Of a stretch of 54,185 nucleotides of DNA, positions 1-54,185 are shown in pieces. A model generated the notes under the pieces. It saw only the letters and a list, made by a program, of their open reading frames with translations. It made no database searches and was not told the origin of the DNA. The stretch's first letter is position 1; every line of letters begins with the position of its first letter. The translations under genes and the position numbers were made by a program. Source of the stretch: Candidatus Moraniibacteriota bacterium (GTDB taxonomy: Bacteria; Patescibacteriota; Minisyncoccia; Moranbacterales; UBA1568); assembly GCA_023261645.1 (NCBI GenBank), contig JAHFOO010000006.1, positions 1 through 54,185 on the forward strand, in the 5' to 3' direction.

Positions 1-330
1 GACCACAACAGGGTACTGACTTCCCTCAGTTCAAACACGGTCATTCAAAAGCTTGAATTGAATATGCTTCGGGAGTTCGTGCTTTTATTCCAAAAAATGG
101 AACGTGAAGTACGTCATACGATATCGCACATATCACTTGTGAAATGGCGTGATGAAAACTTCAGGAATGAATTGGGTCAGATGGCAAGCGACGATGATAC
201 TGTATATATGATGCTTGTAGTGGCGAAAATGCTCTCGAGAAGCGGACGGAAACACATCGCTGAACAGATCTCTGACCAGCTTATGTGCGGACACAAACAC
301 AAAAAAGCATCGTATGAGCAGATGGCATGA
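1..330 (+). CDS. Hypothetical protein, 5' end outside window (partial)
   Basis: The reading frame is open from the first base of the window to a TGA at 328-330, so at least 109 codons are visible and the gene most likely starts upstream. Internal TTG (58) and ATG (64) codons are possible starts, but neither has a purine-rich ribosome binding site in front. The product is a soluble, probably helical, charged polypeptide with His/Lys-rich C-terminal residues and no membrane segment. I do not recognise the family. A strong terminator follows 38 bp later, which supports a real transcript ending here. Confidence 0.55.
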   Translation, partial: DHNRVLTSLSSNTVIQKLELNMLREFVLLFQKMEREVRHTISHISLVKWRDENFRNELGQMASDDDTVYMMLVVAKMLSRSGRKHIAEQISDQLMCGHKHKKASYEQMA

Positions 331-365
331 CTCTCTACTCACACGTGACATCCGTCACAAAGAAA

Positions 366-399
366 CTCCGGCAATACCTCTTGGTATCGCCGGTTTTTT
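366..399 (+). terminator. Intrinsic terminator between convergent genes
   Basis: An 11-bp stem with one mismatch (CCGGCAATACC pairing with GGTATCGCCGG), a TCTT loop and a run of six T end the rightward gene. In the leftward direction the stem is followed by a moderately T-rich stretch, so it may also stop the GT-C operon that ends at 425. Confidence 0.85.
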
Positions 400-424
400 C
401 TGTCTGAATGGTGCTCATCGTATA

Positions 425-1963
425 TCATCGACTCCACGTGAAGACATCTATTGCTCCGCGTACCTGATCATTGCTTACTTGCGTAAGATTTTTGACGAGA
501 AACTCTTTCATACCCTTGGCGACATAGTCATAGTCATTATCAGAAAGAATGATCCAACCAGTCTTATACTCTGTCATCAATTTTTCTACCTCTCCTTGTG
601 ATAGGCGTGTCTTGGAAATCTCATCACCGAGATCATACACCGGTACATCGGCACCGGCGAAATAATAATTACGCATATTGCGCGTCACGAGGACATCTGT
701 TGCCAGATGATTCTTTTTGAAATAAGCAAACACTTTTTGATAATTCGGATTGCTCCCGGAGGATGTCTCATGATACGTGTTATTTTCTTCCAAGAAATAG
801 CCGAAGTTCGGCACAACCAGAAGCAATAGACCGAGAGCGATGAAAGATTTCGCTTTCTTTGTCAGGGTAAATTTCTCACGAAGTAGCATCCAGACACCGA
901 AAATCCCTACGGCTGTCAGAATCATCGCGAATGACTCTGCAAAGTAGATGTACTGGGCTCCCATATTGCGTCGCCAGAGCCACACAGCCATCGCAAGCGG
1001 TGCGAGGAGGGAAAGTGTCAGCCACAGCGACTCACGGGTCATATTCTCACGTTTCGCGAGCCACCATGATCCGAAAGAGAGCAACATCACTCCGAGAAAC
1101 GGATGATAGTATTCTCTCAGGATATATTTCACATATCCATAATTGTTATCAAAGAAGATGAGCCCGGCCGCATACGAACGAAAGAATTTTGGAAAGAATG
1201 TTGCGACAACGATGATGGCAAGCACCCCGACAGCGAACAGAATAAAATATTTGTTATAAAGTCCTTTGCCATGTGTGAATTCCTGGAACGCTCTCACTGC
1301 GAGATACGTACCGATGAAGAAAACGAACGTTCCTGCGAGCTGATGTGTCATCAGTGAAAGCACAAGAAATATTCCTGCTAGCACAGCACAACAGATATTC
1401 ACTCCGAATTTCTCCCACAAAGACCTCAGTGCCGTTATTTTTCCGGTGTATGCCCTTTCCAAAGCAAGGAACGCAAGTGTCGAAGTCGCAAGATACATCG
1501 GAAAAAACATCGCATACATACGCAGTGTTCGATCAAATATGATACCGCTCACAGAAACAGCGAAGAGAAATGATGCGATGAGTCCGACTTCCTTCCTTTT
1601 TGTGAAAACAAGCGCTGACCAGAAAATCACACCCATCGAAATTGCTCCCCAGAGCACGCTTATGAGTCGCGCATTTCTCTCTGTCGGCGAGAGAAAATGA
1701 AAAAGCTCCGCCACCTGCCACTTGTAGATGGTGGCTCGCTCGTCACGGGCGACATTCTGGTTCACCTCTGAGGCCTTTTCGAAATTGAAATCCCAAGCCC
1801 TCCACTGCCCCGTCTGCGTGTAGCCATAGGATGAATTGATATCGAGGAATTCATCCGAAACGAAAGAGTTATTGTCGAGATTATACAGACGGAGTCCTGT
1901 CCCGAAGACGATAATCATTGCGAGTATCTGCAGCGTTTGTTTCCAATTCATAGGGTAGAGCAT
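425..1963 (-). CDS. GT-C membrane glycosyltransferase (GT39/PMT_2-like)
   Basis: The 512-residue protein has a hydrophobic N-terminal helix, a first outer loop with an SDEFLD acidic motif (about residues 36-41), and then about ten membrane segments. An R-x-L-R-M-Y motif near residue 145 is typical of protein-mannosyltransferase-like GT-C enzymes. A soluble domain of about 120 residues ends the protein. Family knowledge: such enzymes transfer a sugar from a polyprenyl-phosphate donor on the outer face of the membrane; the acidic pair in loop 1 is catalytic. It is the last gene of the leftward run and the least like the other five, which carry DQxRD instead. The Met at residue 5 (1951) is an equally possible start. 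The sugar and acceptor cannot be told. Confidence 0.8.
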   Translation of the reverse strand: MLYPMNWKQTLQILAMIIVFGTGLRLYNLDNNSFVSDEFLDINSSYGYTQTGQWRAWDFNFEKASEVNQNVARDERATIYKWQVAELFHFLSPTERNARLISVLWGAISMGVIFWSALVFTKRKEVGLIASFLFAVSVSGIIFDRTLRMYAMFFPMYLATSTLAFLALERAYTGKITALRSLWEKFGVNICCAVLAGIFLVLSLMTHQLAGTFVFFIGTYLAVRAFQEFTHGKGLYNKYFILFAVGVLAIIVVATFFPKFFRSYAAGLIFFDNNYGYVKYILREYYHPFLGVMLLSFGSWWLAKRENMTRESLWLTLSLLAPLAMAVWLWRRNMGAQYIYFAESFAMILTAVGIFGVWMLLREKFTLTKKAKSFIALGLLLLVVPNFGYFLEENNTYHETSSGSNPNYQKVFAYFKKNHLATDVLVTRNMRNYYFAGADVPVYDLGDEISKTRLSQGEVEKLMTEYKTGWIILSDNDYDYVAKGMKEFLVKNLTQVSNDQVRGAIDVFTWSR

Positions 1964-2006
1964 TTTAATTATAAGTATTCTCTTTGAAGATATTCAGAGA
2001 GTGAGT

Positions 2007-3635
2007 TCAAGGATTTCTTTTAAGCGTGATTATCGTTACATTGCCGAATGTTTGTGCTTTCTCTGATATGAATCCATCTATGACTTCCGGTATTTTCTTT
2101 TCCGGAGAAATATGCTTCTGTATATAGAAGAACGAATCGTCGGCCGTAATTTTTTCCGGTTTGTATACTTTGCTCACTACTACGCCCTGCTGCTTCGCGA
2201 AATACTCGAGTGGCTTTCCGTACCGGGAGAGATATGCTTTCTTCCCTGCCACATAGATTATTCCGGATCCCTTTGAATTTTCCAAGAAATACTCGCTCAT
2301 CTGCTTCACCTCGCCGAAATAAGCGACATTGTCCGTACTGGCGGTTCCGTTACGAAATGCGACAACAGCATCTCTGATAGTCCATACATTGAAAAAAATG
2401 AGTGTTGCTACGAACAATCCGGCACACAAGATGGAAAACTTATTGTGGATTCTATACAAGAAAAAATGTATCCACAAACCAGCAAGCAGAAACGGTATGA
2501 ACTCGATCGCGATGAAGTATCGTATGGAGAGGGATGAAGAAACAGAGAAAAGAATAAGAAAAATGATGGCGGAGTAGATCGCTACCAGGACAAAAGCACG
2601 TTTTCGTCTCGGATCGACTTCTTTTTTTATAAAGAGCCCAAAAAGTATGAAACCACCCAGAGTGAATATCGTACCGAAAATTGCGATGGCGATTCTCTCG
2701 ATATTGGACCTGATTCCCTTTTTCTCGATCCGGCTCACGAGACCGGTCAGATTGCATTTGTCCCCGCTTCCCAAAGAAGAGACGATGTACGTAGCACCCT
2801 GGATATGGCACAGCACATCATTCGAGAAATCCTCCCCGTAGTTTTTCCCGACACCCTCTGTACTCGATTGTGCGTCCGTAAAGAACGACCGTATATTGGC
2901 ACCATTGTTGTTTATTTCATAGAGAAGTTGTCCTGTGTTTGCAAGGAAAAAGAAGAGGAGTGTCACACAGACACTTTTCCAGATAAAATGCTTCTGTACG
3001 AAAAGATAACCAAGTACCAGGAGCGCGAGCAGTGGCATACTGATGAAAAGTATCGTATGAAGCTGAAAGCCTATTCCCATCGCTACGCCGAGCAACATCG
3101 CCCATCTGAGTTTTTCTTTGGGAGCATTGTCGATGATCGCCAATAAAGCGAAGAAGAATAACAGCGTGAAAAACGGAATGGAGTTCGGATTGAAAGCAAA
3201 CCGTGAATAGGTCACTACGAAAAAAGAGATACTCAAAAGAAATGTCACTGCAAGAGCGATCTTTTCTTCAAAAAACTTCCGGAAGAAAAAATATCCCAGA
3301 ATGATGGTCGCTATGGAAAAAAAGAGGTCAGCATACGCCATTTTTTCCGCAGAGGAACCGAAAATCAATGCAACAGTATATTCAAAATAGTAAAAAATCG
3401 GCCCAAGCTTGAAGAAGGTATTGCCGGCCTGAGGACCCATAAGTGGCCACTGCTTCCCATCGATCATATCTTGTACCAAGAGCGCATCCCGTGCCTGATC
3501 GGGGTTGAAGGTCATCCAATCACGAAATTCGTATGTCCTGAGAAATATACCGACTATCAGAATGGCACCGAAAACCCAGAAGCCAAGTGGCACCTTTTTC
3601 AATCTCTCTCCTATTTTTTTCACTATCGTATTCAT
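2007..3635 (-). CDS. GT-C glycosyltransferase paralog (DQARDA type)
   Basis: The 542-residue multi-spanning protein has one helix, then FLRTYEF-(R/D)W and a DQARDA motif (residues 46-51), followed by a GP-x-AG-x-T-x-x-KLGP-x-FYYF block (about 67-84) and YSRFAFNPNS near residue 141. Roughly ten further helices and a C-terminal soluble domain follow. The same block order is found in its neighbours, so these are tandem duplicates. Role by family: transfer from a polyprenyl-phosphate sugar outside the membrane; the substrate is unknown. Only 10 bp separate it from the upstream gene, so the two are likely cotranscribed. Confidence 0.8.
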   Translation of the reverse strand: MNTIVKKIGERLKKVPLGFWVFGAILIVGIFLRTYEFRDWMTFNPDQARDALLVQDMIDGKQWPLMGPQAGNTFFKLGPIFYYFEYTVALIFGSSAEKMAYADLFFSIATIILGYFFFRKFFEEKIALAVTFLLSISFFVVTYSRFAFNPNSIPFFTLLFFFALLAIIDNAPKEKLRWAMLLGVAMGIGFQLHTILFISMPLLALLVLGYLFVQKHFIWKSVCVTLLFFFLANTGQLLYEINNNGANIRSFFTDAQSSTEGVGKNYGEDFSNDVLCHIQGATYIVSSLGSGDKCNLTGLVSRIEKKGIRSNIERIAIAIFGTIFTLGGFILFGLFIKKEVDPRRKRAFVLVAIYSAIIFLILFSVSSSLSIRYFIAIEFIPFLLAGLWIHFFLYRIHNKFSILCAGLFVATLIFFNVWTIRDAVVAFRNGTASTDNVAYFGEVKQMSEYFLENSKGSGIIYVAGKKAYLSRYGKPLEYFAKQQGVVVSKVYKPEKITADDSFFYIQKHISPEKKIPEVIDGFISEKAQTFGNVTIITLKRNP

Positions 3636-3645
3636 ACTGTGATGA

Positions 3646-5223
3646 TCAAGGCTTCAAAGAAAATATCGTGAACCTGCCGAATGTGAGATATTCACCCACA
3701 TTCGTCTCTCTGCTCAAAATCTTGTCTCTGCTCTTGCTATTCTCTATAAGGAAGACCGGCACGGACGGATCAGTGTTCTTCTTTTTCTGAACCAGTTTGA
3801 TGCCGGACCTGCTTGTGAAGTATTGCATAGATTTCAAGGCTTTGAAAAGGTATTTGGCATCGCCGTCGACAGCCACTACTTTTGCGTCCGGAGTATGAGT
3901 GATAATAAACGCTGAGGAGAGCTCTACTTCCTTGAGGAGAACGTTGTCCATCCCTGCATCTGAATCCGTGAGATAGGACGCATACGTAGCGAAAGTCTTC
4001 TCGACAGAGAAGATATTCATACCGACAAGAACAATGACGATGCTCCACGCGAGAGCAGATCCGACTCTCGGAAACACCTCTCTTATATACTTCAGCCACA
4101 CACCCAAGAAAACGAACGGGACGAAAAGGGAAACCAGGAAGAATCGCATCGAAATTTCATTCGCCAGAGGAATGAGAAGCAGGAACGTCAGACTCGTAAA
4201 ACAAATAACTATACAGAGGAATGTTTTTTTCGCATACTCCGTTTCCTTCCTATACGAACGAAGTGTCAAGAAAAAACCGCCTACGAACAAAATGAGACCG
4301 GACGCGAAGGCAGGCAGACCATACCCACGTGTGACTGTCTTTGATTCGCAGGTATCGGAGCTATCATAGGAAGACAAGATATACGCACTGCTCTGCGAGA
4401 AACACACGATATTTTTTTCGATATTTTGTATGAGTCCGCTCCCCTTCTTTTCTTTCGTTCCGATACTTTTCAGGAATGCTCCGGAATTTTCTCCGCCTGT
4501 TTTTATTTCACTCACTATCTGAGGAATGTTGAGGAAGATAGCCATACAAAATACGACAACGCCAATTTTCCAGATATTTTTTTTCTGCCTATATAGAAGG
4601 TATCCGAACAGGCATAGTGCCACAGCAGGAAACAAGAGAAACGAGAGTGAATGGAGTTGTATGCCGATCCCGATTGCAACGCCCGGGACCACTGCCCACC
4701 ACTTCCAAGCGTTCTCTTTGGCGATGACAATCTCGTGCAGACTGTACAAAAACAAAAGTGACCAGAACGGGAGTGAATTGGGATTCCAGGCGAAACGCGA
4801 GTACTTTACCACATAAGCAGAAACAGCGAAAATGGCCGTAAGGGAGAGTGCTGTTTTCACGTCGAAATATTTTCGGAGAAAGAAAAAAAGAAGCGGTATG
4901 GAGAGAATGGAAAACAAGAGATCGGGATAGGCCATCTTGTCCGGAGAGTTCCCGAATATCTTCGCAGAGGCGATTTGGAAATAATAAAAGGCAGGACCAA
5001 CCTTGAATTCCGTCCCTCCCGCTTTCGGTCCGAGGAGCGGTATATCCGTCTTCCCATCGATCACATCGCTCGCTATTCCAGCATCTCGCGACTGATCCGC
5101 ATTGAACCGAAGCCAGTCGTGAAAGGTATAAGTGCGGAAAAAAACACCGACACAAAGAAGAACAATAAGCGCCCAGACATGCCAGGAAAATTTTTGACTC
5201 AATACTGAGAAATATTTTTTCAT
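3646..5223 (-). CDS. GT-C glycosyltransferase paralog (DQSRDA type)
   Basis: The 525-residue paralog has FFRTYTFHDW, then DQSRDA (residues 43-48), GPKAGGTEFKVGP-x-FYYF and YSRFAWNPNSLPF. It has about ten membrane helices and a short C-terminal extracytoplasmic domain. In the GT-C fold the first loop holds the catalytic acidic residue, and the conserved Asp of DQSRD is the best candidate here (inference). It lies 6 bp from the upstream paralog and 10 bp from the downstream one, in one leftward operon. Acceptor and donor are unknown. Confidence 0.8.
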   Translation of the reverse strand: MKKYFSVLSQKFSWHVWALIVLLCVGVFFRTYTFHDWLRFNADQSRDAGIASDVIDGKTDIPLLGPKAGGTEFKVGPAFYYFQIASAKIFGNSPDKMAYPDLLFSILSIPLLFFFLRKYFDVKTALSLTAIFAVSAYVVKYSRFAWNPNSLPFWSLLFLYSLHEIVIAKENAWKWWAVVPGVAIGIGIQLHSLSFLLFPAVALCLFGYLLYRQKKNIWKIGVVVFCMAIFLNIPQIVSEIKTGGENSGAFLKSIGTKEKKGSGLIQNIEKNIVCFSQSSAYILSSYDSSDTCESKTVTRGYGLPAFASGLILFVGGFFLTLRSYRKETEYAKKTFLCIVICFTSLTFLLLIPLANEISMRFFLVSLFVPFVFLGVWLKYIREVFPRVGSALAWSIVIVLVGMNIFSVEKTFATYASYLTDSDAGMDNVLLKEVELSSAFIITHTPDAKVVAVDGDAKYLFKALKSMQYFTSRSGIKLVQKKKNTDPSVPVFLIENSKSRDKILSRETNVGEYLTFGRFTIFSLKP

Positions 5224-5229
5224 AACAGA

Positions 5230-6840
5230 TTACTGTTTCTTTAATTGATGTAAACTCATTCTCCCAAAATTCACGCTTTCTATCAACACATAGTGACTGG
5301 TTTCAAATGAATCTCCAGCTTCCAAGGCTTTAGTCATGAAAAAATAATGTCTTTCAGACGTCGGGATGGTTTTTCTCTCGATGTACATTAGTTTGAAATC
5401 CTTTCTTTCTGCCAAATATTTCAACGATTTATAATACGTGGATGCGTACTGAGCTCCACCGAAGAAGATCGCCTCCTTCTCAGGGAAAGATTTCTCAATC
5501 ATATAATCGACTATGCGCTCTGCTTCACCCAAAACGACGAACCCGGAATCCCCCTGTGTACCCGTTGAGAGGTTATGTGCTTGTGCTATGAGCGTGTGAG
5601 CATTCGCCAAAAATAAAAATGCAAACAAGAATATGACAGTAGGAATAAAGAACTTATGTGCAAGCTTTTCTCTCAACCAATCGATCCAGAGTCCGAGGAG
5701 AATAAACGGTATGAATGTCGTATGAATGAAGTATCGCAAAGGAGCATCGCGTGCAACAGAAAAAAGGATACAGAAAGAGAGAAGACTGTAGAAGAGTATC
5801 AACACAAGGAAATACTTACGGCGAAGAATCGTTTCTTTTCGAATACGGACAAGGAGCAATCCATAACCGACAACGGAAAAGAGTATGCTCACGGCAATAC
5901 CGATTACATATACGACATAGAGAAGATGATTTTTTGTCTTTTCCGGATATTTGAGAAGTTTCAAGAAAATGAAGTTTCCCGTATCTCCAAGAGAAGATAG
6001 AATATGAATGTTCGCTTCCGAATGAGAGAGACTGTCCGCCTGCAAATTCTGTATAAATCTATTCACCCCGCTCTGAGACCTATCCGTGGAAGCGACCAAA
6101 AACCGCTGCGCGTTGGCACCGCCCGTTTCCCATTCACTCTTTATCTGTCCGAAGTTGAACGCAAGGGCGACAAAAACTATTATTGCTATTTTCCCGAACA
6201 TTCTCCAGTTCTTCTTCAACAGAAAAAGAAATATCAACGAAGAAAGTACCGGTAGTAAAAGCAGTAAAAGCGTATGAAGCTGTATTCCCACACCGAGAGA
6301 AATTCCCAGAAGGACTATCCACACAGAATGTGTCTTTTCACGATGCTCAAGAAATTTCAACATCGCATACAGATACAACATCACAAAGAAAGGGATGGGA
6401 TTCGGGTTCCAGGCGAAACGCGAGTACTCTATCGTATAGAATGAAATGGCGTAAAGTCCTGTCAAAGCAAGGGATAGATTTTTTTCAAAGTATTTTCTGA
6501 GAAGAAAATAGAAAAGAGGAATTGCCAAAATGGAAAAAAACAAATCGGGGTAAGCAAGAATAGCAACATCACTCCCGAATATCTCTCCCGAAATTATCTG
6601 AAAATAGTAATAGATCGGACCGAGTTTGAAATGCGTATTGCTCGCATCAGCACCCAAGAGCGGCCAAGACGCGGTATTATTCAGAACCTTTTCCACAAGT
6701 ACGGCGTCCCGTGCCTGATCAGATCCGAAATGGAGCCACGTATGAAAATTATAGGTGCGAAGGAAAATCCCTATCGCAACAATCACGAAGATTGTGATCC
6801 ATTCCCACTTCCTTTCTCTAAATTTCTTTCTTATGTTCAT
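5230..6840 (-). CDS. GT-C glycosyltransferase paralog (DQARDA type)
   Basis: The 536-residue paralog has one N-terminal helix after a basic start, FLRTYNFHTW, DQARDA (residues 41-46), GADASNTHFKLGPIYYYF and YSRFAWNPNPIPF, then further membrane helices and a C-terminal soluble part of about 110 residues. It is closest in motif content to the 2007-3635 protein. The gene starts 6 bp after the stop of the upstream paralog, which argues for translation from one message. Donor and acceptor sugars cannot be read from sequence. Confidence 0.8.
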   Translation of the reverse strand: MNIRKKFRERKWEWITIFVIVAIGIFLRTYNFHTWLHFGSDQARDAVLVEKVLNNTASWPLLGADASNTHFKLGPIYYYFQIISGEIFGSDVAILAYPDLFFSILAIPLFYFLLRKYFEKNLSLALTGLYAISFYTIEYSRFAWNPNPIPFFVMLYLYAMLKFLEHREKTHSVWIVLLGISLGVGIQLHTLLLLLLPVLSSLIFLFLLKKNWRMFGKIAIIVFVALAFNFGQIKSEWETGGANAQRFLVASTDRSQSGVNRFIQNLQADSLSHSEANIHILSSLGDTGNFIFLKLLKYPEKTKNHLLYVVYVIGIAVSILFSVVGYGLLLVRIRKETILRRKYFLVLILFYSLLSFCILFSVARDAPLRYFIHTTFIPFILLGLWIDWLREKLAHKFFIPTVIFLFAFLFLANAHTLIAQAHNLSTGTQGDSGFVVLGEAERIVDYMIEKSFPEKEAIFFGGAQYASTYYKSLKYLAERKDFKLMYIERKTIPTSERHYFFMTKALEAGDSFETSHYVLIESVNFGRMSLHQLKKQ

Positions 6841-6846
6841 TGCCTC

Positions 6847-8556
6847 TTACTTACGGATCAAATTCCAGACATCTCCCCAATATACCCTGCTGTTTCTTGT
6901 TATTTTCTCGGGCGTAAAAGCTGTCTCTCTGCTATTCTCTTTTACTACGGATGCCTCTGTCATATCCGTAGGATAAAAACGAGTAACCAAAATACCGCCA
7001 GCATCGACAACCGCATCGCGAGTTTCATTCATCATAAATTCCGGTGTAGCTTCATTCGGAAGTGAGATGAAGAAATAACATCCCTTTGGACCGGTCTGGA
7101 AATATTTCTTTTCAGAACCTATGACTGAAAAGAGATTCCTTTGAAGCAATGCGTATTCGATGGAATGATCATATTCCCGGATGCTTTTGGACATAAAGAA
7201 AAAAATAGGGCCTCGTTCTGTGCAAGATGTATTGATTACCTGTGCAACTCTTTCGAAATGTCCCCACGTCAGCCAAAAACTTTTTCCCTTGCTATTCTTT
7301 TCTCCGGTACTCGTCGCTGTTTGCTGTGCATCACTCAATTCAAAAAACCATTTTGTCGTAGCATACGCATTGCTGAACAGAATGATACCGAGACCGAAAA
7401 TCGTCAAGGTCGTAACGAGGCGCGGATAGCATATATTTCTTCGAAGGAATACCAAGATGTATCCGAAATAGAGATATGGCATCATCATAAACGGCAGAGA
7501 GAACCTCGGACGGTCAATTTTAGTTGCCAACGGAATATAGAGCAGAAAATAAACTCCTATCAATATGAGTGTCCACTGCAGAAAATTCCGCTTTGTTCTA
7601 TTTTGTTCGCCACGAAGCAAAAGTATGTTCGCCAGAAACCCAGTTCCGAAGAAAATGCCTGCGAGGAAGATGAGTTTATTTCCTGGATCCACGATACCGA
7701 GCATAATACGTACAGAATATTTCGCAAACATAATCATATCTTGGAAGATGTTTTGGAAAATCCCCTGTGAGGAAGCCTTGCTCGAAATAGCTGAGAAAAA
7801 CAATCGCGTATTCTCTCCGTGTTTGAAATATTCACTGAGGAATACGGGCAGATATACGAGACAGACGCTAGCCAAAAAAATAAGAATGACTTTGTATGAA
7901 AGAACTTTTTTGGCGTCCTTGAGATGAAGCAATACAAAGAGTATCAAAGCGAGAGGAAGACCGAGGAAAGCGCTAAAATGAAGCTGTAAGGCTATGGCAA
8001 GCGATATGCCAGCAACAAAAGCCCACCAGAGTGGTCGTCGTTTTTTGGACTCCATATCCGTATCATAGAGTGCAAGTATCGCATACGAGAAAACGAGCGT
8101 GAAAAAAAGCGTGGAATTGGGATTCCAAGCGAATCTACCGTATTCTATCGCAAGGAAAGAAACGGCGAGCATCCCCGCCATTGCAAGCGACCACAGAGGA
8201 GAGAAATAGCGTCTGGAAAAAAGAAAAAACAATGGAATAGCGAGTATCGAGAAGAAAAGATCCGGATATCCCAACACAGGCGCACTGACACTCTGGAAAA
8301 GGAGCGCTGATATATATTGAAAATCATAAAATATTGGCCCCAGCCGGAGCATCGTCCCTCCGGCCCGCGGACCGAGGAGAGGCAGTGATTCGACCCCTTC
8401 TCTATACACGTTGGAAATCATCGTAGCATCACGGAAAGCATCCCCTTTGAACTGCAGCCATTCATCGAAATGATACACACGAAAAAAAATACCGACCAAA
8501 ATAAGAATAGCCAGAATCCAGATATGTTTCGGAATTGTATTCAAGAAATCCTTCAT
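6847..8556 (-). CDS. GT-C glycosyltransferase paralog with altered loop-1 motif
   Basis: The 569-residue paralog keeps the family order (FFRVYHFDEW, GPRAGGTMLRLGP-x-FYDFQY, YGRFAWNPNS), but the loop-1 motif is GDAFRDA (residues 38-44) rather than DQ(A/S)RDA. The RDA part and one preceding Asp are kept with shifted spacing. FYDF replaces FYYF. About ten helices are followed by a long soluble C-terminal domain. It may use a different donor or acceptor from its neighbours (inference). The gap to the upstream gene is 48 bp. Confidence 0.8.
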   Translation of the reverse strand: MKDFLNTIPKHIWILAILILVGIFFRVYHFDEWLQFKGDAFRDATMISNVYREGVESLPLLGPRAGGTMLRLGPIFYDFQYISALLFQSVSAPVLGYPDLFFSILAIPLFFLFSRRYFSPLWSLAMAGMLAVSFLAIEYGRFAWNPNSTLFFTLVFSYAILALYDTDMESKKRRPLWWAFVAGISLAIALQLHFSAFLGLPLALILFVLLHLKDAKKVLSYKVILIFLASVCLVYLPVFLSEYFKHGENTRLFFSAISSKASSQGIFQNIFQDMIMFAKYSVRIMLGIVDPGNKLIFLAGIFFGTGFLANILLLRGEQNRTKRNFLQWTLILIGVYFLLYIPLATKIDRPRFSLPFMMMPYLYFGYILVFLRRNICYPRLVTTLTIFGLGIILFSNAYATTKWFFELSDAQQTATSTGEKNSKGKSFWLTWGHFERVAQVINTSCTERGPIFFFMSKSIREYDHSIEYALLQRNLFSVIGSEKKYFQTGPKGCYFFISLPNEATPEFMMNETRDAVVDAGGILVTRFYPTDMTEASVVKENSRETAFTPEKITRNSRVYWGDVWNLIRK

Positions 8557-8604
8557 TATTTGTTGTAAAAAGAGAGAAGCAGGCTATTCTATACAGAAAG
8601 TCTC

Positions 8605-10374
8605 TTACTCTCCCCCATCAATCTGTACCGCATCCCCGCTCTTCGCAATACCGAACACGTCTCCCCAGAAGATTCTATCCGTACTCCCGCCTTTCCGGCT
8701 GAATCGATATTCATCGAATATCTGTCTCTTCGGAAAATTTATTTCGTACACCATCAATTGCCCGAACTGCTTCTGATCCAACACGACGAGATCTTCGCTG
8801 AATTTCTTGGTTACGGGGGCGATGCCATTTTTCGCGGGTGTCACTGCGAAATACTGAGCATTCGGTTCCGCCGTTATCTTCATAGTCATGAAATTGAAAT
8901 CCTTTTCGTGTTTTGAATAGAGCAAGAATTCAATCGGTCTCACATGTTCCGGTTTCACATAATAGAAGAGTGTCGAGCCAGCCTGATGCCGAGCATACAT
9001 CCAGTCAGTCACTCCCTGGAGTTGTCCGAGCGTGACACCGTCTTTGTTTTTCAGAATGAGTGTCCGATCGATTTCAGTAGTTCGCACCTGGGCGCTCGCC
9101 TGTTCCGCGAACCAGAGCGCCGTCCCGCGCATATTGATGGCGAGTACGGCCATCGTGATGAGCGCTGTCGCAACCAGTGCCTTCTTCCCGAATCGCTCTT
9201 CCAAAAACTCATAGAGAAAACCGAGAAGAATGAATGGTACTGCAAAAACGACGATATAGAAACGTGGACGGAGCTGGAAGGCGACGGGAATCGTCAGAAT
9301 AGTGAACACCGTGAACCACAAGAGTATGAGCGCCAGGAAATCTCTGGATTGCTTGTTTTCCATGATCCGGAGCCGATAGAGCACCAAGAGGAGACCGATG
9401 GACATCACGAGTGCCGTCGCTCCGACAGGCAAGACATTCTTTTCCAGATCATTCTTGTAGCAACTCGATGTCGTAAGGAGACAATAATAATTAAGATTCT
9501 CGGTTATATCCTTCTTTATTTTTTCAACCAATGGTCTCTTTTCCCCTTTCGATCCCAAAGCTTCGAAAAAGTTGTGCGTATTTTGACCATTTTTCATCAC
9601 ATCACTGATGATGACTGGGGTATAGAAAACAAGAAATACTCCCAAGGCGATAACAAAGAAGAGAAAAAATTGTTTCAGTGCCGTTTTTTGAAAAAGAGCC
9701 TTCAGACTGTCACGATTCCACACTCGGAGATGGAAGAGAATGAGCAATCCGGAAATACCGAGCAAACTGAAAAATCCGAAGAAATGCAGTTGTGAACCGA
9801 TAGTGATACCCGTGACCCACAAGATCAGCCACCATTTCTTCCACGAAGGACGATCGTCATTCAAAAACCGGAGTAATCCATAGAAACTGAGAATGATGAA
9901 GAACTGCAAGGAATTGGGATTCCAGGCAAAACGAGAATACTGAATAATGAGAAAAGAAAAAGCGTACATCGCCGTGATATACAGAGAATGTCGCCGAGAA
10001 AAATAGAGTCTCAGAAAAAGGAACAGAAGTGGGATGACTGCAATCGAAAAGAACAAATCGGGATACGCGAAGACTGACGGATGAGTGGAGTCGAATATCT
10101 TACCGGAAAGGTATTGGAAATAATAATACACCGGGCCGAGTCGCAACATCCCGTGTTCGAGTTTCACGGCTCCGACCCGCGCACCAAGAAGTGGCAGATA
10201 CTCCGGCCCATTGATGACAGCATTGCTGATAAGAAGAGCATCGCGAGACTGATCCATCTTGAAATACAGCCACTCGTCGAAATGGTAGGCACGTACAAAA
10301 ATGGCTCCCACAATGACGACAAGGAGCGCTATTACCACCCAATGCTTCTTCAAATAATCACCGTATCCGGACAT
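8605..10374 (-). CDS. GT-C glycosyltransferase paralog, first gene of leftward operon
   Basis: The 589-residue paralog has FVRAYHFDEW, DQSRDA (residues 41-46), a block LLGARVGAVKLEHGMLRLGPVYYYFQY that is longer than in its neighbours, and YSRFAWNPNSLQF. About ten membrane helices and an extracytoplasmic C-terminal domain follow. It is the promoter-proximal gene of the six-gene leftward run and has a good promoter 40-70 bp upstream (10413-10441). Family role: polyprenyl-phosphate-sugar dependent transfer on the outer face of the membrane. Substrates are unknown. Confidence 0.8.
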   Translation of the reverse strand: MSGYGDYLKKHWVVIALLVVIVGAIFVRAYHFDEWLYFKMDQSRDALLISNAVINGPEYLPLLGARVGAVKLEHGMLRLGPVYYYFQYLSGKIFDSTHPSVFAYPDLFFSIAVIPLLFLFLRLYFSRRHSLYITAMYAFSFLIIQYSRFAWNPNSLQFFIILSFYGLLRFLNDDRPSWKKWWLILWVTGITIGSQLHFFGFFSLLGISGLLILFHLRVWNRDSLKALFQKTALKQFFLFFVIALGVFLVFYTPVIISDVMKNGQNTHNFFEALGSKGEKRPLVEKIKKDITENLNYYCLLTTSSCYKNDLEKNVLPVGATALVMSIGLLLVLYRLRIMENKQSRDFLALILLWFTVFTILTIPVAFQLRPRFYIVVFAVPFILLGFLYEFLEERFGKKALVATALITMAVLAINMRGTALWFAEQASAQVRTTEIDRTLILKNKDGVTLGQLQGVTDWMYARHQAGSTLFYYVKPEHVRPIEFLLYSKHEKDFNFMTMKITAEPNAQYFAVTPAKNGIAPVTKKFSEDLVVLDQKQFGQLMVYEINFPKRQIFDEYRFSRKGGSTDRIFWGDVFGIAKSGDAVQIDGGE

Positions 10375-10412
10375 ACATATACCGAAAAAATTATCCCGAA
10401 ACTATCATCTGA

Positions 10413-10441
10413 ATATTATCACGAGTAGTACTCTTCGTAAA
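10413..10441 (-). promoter_or_regulatory. Promoter of the leftward GT-C operon
   Basis: On the minus strand TTTACG (10441-10436) and TAATAT (10418-10413) are separated by 17 bp. This is a sigma70-type promoter just upstream of the gene starting at 10374. Confidence 0.6.
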
Positions 10442-10474
10442 GCCTAGAATCTCCTTATATTGCCCTTGTTTCCT

Positions 10475-10502
10475 TTGCAAAATACCACATTTCCTGTATT
10501 AT
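10475..10502 (+). promoter_or_regulatory. Promoter of the rightward GT-C/GH28 operon
   Basis: TTGCAA (10475-10480) and TATTAT (10497-10502) are 16 bp apart, giving a start point about 40 bp ahead of the ATG at 10550. Together with the minus-strand promoter at 10413-10441 it forms a divergent pair in a 175-bp gap. Confidence 0.55.
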
Positions 10503-10549
10503 GAGACAACAGATGCCGTCAAAAATTCTTTCGTATTCTCGCTCACAGT

Positions 10550-12391
10550 ATGAAAACATCTTTCAAGAGATATTTCGCACCTCTGTTCATCACCATCATC
10601 CTTTTGACCAACCTCGGTTTCGGCCTTTCGCGCCTCGGGAATTATTCCTCCGTCGACGAACCGTATTGGACGTACGGCCGTATTACCAAGTTTTGGAACG
10701 GTGTCAAAGCCCACAAATGGAAGACAACCAGTGTCAACGACAAACCAGGCATAACAGTGGCTATTCTTTCCGGTGCAGGACTCATCAAAATGGATCCTAT
10801 GCCTTACAAAAATCTGCGAGGCGATGTCAAAACAGACTCGCAACTGAAAGACATAAACGACATCAACTTCTATTTCCGTCTGCCGATTTATCTTTTCTGT
10901 ATATTCCTCCTCCCATTTTTTTATATTTTCCTCAAAAAACTTTTCGATGAGACGACAGCGATCATAGCCTTCGCTTTCATCGGTCTCTCCCCCATCCTTC
11001 TCGGTATTTCCCTCATCATCAACCCGGATTCGCTTCTCTGGATATTCCTGCCATTATCACTTCTCTCCTATTTCGTCTTCCAGAAGAATACAGAGAAGAA
11101 ATACCTCTATACGAGCGGACTGCTCCTCGGCCTCTCTCTTCTGACCAAATACGTCTCCAATATTCTCTATATCTTTTTTTTCTTCCTTCCTTTTCTCGAA
11201 TACATCTTTCTCAAAGAAAAACCGGAAATCGTAGCCTATCTGAAAAAATCCCTCAGAGATTATGCGATTATCGTCGGGATTTCAATGCTCACTTTTTTCG
11301 TCCTCTATCCGGCCACCTGGGTCAATCCGAATATACTCCTCGAAGGCACATTTCTCAGCAAAGCCTTCAAAACGACCTGGCCTCTTTTCGTAGGAATCAT
11401 CGCTTTGATCCTCGCGGATATCTTCCTGTTCAGAAGTATTGTCACCACGAAAACCCTCGAATTTTTCTCTCGGAATAAAACGATGCTTCTTCAAACCGTC
11501 TCAATATTGTTCCTCATCGGCATCACATTCGTTCTCCTCAACACCTATACCGATATGTCGATACTCGATACCAACGGAACGATCGCTTCACCCAAAGGTA
11601 CCGGAGAGGGATCGCGTCTCCTCCTTTACGCGGATAGGACGGTCGCAGATATCTATAGTCTCATTTTTGCCATTTCACCACTCGCTTTGTTCTTCCTTGT
11701 CACAGCCCTGGTGCTGATCTGGAAGAAAAAATGGCAAGAATCATATGAAGCGAAAATCGTGTTTTATCTCACACTCTTCATCCTCCTGTATTATCTCGCA
11801 TCGACTGTCAACAATGTCGTCGCCACTGTAAGGTATCAGATCACGCTCTATCCATTCGCCTTCATCATTTCTGCCATCGGTCTCGCACATATCCTTTCGC
11901 TCGAAAAGGTGAAGAGATATCTGCCATCATATATGGCGTACCTACTCATCTTCATCATCGGAACAATCAGCCTCATCGGTGTCAAACCATTTTATTTCGC
12001 CTACACATCTCTGCTTCTTCCGGAAAAATATTTCGTCAATCTCAAAGATATGGGCGACGGAAGCTTCGAAGCAGGAGCATATCTGAACAGTCTCCCAGAA
12101 CCGGAGAAACTCATCGTGTGGTCCGACAAAGGGGCGGTCTGCGCGGTCTTCAAGGGAAAATGTATCATCGGATTTACTGACAAGCGCGTCAAAGGAGTCA
12201 ATTTCGATTATGTCGTCGTGTCTTCCGGACGCAGATCACGCACTCTCAAGATGTCCGGAAATGCACATACACCGATAGATTTCAAAACGTCCTATGCTTC
12301 GGAAGACACTGATTTCAAAGTCACTTTCGGCGGTCGTCCGAATAATTACGTGAAAGTCTTCTCGATCGATACAGTCACCAAAAAACCCTGA
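10550..12391 (+). CDS. GT-C membrane glycosyltransferase (PMT_2-like)
   Basis: The 613-residue membrane protein has an N-terminal helix (about residues 11-28), a loop-1 motif SSVDEPYW (33-40) with the Asp-Glu pair typical of GT39-like enzymes, and a conserved NDKPGITVA-like segment. About eleven helices are followed by a C-terminal soluble domain of about 130 residues. It is not a close copy of the DQxRD paralogs next door. Its stop codon overlaps the next start (TGATG at 12389-12393), so it is translationally coupled to the GH28-like gene. It probably transfers a sugar from a lipid-phosphate donor outside the cell membrane; the acceptor may be the glycan trimmed by its partner (inference). 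Confidence 0.8.
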   Translation: MKTSFKRYFAPLFITIILLTNLGFGLSRLGNYSSVDEPYWTYGRITKFWNGVKAHKWKTTSVNDKPGITVAILSGAGLIKMDPMPYKNLRGDVKTDSQLKDINDINFYFRLPIYLFCIFLLPFFYIFLKKLFDETTAIIAFAFIGLSPILLGISLIINPDSLLWIFLPLSLLSYFVFQKNTEKKYLYTSGLLLGLSLLTKYVSNILYIFFFFLPFLEYIFLKEKPEIVAYLKKSLRDYAIIVGISMLTFFVLYPATWVNPNILLEGTFLSKAFKTTWPLFVGIIALILADIFLFRSIVTTKTLEFFSRNKTMLLQTVSILFLIGITFVLLNTYTDMSILDTNGTIASPKGTGEGSRLLLYADRTVADIYSLIFAISPLALFFLVTALVLIWKKKWQESYEAKIVFYLTLFILLYYLASTVNNVVATVRYQITLYPFAFIISAIGLAHILSLEKVKRYLPSYMAYLLIFIIGTISLIGVKPFYFAYTSLLLPEKYFVNLKDMGDGSFEAGAYLNSLPEPEKLIVWSDKGAVCAVFKGKCIIGFTDKRVKGVNFDYVVVSSGRRSRTLKMSGNAHTPIDFKTSYASEDTDFKVTFGGRPNNYVKVFSIDTVTKKP

Positions 12392-14079
12392 TGGAATTCC
12401 TCTCTCCGATACGGAAAAAATTCGAGGATCGCTTCCCTTCAAAAAAATGGAGGTTATTTTTATTTTTTATCGTCGTTTTTTTCGTCATCATCGGAATATA
12501 TTCTTTTACCAAGACGTCCTTCGATACGATATCTTCTTCGGATATTTTTCTGAAGAAGCAAGTTCTGCAGACGAAAGAAGCTCCAGTCATCCACTATCCC
12601 TCCCAAGAAATATCGATTGAAACCCCTTTCGCGGACACGACGCTCGTCATCAATGAGCCTGTCTTCCCGGATCGCGTCTGTTCCATCGATGACTATGGAG
12701 CGGTAGCAGGCGGAAAAACGATGAATACGCTGGCATTCAAAAAAGCTATCGATGCCTGCTCTGCTTTGGGTGGAGGAAAAATCGATGTTCCTGCGGGAAT
12801 ATGGCTCTCAGGACCGATCCATCTCACAAACAATATAGACCTCAATATCGAACGAGGCGCCACGATCCTTTTCAGTGCCGATCCCGATGATTATCTCCCA
12901 GTTGTCTTTTCGCGGTTCGAAGGTATCGAATACTACAATTATTCCCCTCCGATCTATGCCAAGGATGCGACCAATGTCGCTGTCACCGGACTCGGTACAG
13001 TCGATGGACAAGGAGCGCTAGAGTGGTGGAAGTTCGGCTCAAAATCTATAAACGCACTTTATGCAATGGGTGATGATGATGTGCCGGTGGCAGAAAGAAT
13101 TTTTGGAATAAAGGAGCAGGGACTGCGACCAGCTTTCATCGAATGCGTCAATTGTCACAACGTGCTTATCGAAAATATACGGATCGTCAATGGACCGATG
13201 TGGACCATCCATCCTGTCTATAGCGACAATGTCATCGTACGTGGCGTCGATATTGCCACTGATCCGGGTCCGAGCACCGATGGCGTCGCCGTCGATTCTT
13301 CTTCGAATGTGCTTATCGAAAACTCTACCTTCCGAACCGGTGATGATGCTATCGTCCTCAAGTCAGGCCGAGACAAAGAAGGTATGAGGCTTCATATCCC
13401 GACTGAAAATGTCATCATCCGTAACAATGTCATCAAAGAGGCTCACGGAGCGATCGCCATCGGGAGCGAAATGTCCGGCGATGTGCGTAATGTCTTTGCA
13501 CACGATACCACTGTCAATTCAGTACAATTCGGATTCCGTGTCAAAGCGACAAGAGGACGCGGAGGTATCGTCGAGAATATCTGGATAGAGGATATGCAAA
13601 TGAGAAGCGTGAGCATCGAAGCCATCCAGATAACGACAGACTACGGACTTCCTTTCAAAATCGATAGTACTGCGATACCGCTCTTTCGGAATATTCATCT
13701 GAAAAATATTTCCGCCGAGAAGACCCGTGGAACCATCACCGTCGATGGTCTCCCGGAACTCCCCATAAGCAATGTTTCGTTCGAAAACATAACATTTCTC
13801 GGCACGCGGGGCGGCCCAGAACTCTCCAACGCGGATGACATACGTTTCCAGAACACGAACCTGACATTCAAGTATGATGATCCGCTTTTCTCCATAACAG
13901 ATAGCACCAACATCGATATTCACACTACGCCTTGCCCGCTCTACACCCTTGTTTGCCTTTCTGTCAAAGGAGACAAATCTTCGAATATCAATATTATGGA
14001 CAGCGGTTTTTCCACTGAGAAGAAGAGAATAATCGTGCCCAAAGGCAAAGAGAATGATACTGCACTCTTAATCCGATAA
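12391..14079 (+). CDS. Membrane-anchored GH28 (polygalacturonase-like) protein
   Basis: The 562-residue protein has a cytoplasmic basic N-terminus, one membrane anchor (about residues 22-40), a spacer, and a right-handed beta-helix starting with DDYGAVAGGKT near residue 100. The GH28 signature is present in order: STDG (295-298, usually NTDG) with a following Asp, GDD (317-319), HG (352-353) and RVK (383-385, usually RIK). The two Asp of GDD and the other acidic residue are the expected catalytic set. Family role: hydrolysis of galacturonan-type polysaccharide. Here it is cotranscribed between two GT-C genes, suggesting trimming or remodelling of the cell's own uronic acid polymer, or attack on host polymers. 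The Asn-to-Ser change leaves exact activity open. Confidence 0.82.
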   Translation: MEFLSPIRKKFEDRFPSKKWRLFLFFIVVFFVIIGIYSFTKTSFDTISSSDIFLKKQVLQTKEAPVIHYPSQEISIETPFADTTLVINEPVFPDRVCSIDDYGAVAGGKTMNTLAFKKAIDACSALGGGKIDVPAGIWLSGPIHLTNNIDLNIERGATILFSADPDDYLPVVFSRFEGIEYYNYSPPIYAKDATNVAVTGLGTVDGQGALEWWKFGSKSINALYAMGDDDVPVAERIFGIKEQGLRPAFIECVNCHNVLIENIRIVNGPMWTIHPVYSDNVIVRGVDIATDPGPSTDGVAVDSSSNVLIENSTFRTGDDAIVLKSGRDKEGMRLHIPTENVIIRNNVIKEAHGAIAIGSEMSGDVRNVFAHDTTVNSVQFGFRVKATRGRGGIVENIWIEDMQMRSVSIEAIQITTDYGLPFKIDSTAIPLFRNIHLKNISAEKTRGTITVDGLPELPISNVSFENITFLGTRGGPELSNADDIRFQNTNLTFKYDDPLFSITDSTNIDIHTTPCPLYTLVCLSVKGDKSSNINIMDSGFSTEKKRIIVPKGKENDTALLIR

Positions 14080-14088
14080 AAATACGAA

Positions 14089-15813
14089 GTGATGTTCACC
14101 TCTCTCATCACCTTCTACAAAGGAAACAAACGAACAGCCCTTATCTTGACTGCCATCATTCTTATTGGTATTTTTCTCCGTACGTATCATTTTTCAGATT
14201 GGTTGCTTTTCGAGATAGACCAGTCATACGACACGCGCATCGTTTCAGAAGCCATCGATAACGGTATCAGCAATCTTCCACTTCTCGGCCCTACCGCCGG
14301 AGGAGGCAGGGCGCTCCGCCTCGGTCCGGCTTTTTATTATATGGAGTATGTGAGCGCTCTCGTCTTCGGCAATACGCCTACCGGTCACGCGATGTTGGTT
14401 CTCATCTTTTCCATTCTCGCCATCCCGCTCTTCTTTTTCTTCATCCGGAGATATTTCAGTACGTCATTATCACTTGCACTCGTCGCTATTTTTTCGATGT
14501 CGGTATATCTGGTACTCTACGGACGTTTTTCGTGGAGTCCGAATGTCCTGCCATTTCTCACTCTCTTGTCTTTCTATGCCCTTTTACGCGCCGTTTCCGA
14601 GACCGAAAACAATCGTGCAAGATGGTTTCTCATCGCCATCGCAACCATCGCTCTCACCTCGCAGATTCACTTCAATGCCTTCTTCACCGTTCCTGTCATC
14701 ACGATTCTTTTCTTGCTCTATAAACGGCCGAGATTTGATTGGAAAACCTGGGTTATAGCATTCGGCATCGTCACTCTCATCTACTCTCCGATGATACTTT
14801 CCGATATCAGTACGAATGGAGAAAATATCAGTTTCTTCTTGAAGAAAATATCCAAACCAAGCAGTCCGCTCAGAAAATTCTTCCATAAATCAGTCGTAGA
14901 TCTGCAGTACACCGCATCAGGATACTTCTTCGTCAATTCCGGTATAGACCGTATCAGTGGTGGCCGTATCAAAGGAAATGGTTTCCAAAACGATGCCGAC
15001 CTGCCCTGGCGCATACTGGCTATCATTCTTTTCTTCGCACAAGTACTCATCCTTATGCGAAATATCGTGAAAGAGAAAATAAAGAACAAAAAAGATTTCC
15101 TCGTTTTGACACTTTTGTGGGTAGGCGTCCCTTTCGCATATTTTTATTCTCTCATTTCGAGCAATTTCCAAATTTACCCGAGATTCTATCTTCTTATCGC
15201 ACCGGTCGCCATAGTCCTGCTTGGTCTCTTCCTGGAAAAGATACAACCGAGAGAAAATACTCATCAACGGATATTTCTCATCGGCACCCTTTTTATTTTT
15301 CTCCTCCCGAGTCTGACAAGAATAGAGAACCATTTCCTCCAACTGAATGACCCGACACGAAACGATGTTGCTACAGAAACCGAAGATATTTTCCCGAATG
15401 ATAAACGTCTGACGCTCCAAGAACAACTCGCTATTACCGATTATCTCGTATCGAAGCAGGCAATGAATCATTACCCTATCTATATCAGCACCTATCACGA
15501 GTATGACCCAATATTTTGGTATCATCTGAACAAACGAGGCATACCCTATTTCGACTCTATCAGTTATGATACCCTCTATGCAGAAGGAAACTATTTTCTG
15601 ATTCAGTACCCGACAGACGGTACGCGTGGTACAGAAAAAGCCTTCAATATCGTGGAAGAGAAGAAATTCAGTACGCTGACCGTCTATACCCTCGCTCCTG
15701 ACGATGGCAAGATACGCGTACTGCCAGCAGGCGTACGAAACCGAGAAAAATCAGAACAAACCGTGCAGATACAACAACTGAAAACTTGGAAAAGCTTGCT
15801 TGACGAAAAATAG
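14089..15813 (+). CDS. GT-C glycosyltransferase paralog (DQSYDT variant)
   Basis: The 574-residue protein has the same architecture as the leftward paralogs: FLRTYHFSDW, then DQSYDT (residues 44-49) where others have DQ(A/S)RDA, GPTAGGGRALRLGPAFYYMEY, and YGRFSWSPNVLPF. About ten helices and a C-terminal soluble domain follow. The Arg of the DQxRD motif is Tyr here. It lies 9 bp after the GH28-like gene and ends the rightward operon. This shows that the family expanded on both sides of the divergent promoter region. Donor and acceptor are unknown. Confidence 0.8.
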   Translation: MMFTSLITFYKGNKRTALILTAIILIGIFLRTYHFSDWLLFEIDQSYDTRIVSEAIDNGISNLPLLGPTAGGGRALRLGPAFYYMEYVSALVFGNTPTGHAMLVLIFSILAIPLFFFFIRRYFSTSLSLALVAIFSMSVYLVLYGRFSWSPNVLPFLTLLSFYALLRAVSETENNRARWFLIAIATIALTSQIHFNAFFTVPVITILFLLYKRPRFDWKTWVIAFGIVTLIYSPMILSDISTNGENISFFLKKISKPSSPLRKFFHKSVVDLQYTASGYFFVNSGIDRISGGRIKGNGFQNDADLPWRILAIILFFAQVLILMRNIVKEKIKNKKDFLVLTLLWVGVPFAYFYSLISSNFQIYPRFYLLIAPVAIVLLGLFLEKIQPRENTHQRIFLIGTLFIFLLPSLTRIENHFLQLNDPTRNDVATETEDIFPNDKRLTLQEQLAITDYLVSKQAMNHYPIYISTYHEYDPIFWYHLNKRGIPYFDSISYDTLYAEGNYFLIQYPTDGTRGTEKAFNIVEEKKFSTLTVYTLAPDDGKIRVLPAGVRNREKSEQTVQIQQLKTWKSLLDEK

Positions 15814-15828
15814 TTTTTGTGATATAAT
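15800..15828 (+). promoter_or_regulatory. Near-consensus sigma70 promoter
   Basis: TTGACG (15800-15805) and TATAAT (15823-15828) are separated by exactly 17 bp. The -35 box lies inside the last codons of the upstream GT-C gene. It should start transcription near 15835, about 50 nt before the ATG at 15884. Confidence 0.8.
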
Positions 15829-15883
15829 TGTCAGTTCACATAGGAAGTATTTTGCTCTTTAACAATCAACCAAGGAGAGAGAA

Positions 15884-16357
15884 ATGACACAGGTAGCTAC
15901 GACAGAAAATGAACTCGGGGCATTCCCGAGTGACAAATTCCTCCGATTGCTCACTGACATCTACGCGAGCAACAAGAAAAATATGAAAAGATGGTCTCCT
16001 CATCGTCATCTGAACAATCTCCGACCAAAAGTGGAAGAAGCCATTCTGTCGGCCATCCGTTCAGCAATCCACAGCACCAAATGTGCCAGTCCTTCTCGAC
16101 TAACGAACATTCCGTTATCGGAGGATGATAGCGACACCTTCACGAGATGGTTCGCCATTCATCTCGTTAAAGCATTGACACCCATCACCGGAACAATCAT
16201 CGGTGGCAAGGAAGATGGAGTGCTGATGTTCCTGTATCAAGAACTGTCTCCGATCGGCATACGTCAAGAAGTGACTGACGGACACTACGCCTTTGCCTAT
16301 ATGAATGGGCAGTATATGGTTCGTCTGCAAACGCACCGCTCCCCGACTGGGAAGTGA
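15884..16357 (+). CDS. Hypothetical protein, monocistronic
   Basis: The 157-residue soluble protein is preceded by a clear Shine-Dalgarno sequence (AAGGAGAGAG, about 5 nt before ATG). It has its own near-consensus promoter and tandem hairpins downstream, so it is a self-contained transcription unit. The N-terminal half is basic and helical (about residues 20-70); the C-terminal half is more beta-like and ends with a Tyr-rich segment. I do not recognise the family. It stands between membrane glycosyltransferases but has no membrane segment or signal peptide. The strong promoter and RBS suggest high expression. Confidence 0.75.
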   Translation: MTQVATTENELGAFPSDKFLRLLTDIYASNKKNMKRWSPHRHLNNLRPKVEEAILSAIRSAIHSTKCASPSRLTNIPLSEDDSDTFTRWFAIHLVKALTPITGTIIGGKEDGVLMFLYQELSPIGIRQEVTDGHYAFAYMNGQYMVRLQTHRSPTGK

Positions 16358-16365
16358 AGTCTCCA

Positions 16366-16437
16366 AGCAACTTCATCGAAAGTTGCTCTTTGTTCAAAAA
16401 AGCCCGAAGAAACCTATCCAGGATTCCTCGGGCTTTT
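16366..16437 (+). terminator. Tandem hairpins, second a bidirectional terminator
   Basis: The first hairpin AGCAACTT/AAGTTGCT (16366-16387) is followed by CTTTGTT. The second, 16396-16437, has AAGCCCGA paired with TCGGGCTT plus inner GAA/TTC and CCT/AGG pairs, flanked by A5 on the left and T4 on the right. It can therefore stop both this gene and the convergent gene ending at 16453. Confidence 0.85.
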
Positions 16438-16452
16438 CATTTCAAAAAAATT

Positions 16453-17382
16453 TTATTCTTTTTCACGACTTGCGAGATAGTGTGGCAGAGCGATGAAAGA
16501 AAGCAACATCTGAATAAAACGAGAAAGAAGCGCCACAGTCACCGCTGTTTCGATATTTATGCCTATCAGACTGAAAAAGGTGATGTATGCCCATTCTTTG
16601 ATACCGATGTTATTGATCGAGAGTGGTACCGATGAAACGATGGCGACGAGGAACATCACACTCGCGAAAGGAATGATAGATACATCGCTCCCCAATGCGT
16701 GAAACAGCGTGAAGTTCGAGAGCACGAGTCCGACAAAAATGAACAGCGTTGACCAGAGGCTCGTACGAAGCCAGATATGTTTTTTCGTGTAGAAAATGAT
16801 CTCTTCGAGAAAGCGACGCAACTTGAAAAATGGCAGACGCGCCACCAACCGATGGAACCATTGCTTGCAATACACATACGTGATGATGAGATCGACGACA
16901 AAGAAAACGATGAGCACACCGTACGTAATCGCAAGCGATGGACTCTCTTTGATAAAAGGAAACAGTACCGGACTGGAGAGCAAAGAGAGGAGCGCTATCG
17001 TCCACAGTCCGATAAATCGGTCAAAAACAACCGTCGAGAATGAAGCTGCCTTGGCTTCAGATTTCTCGGCCAGCCAGAGCGCACGATAGGTATCCCCTCC
17101 GATGGTCGATGGCAGGAAGTTGTTGATAAACGATCCGGTGAGATATGCGAAGAAAGCTTCTTTCAAGGAGAATGTCAGTCCTTTGAAGCGAGCGATAATC
17201 TGCCACTTTTTGGCAGAGATGAGATTACCCGATAATTGAAATACGATATACAGAAAAAGGAGCGGCCACGAGACCTCCGTCAGTTTTGCGAGCACACTTC
17301 CCCAGTCGACACGCTCAATGAGCCAGAATATCAGTCCGACAGTCACGATGATTTTCAGCGCCAACAGCAGTGCCTTTTTCAT
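16453..17382 (-). CDS. LPG-synthase-TM / AglD-like flippase-domain membrane protein
   Basis: The 309-residue protein has about eight membrane helices and matches the family once called UPF0104 (lysylphosphatidylglycerol synthase TM region, AglD C-terminal-like). Typical features are NLISAKKWQ near the second helix, a LTGSFINNFLPSTIGGD(T/V)YRA segment around residues 84-104, and SINNIGIKEW late in the protein. Family members are thought to move lipid-linked molecules or sit beside glycosyltransferases in glycolipid assembly. The fused synthase domain is absent. The start codon abuts the stop of the upstream GT4 gene with no gap, so the two are cotranscribed and probably handle the same lipid-linked glycan. 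Confidence 0.8.
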   Translation of the reverse strand: MKKALLLALKIIVTVGLIFWLIERVDWGSVLAKLTEVSWPLLFLYIVFQLSGNLISAKKWQIIARFKGLTFSLKEAFFAYLTGSFINNFLPSTIGGDTYRALWLAEKSEAKAASFSTVVFDRFIGLWTIALLSLLSSPVLFPFIKESPSLAITYGVLIVFFVVDLIITYVYCKQWFHRLVARLPFFKLRRFLEEIIFYTKKHIWLRTSLWSTLFIFVGLVLSNFTLFHALGSDVSIIPFASVMFLVAIVSSVPLSINNIGIKEWAYITFFSLIGINIETAVTVALLSRFIQMLLSFIALPHYLASREKE

Positions 17383-18540
17383 TTATTTCTTTACTATTTT
17401 TTGATACAAACCATAGTAGGACAAAGCGACATTTTTCCAGCTCATTTTTTCAGCACGAGCTCTGCTCACCTCACCGAATCGTTTGCGGAGATCGGCATCT
17501 GCTATGAGCTTTTCCAATTTCTCTGCCAAATCTTCCGGTGATTTCTGATCGACATAGAATCCATTCTCTCCATCACCCACCAATTCTTCCGTCCCTCCTG
17601 TCACCGTCGCGACGATAGGCATACCTGATGCCAGAGCTTCGAGCATCGTATTGCTCATTCCTTCGTTCAGCGATGGCAGACAGAAAATATCAGCCATTTG
17701 ATAATGCCTGGCGAGATTCTCGTGCGCCACCAGTCCGAAGAATTTCACCTTGCTTTCGATACCGAGCTCACGAGTCAATTGTTTCAGTGATACTGTGGCA
17801 TCCCCTTCTCCTGCGATCCAGAGTTCGATTTTCCGATTCGTATCTGTCACGAGCAGAAGTCTCATTGCTTCGATCAGATAGTTGATACCCTTACGCGTCG
17901 TCAGTCGAGAAACACACAGGATGCGAACATAACCATCGATTTCTTTCTCTCCCGAAGGCTTGAATTCTGCTATATCGATACCATTGGGAATGATAGCAAT
18001 TTCTTGTGTAGGATTGGTCTTGAGAGCCAGTATACGCAGTCCAGAGCTGTTTGATACAACATTTGAGGCACGAGCCCATATCGTACGCGTCAGTGGTCGT
18101 AGGAGCGAATAGAGCAGTGTGAAACGCTCGCTGTATCCTGGCACATCGGCTCCACGGAGAGACACGATGTACGGTATGTGGTATTTCTTCGACAATCGCA
18201 TCGCCATATACCCGCACGGCACGGTGAAAAAAGCATGGATGGCATCAAATGTTCCTTTTTTGAGGAGTATGTCTGCGAAACGATACCCTCGCCACGCATA
18301 GGTGAGCAGGTCTTTTTCTGATTGATGGTGCTGGTTTTTCCCATCTTTTCCTATCGGTATCGAATGCACGTTGATATTTTTTCCCACAGAGAAGTGATGT
18401 TCCTCGGCATCAGCAGATGATGTCACGAGATGTACCTCAAGCTCAGCAATATGTGAATATTCTTTGAGCAAATAAGCGGTAGCGTTCCCTGCCCCACCAC
18501 CGAGTGGAGGATATTCGTAGTTTAAGAATAGTATCTTCAT
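17383..18540 (-). CDS. Glycosyltransferase family 4
   Basis: The product is 385 residues from the Met of MKILFLNYEYPP, a normal GT4 N-terminus; the open frame extends 6 codons further to 18558. A GGGAGNATAYL glycine loop lies in the N-terminal Rossmann domain. In the C-terminal domain, SRLTTRKGINYLIEA, E-x-G-M-S-N-T-M-L-E-A and GGTEELVGDGENGF mark the nucleotide-sugar site (E-x7-E type motif). Retaining transfer from an NDP-sugar or GDP-sugar to a lipid-linked acceptor in the cytoplasm is expected. It is directly joined to the flippase-like gene at 16453. Confidence 0.88.
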   Translation of the reverse strand: MKILFLNYEYPPLGGGAGNATAYLLKEYSHIAELEVHLVTSSADAEEHHFSVGKNINVHSIPIGKDGKNQHHQSEKDLLTYAWRGYRFADILLKKGTFDAIHAFFTVPCGYMAMRLSKKYHIPYIVSLRGADVPGYSERFTLLYSLLRPLTRTIWARASNVVSNSSGLRILALKTNPTQEIAIIPNGIDIAEFKPSGEKEIDGYVRILCVSRLTTRKGINYLIEAMRLLLVTDTNRKIELWIAGEGDATVSLKQLTRELGIESKVKFFGLVAHENLARHYQMADIFCLPSLNEGMSNTMLEALASGMPIVATVTGGTEELVGDGENGFYVDQKSPEDLAEKLEKLIADADLRKRFGEVSRARAEKMSWKNVALSYYGLYQKIVKK

Positions 18541-18579
18541 AATAGATAGAATCACCAATAACCAGATAATAACGCTCTA

Positions 18580-18607
18580 TTGACTTTTCCTGTAAAAAGA
18601 GTACACT
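18580..18607 (+). promoter_or_regulatory. Promoter of candidate small RNA
   Basis: TTGACT (18580-18585) and TACACT (18602-18607) are 16 bp apart on the plus strand, between two leftward genes. No plus-strand gene follows; a terminator comes about 25 bp after the predicted start point. Confidence 0.55.
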
Positions 18608-18613
18608 ACAGGT

Positions 18614-18669
18614 ATCACTATGAATTAGACCCTGATAGGACCCGTGCCTATTGGGGGCTTTTTCTTTTT
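18614..18669 (+). ncRNA. Candidate ~55-nt small RNA with own terminator
   Basis: Downstream of the promoter at 18580-18607 the predicted transcript contains a two-codon ORF (ATG AAT TAG) and then a hairpin. In the hairpin CCC and ATAGG pair with CCTAT and GGG around a 7-nt loop (18630-18655), followed by CTTTTTCTTTTT. The hairpin has a T tract only on the plus strand, so it is not the terminator of the leftward ugd gene. I see no match to a known RNA family. It might be an antisense or leader-type regulator, or a vestige. Confidence 0.4.
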
Positions 18670-18696
18670 ATCTCCTCTGCAAAATATTTCTTATCC

Positions 18697-20007
18697 CTAA
18701 ACTCCGATAGCGAAGTAAGTGAATCCGGAGGCTTCGGCTTCGGAACGTTCGAGGACGTTGCGTCCATCGTAGATAGTATTGCCTTTCATCAATTTTTTCA
18801 TATTCTTGTAGTCCACCACGCGGAATTCATCCCACTCGGTAGCGATCACCAGAACATCCGCACCTTTCAGAGCATCTGTGGCTTTCTTGGTATAGGTGAG
18901 ATTTTTGTGCGTGAGCACTTTCTCGGTATTAGGCATAGCGACAGGATCGAATGTCCGTACTTTACACCCTTCTTCGAGAAACAGCTTGATGTTCTCGATA
19001 CCAGGCGCTTCGCGGATATCATCAGTGCGCGGTTTGAAGGCCAGTCCCCATACGGCGATCGTTTTATCTTTCAATTTCTTTCCAAAAATCTCCTGCAGTT
19101 TGACGAAAGGCTTGATACGCTGAGCGACATTCACATCATTCACGGTTTCGATGATTTGAAATTGAGAATTGTATTCACGTCCGGTTTCGAGGAAAGCCTT
19201 CACATCTTTCGGGAAACACGATCCGCCATAACCGATACCGGCATAGAGGAAACGCTCTCCAATACGCGAATCATATCCGAGTCCTTTGGCGATTTCTTTC
19301 ACATTGCCACCGGCGACATCGCAGAAATTCGCCACCTCATTGATGAACGTAATCTTCATAGCGAGGAAGGCATTGGCTGCGTATTTGATGATTTCTGCAC
19401 TACGCACATCCGTAAACAGGATCGGACGACCATTGCGGGCGATCGGGCGATAGATCTGCTCCATCATTTTTCGAGCCTTCTCTGATTTCGTTCCGATGAC
19501 GACACGATCAGGATTGAGAAAATCTTTCACAGCCGCACCTTCACGGAGAAATTCAGGATTCGATACGACCTCGAAAGGATACTTGCCATTGGAAACCTGC
19601 TTGATAATTTCTTCTACTTTCTCAGCCGTACCGACCGGCACGGTCGATTTATCGACGAACAATTTGAATCCGTTCAGGTGTTTCCCGAATGTTTCAGCCA
19701 CTGCAAAGACGTATTGCAAATCAGCTTGACCGGTCACCTTGTCTTCCGGAGTACCGACCGCCATAAACACCACTTCGGATTCTTGTATAGCTTTCTTCAG
19801 ATCCGAGGTGAATGAGAGACGACCTTCTTCGACGTTGCGTTTCACGATTTCTTCGAGGCCGATTTCATAGATCGGAATGCCACCTTTCTTCAAGATCGCA
19901 ATCTTTTTCTTGTCGATATCCGCACAGATCACTTCGTGACTGCTCTCTGCGAGACACGCACCTGATACGAGTCCGACATACCCCGTTCCCAGAAAAGTAA
20001 CTTTCAT
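18697..20007 (-). CDS. ugd: UDP-glucose 6-dehydrogenase
   Basis: The 436-residue protein has the NAD-binding GTGYVGL (residues 7-13) and STVPVGT (121-127). The catalytic segment GYGGSCFPKDV contains the active-site Cys at about residue 264, and the central-domain Lys residues are present. It oxidises UDP-glucose to UDP-glucuronate with two NAD+, feeding uronic acid into surface polysaccharide. That fits the GH28 (polyuronide-type hydrolase) gene elsewhere in the locus. Length is normal for the Ugd/TuaD family. It is the only UDP-sugar oxidase in the window. Related UDP-ManNAc dehydrogenases differ in the sugar-binding region, so substrate is probable rather than proven. Confidence 0.9.
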   Translation of the reverse strand: MKVTFLGTGYVGLVSGACLAESSHEVICADIDKKKIAILKKGGIPIYEIGLEEIVKRNVEEGRLSFTSDLKKAIQESEVVFMAVGTPEDKVTGQADLQYVFAVAETFGKHLNGFKLFVDKSTVPVGTAEKVEEIIKQVSNGKYPFEVVSNPEFLREGAAVKDFLNPDRVVIGTKSEKARKMMEQIYRPIARNGRPILFTDVRSAEIIKYAANAFLAMKITFINEVANFCDVAGGNVKEIAKGLGYDSRIGERFLYAGIGYGGSCFPKDVKAFLETGREYNSQFQIIETVNDVNVAQRIKPFVKLQEIFGKKLKDKTIAVWGLAFKPRTDDIREAPGIENIKLFLEEGCKVRTFDPVAMPNTEKVLTHKNLTYTKKATDALKGADVLVIATEWDEFRVVDYKNMKKLMKGNTIYDGRNVLERSEAEASGFTYFAIGV

Positions 20008-20058
20008 ACATTAAAATCAGTTAACATTTAACAACTAACAATTAACATAAAACACAAT

Positions 20059-20430
20059 TTATTTTTTTGAACTATCTTCGGCTATTCGTTCTTTTACCTT
20101 CTGAATTCTTTTCCATAACATAGCTCCTATCTCGTCTGTTAACAACATGAGTATTTCATAATCTTTTTTTGATATATATCTTTCACGAGTACAGAAGAAC
20201 AATATATATTTTGTTTCTTTCAGAGAACCGTAGGAAATTTGTAAAAAATTCTTCAGTTCTTTATTTCCTGTTCGTGCGAAACCTTCGATATAATTCAGAA
20301 CAACAGACAATGAGGCTCTTCTAATTTGTGAAGTGAGTCCGTATATTTCATCTTTAGGAAAAGTTTTTGTTACAGAATACACACCCTGCGCGAGTTTATC
20401 CATTTTTTCCTTCAAAATATCCTTCTCCAT
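20059..20430 (-). CDS. Four-helix-bundle protein (S23 / 23S rRNA IVS protein family)
   Basis: Starting at the Met of MEKDILKEKM the product is 123 residues; the open frame runs 18 codons upstream into repeat sequence and is unlikely to be used. Family hallmarks are FPKDE(I/L)YGLTSQIRRA near residues 24-39, S-V-V-L-N-Y-I-E-G-F-A-R, and the helix with FLQISYGSLKETKYIL. Members are found in intervening sequences of 23S rRNA, as free genes, and in related form as the Avd accessory protein of diversity-generating retroelements; the function of free copies is not settled. A 30-bp direct repeat lies upstream and AT-rich TTAAC-type sequence lies downstream, so it may have moved in as a unit. No reverse transcriptase is present in the window. 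Confidence 0.8.
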   Translation of the reverse strand: MEKDILKEKMDKLAQGVYSVTKTFPKDEIYGLTSQIRRASLSVVLNYIEGFARTGNKELKNFLQISYGSLKETKYILFFCTRERYISKKDYEILMLLTDEIGAMLWKRIQKVKERIAEDSSKK

Positions 20431-20434
20431 GTTT

Positions 20435-20464
20435 GTATTCCGTTGACTGTTATTTGTTGTCTGT
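20435..20464. repeat. 30-bp direct repeat, copy A
   Basis: A perfect 30-bp repeat begins GTATTCCGTTGACTGTTATT; the second copy is at 20512-20541. This copy lies just upstream of the S23-type gene. Confidence 0.85.
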
Positions 20465-20511
20465 CTTTGCCTTCTCTTCTTCATTAACTGTTATCTGCTT
20501 TGTTGTTCTTC

Positions 20512-20541
20512 GTATTCCGTTGACTGTTATTTGTTGTCTGT
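20512..20541. repeat. 30-bp direct repeat, copy B
   Basis: Identical to 20435-20464. It overlaps the end of the leftward GT2 gene, so its complement supplies the last residues (ITDNK) and the TAA stop of that protein. Confidence 0.85.
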
Positions 20542-21471
20542 TATCTGTCGTATGGTGTAGTTCATCCTACTGCGGCCCTGATAGTAGCTTCGCACCACCA
20601 TATCAGCGAGCAAACCGGAAATGAAGAGTTGTACGCCGATGAGCAGGAAGAAGATACCGACGAGTGGCCAGATACGCTGTGCCAATGCTTCGTGAAAAAC
20701 GATTTTTTCTATGAGCATCCAAATGAGGATGGCAGTACCGGTCGAGAACAGAAGTACGCCACCACCGCCGAACAGATGAAGCGGACGATACGAATACTTC
20801 CGCCAAAACCAGATAGACATCATATCGACGAGTCCTTTCATACCACGCTTCCAGTTGTATTTGGTCACACCGTGAAGACGAGGATGATGGGAGACTTTTA
20901 CCTCTGCCACACGGAAGCCATCCATTTCAAGAATAGCCGGGATGAAACGATGCATTTCTCCGAAGAGGTCCACGCCATCGAAACATTCACGACGATAGGC
21001 CTTCAGACTGCATCCCGAATCGTGTATCGTGTCTCGGATGAGAATCTTGCGGAGGAAATTGGCGATACGGGAAGGGATTTTCTTGCTCCACGGATCCTGA
21101 CGATTGAAACGCCATCCGGATACCACGTCATAGCCCTCGTCTATTTTTTCCAGAAGCAAAGGAATATCAGCCGGGTCATTCTGCAGGTCACCATCGAGCG
21201 TGATGATGATTTCTCCTACGGCGGATTTGAATCCGGCATCAAATGCAGCCGTCTGACCGAAGTTCTTGCGGAACACGATGAGTTTCAGTGGCGAAAGTGT
21301 TCGGGCGATTTCTACCGTCTTGTCCTTGGAACCATCATCGATGAAAATGATTTCAAATGATTTCCCGATCTTGCTCACTGCTTCGAATATCTTCTGATGT
21401 AGTTCTGCGACATTCCCCTCTTCGTTATAGAGTGGGACAACAACCGATAAATACACTTGATTTTCTTGCAT
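20527..21471 (-). CDS. GT2 polyprenyl-phosphate glycosyltransferase (ArnC/GtrB-like)
   Basis: The 314-residue protein has a GT-A domain: VVVPLYNEEGN (10-20), IDDGSKDKT, FGQTAAFDAGF, the metal-binding DGD (93-95) and HDSGCSLKAYRR. Two membrane helices follow in the C-terminal third (about 220-290), a typical ArnC/GtrB/DPM architecture. It should transfer a sugar from a UDP-sugar to undecaprenyl phosphate on the inner face, making donors for the many GT-C enzymes nearby (inference from family). The last few residues are encoded in a 30-bp repeat, suggesting that the original C-terminus was altered by insertion. Confidence 0.88.
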   Translation of the reverse strand: MQENQVYLSVVVPLYNEEGNVAELHQKIFEAVSKIGKSFEIIFIDDGSKDKTVEIARTLSPLKLIVFRKNFGQTAAFDAGFKSAVGEIIITLDGDLQNDPADIPLLLEKIDEGYDVVSGWRFNRQDPWSKKIPSRIANFLRKILIRDTIHDSGCSLKAYRRECFDGVDLFGEMHRFIPAILEMDGFRVAEVKVSHHPRLHGVTKYNWKRGMKGLVDMMSIWFWRKYSYRPLHLFGGGGVLLFSTGTAILIWMLIEKIVFHEALAQRIWPLVGIFFLLIGVQLFISGLLADMVVRSYYQGRSRMNYTIRQITDNK

Positions 21472-21549
21472 ACTTGATAAGTAAAGCAGTTACATACTAC
21501 CCCTCAATAATAGCGAAGAAACCGAGTTTAGGCAATAAACCACTTCAAA

Positions 21550-21578
21550 TTGACACTAGAAAAACAAAGCAGTATAAT
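21550..21578 (+). promoter_or_regulatory. Consensus sigma70 promoter
   Basis: TTGACA (21550-21555), a 17-bp spacer and TATAAT (21573-21578) match the consensus exactly. Transcription would start near 21585, just ahead of the zinc-ribbon segment, and continue into the coiled-coil ORF. Confidence 0.85.
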
Positions 21579-21585
21579 CCACCTA

Positions 21586-21749
21586 TAAAGATTACTCACT
21601 GCGATATCTGCAAAAAGACAATAAAAAAAGATTCAAAAAGCATACATATAGGTGTAGGCGGTATTTTTTCTAATTCGGTAGAAATCTGCTCTGATTGTGG
21701 TAAACCTGTCTTAAAATTATTAAAGACTAAAAAACTACTAAAAGATTAA
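21586..21749 (+). CDS. Small zinc-ribbon protein, start unresolved
   Basis: The frame open through 21357-21749 ends with a Cys-rich module: HCDICKK, then after about 25 residues EICSDCGKPV, i.e. two CxxC pairs able to hold one zinc ion. The consensus promoter at 21550-21578 lies inside the same frame, so the real product must begin after about 21585. No ATG, GTG or TTG is available there before the first Cys pair; ATA/ATT codons at 21585-21592 would be the only candidates, or the upstream portion is used from another promoter. It would be about 50 residues ending KTKKLLKD. Alternatively it is the remnant of a larger gene. Function unknown. Confidence 0.4.
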
Positions 21750-21763
21750 ATATTCTTACAAAT

Positions 21764-22051
21764 ATGAATAAAAATAACTCTACAAAAAAAGAAATAACGC
21801 TAGACGCCTTGGCACTGATGGTAGCCAAAGGGTTTGATAAAATGGATGAAAAAATAGATGGAGGATTTAAAAACGTTAATGGAAGGCTGGATGTGATTGA
21901 AACTGACGTTGCGGTGCTTAAAGACGATGTTGCAATACTAAAGACCGACGTGAAAGATATCAAGGCGAATCTGAATAAAAAAGTTGATAAAATCGATCAC
22001 AATACGCTCACCTATCGTGTTGAAAAACTCGAGAAGAATTTCGCTCAGTGA
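21764..22051 (+). CDS. Small coiled-coil protein
   Basis: The 95-residue protein starts MNKNNSTKKEITLDALA and then forms an almost continuous heptad helix. It contains a repeated V-x-x-L-K-x-D-V/D-V-A-x-L-K pattern (about residues 45-70) and is strongly charged. It resembles the short coiled-coil ORFs often annotated as hypothetical in CPR genomes. It sits 14 bp after the zinc-ribbon frame under the consensus promoter at 21550 and is closed by a terminator at 22070-22092. No membrane segment is visible. The function cannot be named. Confidence 0.65.
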   Translation: MNKNNSTKKEITLDALALMVAKGFDKMDEKIDGGFKNVNGRLDVIETDVAVLKDDVAILKTDVKDIKANLNKKVDKIDHNTLTYRVEKLEKNFAQ

Positions 22052-22069
22052 GAAAATCAAAATTCACAA

Positions 22070-22092
22070 GAACCGGTATCCAGCCGGTTTTA
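22070..22092 (+). terminator. Intrinsic terminator after coiled-coil gene
   Basis: AACCGG (22071-22076) pairs with CCGGTT (22084-22089) around the loop TATCCAG, followed by TTATA. The stem is short and the T run modest. Confidence 0.55.
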
Positions 22093-22100
22093 TACTAAAT

Positions 22101-22850
22101 ATGAAACACTCGGTTCTTATCATCCAGTTCCGCACCGATGCTTCGGCGGTTCACGAACAGACCTGCCTTCCGGACAAATTCATCAGATCGAATTCGGACG
22201 ATATCACATTTCATTTTCTCAATGCATTCGATGCATCTTCAAGTTGGAACAAAGATCCGCAACATCTCCTCGATGGATACGACAGTGTCATTCTCGGAGG
22301 ATCATCGGAATTCTATTTCGGTGGCAATGTCGATAGGAAACGAGAGACGATTCACCAGGCGATGATCGATCGGATCCGTCCACTCATCACCTATATCATC
22401 GACAATGATTTTCCGACGCTTGGTATCTGTTTCGGACATCAGATGCTCGGATATTTCCTCGGTGCACGAGTACTCGACGACCCTGAGCAGGCTGAGTTTG
22501 GCTCGTTCCCAGTCAATCTGTCCGAGGATGGCAGACGAGACCCCCTCTTTCACGATATTCCTGACAGCTTCGTCTCATTTCTTATGCATCGAGACAGTGT
22601 GGCATCACTCCCCGAAAAATGTGTTCTCTTGGCACACAGCTTGAAATGCGGAATCGGATCGTTCCGTCACAAGAACAATATCTACGGCGTACAGTTCCAC
22701 CCCGAACTGGAGAAAGACGAAGTATGTTTCCGTGCCACCCTCCACCCCGAATACGCGGGCGGATCTCTCGAAACATTTCTGGAAACGCTCCAACCCTCCG
22801 ATCACGCACCGAAAATACTCGCCAATTTCCTCAGAAAAAGTATGTGTTGA
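22101..22850 (+). CDS. Class I glutamine amidotransferase (GATase1) domain protein
   Basis: The product is 249 residues from ATG 22101; the open frame extends upstream into the previous gene. The nucleophile elbow GICFGHQ has Cys at about residue 110, and GVQFHPELE carries the His and Glu of the triad (about 200 and 202). It is a stand-alone GuaA-type GATase1, of the kind annotated as type 1 glutamine amidotransferase, releasing ammonia from glutamine for an unidentified partner. GMP synthase is unlikely because no ATP-pyrophosphatase domain follows. The 3' end of the gene is the parent of two downstream copies (24429 and 25882), so this gene looks like the insertion site of a cassette array. 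Its last codons differ slightly from those in the copies. Confidence 0.85.
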   Translation: MKHSVLIIQFRTDASAVHEQTCLPDKFIRSNSDDITFHFLNAFDASSSWNKDPQHLLDGYDSVILGGSSEFYFGGNVDRKRETIHQAMIDRIRPLITYIIDNDFPTLGICFGHQMLGYFLGARVLDDPEQAEFGSFPVNLSEDGRRDPLFHDIPDSFVSFLMHRDSVASLPEKCVLLAHSLKCGIGSFRHKNNIYGVQFHPELEKDEVCFRATLHPEYAGGSLETFLETLQPSDHAPKILANFLRKSMC

Positions 22851-22864
22851 TGAACGCTTTTTTT
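22776..22864 (+). repeat. Gene-end direct repeat, copy 1 (in situ)
   Basis: These 89 bp cover the last 25 codons of the amidotransferase gene plus a C and seven T. They match 24429-24517 with four differences, all in the final 30 bp; the first ~59 bp are identical in both. Confidence 0.95.
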
Positions 22865-22897
22865 AATTTCCCTATTTGAATGAGGAGGTCTGTCTAT

Positions 22898-23695
22898 TTA
22901 TCTTTCAAAACTCTTCAAATATTCAGGAAGCTTCAAAATCCATTTCGCTTGTTCCGGGTAGAACAAGAATCTTTCGACATCTTTCACTGCTTGTGCCAGA
23001 TCGCTCTTCTCTGCCTGATTCTTCAAAAATTCAATCAACTCCTGACGATTACCGATCTCCAATTTCTTTTCTTTGAAAATTTCATAATTCGGCTCCAGAT
23101 CCCTCTGACTCAAAAACCACACAAGATCATAGAAATCACGCCCCTTCTGATAAGGACGGAAAATAATAGCCACTACTTTCTGAGCGAACAGCGTATCGAG
23201 AGAATTGACCACCATCGGAAAGCGTTCATTGAAACTATCAGAAAACCTCGTCTCCGTATGAATGTTTTTATAGGGATTGAAATCGATTTCAAATTTGATC
23301 AGAATCTTTTCATTCCCCTGAACGTTCAGACCGAACTCCTGCAAAACATTCTTAAATCGAAAGAAAATAATATGGATATTTTCGGTTGTTTTCGTCCGCG
23401 CGTCAACTTGAAATCCCTGTAATTCGAGTTGATTCTTGACAGTAGTCATCAAGTCTTCGATATTGAACCCTTCTTTCTTTATCAGATCAAAATCCAAATC
23501 TTCAGAGAAACGATTGATCCCGTATGCGAAACGGAGGCAGGTGCCACCGAGGAATGAGAGACTGTCATTGAACGAGCTGAGAGAGAGTGCCTTGAGAATC
23601 TGGGTTTGCAAATACTCCAACAAGATATTCCGATCTTGCCATGGGATATTTCTCTCCTCTGCATATTTCTTGAAAAAATCTTTATTTGGCAACAT
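22898..23695 (-). CDS. AbiEii-type nucleotidyltransferase toxin
   Basis: The 265-residue protein has the nucleotidyltransferase signature GGTCLRF (50-56) followed by S-E-D-L-D-F-D (64-70), the GG(T/S)..(S)DxDF pattern of PF08843 (AbiEii). Helical C-terminal parts carry KGRDFYDLVW, typical of the family. Known members (AbiEii/MenT) inactivate tRNA by 3' nucleotide addition; whether this one does is inferred. The gene overlaps the end of the upstream AbiEi-like antitoxin gene by 14 bp, the usual antitoxin-first order. The pair lies on the strand opposite to the amidotransferase and is bracketed by copies 1 and 2 of the gene-end repeat. Confidence 0.88.
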   Translation of the reverse strand: MLPNKDFFKKYAEERNIPWQDRNILLEYLQTQILKALSLSSFNDSLSFLGGTCLRFAYGINRFSEDLDFDLIKKEGFNIEDLMTTVKNQLELQGFQVDARTKTTENIHIIFFRFKNVLQEFGLNVQGNEKILIKFEIDFNPYKNIHTETRFSDSFNERFPMVVNSLDTLFAQKVVAIIFRPYQKGRDFYDLVWFLSQRDLEPNYEIFKEKKLEIGNRQELIEFLKNQAEKSDLAQAVKDVERFLFYPEQAKWILKLPEYLKSFER

Positions 23696-24305
23696 AGTAC
23701 TTGATGAAATTTTGAGTTAAGAATAACACTTTCTTATTCTGGAAAGCTTGAGCGAACAGAGACAACTTTTTTGCATCGAACTTGAATTCTTCATTGAAAC
23801 GATACCCTCGGAATTGCTCCAATTCTCCATTCAAAATATTCCGTTTCAAATAGAAAAAATCTACCATCGCTTTCTCCGGCACAGCCACATTGAAAGAAAT
23901 CTTGCCATTTCTCTTTGTTTCATACCCGCCAAAGGCCTCTTTCTTGATTTTCTGATAACTGAAATTTCCCCGTTTCGTATTGAATTCTTTTGTTTTTCTC
24001 GTTGTTACAGAAGTCACAGTAAATACGGCTTCGGGGATAATTCCATAAAAATTGAGCGCTTTTTCCATACTCACGTATGAGGGATGATACAGTTTGGTCG
24101 CCAAACTCATCGAATCCACTTTCTCCACTTCATCGGCGATAGCATACAGTCCCCTTCGGAGCATAATGAGATGACCCTTATTTACCCAGTTTTTCAGATT
24201 GATAAGCATACTGCTGGTAAATTCATCACCCAGAACAAGCCGTAATTCTTTGGTTTCAAAAAATGGTAATTCTTCAATTTTCTTCTTAAATTCAAAGTAA
24301 TTCAT
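23682..24305 (-). CDS. AbiEi-type antitoxin / transcriptional regulator
   Basis: The 207-residue protein has an N-terminal winged-helix region (about 10-60, with LKNWVNKGHLIMLRRGLYAI, the beta-wing typical of AbiEi). A central domain with Y-V-S-M-E-K-A-L-N-F-Y-G-I-I-P-E and V-T-S-V-T-T-R-K-T precedes an antitoxin region. AbiEi proteins neutralise AbiEii and repress their own promoter by binding inverted repeats. Here an 8-bp inverted repeat lies between the -10 box and the start codon (24308-24337), a fitting operator. Coupled by a 14-bp overlap to the toxin gene. Confidence 0.85.
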   Translation of the reverse strand: MNYFEFKKKIEELPFFETKELRLVLGDEFTSSMLINLKNWVNKGHLIMLRRGLYAIADEVEKVDSMSLATKLYHPSYVSMEKALNFYGIIPEAVFTVTSVTTRKTKEFNTKRGNFSYQKIKKEAFGGYETKRNGKISFNVAVPEKAMVDFFYLKRNILNGELEQFRGYRFNEEFKFDAKKLSLFAQAFQNKKVLFLTQNFIKYYVAK

Positions 24306-24307
24306 TT

Positions 24308-24337
24308 CTTTTATTCATATTATTATATCAATAAAAG
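24308..24337 (-). promoter_or_regulatory. Candidate AbiEi operator (inverted repeat)
   Basis: CTTTTATT (24308-24315) and AATAAAAG (24330-24337) form a perfect 8-bp inverted repeat with a 14-bp spacer. It is placed between the promoter -10 box and the ATG of the antitoxin gene. Confidence 0.5.
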
Positions 24338-24338
24338 A

Positions 24339-24367
24339 ATCATACTACAATAATACGGTATTGTCAA
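24339..24367 (-). promoter_or_regulatory. Promoter of the AbiE-type operon
   Basis: On the minus strand TTGACA (24367-24362), a 17-bp spacer and TATGAT (24344-24339) give a near-consensus promoter about 35 bp upstream of the start codon at 24305. Confidence 0.78.
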
Positions 24368-24428
24368 TACACTCATTTTATGGCTTAATATAGACTGATT
24401 ATGGTGTCTCTAATGCAGAATCATTTCT

Positions 24429-24517
24429 TTTCTGGAAACGCTCCAACCCTCCGATCACGCACCGAAAATACTCGCCAATTTCCTCAGAAGAAGTCTGTGT
24501 TGATGAAGACTTTTTTT
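24429..24517 (+). repeat. Gene-end direct repeat, copy 2
   Basis: This is an 89-bp copy of the amidotransferase 3' end, keeping its reading frame and TGA stop but with no gene in front. AAGTCT and AGACTT (around 24491-24512) can form a 6-bp stem followed by seven T, so it may act as a terminator. It is identical to copy 3 over 78 bp (24433-24510). The remaining part of the gap 24306-24614 holds the promoter and operator above, a hairpin at 24515-24535 and about 80 bp in which I see nothing. Confidence 0.95.
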
Positions 24518-24535
24518 GGAAGCCGAGATTCCAAA
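24515..24535. repeat. Hairpin bordering the ATPase unit, left
   Basis: TTTGGAA (24515-24521) and TTCCAAA (24529-24535) form a 7-bp inverted repeat directly after copy 2. A related hairpin with the same TTTGGAAGCC and TTCCAAATG words lies directly before copy 3. Confidence 0.6.
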
Positions 24536-24614
24536 TGTTAGGTGAGATTTATGGATATGGGCGATATAGAATGATTCCAGTTCCATTCTTTCACAGTTTT
24601 TGAGCCGTTTGCAA

Positions 24615-25742
24615 TCAACCTACAACAAAATCACGATAATTTTCTTTATTGACAAGCTCTACACTACTCTCTGGATATCCAACAGAAAATTCCTTTGGAA
24701 TAGAAAATTTTTCTTTCTTCCATTTAAATTCGAATCCGGAGATAAGACCATTCGCATCTTCGATATAATCAATTTCTTTTCCATTCGTCGTTCTCCAAAA
24801 GTAAGTATTGGCGAAAATACCCTTGTTTGAATTCCTCTTGAGGCGCTCAACAACGAGAAAATTTTCCCACAGTGCTCCTATATCGTTTCGCAATGAAATC
24901 GGGTTAAGATTGTTAATCAAAGCATTGCGCATACCGAGATCGTAGAAGTAAACTTTTCGCTTCTTCTTGAGTTCATTTCTCACATTACGTGAAAACGGTC
25001 CAACACGAAAAACGATGTATGCCTGTTCCAAAATTCGAACATAATTCTCAATTGTCACTTTGTTTACCCCCATCATCTGTGCCAATTCCGTATATGAAAC
25101 TTCACTTCCGATTTGTAAGGCGAGTGCCCGAAGCAACTTCTCAAGAAGTTCTGGATTGCGAATATCTTGATACATCAATACATCTTTGTAAGAATAACTC
25201 GTGGCAAGTTCTCGCACTCGTGTTTCACGATCATTATCGAATATAATCCCTGGATACATGCCATATACCATCCACTGCTCAAGCAATCGATCTATTTCAA
25301 GAGAAGAATATACAGAAAGCATTTCTTCAATAGAAAATGGGTATAAATAAAACTCATTCTTTCTTCCGGTAAGTGGTTCGGATATTTTCCCAGATAGTTC
25401 AAAGGAAGACGATCCCGTAGCAATAATTTGCATTTCCGGAAAGTTATCCACAAAAAGTTTCAATGTCAACCCTATATTCTCTACTCTTTGAGCTTCATCT
25501 ATGACGATAAGTTTTCGAGAACCGATAAACGCTTTCAATTCGGTTGATGTCTTATTTGTCAAAGCCTCCCTTACATCAGATTCATCACAATTTAGATATA
25601 TCGAATCACTTTCGAATTTTTGAAGAATCTCTTTTACAAGAGTAGTTTTCCCTACCTGCCGAGCACCGTAAATAACTACTATTTTCCCCTTAAAAAGGGA
25701 CGCTAAAACAGTATCATAAATAGCTCTTTTCACTAGGTTCAT
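24615..25742 (-). CDS. AAA_14 ATPase with DUF4143 domain
   Basis: The 375-residue protein has Walker A GARQVGKTT (26-34), Walker B LIVIDEAQ (78-85) and a sensor-like IIATGSSSFEL. The C-terminal DUF4143 region contains a wing-like helix-turn-helix (SYTELAQMMGVNKVTIENY, about 215-233), K-V-Y-F-Y-D-L-G-M-R-N and the nuclease-fold-like G-K-E-I-D-Y-I...G-F-E-F-K-W. This family is very common in CPR, archaeal and other genomes as isolated, easily transferred genes, sometimes described as toxin-like or DNA-binding; its role is unknown. It has its own promoter and is bracketed by gene-end repeat copies 2 and 3 and by two related hairpins. Confidence 0.88.
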   Translation of the reverse strand: MNLVKRAIYDTVLASLFKGKIVVIYGARQVGKTTLVKEILQKFESDSIYLNCDESDVREALTNKTSTELKAFIGSRKLIVIDEAQRVENIGLTLKLFVDNFPEMQIIATGSSSFELSGKISEPLTGRKNEFYLYPFSIEEMLSVYSSLEIDRLLEQWMVYGMYPGIIFDNDRETRVRELATSYSYKDVLMYQDIRNPELLEKLLRALALQIGSEVSYTELAQMMGVNKVTIENYVRILEQAYIVFRVGPFSRNVRNELKKKRKVYFYDLGMRNALINNLNPISLRNDIGALWENFLVVERLKRNSNKGIFANTYFWRTTNGKEIDYIEDANGLISGFEFKWKKEKFSIPKEFSVGYPESSVELVNKENYRDFVVG

Positions 25743-25769
25743 AATAATTTACGTTAATATAGTGACTCA

Positions 25770-25798
25770 AATATATACTATTCAGGCTATTATGTCAA
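25770..25798 (-). promoter_or_regulatory. Promoter of the DUF4143 ATPase gene
   Basis: On the minus strand TTGACA (25798-25793), a 17-bp spacer and TATATT (25775-25770) precede the ATG at 25742. Confidence 0.7.
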
Positions 25799-25856
25799 TA
25801 AATACTGGCACAGAAGTGTGAACTTTACTACTTATAAGCCATTTCTTATAACTTCG

Positions 25857-25879
25857 ATTTGGAAGCCTTGCTTCCAAAT
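25857..25879. repeat. Hairpin bordering the ATPase unit, right
   Basis: A perfect 10-bp inverted repeat, ATTTGGAAGC and GCTTCCAAAT with a 3-nt loop, lies 2 bp before copy 3 of the gene-end repeat. It lacks a T tract, so it is not a terminator. Confidence 0.65.
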
Positions 25880-25881
25880 GA

Positions 25882-25959
25882 TGGAAACGCTCCAACCCTC
25901 CGATCACGCACCGAAAATACTCGCCAATTTCCTCAGAAGAAGTCTGTGTTGATGAAGAC
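25882..25959 (+). repeat. Gene-end direct repeat, copy 3
   Basis: Seventy-eight bp identical to 24433-24510, again encoding the amidotransferase C-terminus in frame with a TGA stop. After it the sequence changes to CTCCTTTGATG and runs into the GT2 gene at 26010. Confidence 0.95.
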
Positions 25960-26009
25960 CTCCTTTGATGTTACGATAGAAGAGTACTATCTCTATCGAG
26001 CTCTTTTTT

Positions 26010-26693
26010 ATGCCTCAAACAACCTGGATAGTCATCCCCGCCTACAATGAAGGTACCATCATACAGAGTGTGATTGCCGAAATTCGTAGTGCCGGTTATG
26101 AAAATATCATTATTGTCGATGATGGCAGTACCGATGATACCTATGAGAAAGCCAAAGAAATTCCTGGGATAGTCGTACTCAAACATCTCATCAATCGTGG
26201 CAAAGGCGCTGCAACAAAAACAGGCATCGAGGCAGCAAAACTCTTCGATGCTCATATCATTGTCACTCTCGACGGTGACGGCCAACATAGTCCAAGCGAT
26301 ATCGCTCGACTGATAGAACCTATACAGCAGAATCACTGCGACGTCGTTTTGGGCACCCGTCTCAAAAACCCCATTGGAATGCCCTGGTACAAAATACTCG
26401 CCAATCATATCGGAAACGCCATCACCTGGTACTTCTACGGTCTCTGGGTTTCGGATAGTCAATCAGGATTTCGAGCCTATTCTCGCCACGCTTCCGAACT
26501 TATTAATACAAGAACCGATCGTTATGAGTACGACAGCGAAGTCATTCGTGAAATTTACGTTTATAAGCTAAAATATAGAGAGGTTCCTATAGAAGTACGC
26601 TATACTGAATACTCGATGGGAAAAGTCCAGAAACAGGGTTTTATAAATGGCCTGAAGACATTCTACAAAATCATTTGGAATCTCCTCTCATAA
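26010..26693 (+). CDS. GT2 glycosyltransferase (DPM1-like, no membrane helices)
   Basis: The 227-residue GT-A protein has VIPAYNEGT (8-16), IIVDDGSTDDT, NRGKGAATKTG, the metal-binding DGDGQH (88-93) and SDSQSGFRAYSR. It has the length of DPM1-type dolichol/polyprenyl-phosphate mannosyl- or glucosyltransferases that lack membrane spans. The next gene encodes a DUF2304 membrane protein, a pairing seen often with such GT2 proteins and thought to anchor them. It probably makes a second polyprenyl-phosphate sugar for the GT-C enzymes (inference). Confidence 0.87.
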   Translation: MPQTTWIVIPAYNEGTIIQSVIAEIRSAGYENIIIVDDGSTDDTYEKAKEIPGIVVLKHLINRGKGAATKTGIEAAKLFDAHIIVTLDGDGQHSPSDIARLIEPIQQNHCDVVLGTRLKNPIGMPWYKILANHIGNAITWYFYGLWVSDSQSGFRAYSRHASELINTRTDRYEYDSEVIREIYVYKLKYREVPIEVRYTEYSMGKVQKQGFINGLKTFYKIIWNLLS

Positions 26694-26734
26694 CTTCCGT
26701 TTTTTATTGTATGGTAACCGTCAATTAAAATCAT

Positions 26735-27088
26735 ATGCCTCTTCATCTCTACCAAATCGTCATTCTTGCCATAGCCTTTTTTATGCTCTATCAAGGCATC
26801 GGAAGATATTTCAAACATCAGAGTGGTCAGTCTTTCTTAAAATTTGCTACACGCATCATTGTCTGGGGCGGTATGGCAGTAGTTGTTGCCTTCCCAGATA
26901 TTAGCAATATGATTGCCGGCATCATCGGCATCGAAGGCAATATCAATGCCGTTATCCTCGCCGGTTTTCTCCTCGTCTTCCTGATGATTTTCAAACTCCT
27001 CTCTGCTATTGAACACCTCGAACAACAGATTTCTATTGTCACACGCGATCGTGCGCTCTCAGATATTCAAAAGGAACAAAAGAACTGA
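26735..27088 (+). CDS. DUF2304 membrane protein
   Basis: The 117-residue protein has three membrane helices (about 5-22, 40-57, 68-90) and a cytoplasmic C-terminal helix EHLEQQISIVTRDRAL, the DUF2304 layout. DUF2304 genes usually follow DPM1-like GT2 genes, as here (41 bp after 26693), and the proteins are presumed partners that hold the GT2 at the membrane. No catalytic residues are apparent. The next gene follows after 6 bp, so an operon from 26010 to at least 30327 is likely. Confidence 0.8.
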   Translation: MPLHLYQIVILAIAFFMLYQGIGRYFKHQSGQSFLKFATRIIVWGGMAVVVAFPDISNMIAGIIGIEGNINAVILAGFLLVFLMIFKLLSAIEHLEQQISIVTRDRALSDIQKEQKN

Positions 27089-27094
27089 TAAATT

Positions 27095-29170
27095 ATGCCT
27101 TGGATTCTCAAAACAAATTTTGTTGTGCTTTTTCTCTTTGGTGCTGTTTTTTTCCTTCCACTTGATACTTTCACAGTGACAAGAGTCGCTCGATCTCTCA
27201 TAGAACTTTTTTATATTTTTTTCCTCCCAGGAATAAATTTAACATTCCTTATTCAATATTTTTTGAAAAAAAAGTTTTCTCTTCTTGAATTCACAAATGT
27301 TTCTCTTGTTTGCTCCCTCTTTCTTATCCCTCTTTTTCTCACACTTGAGTATACAAAATTCAGGATTCTCACACCAACACTTCCATTTATTAATGCTTTA
27401 CTGATATTTATTCTTACCGCTGGAGTTTTCTTTTTCTATAAAAAAAATACTCATGAAAATATTTTAGAAACTCCAATAAATAAAGAAGTTTTCCTTAAAA
27501 CATTCTTTACAAAAGATTTTGTCTTACCATTTATCTTCTACGTTACAATCATCATAAGTATTATTACAGCCTTTTATCCGCTTCCAGACCTCGATCCATA
27601 TTATTGGATAACGCTGTATAGAACACAGATTCAGAACGGATCCATAACACTCTTAAGTGAACCGCGTCCACTTTTTTCCTCATTAACATATATCTTCACC
27701 CAGGGAGCTCATATCGATTTCTATGCCTACTTCAAATATCTTCTACCGAGTTTTCTTTTATTTCTCCTCTCCCCTTCGGCATTACTTGCTCAGAAATTTT
27801 CACACCCATTACAGAAAATCATTATTTTTTTCTTTCCTTTTGCAAGTGGTATTACACTTATCTTCATCACACTCCCTATCCCTCAGGCCATCGCCAGTAT
27901 AGGATTGTTCTTCTTCTTTGTTTTCCTCACCTATTCGCTCATCGCCAAAGACGCTTTCTTCTATTTTCTTGGCGGTATCGTTCTGTTCTTCGGCTTTTCC
28001 TACCACGAGGCACTCGCTATTCCACTGGCTCTTTGGATTCTCTTTTCTCTCTGGGACTACCGTCAGATCATTTTTCAAAAAACAAAAGAAGACAGACTCA
28101 TCGCATTACTTCTTCTCTTCATCGCACTTCCTTATCTCTACAGTCCTTTACAGTTCATCATTTCTCGTATCACTTCACTTACACCATCTCTCTGGAATGC
28201 TCACCCGAACTTCCTCTTCCCAGAGTACTATGTCAATATCGATGGCAACCAGATGGGCTGGGGTGATTTCTATGGTGTTGCCAAATATTATCTCTTCTAT
28301 ATCGGACCACCCCTCCTGATCACCTTTCTCGGTATACTTATCTTCATCAAAAATAAAGTTGTTCAATCATTTCTCTTTTCTCGAGAAGGAAAGGTACTTA
28401 CAAGTATATTTCTTGTTTTCTTCATTATCGCAGAAATCCTTCCACGTCTTACGGGAATCGCACTCCTTCCAGATCGATCCTGGGTATTTGCAGGGACGAT
28501 AGCTCTCTTCTTTCTGATTCCTCTTTTCTCGATTCCTCTCGGGAAAAATCGATTCTTTCTCTGGCTTATTATTCTAGGATTTACTGCCAATATCAGTGCG
28601 GCAGTCTATATCAATACGCTCAAAAAATATATGATCACAGGAGAACAGATCATTTCTACTGAATGGATCCAGACAAACCTCCCTCAGAACCGAGTCATTC
28701 TCACCGTCGAGAGCGGACGTCTCCTCAGATTTTTCTCAGGATCATCGGTCGTCAGTGTCAAAGATCCGAACTTCTTATTCGATGAAGAAATATTCGAAAA
28801 AGAGTTCAGGAACCAAGAAGATCCATTTTCAGAAACAGATCAGAAAAAAAACATCCTCTCACTTCAGACAGCCGTTGGAAATATCGATACCCAAAATGTC
28901 GCTTCAAATATAGAGGGGGTACGAAATATCCTCGACCAGATAGAATTAGCAGAACAAGCTAAGAATGCAAAAGAAAAAATACTGAAAGAAAACAGAACGT
29001 ATTATATCTACTATGCCGCTCCCAGTCAGAAGAACCCTTATGTCGATCGTCCGTATATGAAGAAATTCGAGAACAAAGAAGATCAGATCATCTTCAATCA
29101 ATTTCCTGACCGATTCAAACTCATCTATTCCAACACAGAAGAGAAAATATTCATCTGGAAAATTTTATGA
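27095..29170 (+). CDS. Large polytopic membrane protein, possibly GT-C or polymerase
   Basis: The 691-residue protein has about twelve hydrophobic segments up to residue ~510 and a soluble C-terminal domain (about 520-691) rich in acidic and amide residues. A loop with DLDPYYW (about 165-171) lies in the outer side before a membrane pair, possibly equivalent to a catalytic acidic motif of GT-C enzymes. I cannot place it in a named family with confidence. It could be a lipid-linked-sugar dependent glycosyltransferase, or the missing Wzy-type polymerase of this locus. Its stop overlaps the next GT4 start by 4 bp (ATGA at 29167-29170). Confidence 0.7.
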   Translation: MPWILKTNFVVLFLFGAVFFLPLDTFTVTRVARSLIELFYIFFLPGINLTFLIQYFLKKKFSLLEFTNVSLVCSLFLIPLFLTLEYTKFRILTPTLPFINALLIFILTAGVFFFYKKNTHENILETPINKEVFLKTFFTKDFVLPFIFYVTIIISIITAFYPLPDLDPYYWITLYRTQIQNGSITLLSEPRPLFSSLTYIFTQGAHIDFYAYFKYLLPSFLLFLLSPSALLAQKFSHPLQKIIIFFFPFASGITLIFITLPIPQAIASIGLFFFFVFLTYSLIAKDAFFYFLGGIVLFFGFSYHEALAIPLALWILFSLWDYRQIIFQKTKEDRLIALLLLFIALPYLYSPLQFIISRITSLTPSLWNAHPNFLFPEYYVNIDGNQMGWGDFYGVAKYYLFYIGPPLLITFLGILIFIKNKVVQSFLFSREGKVLTSIFLVFFIIAEILPRLTGIALLPDRSWVFAGTIALFFLIPLFSIPLGKNRFFLWLIILGFTANISAAVYINTLKKYMITGEQIISTEWIQTNLPQNRVILTVESGRLLRFFSGSSVVSVKDPNFLFDEEIFEKEFRNQEDPFSETDQKKNILSLQTAVGNIDTQNVASNIEGVRNILDQIELAEQAKNAKEKILKENRTYYIYYAAPSQKNPYVDRPYMKKFENKEDQIIFNQFPDRFKLIYSNTEEKIFIWKIL

Positions 29171-30327
29171 AACTCCTCGTCTTCTCACCATTCTATCCAC
29201 CGCATATCGGTGGACTCGAAAGCCATAGTGATGAATTCAACAAACATCTTTCACAACGAGATGTGATTATTTCTGTTTTCACTCCACGTCTTCCTCAAGA
29301 TGCTCCGGAAAATGAAACTATTCACAATAACGTCACAATAATACGCTTCCATGCTTTCGAACCGATACATAATTATCCGATGCCGAAATTCTGGCTCGCA
29401 GATTTTTGGCGACAGTGGCACTCTCTTTCTCTTGAGAACTATGATATCGTCATTTCCCGCACCCGATTTTTCTTCCCCTCTTTGATGGCGCTCTGGTATT
29501 CACACAAACACCACATTCCACTTCTCCACATCGAGCACGGCTCCGACTTCGCTCGATTCAACGAAAGTATGAAGACCATATTTGCCAAATTCTACGATTG
29601 GACATTCGGACGTCTCATTCTTCAATCAGCCGATTGTGTCATTGGTAATTCCTATGCTTCAGCTGATTTTGTACGAAAACTTTCCGGAAGAAATGATTGT
29701 AATGTGATTTATCGCGGGACAAATACAGAAAAAATAGAAAATATTGAATTGAACCATGAACTACAAGAAAAATATCGAGACAAAACTATCATCGCTTTTA
29801 TCGGACGATTGATTGATGGCAAAGGGACGCACGATCTCATCACCGCTATCGCTCAATTAAAAAGAAACGATATTATCACCTTCATCATCGGTGGTGGTCC
29901 AGAAGAAGCGAGACTGAAAAAAATGGCATCGGAATATCACCTTGATGACCAGATCATTTTTTTCGGTAATTTTCCATTCAATGAAGCCATCAGTATTCTC
30001 AAGACTGCCGATATCGTCGTCAATCCGAGCTATACTGAAGGGCTTCCGACATCCGTCACTGAATCAGCACTTTGTCAAAAAGCCATCATTGCCACCAACG
30101 TCGGAGGAACACCGGAAGTCATTTCCGGAAATGGCGATGGGTATCTCATCGAACCGAAAAATATCGAACAACTGAAAAAAAAACTCTCTGACTTGATCGA
30201 TCATCCAGAAAAACGCCTGCTCTTCGGCCAAAATGCCTATCAAGAGGTGAGAAATAAATTTTCTTGGGATTATGCAATGAATCAATACCTTGAAATTTTC
30301 TCCAAACTCCTCGATAATAAGAAATAA
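29167..30327 (+). CDS. Glycosyltransferase family 4
   Basis: The 386-residue protein has MKLLVFSPFYPPHIGGLESHSDEF (GT4 N-terminus with GG-x-E), a central FIGRLIDGKGTHDLITAI, and PSYTEGLPTSVTESALCQKAIIATNVGGTPEVI, containing the E-x7-E motif that binds the donor nucleotide sugar. Both Rossmann domains are complete. A cytoplasmic retaining glycosyltransferase building the lipid-linked repeat unit is expected; the sugar is unknown. Translationally coupled to the upstream membrane protein. Confidence 0.88.
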   Translation: MKLLVFSPFYPPHIGGLESHSDEFNKHLSQRDVIISVFTPRLPQDAPENETIHNNVTIIRFHAFEPIHNYPMPKFWLADFWRQWHSLSLENYDIVISRTRFFFPSLMALWYSHKHHIPLLHIEHGSDFARFNESMKTIFAKFYDWTFGRLILQSADCVIGNSYASADFVRKLSGRNDCNVIYRGTNTEKIENIELNHELQEKYRDKTIIAFIGRLIDGKGTHDLITAIAQLKRNDIITFIIGGGPEEARLKKMASEYHLDDQIIFFGNFPFNEAISILKTADIVVNPSYTEGLPTSVTESALCQKAIIATNVGGTPEVISGNGDGYLIEPKNIEQLKKKLSDLIDHPEKRLLFGQNAYQEVRNKFSWDYAMNQYLEIFSKLLDNKK

Positions 30328-30375
30328 CGTACTTTTTTGATTTCTTTTTGTTAATTGTTATCTCTTGACTGTCCT

Positions 30376-32268
30376 ATGTGTGGAATAGCTGGTAAAATCT
30401 CATTCAACCAAAAAGACATATCATCTCAAGAAATTGAGACGATGAGTGATGTCATCAAACACCGTGGTCCGGATGATAGCGGCACATATATTTCTCCAGA
30501 CAAGAAAGTAGGTCTCGGCCACAGAAGGCTCTCGATCATCGATCTCTCTCCGCTCGGACATCAACCGATGCGATACAAAGACCGTTACGAAATTGTATTC
30601 AATGGAGAAATCTACAATTTCCAAGAAAAGCGTGAGATGCTCGAAAAGGATGGCTATGTATTCGCTTCCCACTCTGATACCGAAGTCATTCTTGCTCTCT
30701 ATGACAAGTATGGAAAAGAATGCGTACAACATCTGAGAGGTATGTTCGCCTTTGCCATCTATGATGAGAAAGAACAAAGCATCTTCTGTGTGAGAGACCG
30801 AGTCGGCAAGAAACCATTCAAATACTATATCGATGACAACGTCTTTCTCTTCTCCTCAGAGCTCAAAGCTATCCTGACACAGCCCGAATACCACAAAGAG
30901 CCTGATTACATCGCTATACACCATTACTTGACGCTTCAGTACGTTCCTGCCCCACTGACAGGCTTCGTCGGTATCAAGAAGCTCCAGCCAGCTCATTATC
31001 TGTATATTGACCTCAAAACTAAGAAGGTAGAAAAAGAACGCTACTGGAAACTTGATTATGGAAAGAAGCTCGATCTTTCAGAAGAAGAATGGAAGAAACG
31101 TATCATTGATAAACTCGAAGAATCAGTCAAACTTCGGATGATTTCCGATGTTCCTATCGGCGCGTTCCTTTCTGGTGGGATTGATTCCAGTGCTGTAGTA
31201 GCTCTCATGGCCAAGAACTCCAAAACTCCGATAAAAACATTTTCGATAGGTTTTGAAGAAGAAAAATTCAATGAACTCAAATATGCGAAAATAATCGCGG
31301 AGAAATTCAAAACGGATCATACAGAATTCATTGTGAAACCTGATGCTATTCATCTCCTCCCGATGCTCGTCAGGCAGTATGAGGAACCGTATGCTGATTC
31401 TAGCGCCCTCCCTACCTATTACGTTGCCAAACTCACTCGCGAGCACGTCACCGTGGCGCTCAATGGCGATGGCGGAGATGAAAACTTCGCTGGCTATAGC
31501 CGATACAGCGCATTTCAAATTTCTACGCTACTCGACCGCCTTGACTTCCTCAATCGTCTCATCGGAAGACCACTCACTGGATTCCTCGCCAAGAATATCC
31601 GTACGACATTTTTCGACCGTCTCTACCGTTTTTCGAAAAGCCTCTCCGATGATTATCGTAGACGCTATCTCTCCTATACCGCCTACTTCACCAATGAACA
31701 GAAATCCGAACTCTACACCGATGAATTCAAACGAAAAATTCAGGATCAGGACACCTACGATATCATCGCTCAAGAATTCAAAAAGTCAGGATCAAAGAAC
31801 CGAACAGAGCAAGCAGTCTATGCCGATTTTATGACGTATCTTCCAGATGATCTCTTGACCAAGGTGGATATAGACACTATGGCAGTGTCTCTTGAAGGAC
31901 GCTCTCCTTTCTTAGATCATGAATTTTTGGAACTCACCGCACAAATACCATTTCACTTGAAACTCAAGGGTCTCAATAACAAAAAGTATATTCTCAAAGA
32001 ATCCCTTCGTGGCATCATCCCGGATGAGGTGATGTTCCGACCAAAGATGGGATTTACTGCTCCGATAGATAGATGGTTCTGCACTGAACTCAAAGATTAT
32101 ACAAGAGAAAAACTTCTCGATGGTCGTCTCGTAAAAGATGGTCTTTTCAAGAAAGAATACATCCAGCATATCCTCGATCAACACTGTAATACGAATATAA
32201 ACTTTTCACCTCACATTTGGGCACTTCTTACCCTCGAACTCTGGTTTGAGGAATACTTTCCGGCATGA
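30376..32268 (+). CDS. asnB: Glutamine-hydrolysing asparagine synthase family protein
   Basis: The product is 630 residues starting at the Met that precedes Cys (MCGIAG), needed to expose the catalytic N-terminal Cys; the open frame begins 7 codons earlier. The glutaminase domain (1-~190) has HRGPDDSG, GHRRLSIIDL and FNGEIYN. The synthase domain has the PP-loop SGGIDSS (about 266-272) and EGRSPFLDHEFLELTAQIP. In glycan loci such proteins may amidate sugar carboxyl groups (as in WbpS-type enzymes) rather than make free asparagine. Given ugd in this locus, a uronamide-forming role is possible (inference). Confidence 0.85.
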   Translation: MCGIAGKISFNQKDISSQEIETMSDVIKHRGPDDSGTYISPDKKVGLGHRRLSIIDLSPLGHQPMRYKDRYEIVFNGEIYNFQEKREMLEKDGYVFASHSDTEVILALYDKYGKECVQHLRGMFAFAIYDEKEQSIFCVRDRVGKKPFKYYIDDNVFLFSSELKAILTQPEYHKEPDYIAIHHYLTLQYVPAPLTGFVGIKKLQPAHYLYIDLKTKKVEKERYWKLDYGKKLDLSEEEWKKRIIDKLEESVKLRMISDVPIGAFLSGGIDSSAVVALMAKNSKTPIKTFSIGFEEEKFNELKYAKIIAEKFKTDHTEFIVKPDAIHLLPMLVRQYEEPYADSSALPTYYVAKLTREHVTVALNGDGGDENFAGYSRYSAFQISTLLDRLDFLNRLIGRPLTGFLAKNIRTTFFDRLYRFSKSLSDDYRRRYLSYTAYFTNEQKSELYTDEFKRKIQDQDTYDIIAQEFKKSGSKNRTEQAVYADFMTYLPDDLLTKVDIDTMAVSLEGRSPFLDHEFLELTAQIPFHLKLKGLNNKKYILKESLRGIIPDEVMFRPKMGFTAPIDRWFCTELKDYTREKLLDGRLVKDGLFKKEYIQHILDQHCNTNINFSPHIWALLTLELWFEEYFPA

Positions 32269-32274
32269 TATAAT
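32246..32274 (+). promoter_or_regulatory. Promoter overlapping the end of asnB
   Basis: TTGAGG (32246-32251), a 17-bp spacer and TATAAT (32269-32274) lie over the asnB stop codon and would drive the methyltransferase gene at 32304. Confidence 0.6.
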
Positions 32275-32303
32275 AATTAAATTAATCAATAAATTTAGAA
32301 ACC

Positions 32304-33392
32304 ATGCGACGAAATCATCTCTCGTATCTCTCTGATCCAGTCTCAAATAATCCGTTTGATATTACCGTCTTCGAAGAAGCGGAATCGCACGTAATTTCCG
32401 GCCTCGTCACAACAGTAGATTCCTGGTACCCAATCATAAACGGTATCCCTAGAATACTCATAGACGAGCTGAAGACAAACATCCTCCAAACTCATCAAGA
32501 CTTTTTCAAAACTTGGAAAGAAAAATTACCCGAAAATATTCACGCTGAGTGGCAGAAAGCTATCGATAATATTCCTGATCTTGATGTCTTCGTCAAACAC
32601 CAGAAGAAAACAGCTGAAAGTTTCGCCTACGAATGGAAGTATATCTATAAAGAAAATAACTACGAGAAAAGCAATTTCTTTCATTTTCTCTCACCATTTT
32701 TAAAAGAAGAAGATTTGAGAGGAAAAAAGACACTCGATATCGGATGTGGATCCGGACGCTTCACGAAGTGGGCAGGACTCTCAGAAACTGAGGTTTCATT
32801 TGGAACAGATCTTGGAGAAACTGTTGGAGTCGCCTATGAGATGACCAAAGATATTCCGAACATTTGTGTTGTCCAGGCCGACATCTATCATATGCCGTTT
32901 ACTGATACTTTCGATATTGCCTATTCGATCGGGGTACTCCACCATCTTCCCAAACCGCAAGACGGATTCTCCCGTCTTCCGAAAACTCTCAGGGCAGGCG
33001 GAAAGATGCTTATTTGGGTTTACAACAGACGGAACAATGCTCGTGCCCTCTATTTCTATGAACCGCTTCGTGATTTCTTGAAAAAACTCCCTAAGCCAAT
33101 TCTCTTCAAACTTTGCTACATTCCTGGATTTATTGTTCATCTCATCAATCTTTTCGGGAAACTCCTCAAGATGATGGGATTCAAATCACTCGCTACAAAA
33201 CTCCCCTTCGCTTACTATGCCAATTTCTCTTTCAATATGAAGCTCAATGATGCCTTTGATGTTCTTGCAACACCAAAGAGCAATTACTACTACGTAGAGG
33301 AAATAAGAAAATGGTTTACCGATGCTTCTCTGAAAAATATTGATGCCTACGAACATCCAGAAGCCGGTATCACTTGCATTGGAACGGAATAA
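32304..33392 (+). CDS. SAM-dependent methyltransferase with Trm112-like N-terminus
   Basis: The 362-residue protein starts with about 55 residues resembling a Trm112-type mini-domain (S-D-P-V-S-N-N-P-F, then V-x-S-W-Y-P-I-I-N-G-I-P-R-I-L), but without the usual zinc cysteines. The class I methyltransferase core follows: TLDIGCGSGRFTKW (about 148-161), GTDLGE, and D-I-A-Y-S-I-G-V-L-H-H-L-P. A C-terminal extension carries two hydrophobic helices. It likely methylates a sugar or other small group of the surface glycan; target unknown. It has its own promoter. Confidence 0.8.
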   Translation: MRRNHLSYLSDPVSNNPFDITVFEEAESHVISGLVTTVDSWYPIINGIPRILIDELKTNILQTHQDFFKTWKEKLPENIHAEWQKAIDNIPDLDVFVKHQKKTAESFAYEWKYIYKENNYEKSNFFHFLSPFLKEEDLRGKKTLDIGCGSGRFTKWAGLSETEVSFGTDLGETVGVAYEMTKDIPNICVVQADIYHMPFTDTFDIAYSIGVLHHLPKPQDGFSRLPKTLRAGGKMLIWVYNRRNNARALYFYEPLRDFLKKLPKPILFKLCYIPGFIVHLINLFGKLLKMMGFKSLATKLPFAYYANFSFNMKLNDAFDVLATPKSNYYYVEEIRKWFTDASLKNIDAYEHPEAGITCIGTE

Positions 33393-33421
33393 GGATTTTT
33401 TTTGTTTAGCAGAAGACATGT

Positions 33422-34561
33422 ATGAGCCAAAAGAAAAGAATTCTTCATATTATCCAATCCCTTGGTAATGGTGGGTGCGAGAATATGCTTCTTCGAACAC
33501 TTCCTCTCCTCGATGATTTTGAGCATAAAATTATCACTCTGAAAGAACTCGGCGACCTTGCCTCAAAATTTGTTTCTGTCGGTATTGCAGTGGAAACTAT
33601 TCATTGTGACGGACTCCTTGATATTTCTGGTATTTTTCGTCTTCGTAAAATCGTCACAAAAGGAAATCCTGATATCATTCTCACATATCTCTTCCATGCT
33701 GATGTACTTGGTCGCCTCGCACTCCATAATGCGACCAAAGCGACCATCATTCCCTTTCTCCGCACCACATACAATCATCCGAAGTATCTTATCGCCCGTA
33801 TCCTCGAATGGCTCACCAAACCGATCGTCAATCGATACCTCGCCAATTCTGAGGCGGTCAAAGATTTTTATGTTAAAAATATCGGCATACACCAAGAAAA
33901 AATCACCGTCATTCCCAATGGCATCGACGTGGAATATTTTGATTCCATCAAACCAAATTTAGAACTCAGAAAATCCATTGGGATTCATCCAAATGATTTT
34001 GTCATCATCTGTGTTTCCAATCTTCATATTAATAAAGGTCATAAATATCTCTTGGAAGCTTTTGAGAAATTACATACAAGTAACAATGAAACAGCAAAAA
34101 CCATTCAACCATTTAATTTCAGACTCCTCCTTGTTGGTGATGGTCCTGAAAAAGAAAATCTACAAAATCAAAGCAAAAACTATCAAAGCAAAAAAAATAT
34201 TTTATTTCTTGGAAAAAGAACTGACGTTCCTCAACTTCTCAGGATATCCAATCTCTTCATCCTCCCCACCCTCTTTGAAGGACAATCAAATGCTCTTATG
34301 GAAGCTATGGCATCAGGACTACCTATTATCACTACTGATATTCCAGAAAATAAAGTTCTTATAGAAAATGAAAAAACAGGACTGCTTGTTCCTATAAAAA
34401 ATTCAAAGATACTATTAGAAGGAATGCTTTCTTTAATAAAAAATGATAATCTAAGAATGACTATGGGGCAGTCCTCACAAAAATCTATCAAGGAAAATTT
34501 CAATCTCAAGAAAACAACTTCCTTATTTTCTGATTTCTTAAGTAATAGTTTAAAAAAATGA
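33422..34561 (+). CDS. Glycosyltransferase family 4
   Basis: The 379-residue protein has RILHIIQSLGNGGCENMLLRTL at the N-terminus (G-G-x-E acceptor loop). The C-terminal domain has VIPNGIDVEYF, VSNLHINKGHKYLLEAF, LFLGKRTDVPQLL and LPTLFEGQSNALMEAMASGLPIITTDIPENK with the E-x7-E donor motif. A cytoplasmic step of glycan assembly is expected. The stop codon overlaps the next start by 4 bp. Base composition turns visibly AT-rich within the second half of this gene and stays so to about 39.9 kb. Confidence 0.88.
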   Translation: MSQKKRILHIIQSLGNGGCENMLLRTLPLLDDFEHKIITLKELGDLASKFVSVGIAVETIHCDGLLDISGIFRLRKIVTKGNPDIILTYLFHADVLGRLALHNATKATIIPFLRTTYNHPKYLIARILEWLTKPIVNRYLANSEAVKDFYVKNIGIHQEKITVIPNGIDVEYFDSIKPNLELRKSIGIHPNDFVIICVSNLHINKGHKYLLEAFEKLHTSNNETAKTIQPFNFRLLLVGDGPEKENLQNQSKNYQSKKNILFLGKRTDVPQLLRISNLFILPTLFEGQSNALMEAMASGLPIITTDIPENKVLIENEKTGLLVPIKNSKILLEGMLSLIKNDNLRMTMGQSSQKSIKENFNLKKTTSLFSDFLSNSLKK

Positions 34562-35295
34562 AATTTCCTAAACTTCAATATCTTTTTCGCTTAGACGATA
34601 TCTGCCCAACAATGAATTGGGATAATTTTTTCAAACTTCAAATCATCTTCGAAAAATATAATATTAAACCAATACTTGGGGTTATTCCAAATAATCAAGA
34701 TACGCAATTAAATATAGATCTTCCACGAGAAGATTTCTGGCAAATAATCCGTGATTTACATCAAAAAGGATGGATAATTGCCCAACATGGCTATCAACAT
34801 AAATATGTTACCAATAAATCCGGTATCATTAGACTCAATAAATATAGTGAATTTACTGGCCTCTCCTATAATGAACAATTCAAAAAAATAAAAAATGGAA
34901 TGACCATCTTAGAAGAAAAAATAGGAGAAAGGCCAGTCTGGTGGATGGCCCCTGCTCATAATTTTGATAAAAATACTTGCAAGGTACTCAAAAAATTGAA
35001 TTTTAAATACATAACTGACGGCATCGCGCTATTCCCATTCAAGAAATATGAATTATATTGGATTCCTCAACAAATCTGGAGGCCACAGAAAAAATCATTT
35101 GGCACATGGACAATCTGCATTCACCCGAATAGCGTTGACAATAATTTTATCAGACAATTAGATTTTTTTATAGCTAATAATATTGAATTTTTAAATAGAG
35201 TAGACTTGACTCCAAAAAAAAGTGTTCTCAATTTACTCTTTACTTTTTACTGGTATGGAAAAGAATATTTCTATAAATTTCTTAAAAATATTTGA
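34558..35295 (+). CDS. DUF2334 / polysaccharide deacetylase-like protein
   Basis: The 245-residue protein starts with FRLDDICPTMNW (about 10-21), where Asp13 and Asp14 correspond to the catalytic/metal Asp pair of NodB-type deacetylases. QHGYQH (76-81) gives the two metal-binding His. WWMAPAHNFD and ICIHPNSVDN supply later motifs. It probably removes N-acetyl (or other acyl) groups from a sugar; no signal peptide is seen, so it acts in the cytoplasm. Very AT-rich coding sequence. It overlaps the convergent FemAB/GNAT-like gene by 14 bp. Confidence 0.75.
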   Translation: MKFPKLQYLFRLDDICPTMNWDNFFKLQIIFEKYNIKPILGVIPNNQDTQLNIDLPREDFWQIIRDLHQKGWIIAQHGYQHKYVTNKSGIIRLNKYSEFTGLSYNEQFKKIKNGMTILEEKIGERPVWWMAPAHNFDKNTCKVLKKLNFKYITDGIALFPFKKYELYWIPQQIWRPQKKSFGTWTICIHPNSVDNNFIRQLDFFIANNIEFLNRVDLTPKKSVLNLLFTFYWYGKEYFYKFLKNI

Positions 35296-36055
35296 CCCCT
35301 CTCATCAAAGCAAGAAGCTTCAATATTGGGTTATTTATTCTGTAGTAATGGACACTATCAACTAACTCTTGAGTAAAGTTAAGTTTATACTGTGTTATTT
35401 TAAATTTATCATCATTTTTATCAGTACATATTTGACCAAAGTCAAACATTTGGTAGTTATTCTCAACTCCATATTTACAAATTTCGAAGATGAGTCTCCT
35501 CGAAGAGTTGCTAACAGTTTTTAGAAACTCTTTATCTCCATTGTTTAACCGTTTGGAACAAATTATGTTTGCTCTAAGTATTTTTCCATTATCATAACAG
35601 AGCACAGCAGAAACGATTTCTTTTTTATAGTATGCTAAAAATAGTTTTGAATGATTCCTTAAGTTGTTTAGTGAAGGGATCTTATTTAATCTTTTTTTTG
35701 TATTTTCAAAATTTCTGTACAATTCATAAAACCCTTCGAAATTAGAGGAATCATTTTCGAAAAATAAATCCTTGTTCTCTGTTGTTTTATTTATCTCGTT
35801 TCGAGTTGTTTTATTAAATTTACCAAAAATATCCTCTAGATTATTGTTGAAGTAAATAACGGGTGTCTTATACAAAACTTTAAAAAATCGATGAGTATCT
35901 AAATTTTTCAAATTTACAAAATGTAATTGCGAAAAATCTTTAGACAGAAAAGGATCCTGCAAAATATAGTTGGCGAACGAAAAGCCTGCTCTTTTTTCAA
36001 TAAATCTTATCATATTAATTATTTGTTTAGTTCCAAAATAAAATTTTACCGTCAA
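35282..36055 (-). CDS. FemAB/GNAT-like acyltransferase
   Basis: The 257-residue protein has the FemAB/BioF2-like acetyltransferase pattern: F-N-K-T-T-R-N-E-I-N-K (about 96-106), F-Y-E-L-Y-R-N-F-E-x-T-K-K-R, a central L-F-L-A-Y-Y-K-K-E-I-V-S-A-V-L-C beta-strand region, and F-D-F-G-Q-I-C. Related proteins transfer amino acids or acyl groups to sugars or peptidoglycan. The sequence is very AT-rich with codon use like the neighbouring genes at 34.5-39.9 kb. Its start overlaps the upstream GT stop by 4 bp. Confidence 0.68.
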   Translation of the reverse strand: MTVKFYFGTKQIINMIRFIEKRAGFSFANYILQDPFLSKDFSQLHFVNLKNLDTHRFFKVLYKTPVIYFNNNLEDIFGKFNKTTRNEINKTTENKDLFFENDSSNFEGFYELYRNFENTKKRLNKIPSLNNLRNHSKLFLAYYKKEIVSAVLCYDNGKILRANIICSKRLNNGDKEFLKTVSNSSRRLIFEICKYGVENNYQMFDFGQICTDKNDDKFKITQYKLNFTQELVDSVHYYRINNPILKLLALMRGVKYF

Positions 36056-37026
36056 TTTCTATCTCGAACGAGAGCTCTAAAAAAACCTTTCTTATAATTC
36101 TCGGCAACGACTGATGGTGAAAAATTAGCCTTAACCCAAATAGCTATTAATTCAGAGTCTTTATCTGATTGTTTTTCTGCTTCAAGGAGAGCTTCAGCAA
36201 TTGCTACTGGATCGTTTTTCACTGTTTGTCCTGGTATAGCCTCTGATGAACCATGATATCCCTCCACTACCACACAAGGAAGCTTCAGCAATTCTGCTTC
36301 AAGAATACTTCGTCCAAGAGTGTCTAAATTTGAATAATGAAGATAGATACGAGATCTGCAATAATATGTATGCATATCTTCAACATTGGTCAGAATTTTA
36401 ACACGAGGTTCATCTATATATAATTTTTCAAAAACTTTTCGATAAGGTCCATCTTTCCCGATTATTAAAAAAGTGTAACGCTCAGGAAGGTTCGCAAGAA
36501 TTGGTCTCAGATTAAGAAGAGGAAAACATTTGTGACGATATTTAAAACTAGTAACTGTGATAATCTGATGACCTGTAGACGGCTGAGAACAAGGTTGTAG
36601 AGGAGTATAAGAGAGATAAGGAATAGTAATTTCTCTTTTCTTTAAAAAAGGAAATTTTTTTAGATATTCTTCTTTTGTAAAGATAGATAAAGGAAAGAGA
36701 TGATCAGTATAGTGCAAACCGAGCCAAAGTATTGAAAAAGAAGCCCATCGAAGAAGAGTAGGCATTTCTTGATACTCAACCCATGCAAGCCCATTGAGCG
36801 TAATCGTGTAGCGTATTCTAAAACAAAACTTTGCAATAAGACATACCAATAAACCAGCCTGCGGATTAGAAGTGTGAACAAGATCAAACTGTTGCAGGTA
36901 CCAAGCGTCTCGGAATATTGAACGGCGGCGCTGTTGTGAGGTAACCAAAAAATCATTAGCCAATTGATTAACAATCATCTCTGAAACATCATATCTATCA
37001 TTGTATATACACAAACGAGCTTTCAT
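36052..37026 (-). CDS. Glycosyltransferase (GT4-like)
   Basis: The 324-residue protein is short for GT4. The N-terminal domain contains FDLVHTSNPQAG and Y-T-I-T-L-N-G-L. The C-terminal domain has VTSFKYRHKCFPLL, FLIIGKDGPYRKVFEKL, Y-L-H-Y-S-N-L-D-T-L-G-R-S-I-L-E-A-E-L-L-K-L-P-C-V-V (a variant donor-site motif) and V-K-N-D-P-V-A-I-A-E-A-L. It probably adds a sugar to the lipid-linked chain. Cotranscribed with the FemAB/GNAT-like gene through a 4-bp overlap. Confidence 0.75.
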   Translation of the reverse strand: MKARLCIYNDRYDVSEMIVNQLANDFLVTSQQRRRSIFRDAWYLQQFDLVHTSNPQAGLLVCLIAKFCFRIRYTITLNGLAWVEYQEMPTLLRWASFSILWLGLHYTDHLFPLSIFTKEEYLKKFPFLKKREITIPYLSYTPLQPCSQPSTGHQIITVTSFKYRHKCFPLLNLRPILANLPERYTFLIIGKDGPYRKVFEKLYIDEPRVKILTNVEDMHTYYCRSRIYLHYSNLDTLGRSILEAELLKLPCVVVEGYHGSSEAIPGQTVKNDPVAIAEALLEAEKQSDKDSELIAIWVKANFSPSVVAENYKKGFFRALVRDRN

Positions 37027-37059
37027 AAATAACAGTTAGTAAAAAATACTCGATGGAAA

Positions 37060-37911
37060 TTATTTGCTATGTATTTCACTGTGTTTTTCCTTTTTAGCCA
37101 CTAACAATCTGGTATCGTCACAACGCTGTTTATATTCATCATACAAAGTTTTTGGACAATGTTTTATAAATAATAAGTAGTCTCTCTCTAAGAGAATTTT
37201 CATACTATTCTTATCCAGTGTTTCCGTTAATTTATCCCATTCAATATGATCATCCTGGAACACATGAATATCTCCTTCCGATCTAAATTTTGGATTTATC
37301 AGCGCCTTGAATGCATCTATCCAATACGATAACAGAAACAAATGTCTAACTCTTTCAAACTTTGTTTTTTTTAAAATTTCCAAATCAAGCAATGCTTTGT
37401 ATTTCTTATAATCATCACTTTGTTCCCATATATTTGGAGACGATTCATGATCAATGAACAAAATTCCACCAGGTTTCAAAACGCGGGTAAGCTCCTTAAC
37501 AAGAGATAGATAATCAGGGATATGATGCAAGACAGAGTATGTCGCGATAAAATCAAATGTATCATTTTTAACATTCGATAAATCTTTCCCATTTAATGGA
37601 AGAAAGGAAAGTTTATCGAAAAATTGTTTAGCATATTTATATCTAACTAGCTCTAAAAATTTTTTTGAAACATCCGCTGCAGTAACATGCATCCCGACTC
37701 GTAACAAATGCTGCGTTAAATTTCCAGCACCACAACCAAAATCTAAAGCAGTTATTTCTTTCGACCCGGTCTCAATTTCTTCGAAGGATTCTTCGATACA
37801 AGCTTTCAATCTTGCTTGTTCTGTATCGTTATATATTTCTATATGTTCTTTTTCATATTTCTGAGAAATTTTATCGTGTGCCTTTATATTATAATGGAGC
37901 TGTTCATTCAT
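37060..37911 (-). CDS. Class I SAM-dependent methyltransferase
   Basis: The 283-residue protein has motif I ALDFGCGAGNLTQHLL (about 55-70), TAADVSKKFLELV, the acidic F-D-F-I-A-T-Y-S-V-L-H-H-I-P and L-K-P-G-G-I-L-F-I-D-H. The C-terminal part contains a hydrophobic segment, H-L-F-L-L-S-Y-W-I-D-A-F. This is the UbiE/Methyltransf_11 type common in glycan loci, with probable O- or N-methylation of a sugar. Located in the AT-rich segment, 33 bp upstream of the GT4-like gene in a leftward run. Confidence 0.82.
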   Translation of the reverse strand: MNEQLHYNIKAHDKISQKYEKEHIEIYNDTEQARLKACIEESFEEIETGSKEITALDFGCGAGNLTQHLLRVGMHVTAADVSKKFLELVRYKYAKQFFDKLSFLPLNGKDLSNVKNDTFDFIATYSVLHHIPDYLSLVKELTRVLKPGGILFIDHESSPNIWEQSDDYKKYKALLDLEILKKTKFERVRHLFLLSYWIDAFKALINPKFRSEGDIHVFQDDHIEWDKLTETLDKNSMKILLERDYLLFIKHCPKTLYDEYKQRCDDTRLLVAKKEKHSEIHSK

Positions 37912-37973
37912 AAAAAATAAATATATATTAAAACACGAGCACTTAAAGCGAAAAAATATTCGTATTCGCTCAA

Positions 37974-38594
37974 TTAAATTCTTAAACTTGTAAGACTATT
38001 CGAGTACAGGTAAATTTTATTGCCCCACTCATCTGGAAAGTCACTGATTATATTGAACCCATTGTTCACAATTACGTTGTGACAAATAGGGTTATTATAT
38101 ATGATAAATATTTCTTTATCTAGATTCTGGGAAGCTAATTTTATTTTTTCAATAACCCTCAACATGACCTGACAAGGAAAGGGGTTATAAAAATAGAAAA
38201 AATTACACTCTTCATATTTGTCAAAATCAGTTGCATCGCAAGCAAATATTTTTACACGACCCTCTTTCAGTTTCTTGAAGTTATTCACAGCACTTTCTGC
38301 AATTTTTTCAGACGCTTCCATTCCATCGACTCTGCCAAATGAAAATTTAAGCATGGTTCTCATTGCACTTCCTTTCCCGCAACCAACATCAATTATAGAA
38401 TCTTTTTCGGTAATATCAATTCTCTTCAAAATATCGAATAAATATTTCCCACCAGAAGGAGACGACCTATAGAAAAATCTTGGATCCAACCCCACTTCTT
38501 CAGATGAAATTATAGATGAAAAATCTAATCCCATTAATTTTTCTAGTATAATTTTTATAAAATTATACAAATCTCTTAGTTTAAATCTTTTCAT
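37974..38594 (-). CDS. SAM-dependent methyltransferase-like protein
   Basis: The 206-residue protein has motif I DSIIDVGCGKGSAMRTM (about 72-88), GMEASEKIAE, and FYFYNPFPCQVM, an N-P-F motif at the place of the usual N/D-P-P-Y/F. It may be a small-molecule or sugar methyltransferase. The first 50 residues are helical. Its start lies inside the end of the flippase gene (14-bp overlap), so translation is coupled. Confidence 0.75.
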   Translation of the reverse strand: MKRFKLRDLYNFIKIILEKLMGLDFSSIISSEEVGLDPRFFYRSSPSGGKYLFDILKRIDITEKDSIIDVGCGKGSAMRTMLKFSFGRVDGMEASEKIAESAVNNFKKLKEGRVKIFACDATDFDKYEECNFFYFYNPFPCQVMLRVIEKIKLASQNLDKEIFIIYNNPICHNVIVNNGFNIISDFPDEWGNKIYLYSNSLTSLRI

Positions 38595-39879
38595 ACTCGT
38601 ATTTTAACAGAGTGGCTCTGATATGATAAATCAATACAATTTGGAGCAGAATTTGTACAAAAACATATACGCCTATGTTTTTCGAAACAAGAAGCGACAA
38701 AAGAGAACAACTCGTAAATATTCCAACCATAAAAATTGATTTCCTAATGTGATTTATATTGAGGAAACTTACAAAAATTGAAAACATATATCCGAAAAAA
38801 GCACTCATTGAGAATAGAATAATATAATCATATCGAATAGAATACGCAGAACCAAAAAATAAAAATAAAATGAATGTACTAAAACTGATAAAAATTACCC
38901 AGATTGGGGAATAAAATATAAATAATTTCGTTAACTTCCGAACAATTTCAAGCATCGATTCTTCATTCTTGATAACAGATGGCCAAAATACATTCATGAA
39001 TATACCTCCAATTTCTGAAACAAAAAGATGTGATGATGCATAATATGCACCATAATAACCAAGCACTTCAAATCCAAGAAGCTTCCCGATAACAAGTTTA
39101 TCGCTGACGAGAACCACGCCAATAAATGACATAATCAAAAGATGTCGATTATATTCATAAAATATTTTCTTCAATATCGAGAAATCAAATTTCGAAAAAT
39201 ACTGTCTTAACACCAAAAAAGAAAATGAGATAAAAAACACCCCGCCGAACATAAAAGAAAGTATATATGAAGATGCAACTTGCCGCTGATATATTAGAAC
39301 AATCGCAATAAAGCTAGATAGAACAAATCCGGCATCTAATATCCTATATATACTTTGTTTTTTATACTCATGAAATGCACGGAGAAAACCGTTAACTAAG
39401 GTTTTAAGAGAAATGACAATCGCAAAAAGAATTCCAAAAATGAAAAGATTTTCAGGAACAGGAATGCCCATTAAGAAGAATCTATGCCAAATAAGTAAAA
39501 GTATTGTCACTATACACTGCATAAAAAGTACGACAAAAAATGTTGTCGTAAATATTTTTTTTTCGGAATTAGAAAATTTTTTATCCGAAAGATATCTCAC
39601 ACTTGAAATATCCATACCGAAAAGATAAAGTATGGACAATATTGTTGCGAAAGAAAGGACTGCATTGTATTTTCCATATTCTTCTGGTCCAAGTAAACGT
39701 CCAGCGAGAATAGTAACAACAAACATAAGCCATGCTGCAATTATTCCACCAAAAAATGACCAGGAAAGATGATTCAAAAAATTTCGCATTTCTTCCCCCA
39801 TTTCATGTCCAAAAATACGGAGATGGACGATCTCCGCAATTCGAAACAATTTCTGCTTTATTCCTACTGATGAAATCAT
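38581..39879 (-). CDS. Wzx-type lipid-linked oligosaccharide flippase
   Basis: The 432-residue protein has about twelve to fourteen membrane helices of the polysaccharide-export MATE/MVF type. The first helix pair contains NHLSWSFFGG, then GRLLGPEEYGKYNAVLS, the standard Wzx N-terminal signature. It should move the undecaprenyl-linked repeat unit to the outer face. Of the two possible starts, 39879 lies immediately after a hairpin and T tract. The Met at residue 31 (39789) is preceded by GGGGGA at good distance and fits the usual flippase N-terminus better. Confidence 0.85.
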   Translation of the reverse strand: MISSVGIKQKLFRIAEIVHLRIFGHEMGEEMRNFLNHLSWSFFGGIIAAWLMFVVTILAGRLLGPEEYGKYNAVLSFATILSILYLFGMDISSVRYLSDKKFSNSEKKIFTTTFFVVLFMQCIVTILLLIWHRFFLMGIPVPENLFIFGILFAIVISLKTLVNGFLRAFHEYKKQSIYRILDAGFVLSSFIAIVLIYQRQVASSYILSFMFGGVFFISFSFLVLRQYFSKFDFSILKKIFYEYNRHLLIMSFIGVVLVSDKLVIGKLLGFEVLGYYGAYYASSHLFVSEIGGIFMNVFWPSVIKNEESMLEIVRKLTKLFIFYSPIWVIFISFSTFILFLFFGSAYSIRYDYIILFSMSAFFGYMFSIFVSFLNINHIRKSIFMVGIFTSCSLLSLLVSKNIGVYVFVQILLQIVLIYHIRATLLKYEYEKI

Positions 39880-39882
39880 AAA

Positions 39883-39902
39883 AAAAGGCTTTTTATAGCC
39901 AT
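39883..39902 (-). terminator. Hairpin plus T tract in flippase leader
   Basis: On the minus strand GGCT and AGCC (with A-rich loop) are followed by six T and then the ATG at 39879. The stem is only 4-5 bp, so it is a weak terminator or attenuator-like element between promoter and gene. Confidence 0.3.
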
Positions 39903-39905
39903 TCT

Positions 39906-39934
39906 ATTATACGCCAATTCTTTGTTTTTTCCAA
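39906..39934 (-). promoter_or_regulatory. Promoter of the leftward flippase operon
   Basis: On the minus strand TTGGAA (39934-39929), a 17-bp spacer and TATAAT (39911-39906). It should drive 39879 down to about 35282. Confidence 0.75.
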
Positions 39935-39979
39935 GTAACGCTTTAACACATCATTTTTTGAATGTGATATACTGAAAAT

Positions 39980-41476
39980 ATGGAAAATAACCGATTCTTA
40001 GCTGTTTTGGATGATCAGAAATTCGTTTTAGCTCTCATTCTCATCGTCTTTTTATTCAAAGGCATTTTTTTAAGCGTTCTTTTTCCGTTTTTCCAAGGAC
40101 CCGATGAACAACTTCACTATGCCACTATCCAACAGCGTGCTGAACCAAGGGAGAAGACTTGGCCGATAGAGAAAGGGAAAGATGGTGCTAATGGCATCGA
40201 TATTTCTACCTATCATTTCTCAGAAGAGACTATCCGATCAGCTCAAGCGACACAATTCGATGACGTGAAGTTTCAAAAAGAAAATACTCAGGAATTTTCT
40301 CAGTCTGCCGTCGGGTTGAATGAGAATGAGATTATCAATAATAACTGGAAAAGATACATAGATATCTCTCCATCAAATACCTCCGGGACGGTATCTTTCT
40401 ATTATTCTCTTGGAGCAAAAGTCGAACAAATACTCTCTGATCAATCTATCTTGACACGCCTCTTCTCGGTACGTTTTCTTTCGGTTGTTATGGGAGCACT
40501 TGTTGTCTTGCTAGCATATCTCACTGCACAAAAAATTGGATTTTCAAAACAAAATAGTCTTATCATTTCTGCTCTTGTCGCTTTTCAACCGATGTTTTCG
40601 GCCTCTGCTTCACAGGTGAACATCGATATTGCACTGATTCTCGCATTTTCATTCTACATTTATGCAGCCGTTTCCTTGCTCCATGATGGGATACATTGGA
40701 AAGATATCATACTTTTGATTCTTTCTTTGCCTCTTGCGTTTTATTCCAAAGGACCCGGTATTGTCTTGTTCGCAATCACACCGTTCCTTCTCAGCTATCT
40801 GATTTATAAACGATTCAATATTTCGTTGAAAAAGTTTTCCCTGTATGTAGGTATTGCGATATTTGTACTCATTGCCTTTATTATTCTCTCTGTTCCGAAA
40901 AGCTATTTCGTCAGTATCACAAATTTCAATGCAACCTCGAAATTCGATTCCCCGATCATATCCCTGACGAAATATACTGATAAGACTATCAATACGACCT
41001 CCATTCTCCGTACAGAAAAATCCTATTGGGGCAATTTCGGCTGGCTCGACACTCCTCTGTCTGGCAATATCATACAAGGTATCTGGACACTGGAAATCAT
41101 AGCGTTATTAGGCATTACGTTGTTCTTCGTTCCGAAAAGATTTCTCGAAAAAATAAGAATGGGGACGGAAAAGAATTATCTGCCTGAAAAAAAATATATT
41201 ATATTCTTTTTCAGCATTATGATGGCGCTTCAACTCGCTATACGTTTCTTTGATTGGCGTATATTTGATGCCTATGAACAAATCCTCATAGGACAACCAG
41301 GACGCTATTTCCTCCCTACCATCATTCCTCATATCATAGTTATGATAGTCGGTTTGGGCTTTTTCACTCGAAACAAGAAACAATTCGACATTCTCATCAA
41401 AACACTGCTTGTTTTGATGGTATTGCTCTCTCTCTATGCGGTGATTGATATAATTATCCCCCGTTATTATCTCTGA
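39980..41476 (+). CDS. DUF2142 membrane protein (GT-C-like)
   Basis: The 498-residue protein has a first helix (about 15-35), then the DUF2142 hallmark FQGPDEQLHYATIQ (38-51), an outer loop, and about ten further helices. The acidic PDE in loop 1 is placed as in GT-C enzymes. DUF2142 proteins are found in surface-glycan loci and are presumed glycosyltransferases. Transcribed divergently from the flippase; TATACT at 39968-39973 may be its -10 box, leaving a leader of only a few nucleotides. Confidence 0.8.
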   Translation: MENNRFLAVLDDQKFVLALILIVFLFKGIFLSVLFPFFQGPDEQLHYATIQQRAEPREKTWPIEKGKDGANGIDISTYHFSEETIRSAQATQFDDVKFQKENTQEFSQSAVGLNENEIINNNWKRYIDISPSNTSGTVSFYYSLGAKVEQILSDQSILTRLFSVRFLSVVMGALVVLLAYLTAQKIGFSKQNSLIISALVAFQPMFSASASQVNIDIALILAFSFYIYAAVSLLHDGIHWKDIILLILSLPLAFYSKGPGIVLFAITPFLLSYLIYKRFNISLKKFSLYVGIAIFVLIAFIILSVPKSYFVSITNFNATSKFDSPIISLTKYTDKTINTTSILRTEKSYWGNFGWLDTPLSGNIIQGIWTLEIIALLGITLFFVPKRFLEKIRMGTEKNYLPEKKYIIFFFSIMMALQLAIRFFDWRIFDAYEQILIGQPGRYFLPTIIPHIIVMIVGLGFFTRNKKQFDILIKTLLVLMVLLSLYAVIDIIIPRYYL

Positions 41477-41480
41477 TTGT

Positions 41481-42197
41481 ATGTTACATTTTGACTGGAA
41501 GAAAATGAAGAATGAAAAAATATGGATCCTTGCTCTTTTCGTATGTGGATTATTCTGGATTTTTGGTTCATTCTTCGTCAATTTGAGTTTTCCTGATTCC
41601 AGCTATAACTTCCCAGGAAAGACATATCAAGTGAAACTTGATTCAGGGAAACCAGTTACACAAACATTCACTGCGAAAGAAAACGATCTTAACCAGATAA
41701 AAATCGTTCTTGGCAATTCAAGTCTCCAACTTGGAGAAAAAATCGTTTTCGAACTCGCTGATGCTACTTGCGAGAAGACGCTTGCACAGGGCACGTATCA
41801 TTTTTATGATATGTCCCCTTTTATCTATTATCATTTCACGTTTCCTGCCCTTTCTGATTCACTTGGACAAACATACTGTTTCAAGGTGACGTATTATTCA
41901 CCAATCAATCGCAAGGGTGACCGTCCGTACCTCGGCGCAAGCGAAGGAGAACAGTTTCTCGGTTGGTCATATACCAATGCAGGAAACCCTCTCATATACG
42001 AAAATAGGACACTTCAGATGCGGCCTGCCTACGGCACCGGAAGTTTCTTCGGCGACCTCGAACAGTTGAATAATCGACTATCACAATATAAGCCGGGATT
42101 CCTCAAAGGAACGGGTCTTACTCTGATATTTTCTCTCTTCTTTATCGGTACTATAGCGCTTGTCTATTTACTCGTTTTCAAAAAAGAAGAAAAATAA
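41481..42197 (+). CDS. Membrane-anchored beta-domain protein, partner of DUF2142
   Basis: The 238-residue protein has an N-terminal membrane helix (about 13-33), an extracytoplasmic beta-rich domain (about 45-200) with Q-x-F-T-A-K-E-N-D-L and C-F-K-V-T-Y-Y-S motifs, and a C-terminal helix (about 212-233). The domain resembles the jelly-roll-like modules found attached to some membrane glycosyltransferases, which suggests sugar binding (inference). Starts 4 bp after the DUF2142 stop and ends at a bidirectional terminator. No named family recognised. Confidence 0.7.
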   Translation: MLHFDWKKMKNEKIWILALFVCGLFWIFGSFFVNLSFPDSSYNFPGKTYQVKLDSGKPVTQTFTAKENDLNQIKIVLGNSSLQLGEKIVFELADATCEKTLAQGTYHFYDMSPFIYYHFTFPALSDSLGQTYCFKVTYYSPINRKGDRPYLGASEGEQFLGWSYTNAGNPLIYENRTLQMRPAYGTGSFFGDLEQLNNRLSQYKPGFLKGTGLTLIFSLFFIGTIALVYLLVFKKEEK

Positions 42198-42218
42198 TCG
42201 AAAAAATTTGAAGAAATT

Positions 42219-42247
42219 AAAAGCCATTCCTATCCAGAATGGCTTTT
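42219..42247. terminator. Bidirectional intrinsic terminator
   Basis: AAAAGCCATTC and GAATGGCTTTT form a perfect 11-bp stem around CTATCCA. A and T tracts on both sides let it stop the rightward gene ending at 42197 and the leftward gene ending at 42265. Confidence 0.92.
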
Positions 42248-42264
42248 CTAAAATCCCAGACTTG

Positions 42265-42927
42265 TTACTTCTGAATGACAATAGTAAATCCGTTCCCTAC
42301 TTTATCATCAACGTTCTGAACCTCGACGATATTCCATCCGAGATATTTTACTATCTCTACCATATCCTCGGTAATCCAGACAGAATAATGGTCATCTGGA
42401 TTCGGATTCCTCGCAATGCGTCCTTCATAACAATCAATGAGCTCTTGAAGCTTTGTTCGTTCTCGTCCTTTATCAAAAGTTCTTTCTTTATGAGGGACAA
42501 TCGTGAAGATATATCCTCCCTTACGAATGAGCCTATACCATTCTTTCAGCGCTTTGATTGGATCTGGGAAATGTTCGATGACATGTGCGCTCAGAACGAA
42601 GTCCTGACTTCCATCAGGGAGCGGAATATTGTCACCAGGAGCGACGATATCTACTTTCAATGATTGCCCCGTGAATTTTTTCTCAAGTTTTTTGTATTGA
42701 TTCTCTTCGGCAGTATAGTCAACATTTTTGGTATCGAGTCCAAATGGATTATGGATAGATCCACCTATTTCAAGCCCCTGCAATCCATCGAGATATTTAT
42801 GTGCGAGTTTGCTCTCTAGGAATTTGATATGCAGAAGTTGCTTCACCTCATTATAAAAAAGAAACACTCCTTTTGGAATATATTTCTTTATCTTGGCGAT
42901 ATAAAAATCACGGAAAACGAAGTTCAT
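42265..42927 (-). CDS. Class I SAM-dependent methyltransferase
   Basis: The 220-residue protein has motif I LEIGGSIHNPFGL (about 50-62; the usual GxGxG is replaced by GGSxHN), then V-D-I-V-A-P-G-D-N-I-P-L-P-D-G-S-Q-D-F-V-L-S-A-H-V-I-E-H-F and G-G-Y-I-F-T-I-V-P-H. This is a Methyltransf_11 type with an N-terminal helical extension. Probably modifies a glycan residue. It is transcribed alone and ends at the terminator 42219-42247. Confidence 0.8.
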   Translation of the reverse strand: MNFVFRDFYIAKIKKYIPKGVFLFYNEVKQLLHIKFLESKLAHKYLDGLQGLEIGGSIHNPFGLDTKNVDYTAEENQYKKLEKKFTGQSLKVDIVAPGDNIPLPDGSQDFVLSAHVIEHFPDPIKALKEWYRLIRKGGYIFTIVPHKERTFDKGRERTKLQELIDCYEGRIARNPNPDDHYSVWITEDMVEIVKYLGWNIVEVQNVDDKVGNGFTIVIQK

Positions 42928-43043
42928 ACTTTATATTTTCTCTATCTTTTGAAATCTGTTTTGGCAAGCACCCAAATCAGCTCGCGATAGTTTTCGTGCG
43001 CTCTCACCATAATATCCCTATTATACCACACCTTCGCCTTCGC

Positions 43044-44093
43044 CTAAAAATAATTTTCCACAGCAAATTCGAATTGATCTACGAATATTTTTTTAAACAT
43101 CGAGGCGTTGTTTTTTTCATAGAAAAGTAGTACAGCTTTCTTGTATTCACTTTCATCCACACTCCGATAGGAGAGCGGGCAATAATTATACGCCAATAAA
43201 ATTGCATTTCCAACGAGCCTAGCCGTTCTCTTGTTCCCATCCTCAAATGGTTGAATATAAGAAAGAAGCAAAACAAAAACAAGCGATTTCCAAAGTGGAT
43301 GAGAAATACCGTCTATGGTTTTTATCATCTGTTCCATAGCTTCTCTTACTTGAAATTCGTTATCAAGTGGACGGTAAACAGTTCCTGTTATTCCAACGAT
43401 ATTCTTTCGCAAACCTCTCGTAACACCAAGCCCTTCGATAAGAATCGCGTGGACATCCTCAATATTTCGGAGTGATAGCGCCTCAAACATCAAAGCATTT
43501 TCATGGATGTATTCAATCGCTCGTTTATGATTGATAAGCATTATCGCTTCCTCTTTTTTGTGTCCCTCTGCCTCTTTTCTTTGGCGAAGAAGAATTTCTG
43601 TATCAATAAGCGAGTATGTATTCCCTTCTATCTGAGAAGATTTCCAACTCAGTTCGATCGTGAGGCGTTCAAATTCTTTACGAAGAGCTGTCGGACTAAG
43701 GGCGGACACTCTTTTTCGATACTCATCATTGATCGTATCCAGTTGCAAAAATTCTTGTGTAGAAAAAAGATATTCCATACTTTTGAAAATATCTTGCTGA
43801 AATGATTTTTTTGTATTTGTCCTCTGATCAGGAGATTTTTCAAAGTATGCTTTTGAATCAATAGGAGACAATAACGTACCCTTCGGAGTAATCTCATACA
43901 CAACCGATCGTCCGAGACCTTTTTTTTGAACAAAGTCATTCTTCAGAAGGACTTCTATATCCCGAATAACTGTCATTCGAGAAATATCAATACCTAATGA
44001 TACGGCTAAATATTCACGGATACTCTGTGTTTGAACATTCGTATTATTATCAATAAAATTTAATATGAGTGCTTGTCTAGATGACATTTCCAT
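43044..44093 (-). CDS. Fic-domain protein with HTH, catalytic His replaced by Gln
   Basis: The 349-residue protein has an N-terminal DNA-binding winged helix (about 1-70). An inhibitory-helix motif SSQIEGN follows (152-158, the S-x3-E-G of class II Fic proteins), then a Fic core with I-Q-P-F-E-D-G-N-K-R-T-A-R (280-292). Canonical Fic proteins have HPFx(D/E)GN(G/K)R; here the His that activates the target hydroxyl is Gln281 (codon CAA, read from the minus strand). AMP transfer should therefore be reduced or lost, so the protein may act as a regulator or binding protein. A 15-bp palindrome inside its promoter fits autoregulation. Confidence 0.88.
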   Translation of the reverse strand: MEMSSRQALILNFIDNNTNVQTQSIREYLAVSLGIDISRMTVIRDIEVLLKNDFVQKKGLGRSVVYEITPKGTLLSPIDSKAYFEKSPDQRTNTKKSFQQDIFKSMEYLFSTQEFLQLDTINDEYRKRVSALSPTALRKEFERLTIELSWKSSQIEGNTYSLIDTEILLRQRKEAEGHKKEEAIMLINHKRAIEYIHENALMFEALSLRNIEDVHAILIEGLGVTRGLRKNIVGITGTVYRPLDNEFQVREAMEQMIKTIDGISHPLWKSLVFVLLLSYIQPFEDGNKRTARLVGNAILLAYNYCPLSYRSVDESEYKKAVLLFYEKNNASMFKKIFVDQFEFAVENYF

Positions 44094-44121
44094 TTTTTTA
44101 TTGTAACATTTTAATGTGTTA

Positions 44122-44150
44122 ATCGTAACATTTTGTTACAATTAAATCAA
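44122..44150 (-). promoter_or_regulatory. Promoter of the Fic-HTH gene
   Basis: On the minus strand TTGATT (44150-44145), a 17-bp spacer and TACGAT (44127-44122) lie about 30 bp upstream of the start codon at 44093. Confidence 0.6.
44125..44139. promoter_or_regulatory. Candidate operator palindrome GTAACATTTTGTTAC
   Basis: A perfect 6-bp inverted repeat with a 3-bp centre sits in the -10/-35 spacer of the Fic gene promoter and overlaps the -10 box. A second GTAACATTTT half-site with an imperfect partner (TGTGTTA) is at 44103-44121, next to the start codon. Confidence 0.6.
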
Positions 44151-44194
44151 CTTTTTGAGACAATAACCGGATATAATGGCTTAATTAAGCAATT

Positions 44195-45196
44195 TTAGTT
44201 TTTATACCCATTGGGGTGGCCGGTATACCATTTGCGGAGGCTTTCAATGCTCTCGGCAAGTGATTTTTCCGGTTGGAAATTCAGGGTTGTTTTGGCTTTG
44301 GTCGGGTCGGCATAGATCCAAGCGTATTCCCCTTTTCTTGATTCGGCCTGCGATTTCTCCATCGTCGTGCCGAATATTTTCTCTACCTCGGAGACGATTT
44401 CTTTCACCGAATAGCCGTGACCGTTCCCCAGGTTGAATATATCTGATGTGCCACCATTTCGGAGGTATTCGTAACCGAGGAAATGGGCTCGTGCGAGATC
44501 TTCCACATCGATATAATCCCGGATGGGCGTACGATCAGGTGTCTCCACATCACCGCAAGTATAGGCGAATGGTTCGATATTCATTGCACCACGCACAGCA
44601 TTCTGGAGGAGGAGCTGGGACGGACGTTTGCTATCACCGATCAGTCCATCTGCAGATGCTCCGCATACGTTGAAATAACGGAATATCACGTATCGGAAAC
44701 TCTGTTCTTCACCATACTGCCGAATGAGATTTTCAGCGGTCAATTTCGATTCACCGTATGGGTTCACCGGATGAAGAGGATGATGTTCGTCGACAGGAAG
44801 CGTCTGCGCCTCACCGTAGACAGCACAGGTTGAAGAGAAAATAATGTTCTTCACACCGGCTCCATTCATCGCCTCAAGCAAATTTCTCGTGCCCTCGACG
44901 TTGTTCGTCATATAACGTTCCGGTTGTTCGACAGACTCATTGACGAGGCAGAGGGCTGCGAAATGAAGCACGGTGTCGATATCATATTTCTCGAAAACCT
45001 TTTTCACATCTGCAAGGTTCAGGAGATCGACTTCTTCGAATGATATATCTCCAATCTGCGAAAGAATCTCTATCGGTTCACGATATCCTCGTGAGAAATT
45101 ATCGAGCACGACGACAGAAAAACCCTTCTCGAGAAAGAGTTTCGCCGCATGACTCCCGATATATCCCCCACCCCCCGTAATCAGTATTTTCTTCAT
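44195..45196 (-). CDS. galE: UDP-glucose 4-epimerase
   Basis: The product is 333 residues starting at MKKILITGGGGYIGSH (NAD-binding GxxGxxG); the open frame begins 4 codons earlier. The SDR catalytic set is present: S-S-T-C-A-V-Y-G-E, N-P-Y-G-E-S-K (Tyr-x3-Lys) and R-Y-F-N-V-C-G-A. Length and C-terminal motifs (NLGNGHGYSVKEIV) are typical of GalE. It interconverts UDP-glucose and UDP-galactose (or the GlcNAc/uronate analogues), supplying donors to the glycan locus. Transcribed leftward; 41 bp separate it from the holin-like gene. Confidence 0.92.
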   Translation of the reverse strand: MKKILITGGGGYIGSHAAKLFLEKGFSVVVLDNFSRGYREPIEILSQIGDISFEEVDLLNLADVKKVFEKYDIDTVLHFAALCLVNESVEQPERYMTNNVEGTRNLLEAMNGAGVKNIIFSSTCAVYGEAQTLPVDEHHPLHPVNPYGESKLTAENLIRQYGEEQSFRYVIFRYFNVCGASADGLIGDSKRPSQLLLQNAVRGAMNIEPFAYTCGDVETPDRTPIRDYIDVEDLARAHFLGYEYLRNGGTSDIFNLGNGHGYSVKEIVSEVEKIFGTTMEKSQAESRKGEYAWIYADPTKAKTTLNFQPEKSLAESIESLRKWYTGHPNGYKN

Positions 45197-45236
45197 AGCA
45201 AAAATCATACAGGAAATAAATCTGCCATCTTTTTTT

Positions 45237-45581
45237 CTACATCTCGGCTTTGTGGAGTGCCCAGTGTGTAATCATACCGATAACGGAGAGAACGAGCGCT
45301 CCGAGCACTGCAGCGAGGAATCCGTGGACTTCGAAGCCTTTGATCATCCCTCCAAGGAGCCAAAGGAGAAATCCATTGATGATAAATGTGAATATTCCGA
45401 ATGTCAGAAGATTGATAGGCAGAGTGAGGACCAAGAGAATCGGTTTGATTGTCACGTTCACTATGCCCCACAGCACGGCCAATATGAGAGCTGTCCCGAA
45501 ACCTTTCACGCTGATTCCCGCCACGATGTATGGGAGAACGAGAAATGCCACCGCACTAGCCAACCACTTGATGAGAAGCAT
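45237..45581 (-). CDS. Phage-holin-4-like (YvlD type) membrane protein
   Basis: The 114-residue protein has four hydrophobic helices with the family pattern: W-L-A-S-A-V-A-F-L-V-L-P-Y-I-V-A-G-I-S-V, L-W-G-I-V-N-V-T-I-K-P-I-L-L-V-L-T-L-P-I-N and F-I-I-N-G-F-L-L-W-L. The family is widespread in bacteria as housekeeping-like small membrane proteins of unknown role; the phage name is historical and no phage genes are near. A TATACT motif upstream may be its -10 box. Confidence 0.82.
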   Translation of the reverse strand: MLLIKWLASAVAFLVLPYIVAGISVKGFGTALILAVLWGIVNVTIKPILLVLTLPINLLTFGIFTFIINGFLLWLLGGMIKGFEVHGFLAAVLGALVLSVIGMITHWALHKAEM

Positions 45582-45645
45582 AATATTTTCGTTACAATTT
45601 ACCTCTCCAGTATAGCACTTTTTTTACCGAAAATCTGATTACCTA

Positions 45646-46047
45646 TTATTTCGTTCGTCTATAAGCGAAGATGATTCTAACAAGTGACGTGATTATAAAG
45701 ATAGCGTACAGAACGAAAAGGATGGCAAAAGAGAAAGCTCCCTGAGCCACTCCACCGAAACCACTCTGTTGATGACTTGCGTTGAGAAAATAAGTAACGA
45801 TGATGATAATCGGCACAAAGAATCGTGCAAATCGCCACCAGGCCTGAAATACTTCATCTCGCATTTTGTAGGTAATGAGCGAGAAAAAGAAAACAGGCAA
45901 AAAAGACAAAAAAAGAAAAAATATCTGACCAAAAAAATCATCATCACGCACTCTACACCATGATGAATGACAGATTGAACCAGAGACAAAAATTCCCACA
46001 AAATAAATTAAATAAATCAATGACGCTAAAAATACTATCTTCTTCAT
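45646..46047 (-). CDS. Hypothetical four-helix membrane protein
   Basis: The 133-residue protein has four predicted membrane segments (about 5-23, 45-60, 72-88, 103-125) and a short Cys-containing loop, C-H-S-S-W-C-R-V-R-D, between helices 1 and 2. Family not recognised. Lies 9 bp after the stop side of the large secreted protein gene, so the two may share a transcript. No further function can be inferred. Confidence 0.6.
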   Translation of the reverse strand: MKKIVFLASLIYLIYFVGIFVSGSICHSSWCRVRDDDFFGQIFFLFLSFLPVFFFSLITYKMRDEVFQAWWRFARFFVPIIIIVTYFLNASHQQSGFGGVAQGAFSFAILFVLYAIFIITSLVRIIFAYRRTK

Positions 46048-46056
46048 ATCTATATT

Positions 46057-49000
46057 TCAATAATTAATTTTCATACTCCCTCTCTCTGTCATTATACTCG
46101 GAATTATCATTCCTGATAGCTTCACCCGGGTGGAGCGATGCCTAATATCATCATTCTCATCGGAAATGAGTTCTCTCGGTTTCTCTGTTATCCACGTCTC
46201 GTTTTTCTTGAAAAAATACTCTGATTCAAGATTCATTGTCGGTATTCTCAACTGAGCATCGAGCTTTGCATATTTTCCACGCCAATCTTTCTGCCATTCA
46301 TACTGCATACTCGCATCTTTCGCCTCTACACTGATGCCATCATACGAAAGAGATTGGAGAATATACTTGAGATGATTTTTCTCATTTTCTTTTTCTTCAA
46401 AGACTATGACCGTCGTATGTCCTGCAAGATCGGTGAGAGTCGTGGTAAGAAGAGTCCTCTTCTCTCTGCCATTCTTCTCTCGCTTGTCATCGCGATTGAA
46501 CTGAGAAAAGAATGAATACCAATGTTTCTCCTCCGACACAGATTCAGTGTCTTGTATTATAGATTCCACGCTTACTACTGAAACAGATTGTCCGAGATTG
46601 TCAACGCCGGTGATTTCAAGTTTCTGTATTGTCGAATTGAAAACAATTTTTGCTTCTGGTGCTGTCTTATCTATCTTGATCGTTTCTGTTTTTACTTCTT
46701 CCTTATTCCCCTGTTTATCAGTAGAAAAATATTGAACAGTTGTTGTGCCTTCATTTGAGAGAACGAGAGGATCGATATAAGTATTCCAACTCGTGCCATC
46801 ATCAAAAGAATATTCTGTCTTCTCGATACCGCTCCCATTTGTTTCGTCTTGTGCAGTCAGTGTTACCGTCACATCGCTCGTATGCCAGTCATTGGTTCCC
46901 TGCGTACCTGAAGGAGCAATAGTGGTCACAGGAGGCGTGATATCGAACACTACTCGTTCACCAGGTTTGGGCTCGAGAGAGAAATCAGTCGCACCGTCAC
47001 CATCATAATCCACCACAAGCGGTGAAGCGCCAGCTATGGTACCGTCGGCAAATGTCATCGTTACCGTGGTATCAGGAGAAGTCGGGATAGCGGAGAAGGT
47101 TGTTGTTTCGGTAATATCATCACCTGTCACTTCTTGTACTTCAAGTGTAAACGAGCCTACAGATTGTCCATCCAGCACTATTGTTGGATCACTCCCTGCG
47201 GGGACAGAAATATATTGCACTTCGCCGAAACGACGATACTCCGCATCTGGATAAGCATCATCCTCTGCGCTGATAATATTGCCCTGACTATCGTGAGCAG
47301 AGAGAGCAAGAGGTGAGTGGAGATAATAGCGGAGACGTTTTTCTGAAGATGCCGGAGGCTCAGAATCTGAAACAAAATCTGGCAACGCTGTCGATATTCC
47401 TATGAGAATACTATTTTTAATGAAACTACGTAGCTCGGAAACTTCGAGGATATCTGCATGTTTCCTTTCTAGTGTTGAAGGCGTGTCATAACTCGCTAAA
47501 TCCACCCAATATCGTTTCGCATTCACCACACTCGTACTTATTGCCAAAGCACTCGGAGCGACGACTGTGCCATCACCATCAACGACAAGCTCTGGAGTAT
47601 ATTCGAGTTTCGGTACGCGCGAGGAGCAGATCTTTCCTGCTTCGTGGAGACATTCTTCCCCTGTCCAATACTTGATCGTTCCGAGAGTATCCTCTCCGAA
47701 ACCGGCTATCTGATATACGGCAATCGATGATGGGATAACCGAATCATCCAGCGTTTGATGTACATTATCGCTACTCGACAATAATCCAGAATTCACCATA
47801 CTTGGACTGACGATATCAGAAGAATCAGCTGTAACCTTTCCTGTATTATCCAAAAGAAAACTCTTGAGTTCAGTTGACGTATCGACTTTGTTCCCATAAT
47901 TATCAATAAACGGCTGAGTGAGGGTTCCATCTTCAAAAGTAATGACCGGCGTATCGACACCGCTTCCTTCGCCTGAAAAATATGAATCTGATGGTAAAAG
48001 ATTGTATGCACTCGGCATATTCTGTGCCAGTGCACGTGCTGTCCTCGGAGCAAGTGCGAAAGGCAACCAATTCACAGGAAGTCCCTGGTCATAACCATGG
48101 AGTATGGCACCGATAGCTTGCGGTGTTCCTGATTGTGGCACTGCTACGAAAACAATTTTATCGATAAGCTGTTCTGCTTCCGCACCCAGCTTGTTCACCA
48201 GTGCTTTGGCCACCAATCCACCATTGGAATGCGCAATAAGTGTGACCTTGCCAGATTTCGATGAACTCGCGAGACGACGCAACTCCTCTATGATATATGG
48301 TGTATCTGTAGAATGAGTATAAGAAACATTGTCTCCAGTTTTTGTGCCACTATTCAATGTGTCATCCAAAGAAAGGCGCCAATCATACGGCATAGCGACA
48401 TAATCTGCTATGAGGCCATCAACATTCTTCCATTTATCCAGATCTGCAAGAAACGATTTGTAGATATTCCCTTTAATTGGAATATAGGCGTTATCAAGCA
48501 CATCTTTTGTATAAATATCGTCTCGGATACTCTTCCCATTTTCATCGAGATACAGTTTCTCGGCGTCTGCATCGCTACTCGGTTCCCAAACTTTTTTATC
48601 AGCGGTATAGAGTCGGCTCGATTCGATTCCTGGTAAAAACAAAACGTTCGAATAGCAATTCTCGGTACAAGAAACATCGTCAAAATTCGGTTCAGTTTCA
48701 AGCCATGGTCGGAAGATAACCCCATCTCCCATAACACTATTCCCCTGTCCCTGTAAATTTGCCTTCTGTGGATCAGAATGGTAAAAATAAGGACCTGTTA
48801 CATCACCCCACCAATTATTTGATGCATCAACTGACATACTGCCTCGTATTCCTGATAAGAAAGCCTGTATTCCTCTTCCATTATTTATTATTGAGCTGTT
48901 GCTTATTTTCGGTATACGACTTGATATCGAAGTTGCAACTTCTAAACCAATGTTATTATCAGATAAAACAAGCGATCTCAGAAGTGGGATCGTATCTCTG

Positions 49001-49533
49001 ATGTAAATTCCCGATCTAGAGTGTTTAATTTCGGTATTCTCTATACTAACCAATCCTTGATAAGTGACACTGGGACTATAATTCATATAAGAAAAACCTA
49101 TACTTGCATAAAGGATACTTACATACTTTATTTTTACAATATTCGCAGTATTGTATATCCCAATCGATCCCCATTGTCCTCTCAAAATACCTTGATAACA
49201 GAATGGATATCCATAATTCTGCGTATTTCCACCGTAGTCATTGTCGCAAACAGAGGTAAAAATAATTTTCTCTGACGGTGTTCCGATAGCAGTAAATGTG
49301 TTCTGAAGAGCAAGTGATACTCCTGTATTTTTGAATTTAACAATTGTTCCAGGTTCTATAGTTAGCGGGGCGGTAACATAAATAGTATTCAAAACAATGT
49401 AAGGACTTCCTGTCTTATTCCAAACAGTCTGGGTTGTAATGTTGCTTTGTATTTCTGTGAATGCTTGAGCAGAGTAATTACAAAAAAATACGCCGGCAAA
49501 AATTATCATTCCAAAAAATAATTTTCTCAACAT
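46057..49533 (-). CDS. Secreted beta-helix / LCAT-like hydrolase / OmpL47-repeat protein
   Basis: The product is 1158 residues from the Met of MLRKLFFGMIIF; the open frame extends 12 codons upstream. Signal peptide with probable cleavage after SAQA (about residue 24). Domains: right-handed beta-helix (about 25-280) ending with NNWWGDVTGPY; an alpha/beta hydrolase (about 295-640) resembling lecithin:cholesterol acyltransferases, with LPGIESSRL near 300, PYDWR near 383 and the nucleophile elbow AHSNGG (Ser about 436); then beta-sandwich and OmpL47/Big-like repeats with D-K-T-A-P-E. The C-terminus lacks an obvious membrane anchor. It may hydrolyse lipids or esters at the cell surface or on a host cell (inference). 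Substrate unknown. Confidence 0.82.
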   Translation of the reverse strand: MLRKLFFGMIIFAGVFFCNYSAQAFTEIQSNITTQTVWNKTGSPYIVLNTIYVTAPLTIEPGTIVKFKNTGVSLALQNTFTAIGTPSEKIIFTSVCDNDYGGNTQNYGYPFCYQGILRGQWGSIGIYNTANIVKIKYVSILYASIGFSYMNYSPSVTYQGLVSIENTEIKHSRSGIYIRDTIPLLRSLVLSDNNIGLEVATSISSRIPKISNSSIINNGRGIQAFLSGIRGSMSVDASNNWWGDVTGPYFYHSDPQKANLQGQGNSVMGDGVIFRPWLETEPNFDDVSCTENCYSNVLFLPGIESSRLYTADKKVWEPSSDADAEKLYLDENGKSIRDDIYTKDVLDNAYIPIKGNIYKSFLADLDKWKNVDGLIADYVAMPYDWRLSLDDTLNSGTKTGDNVSYTHSTDTPYIIEELRRLASSSKSGKVTLIAHSNGGLVAKALVNKLGAEAEQLIDKIVFVAVPQSGTPQAIGAILHGYDQGLPVNWLPFALAPRTARALAQNMPSAYNLLPSDSYFSGEGSGVDTPVITFEDGTLTQPFIDNYGNKVDTSTELKSFLLDNTGKVTADSSDIVSPSMVNSGLLSSSDNVHQTLDDSVIPSSIAVYQIAGFGEDTLGTIKYWTGEECLHEAGKICSSRVPKLEYTPELVVDGDGTVVAPSALAISTSVVNAKRYWVDLASYDTPSTLERKHADILEVSELRSFIKNSILIGISTALPDFVSDSEPPASSEKRLRYYLHSPLALSAHDSQGNIISAEDDAYPDAEYRRFGEVQYISVPAGSDPTIVLDGQSVGSFTLEVQEVTGDDITETTTFSAIPTSPDTTVTMTFADGTIAGASPLVVDYDGDGATDFSLEPKPGERVVFDITPPVTTIAPSGTQGTNDWHTSDVTVTLTAQDETNGSGIEKTEYSFDDGTSWNTYIDPLVLSNEGTTTVQYFSTDKQGNKEEVKTETIKIDKTAPEAKIVFNSTIQKLEITGVDNLGQSVSVVSVESIIQDTESVSEEKHWYSFFSQFNRDDKREKNGREKRTLLTTTLTDLAGHTTVIVFEEKENEKNHLKYILQSLSYDGISVEAKDASMQYEWQKDWRGKYAKLDAQLRIPTMNLESEYFFKKNETWITEKPRELISDENDDIRHRSTRVKLSGMIIPSIMTERGSMKINY

Positions 49534-49815
49534 ATTTTCTTCGTTAAAAATTATTACAAAAAAACACACACAACATTCCGTCGCGTTTCTTTTGGATATT
49601 CTTACTTAGAAGTCGAGCTTCTGAGTAGTCTTTGTATTACTACATATAGTATATCAAAATGGAAGAGAAAAAACAGATTTTGTGTCAACTGTCGAAGAAA
49701 AGCGAATAGAGAGTTCACTTCGAAGTTCGACTTATCAGTGAAAATAGGAGCTGAGGAGACAAAAAACTCCCTTTGAAAATCAGAAGGAGTCTTTTTTGAT
49801 GGCTTTATTCGGCTA
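49534..49815. other. Intergenic gap with terminator
   Basis: The stretch between the secreted-protein gene and the sugar-transferase gene contains a terminator near 49761-49797. Upstream of the secreted-protein gene I see no convincing promoter; an ORF on the minus strand here overlaps the sugar transferase and has no family features. Confidence 0.5.
49761..49797 (-). terminator. Intrinsic terminator of the sugar-transferase gene
   Basis: On the minus strand GACTCCTT pairs with AAGGGAGT (one bulge) and is followed by six T. An A/T-rich flank on the other side makes it partly bidirectional. Confidence 0.8.
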
Positions 49816-51240
49816 TTACTTGCCATTCTTACGGCGACGAAGGAGTGCTCCTGCAGTTTTGAGACAGATGATGATGTCGAGCCAGAGCGACCAATTTTCG
49901 ATATAGAAAACATCCAGATGATATTCATCTTCAAAGGCGAGATCGGAGCGTCCAGAAATCTGTGCCATACCGGTCATACCCGGCTTGATGGTGAGCAGAC
50001 GACGATGATACTCGGAATAACGAGCCACTTCGCGCTCCTGATGCGGACGCGGACCGACGAGACTCATACTGCCTTCGATGACATTGAAGAACTGTGGTAA
50101 TTCATCAAGTGAATAGCGTTCGATGAAGGCACCGATTTTCATCTTGCGAGGATCATCCTTGATCTTATAGAGAACGCCACCTTCGCGTGCATTGTGTTCT
50201 TCGATGAGTTTCTTCTCGAATTCGAGCGCTTCTTCTAGATGTGGATTTTCCTTGGTGATGCAATATTTCCATAACATATAGCGGAATTTGTAGACGAAGA
50301 ATTTCTCACCATTCTCTCCAATACGTTCATTTCGATAAATGATCGGACCATTCGGATCCTCAAGCTTGATGAGAAGTGCAATCACGATCATCAGCGGAGA
50401 GAAAAGTACTGCCAAGAAAAAACCTGCCACGAAATCATACATCCGTTTCAAGACGCGTCCCCAACCATCAAGCGGGGTATGCTGGAATTCTATCGTCGGC
50501 TCCCCGTTCCAAATCTGCATCGTGAAACGTGTCGTCTGAATCGATGTCGGGAAAAAACGATAGAGAATGTTGTTGATCTGGCAATAATCGAACAGTTTCG
50601 CTTGTTCATCGTCCGTCATCGAAGAATCACCGATGATGATTTCATCGATACCTTTCATCTCGCGAATTTCTCTGATATGAGTGATGCTCGCATCGGCGAT
50701 CTGGTCTATGACGCGATAACCGAGCGCCTTATCTCTGATCAGGAGAGAACGCATACTCCTCATCTTATCATTGAACCCTATCAGAAGAACACGATGAATA
50801 CCGATTTCTTTGTTCACCAAGAGCCACTTCTGAACACGCTGGATGAAGTAACGCGCCACGACCACATAAAAAACCGCCAAGAGCCATCCGATGATGATGA
50901 CGAAACGTGAAGAAAACCATTCTCGATTCAAAAAAACGGCGATAATGAGTACGATAAGTCCGAAAGTGATCGCTTTCAACACTCCATAGGCTTCCTGCCA
51001 GAAACGACGTGTGACACGCATCCGATACAATCCTTCGATAGCCAGAATAACAAGGAAGAAAGGAGCGACCATAAATGCAAAACTGAGGTAATCATAAAAC
51101 GTCAGATCAAATACGCGAGAAACATACCCTTCCAGCATCGGCATCCTGCGGAGATAATACGCTGTGATGGCAGCCAAAACAATCATCGAAAAATCGACGG
51201 GGACTTGGATAGAACTGAAAAATATTTCTGAACGTTTCAC
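49816..51240 (-). CDS. Polyprenyl-phosphate sugar-1-phosphate transferase (WcaJ/RfbP-like)
   Basis: The 474-residue protein has four or five N-terminal helices (about 15-130) and a CoA-binding-like Rossmann region (about 140-250, VLLIGFNDKMRSM). A further membrane helix precedes the bacterial sugar transferase domain: K-R-M-Y-D-F-V, G-P-I-I-Y-R-N-E-R-I-G, F-x-V-Y-K-F-R-Y-M, S-L-D-E-L-P-Q-F-F-N-V-I-E-G-S-M-S-L-V-G-P-R-P and K-P-G-M-T-G-M-A-Q-I-S-G-R. This is the initiating enzyme: it puts a hexose-1-phosphate from UDP-sugar on undecaprenyl phosphate. It closes the set needed for a Wzx-dependent pathway, with no clear Wzy, Wza or Wzc in the window. Confidence 0.92.
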   Translation of the reverse strand: MKRSEIFFSSIQVPVDFSMIVLAAITAYYLRRMPMLEGYVSRVFDLTFYDYLSFAFMVAPFFLVILAIEGLYRMRVTRRFWQEAYGVLKAITFGLIVLIIAVFLNREWFSSRFVIIIGWLLAVFYVVVARYFIQRVQKWLLVNKEIGIHRVLLIGFNDKMRSMRSLLIRDKALGYRVIDQIADASITHIREIREMKGIDEIIIGDSSMTDDEQAKLFDYCQINNILYRFFPTSIQTTRFTMQIWNGEPTIEFQHTPLDGWGRVLKRMYDFVAGFFLAVLFSPLMIVIALLIKLEDPNGPIIYRNERIGENGEKFFVYKFRYMLWKYCITKENPHLEEALEFEKKLIEEHNAREGGVLYKIKDDPRKMKIGAFIERYSLDELPQFFNVIEGSMSLVGPRPHQEREVARYSEYHRRLLTIKPGMTGMAQISGRSDLAFEDEYHLDVFYIENWSLWLDIIICLKTAGALLRRRKNGK

Positions 51241-51257
51241 TTCGTTGAAATCAGTGG

Positions 51258-51263
51258 ATTATA
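51258..51263 (-). promoter_or_regulatory. Possible -10 box of the sugar-transferase gene
   Basis: A minus-strand TATAAT lies 18 bp upstream of the ATG at 51240. No good -35 box is visible at 16-18 bp, so this is tentative. Confidence 0.3.
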
Positions 51264-51281
51264 TTTTCTCATTCTTTTTCA

Positions 51282-51624
51282 AAACAGACCTATAAGCCGG
51301 ATCCTGTTCCTCTCTTGCGAAAGGTGATCATCATTTCTCTTGTTCGTATGTTACCATACGAATCTTTGCGGTTCTTCCCGATTGCTCGAGACACGACCTT
51401 GCACTCAAGTAAGGATTTAGCTGTTGCACCCCCTACGTTACCGTAAGGACTGAACCTTTGCAGGTCCTCTCCTTCCTTTCGAAAGAAGACATCTCTGTTC
51501 GCACCTCGCGCCTCACGGCGTATGGGAGTTACCCATTACTTGCTGCTAACCGAAATTAGCGAGTGTCCGGACTTTCCTCACTCCGCTTCCGAAGAAGCGG
51601 TCGCGCGATAATCCAATCTGTTCT
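51282..51624 (-). ncRNA. rnpB: RNase P RNA (bacterial type A)
   Basis: Read on the minus strand the sequence contains the invariant GAGGAAAGTCCGGAC near the 5' side, GTGCAACAGC-type CR-IV context, the GGTAA-containing cores and the 3' ACAGGATCCGGCTTATAGG. P1 can be closed by AACAGATT (51622-51615) with GGTCTGTT (51290-51283). The length of about 343 nt is normal. It is the catalytic RNA that matures tRNA 5' ends. Ends are set by P1 and are approximate by a few nucleotides. Confidence 0.95.
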
Positions 51625-51646
51625 GAAAAAGAACGGGAAACAACCT

Positions 51647-51675
51647 ATTATAGCACAAAATGACGTTCCAAGCAA
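51647..51675 (-). promoter_or_regulatory. Promoter of rnpB
   Basis: On the minus strand TTGCTT (51675-51670), a 17-bp spacer and TATAAT (51652-51647) lie about 25 bp before the RNA 5' end. The -35 box falls in the loop of the pheT terminator. Confidence 0.65.
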
Positions 51676-51690
51676 GTACGAAACGTCATT
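51657..51690 (-). terminator. Probable terminator of pheT
   Basis: On the minus strand AATGACGTT and AACGTCATT form a 9-bp stem around a loop of about 14 nt, followed by only a short T run. It begins within the pheT stop region and overlaps the rnpB -35 box. Confidence 0.55.
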
Positions 51691-54025
51691 AGAGCTTCAA
51701 CCGAGCCTCAAATCGCTCATCAGCGAGAGCGACAATTCGGTCAAATATACCCTCTATCTCTTCACCTGAAAGTGTCCGATCATCTGCGCCAAAAGAAAGG
51801 TGGAATGCCAAACTCTTTTCTTCACCCTGTTCATAGATATCGAAAAGTTCAAAGTGTCTCAAAAGCGGGGCTCCCGACTCAAGAAGTAACTGCTCAAATT
51901 CGCCCACGGTCACCTTGTGAGGAAAGGTGAGAGAGATATCACGGACAGCGTACGGAAATTTCGGAAGCGGTTGTGCTTCCACGGCGGATGCGAAGGAGGA
52001 CGACAAATCTTTCGCAGAAAAGAGGGCACAGGCGATACGTCTCTTCACACCGAATTTTGCAAGAACACGCGGAGAAATTTCTCCGATCGTACCGATGACG
52101 TTCCCATCTGAAATGATATGTGCTGAACGACTTGGATGCCAGAGAGTTTCTTTCTGCGCCACCGCTTGGAAGGAAATGTTCCTCTGGTGGGTGAAGTCGA
52201 GTAGCGACACTACTTTTCCTTTCAAGAGTGCGAATGGGTTTTCATTTTTCGCATCAGCCACTACCAGTGTCAATTGTTTTTCTTCATTGACGAAGGTTTT
52301 TTCATCTCGCGTATAGGCACTTCCGTATTCGAAGTATCGAAATGAATCAAAATAACGGAGATTGTCTTTGGCTTTTATGAGCGCCGTGAGAAGCACTGAC
52401 GGGCGGAGAAGTGAAAGCTCCGGACTAAGAGGATTGATGAGGGTAAGATGATTCTTGAGATCGAGAGAATATTTCTCCGCATCAGACGTACCATAAAACG
52501 AATAGGTCATCATTTCATCGAAACCGGCCGACGAGAGATATTCTTTCATTTTCCGTTCAAATCGTTTCGCCTGATTCTCTTCGGGAAGAGACAACTCGAA
52601 TGTCGGTGCCGTAACGGGAATATTCTCATATCCGAACGTCCGACCGATTTCTTCCACCAAATTCCATTCATCTTCGAGATCTATCCGTCTTGTCGGAACA
52701 GTTATGACAAATGATTCTTTCTCTGCCTGTACATCACAACCGAATGCCTCGAGACAGGACCGAATGAAATCTTTCTCAATCGGAACCCCGAGCATCCTTT
52801 CAGTGAGGCCATACGGGAGGACAATCGTTTTCGGTTCAAGTGGTGATGGATAGACATCGGTAAAACCAACCACTGTAGCCCCACAGTACTCTCTGAACAA
52901 TTTCGCAGAAAGAGCAAACGTATCTGATGAGATGTGAGCATCCAGCCCTCTTTCATATCGATAAGATGCATCCGTAGAGAGATTGTGGCGGACACGTGTC
53001 CGTCTCACGGAGACCGCATCAAAAATAGCAATTTCGAGGAATACCCGTGTCGTTTTCTCTGTTATTGCTGAATACATACCACCCATCACACCGGCAAGAG
53101 CGAGAGCTTTCTTCTCATCAGCGATGACGAGGTCTTCGATATCAAGACTGATCATATCACCGGAGAGCAGTTGTAACTGTTCCCCTGTCTTCGCCTGACG
53201 GATGATGACCTTTCCCTCTATCATATCCGCATCGAAAGCGTGCATCGGCTGACCATATTCCAAAAGAAAAAAATTGGTGATGTCTACCGGCGCACTGATC
53301 GAACGTACATCATTTCGGAGAAGAAAAGATTGAAGTGAAAGCGGTGATGTCCCCTGCTGTACATTTTCAAACAAAAATCCTGCGTAACGAGAACATTTTT
53401 CGGATGCTATTTCTATCTCGATAGGATTCTTCGGATATTTGTCGAGTGGTTCATTTTCAAAGGAAAGATTTCGTCCTTCAAGAGCTCCGATCTCTCTGGC
53501 AAGTCCTCGATACGACAATGCATCCGCACCGCGATCCGGGAGAATTTTGAGATCAAGGATAAAATCTGAGAGGCCGGAATACTCTGCAAATGATGTCCCG
53601 ATAGGCGCATCATCCGGAAGGACTAGGATGCCCTCGTGCTTTTCTCCGAATCCAAGTTCCCTCTCTGACCAGATCATCCCCTGTGATGCTTCTCCACGGA
53701 TTTCAGTCTCTTGTATCTCGACATTTCCAGGGAGTTTCGCACCAGGAAGAGCGACGACCACTTTCTGTCCTTTGTCGACATTCGGCGCTCCACAGACGAT
53801 CTGACGAACCATATCGCCGGTGTCCACCCGAGTTACTTTGAGTTTATCAGCATTCGGATGCTTCTCCGCTTCCAGTACCAATCCGATTACAACACTCTCC
53901 AAACTATGTTTGAACGACTCTACTCCCTCCACTTCGAAAGCGCGCGTGAGGAATAACTTCGAAAGTTCCTCTGCGGATTTTTTCGTTCCCGATAATTCGA
54001 CCAATTTGTTGTAACTATACCGCAT
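51689..54025 (-). CDS. pheT: Phenylalanyl-tRNA synthetase beta subunit
   Basis: The 778-residue protein has the standard order. An N-terminal tRNA-binding OB domain (about 39-150, with H-P-N-A-D-K-L-K-V) is followed by the B3/B4 editing domain (about 200-360, with M-H-A-F-D-A-D). The B5 domain and catalytic-like core (about 395-680, T-D-A-S-Y-R-Y-E-R-G-L just upstream) and the C-terminal FDX-ACB anticodon-binding domain (about 685-778, starting L-P-K-F-P-A-V-R-D type) complete it. It pairs with PheS to charge tRNA-Phe, and pheS lies directly upstream. Length is normal. It places the right end of the window in core genome. Confidence 0.97.
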   Translation of the reverse strand: MRYSYNKLVELSGTKKSAEELSKLFLTRAFEVEGVESFKHSLESVVIGLVLEAEKHPNADKLKVTRVDTGDMVRQIVCGAPNVDKGQKVVVALPGAKLPGNVEIQETEIRGEASQGMIWSERELGFGEKHEGILVLPDDAPIGTSFAEYSGLSDFILDLKILPDRGADALSYRGLAREIGALEGRNLSFENEPLDKYPKNPIEIEIASEKCSRYAGFLFENVQQGTSPLSLQSFLLRNDVRSISAPVDITNFFLLEYGQPMHAFDADMIEGKVIIRQAKTGEQLQLLSGDMISLDIEDLVIADEKKALALAGVMGGMYSAITEKTTRVFLEIAIFDAVSVRRTRVRHNLSTDASYRYERGLDAHISSDTFALSAKLFREYCGATVVGFTDVYPSPLEPKTIVLPYGLTERMLGVPIEKDFIRSCLEAFGCDVQAEKESFVITVPTRRIDLEDEWNLVEEIGRTFGYENIPVTAPTFELSLPEENQAKRFERKMKEYLSSAGFDEMMTYSFYGTSDAEKYSLDLKNHLTLINPLSPELSLLRPSVLLTALIKAKDNLRYFDSFRYFEYGSAYTRDEKTFVNEEKQLTLVVADAKNENPFALLKGKVVSLLDFTHQRNISFQAVAQKETLWHPSRSAHIISDGNVIGTIGEISPRVLAKFGVKRRIACALFSAKDLSSSFASAVEAQPLPKFPYAVRDISLTFPHKVTVGEFEQLLLESGAPLLRHFELFDIYEQGEEKSLAFHLSFGADDRTLSGEEIEGIFDRIVALADERFEARLKL

Positions 54026-54056
54026 AAATTTCTAATACCTAATATCTAATTTCTCA

Positions 54057-54185
54057 TCAAAACTGTCGGATAAAACGGAGGTCACCACTCATAAACGATC
54101 GGATGTCGGTAATTTTGTATTTCATCATAGCCAGACGTGTCGTTCCGAAGCCCCAGGCAAATCCCTGATATACTCCTCGTTTATA
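54057..54185 (-). CDS. pheS: Phenylalanyl-tRNA synthetase alpha subunit, 3' end (partial)
   Basis: The last 42 codons are visible on the minus strand, from the window edge to TGA at 54059-54057. They encode the PheS C-terminus with [16 protein letters not shown] (class II motif 3, including the invariant Arg) and DLRFIRQF. It is separated from pheT by about 30 bp of TAATACCTAATATC-like sequence and belongs to the same operon. Confidence 0.95.

What the first reader, a model, noticed from the sequence alone, without database searches (positions are those of the whole stretch)
46057..49533. Secreted fusion of beta-helix, LCAT-like acyl hydrolase and OmpL47-type repeats
The single protein has a signal peptide, a NosD-like beta-helix with the NNWWGxxxGP motif, an LCAT-like hydrolase with AHSNGG nucleophile elbow, and C-terminal adhesion-type repeats. 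Many CPR bacteria are thought to live attached to other cells and to lack full lipid synthesis, so a surface acyltransferase/lipase could act on host membranes. That role is inference.
Basis: partly seen in the sequence, partly recalled or inferred. Interest (0 to 1): 0.6.

Follow-up and report, generated by a model that had tools for sequence, protein, structure and literature searches.

The report
Surface phospholipase paired with membrane protein
A tiny, probably host-dependent bacterium that lacks key lipid-making genes carries an exported enzyme related to human lysosomal phospholipase, nearly always followed in its relatives by a small membrane protein that may shield the producer, which suggests how such bacteria could attack or harvest other cells' membranes.

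Summary
ORF 46057-49533 (-) encodes a 1158-aa Sec-exported fusion: beta-helix-like N-terminus with NNWWGxxxGP, LCAT-family alpha/beta hydrolase, a beta-sandwich, one OmpL47 domain (not repeats) and an unassigned beta-rich C-terminus. The triad is complete: S436, D654 and H692 are invariant in 25 diverse relatives. The closest solved structures by profile are human group XV phospholipase A2 and LCAT. LCAT-domain genes occur in 60/95 related genomes and 62/380 across the phylum. The main new finding lies outside the given coordinates: a 133-aa four-helix membrane protein gene (45646-46047, no Pfam family) starts 9 nt after the stop. A small multi-TM gene directly follows 91/103 LCAT-fusion genes, against 28/442 other genes. 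The family is almost never found elsewhere, co-varies with the hydrolase rather than the terminal domains, and forms tandem arrays interleaved with 3'-end remnants of LCAT genes, as in known immunity-gene arrays. Best reading: an exported phospholipase A/transacylase acting on other cells' membranes, with a cognate self-protection protein. Activity, target and immunity are inferred, not shown.

The parts
46057..49533 (-). LCAT-fusion gene, 1158 aa (possible upstream GTG start at 49569)
   Evidence: homologs across CPR
49462..49533 (-). Sec signal peptide, residues 1-24 (AQA|F; no lipobox)
   Evidence: sequence read directly; helix 2-15 in model
48679..49461 (-). N-terminal beta-helix-like domain, residues 25-285
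   Evidence: strand pattern (partly low pLDDT); Beta_helix/NosD Pfam hits in homologs; alignment A1
48790..48819 (-). NNWWGDVTGP motif, residues 239-248
   Evidence: G247 and P248 nearly invariant
47386..48666 (-). LCAT / group XV phospholipase A2-like alpha/beta hydrolase, residues 290-716
   Evidence: PF02450 E=1.9e-17; profile to human PLA2G15 E=6e-16 and LCAT about 2e-11
48226..48228 (-). Catalytic Ser436 (AHSNGG nucleophile elbow)
   Evidence: invariant in 25 sequences; strand 430-435 / helix 438-449 in model
47572..47574 (-). Catalytic Asp654 (DGDGTV)
   Evidence: invariant; aligned with GDGTV of PLA2G15
47458..47460 (-). Catalytic His692 (KHADIL)
   Evidence: invariant
46948..47346 (-). 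Beta-sandwich following the hydrolase, residues 730-862
   Evidence: strands and pLDDT mostly 80-94; conserved
46672..46881 (-). Single OmpL47-type domain, residues 885-954
   Evidence: NF047446 E=3.5e-18
46060..46626 (-). C-terminal beta-rich domain of no assigned family, residues 970-1158
45646..46047 (-). Cognate small four-helix membrane protein (133 aa, two conserved Cys in the first loop, invariant Trp70 and Ser121); 9-nt gap to the LCAT stop

Best explanation
A two-gene module. Gene 1 makes an exported, modular phospholipase A/transacylase of the group XV PLA2/LCAT kind that deacylates glycerolipids of neighbouring or host cells; the beta-helix and the beta-sandwich/OmpL47/C-terminal domains would serve display and binding. 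Gene 2 makes a small polytopic protein that sits in the producer's own membrane and most likely blocks the enzyme there (immunity-like self-protection). Lysolipids and fatty acids released could feed a cell that cannot make its own. Shown here by computation: domain architecture, intact triad, family assignment, strict gene pairing, co-variation of membrane protein with hydrolase, arrays with remnants, missing lipid genes. Inferred: catalytic activity, substrate, target cell, immunity role, lipid harvesting. Sub-estimates: acyl hydrolase/transacylase on lipids 0.75; membrane protein functionally tied to the enzyme 0.9; its role is immunity 0.5.
For: Family and triad. Export: signal peptide. 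Pairing: small multi-TM gene directly downstream of 91/103 LCAT-fusion genes against 28/442 other genes. In 95 genomes 46 of 47 family hits lie 3' of an LCAT-family match on the same strand, directly or further down a tandem array; the one exception is cut off by a contig end. Membrane-protein similarity tracks the hydrolase (Mantel r=0.50, partial 0.48, permutation p=0.005, the minimum for 199 permutations) and not the C- or N-terminus (partial 0.07 and -0.02). Arrays of divergent paralogs, several with LCAT 3'-end remnants: L059, L171, L130, L137, L184. Lone intact copy in a 98% complete genome without LCAT match (G555); intact copy beside an LCAT gene broken in several frames (L186). Precedents: Vibrio cholerae immunity arrays with effector 3' ends (PMC5361080), secreted phospholipase A TslA with immunity lipoprotein (PMC10730906), polytopic membrane immunity proteins with orphan copies (PMC12744356). 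CPR cells are reported enriched in lysolipids, Kaiserbacteria included (PMC7242380).
Against: No activity, toxicity or neutralisation data. The enzyme type is constant, unlike classic polymorphic toxins, and no dedicated delivery system was found. Hydrolase and membrane protein may co-vary only because both are inherited vertically while flanking domains shuffle. Array genes may be decaying duplicates; there is only one clear orphan in a non-producer genome. About 7 genes with the conserved GxxY C-terminus have no recognisable partner next to them. LCAT presence does not rise clearly where lipid-synthesis genes are missing (47/70 without PF01066 against 14/25 with it; counted by hand).
Confidence: 0.45

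Rival explanations
1. The enzyme is a lipid-acquisition phospholipase and the membrane protein is an accessory for it (membrane anchor or docking partner, folding factor, or importer of lysolipids/fatty acids), not an immunity protein.
For: Strict pairing and co-variation with the hydrolase fit any obligate partner. Own genome lacks KAS and CDP-alcohol transferase but has a PlsC-like acyltransferase that might re-acylate lysolipids. CPR lysolipid enrichment and proposed uptake (PMC7242380); secreted phospholipase proposed for lipid supply in Vampirococcus (PMC8080830).
Against: Tandem arrays of diverged, mostly intact copies without enzyme, a lone copy in a genome without LCAT, and intact copies beside broken enzymes are not expected of an accessory. 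No consistent resemblance to transporters or known foldases.
Confidence: 0.35
2. The hydrolase acts on non-membrane esters, such as acylated exopolysaccharide, polyhydroxyalkanoate or other polymers.
For: The window is rich in polysaccharide and glycosyltransferase genes; beta-helix domains often bind carbohydrate (general knowledge); weak PhaZ7 matches in relatives.
Against: Best structural relatives are phospholipase/LCAT by many orders of magnitude over PhaZ7. The polysaccharide neighbourhood is a much less recurrent neighbour of homologs than the membrane-protein gene.
Confidence: 0.15
3. Catalytically irrelevant surface adhesin with a vestigial hydrolase.
For: Several beta-rich binding-type domains; full-length fold search is dominated by adhesin and S-layer Ig-like domains.
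Against: Ser, Asp and His invariant over very divergent sequences imply retained catalysis.
Confidence: 0.05

Closest known systems
Human group XV phospholipase A2 (PLA2G15, lysosomal) and LCAT, Pfam PF02450
   Same: Alpha/beta hydrolase core, Ser-Asp-His triad with GDGTV Asp motif; profile E=6e-16 and about 2e-11
   Different: Bacterial, embedded between beta-helix and beta-sandwich/OmpL47 domains, paired with a membrane-protein gene; substrate untested
TslA/TilA (S. aureus type VII-secreted phospholipase A with immunity lipoprotein, PMC10730906)
   Same: Exported phospholipase A encoded with a membrane-associated self-protection protein (the latter inferred here)
   Different: Sec signal instead of T7SS; partner is a four-helix integral membrane protein, not a lipoprotein; no sequence relation tested
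EsxX/ExiCD (polytopic membrane immunity proteins, PMC12744356)
   Same: Multi-pass membrane protein as protection from an extracellular membrane-active toxin, with orphan copies (role inferred here)
   Different: EsxX is a membrane-depolarising toxin, not an enzyme; ExiCD is a pair of proteins
V. cholerae T6SS immunity-gene arrays (PMC5361080)
   Same: Tandem immunity-like genes 3' of the effector, with a partial effector gene or 3'-end remnants between them
   Different: No T6SS seen here; a single enzyme type
Secreted phospholipase proposed in Vampirococcus lugosii (CPR, PMC8080830)
   Same: CPR secreted phospholipase proposed to disrupt host membrane and supply lipids
   Different: Relationship between the two proteins not tested; no paired membrane protein mentioned in the passages read

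Membership tests
Pfam LCAT (PF02450) | Score above curated cut-off | tested here: met
   64 bits against 21
Pfam LCAT (PF02450) | Ser-Asp-His triad in order | tested here: met
   S436, D654, H692 invariant
Pfam LCAT (PF02450) | Phospholipase A or acyltransferase activity | not testable with these tools
   needs enzyme assay
Alpha/beta hydrolase fold | Predicted fold of residues 290-716 | tested here: inconclusive
   Strand-elbow-helix around S436 as expected and mostly good pLDDT, but the Asp loop is below 50 and the full-length Foldseek hits were Ig-like domains, not hydrolases
OmpL47-type domain (NF047446) | Score above curated cut-off | tested here: met
   65.8 against 40 bits, one copy
Leptospira OmpL47 (NF047441 equivalog) | Score above curated cut-off | tested here: not met
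   46.7 against 250 bits
NosD / right-handed beta-helix | Pfam profile match in this protein | tested here: not met
   no PF05048/PF13229 hit; hits only in homologs
NosD / right-handed beta-helix | NNWWGxxxGP motif and strand ladder | tested here: inconclusive
   motif present; ladder partly low confidence
Toxin-immunity (polymorphic toxin) system | Small partner gene directly 3' of the effector | tested here: met
Toxin-immunity (polymorphic toxin) system | Orphan partner arrays with effector remnants | tested here: met
Toxin-immunity (polymorphic toxin) system | Variable C-terminal toxin domain on a conserved delivery part | tested here: not met
   hydrolase is central and of one type in all members examined
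Toxin-immunity (polymorphic toxin) system | Toxicity neutralised by the partner | not testable with these tools
   needs co-expression

The most novel reading that the evidence does not exclude
Paceibacteria (Moran-, Kaiser-, Lloyd-, Zambryskibacteria and others) carry an undescribed contact-antagonism or host-exploitation system: a Sec-exported group XV PLA2-like enzyme plus a previously unnamed family of four-helix membrane immunity proteins, with orphan immunity arrays. It would also offer an enzyme for the lysolipid enrichment and lipid supply of bacteria that cannot make lipids.
Probability: 0.35. Interest if true: 0.85.

Novelty: new variant of a known kind. Interest (0 to 1): 0.62.

Why it matters
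How CPR bacteria obtain membrane lipids without making them is an open question, and their reported lysolipid enrichment has no assigned enzyme (PMC7242380). A widespread exported phospholipase A candidate, from a domain family present in about 60% of sampled genomes of this order, is a direct test object. If the paired membrane protein is an immunity factor, it would also point to membrane-targeted antagonism among tiny symbiotic bacteria.

Tried and rejected
Viral origin: viral contigs, phages and plasmids hold no relative at the thresholds used. Defence system: no PADLOC match for either protein. C-terminal domain as the membrane protein's cognate: first suspected from remnant arrays, rejected by partial Mantel and discordant-pair tests, though L054 looks like an exception. 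Polysaccharide operon membership: the sugar-gene neighbourhood is not the most recurrent neighbour; the membrane gene is. Negative association of LCAT with phospholipid synthesis genes: not seen. Fold of the membrane protein: no significant PDB match, no consistent Pfam family. Single-sequence PDB search found nothing useful; the A1 profile alone was weak, the broader A2 profile was decisive. A first script to align all proteins timed out, one had a bug, two paper queries were malformed, and one search was an unneeded look-up. No paper was found linking LCAT with CPR/Parcubacteria.

Full report
Observation. The ORF at 46057-49533 (-) is intact and single-copy in its 840-kb genome. It has a Sec signal peptide, NNWWGDVTGP at residues 239-248, an LCAT domain above Pfam's cut-off and one OmpL47-type domain above NCBIfam's cut-off. 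AlphaFold2 (24-sequence alignment, mean pLDDT 74) gives a strand-rich N-terminus with low-confidence gaps, a mixed alpha/beta region with a strand-elbow-helix at S436, then beta domains. The full-length fold search returned Ig-like, adhesin and S-layer domains, so it describes the C-terminal part and does not independently prove the hydrolase fold; atomic triad geometry could not be measured.

Enzyme. In alignments of 24 close and 25 divergent family members, S436, D654 and H692 are invariant. A profile of the divergent set finds human group XV phospholipase A2 first among solved structures (E=6e-16) and LCAT (about 2e-11), with the same Ser and GDGTV-Asp motifs aligned. Group XV PLA2 removes sn-1 and sn-2 fatty acids from phospholipids (PMC7603386). 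The assignment to the LCAT family is tested; the activity is inference.

Distribution. LCAT passes the cut-off in 60 of 95 related genomes and 62 of 380 sampled across the phylum. A scan of 84,980 species genomes gave 228 relatives of the long form. The 80 best are Moran-, Kaiser-, Lloyd-, Zambryski-, Nomura-, Yonath-, Giovannoni- and Magasanikbacteria, 'Paceibacterota' or Patescibacteria, one labelled Saccharibacteria, or unnamed bacterial MAGs; the other 148 were not listed. The same-genus genome G004 carries a contig of identical length to Ca. Moraniibacteriota JAUSGT010000002.1, so the window is most likely from that lineage. Plasmid, phage and viral collections have none.

Modularity. The N-terminal domain, the hydrolase and the C-terminal domain recombine. 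For example C-termini 46-50% identical to this one occur on hydrolases that are only distantly related. Some relatives end in other C-terminal tails or hydrophobic segments.

The partner gene. Nine nucleotides after the LCAT stop begins a 133-aa gene with no Pfam or PADLOC family. Clustering of the genes around LCAT loci showed that its family is by far the most recurrent neighbour, lying on the 3' side and the same strand, usually 0-50 nt away. As a control, 91 of 103 LCAT-fusion genes but only 28 of 442 other genes in the same loci are followed directly by a small multi-TM ORF. Searching 95 whole genomes with the family profile gave 47 hits in 29 genomes; 46 lie 3' of an LCAT-family match on the same strand, directly or further down an array, and the other is truncated by a contig end. 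Over 384 genomes of the class, one clear lone copy (G555) was found in a genome with no LCAT match. Two conserved cysteines, an invariant Trp and an invariant Ser stand out. The model (pLDDT 84) is helical throughout, consistent with four membrane helices, and resembles nothing solved. Relatives with a different C-terminal domain carry an unrelated ~100-aa membrane protein in the same place.

What it pairs with. Across 64 loci, similarity among membrane proteins follows similarity among hydrolases (Mantel r=0.50; partial 0.48, p=0.005 with 199 permutations) and not C- or N-terminal domains. Pairs with similar hydrolases but unrelated C-termini still have similar partners; the reverse is weak. 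Vertical inheritance of a stable core could produce the same pattern and was not excluded.

Arrays. Several loci carry two to seven partner genes in tandem. In L059 they alternate with fragments of the last ~75-90 residues of LCAT fusions; L137, L130 and L184 show the same idea. Copies within an array are 26-81% identical and mostly intact. In L186 the LCAT gene is broken in several frames while the partner is intact. This matches the pattern explained in Vibrio cholerae by displacement of effectors with retention of immunity genes (PMC5361080). Polytopic membrane immunity proteins with orphan copies (PMC12744356) and phospholipase A toxins with immunity proteins (PMC10730906) are known separately.

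Lipid context. The window's genome has no ketoacyl synthase and no CDP-alcohol phosphatidyltransferase, and one PlsC-like acyltransferase. CPR-rich fractions are reported to be rich in lysolipids, with Kaiserbacteria correlated to specific lysolipids and phospholipase A suggested as a possible source (PMC7242380). Across relatives, LCAT presence is not clearly tied to absence of PF01066 (14/25 with it against 47/70 without), so the lipid-harvest idea is plausible but unproven.

Verdict. The enzyme assignment is solid and the enzyme family itself is known. The near-obligate pairing with an unnamed membrane-protein family and the immunity-like arrays are, as far as the held literature shows, undescribed. 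I call it a new variant of a known kind.

Noticed in passing
window 425-15813: Tandem run of seven genes with PMT/PMT_2-type mannosyltransferase domains (plus one similar-sized gene without a Pfam hit) around a GH28 polygalacturonase-like beta-helix gene at 12391-14079.
   Followed up: partly
window 43044-44093: Fic-domain protein near the LCAT locus; a 343-aa protein that may be similar (unchecked) lies directly 3' of the LCAT gene in L051, which lacks the partner.
   Followed up: no
L064 4242-4559, L066 641-928, L067 10692-10988, L068 11983-12291, L069 6379-6660: A second, unrelated ~100-aa membrane-protein family directly 3' of LCAT fusions that end in a FIMAH-like C-terminus.
   Followed up: partly
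L059 (G006:C10), L171 and L172 (G083): Arrays of partner genes, in G083 with near-identical C-terminal halves but divergent N-terminal halves, suggesting gene conversion with a variable specificity region.
   Followed up: partly
L016 and L126 (G006): LCAT-fusion copies broken by stop codons or split frames in a genome with many partner genes.
   Followed up: no
L182 5610-6101 (G555:C10): Stand-alone partner gene in a 98% complete genome without detectable LCAT fusion.
   Followed up: partly
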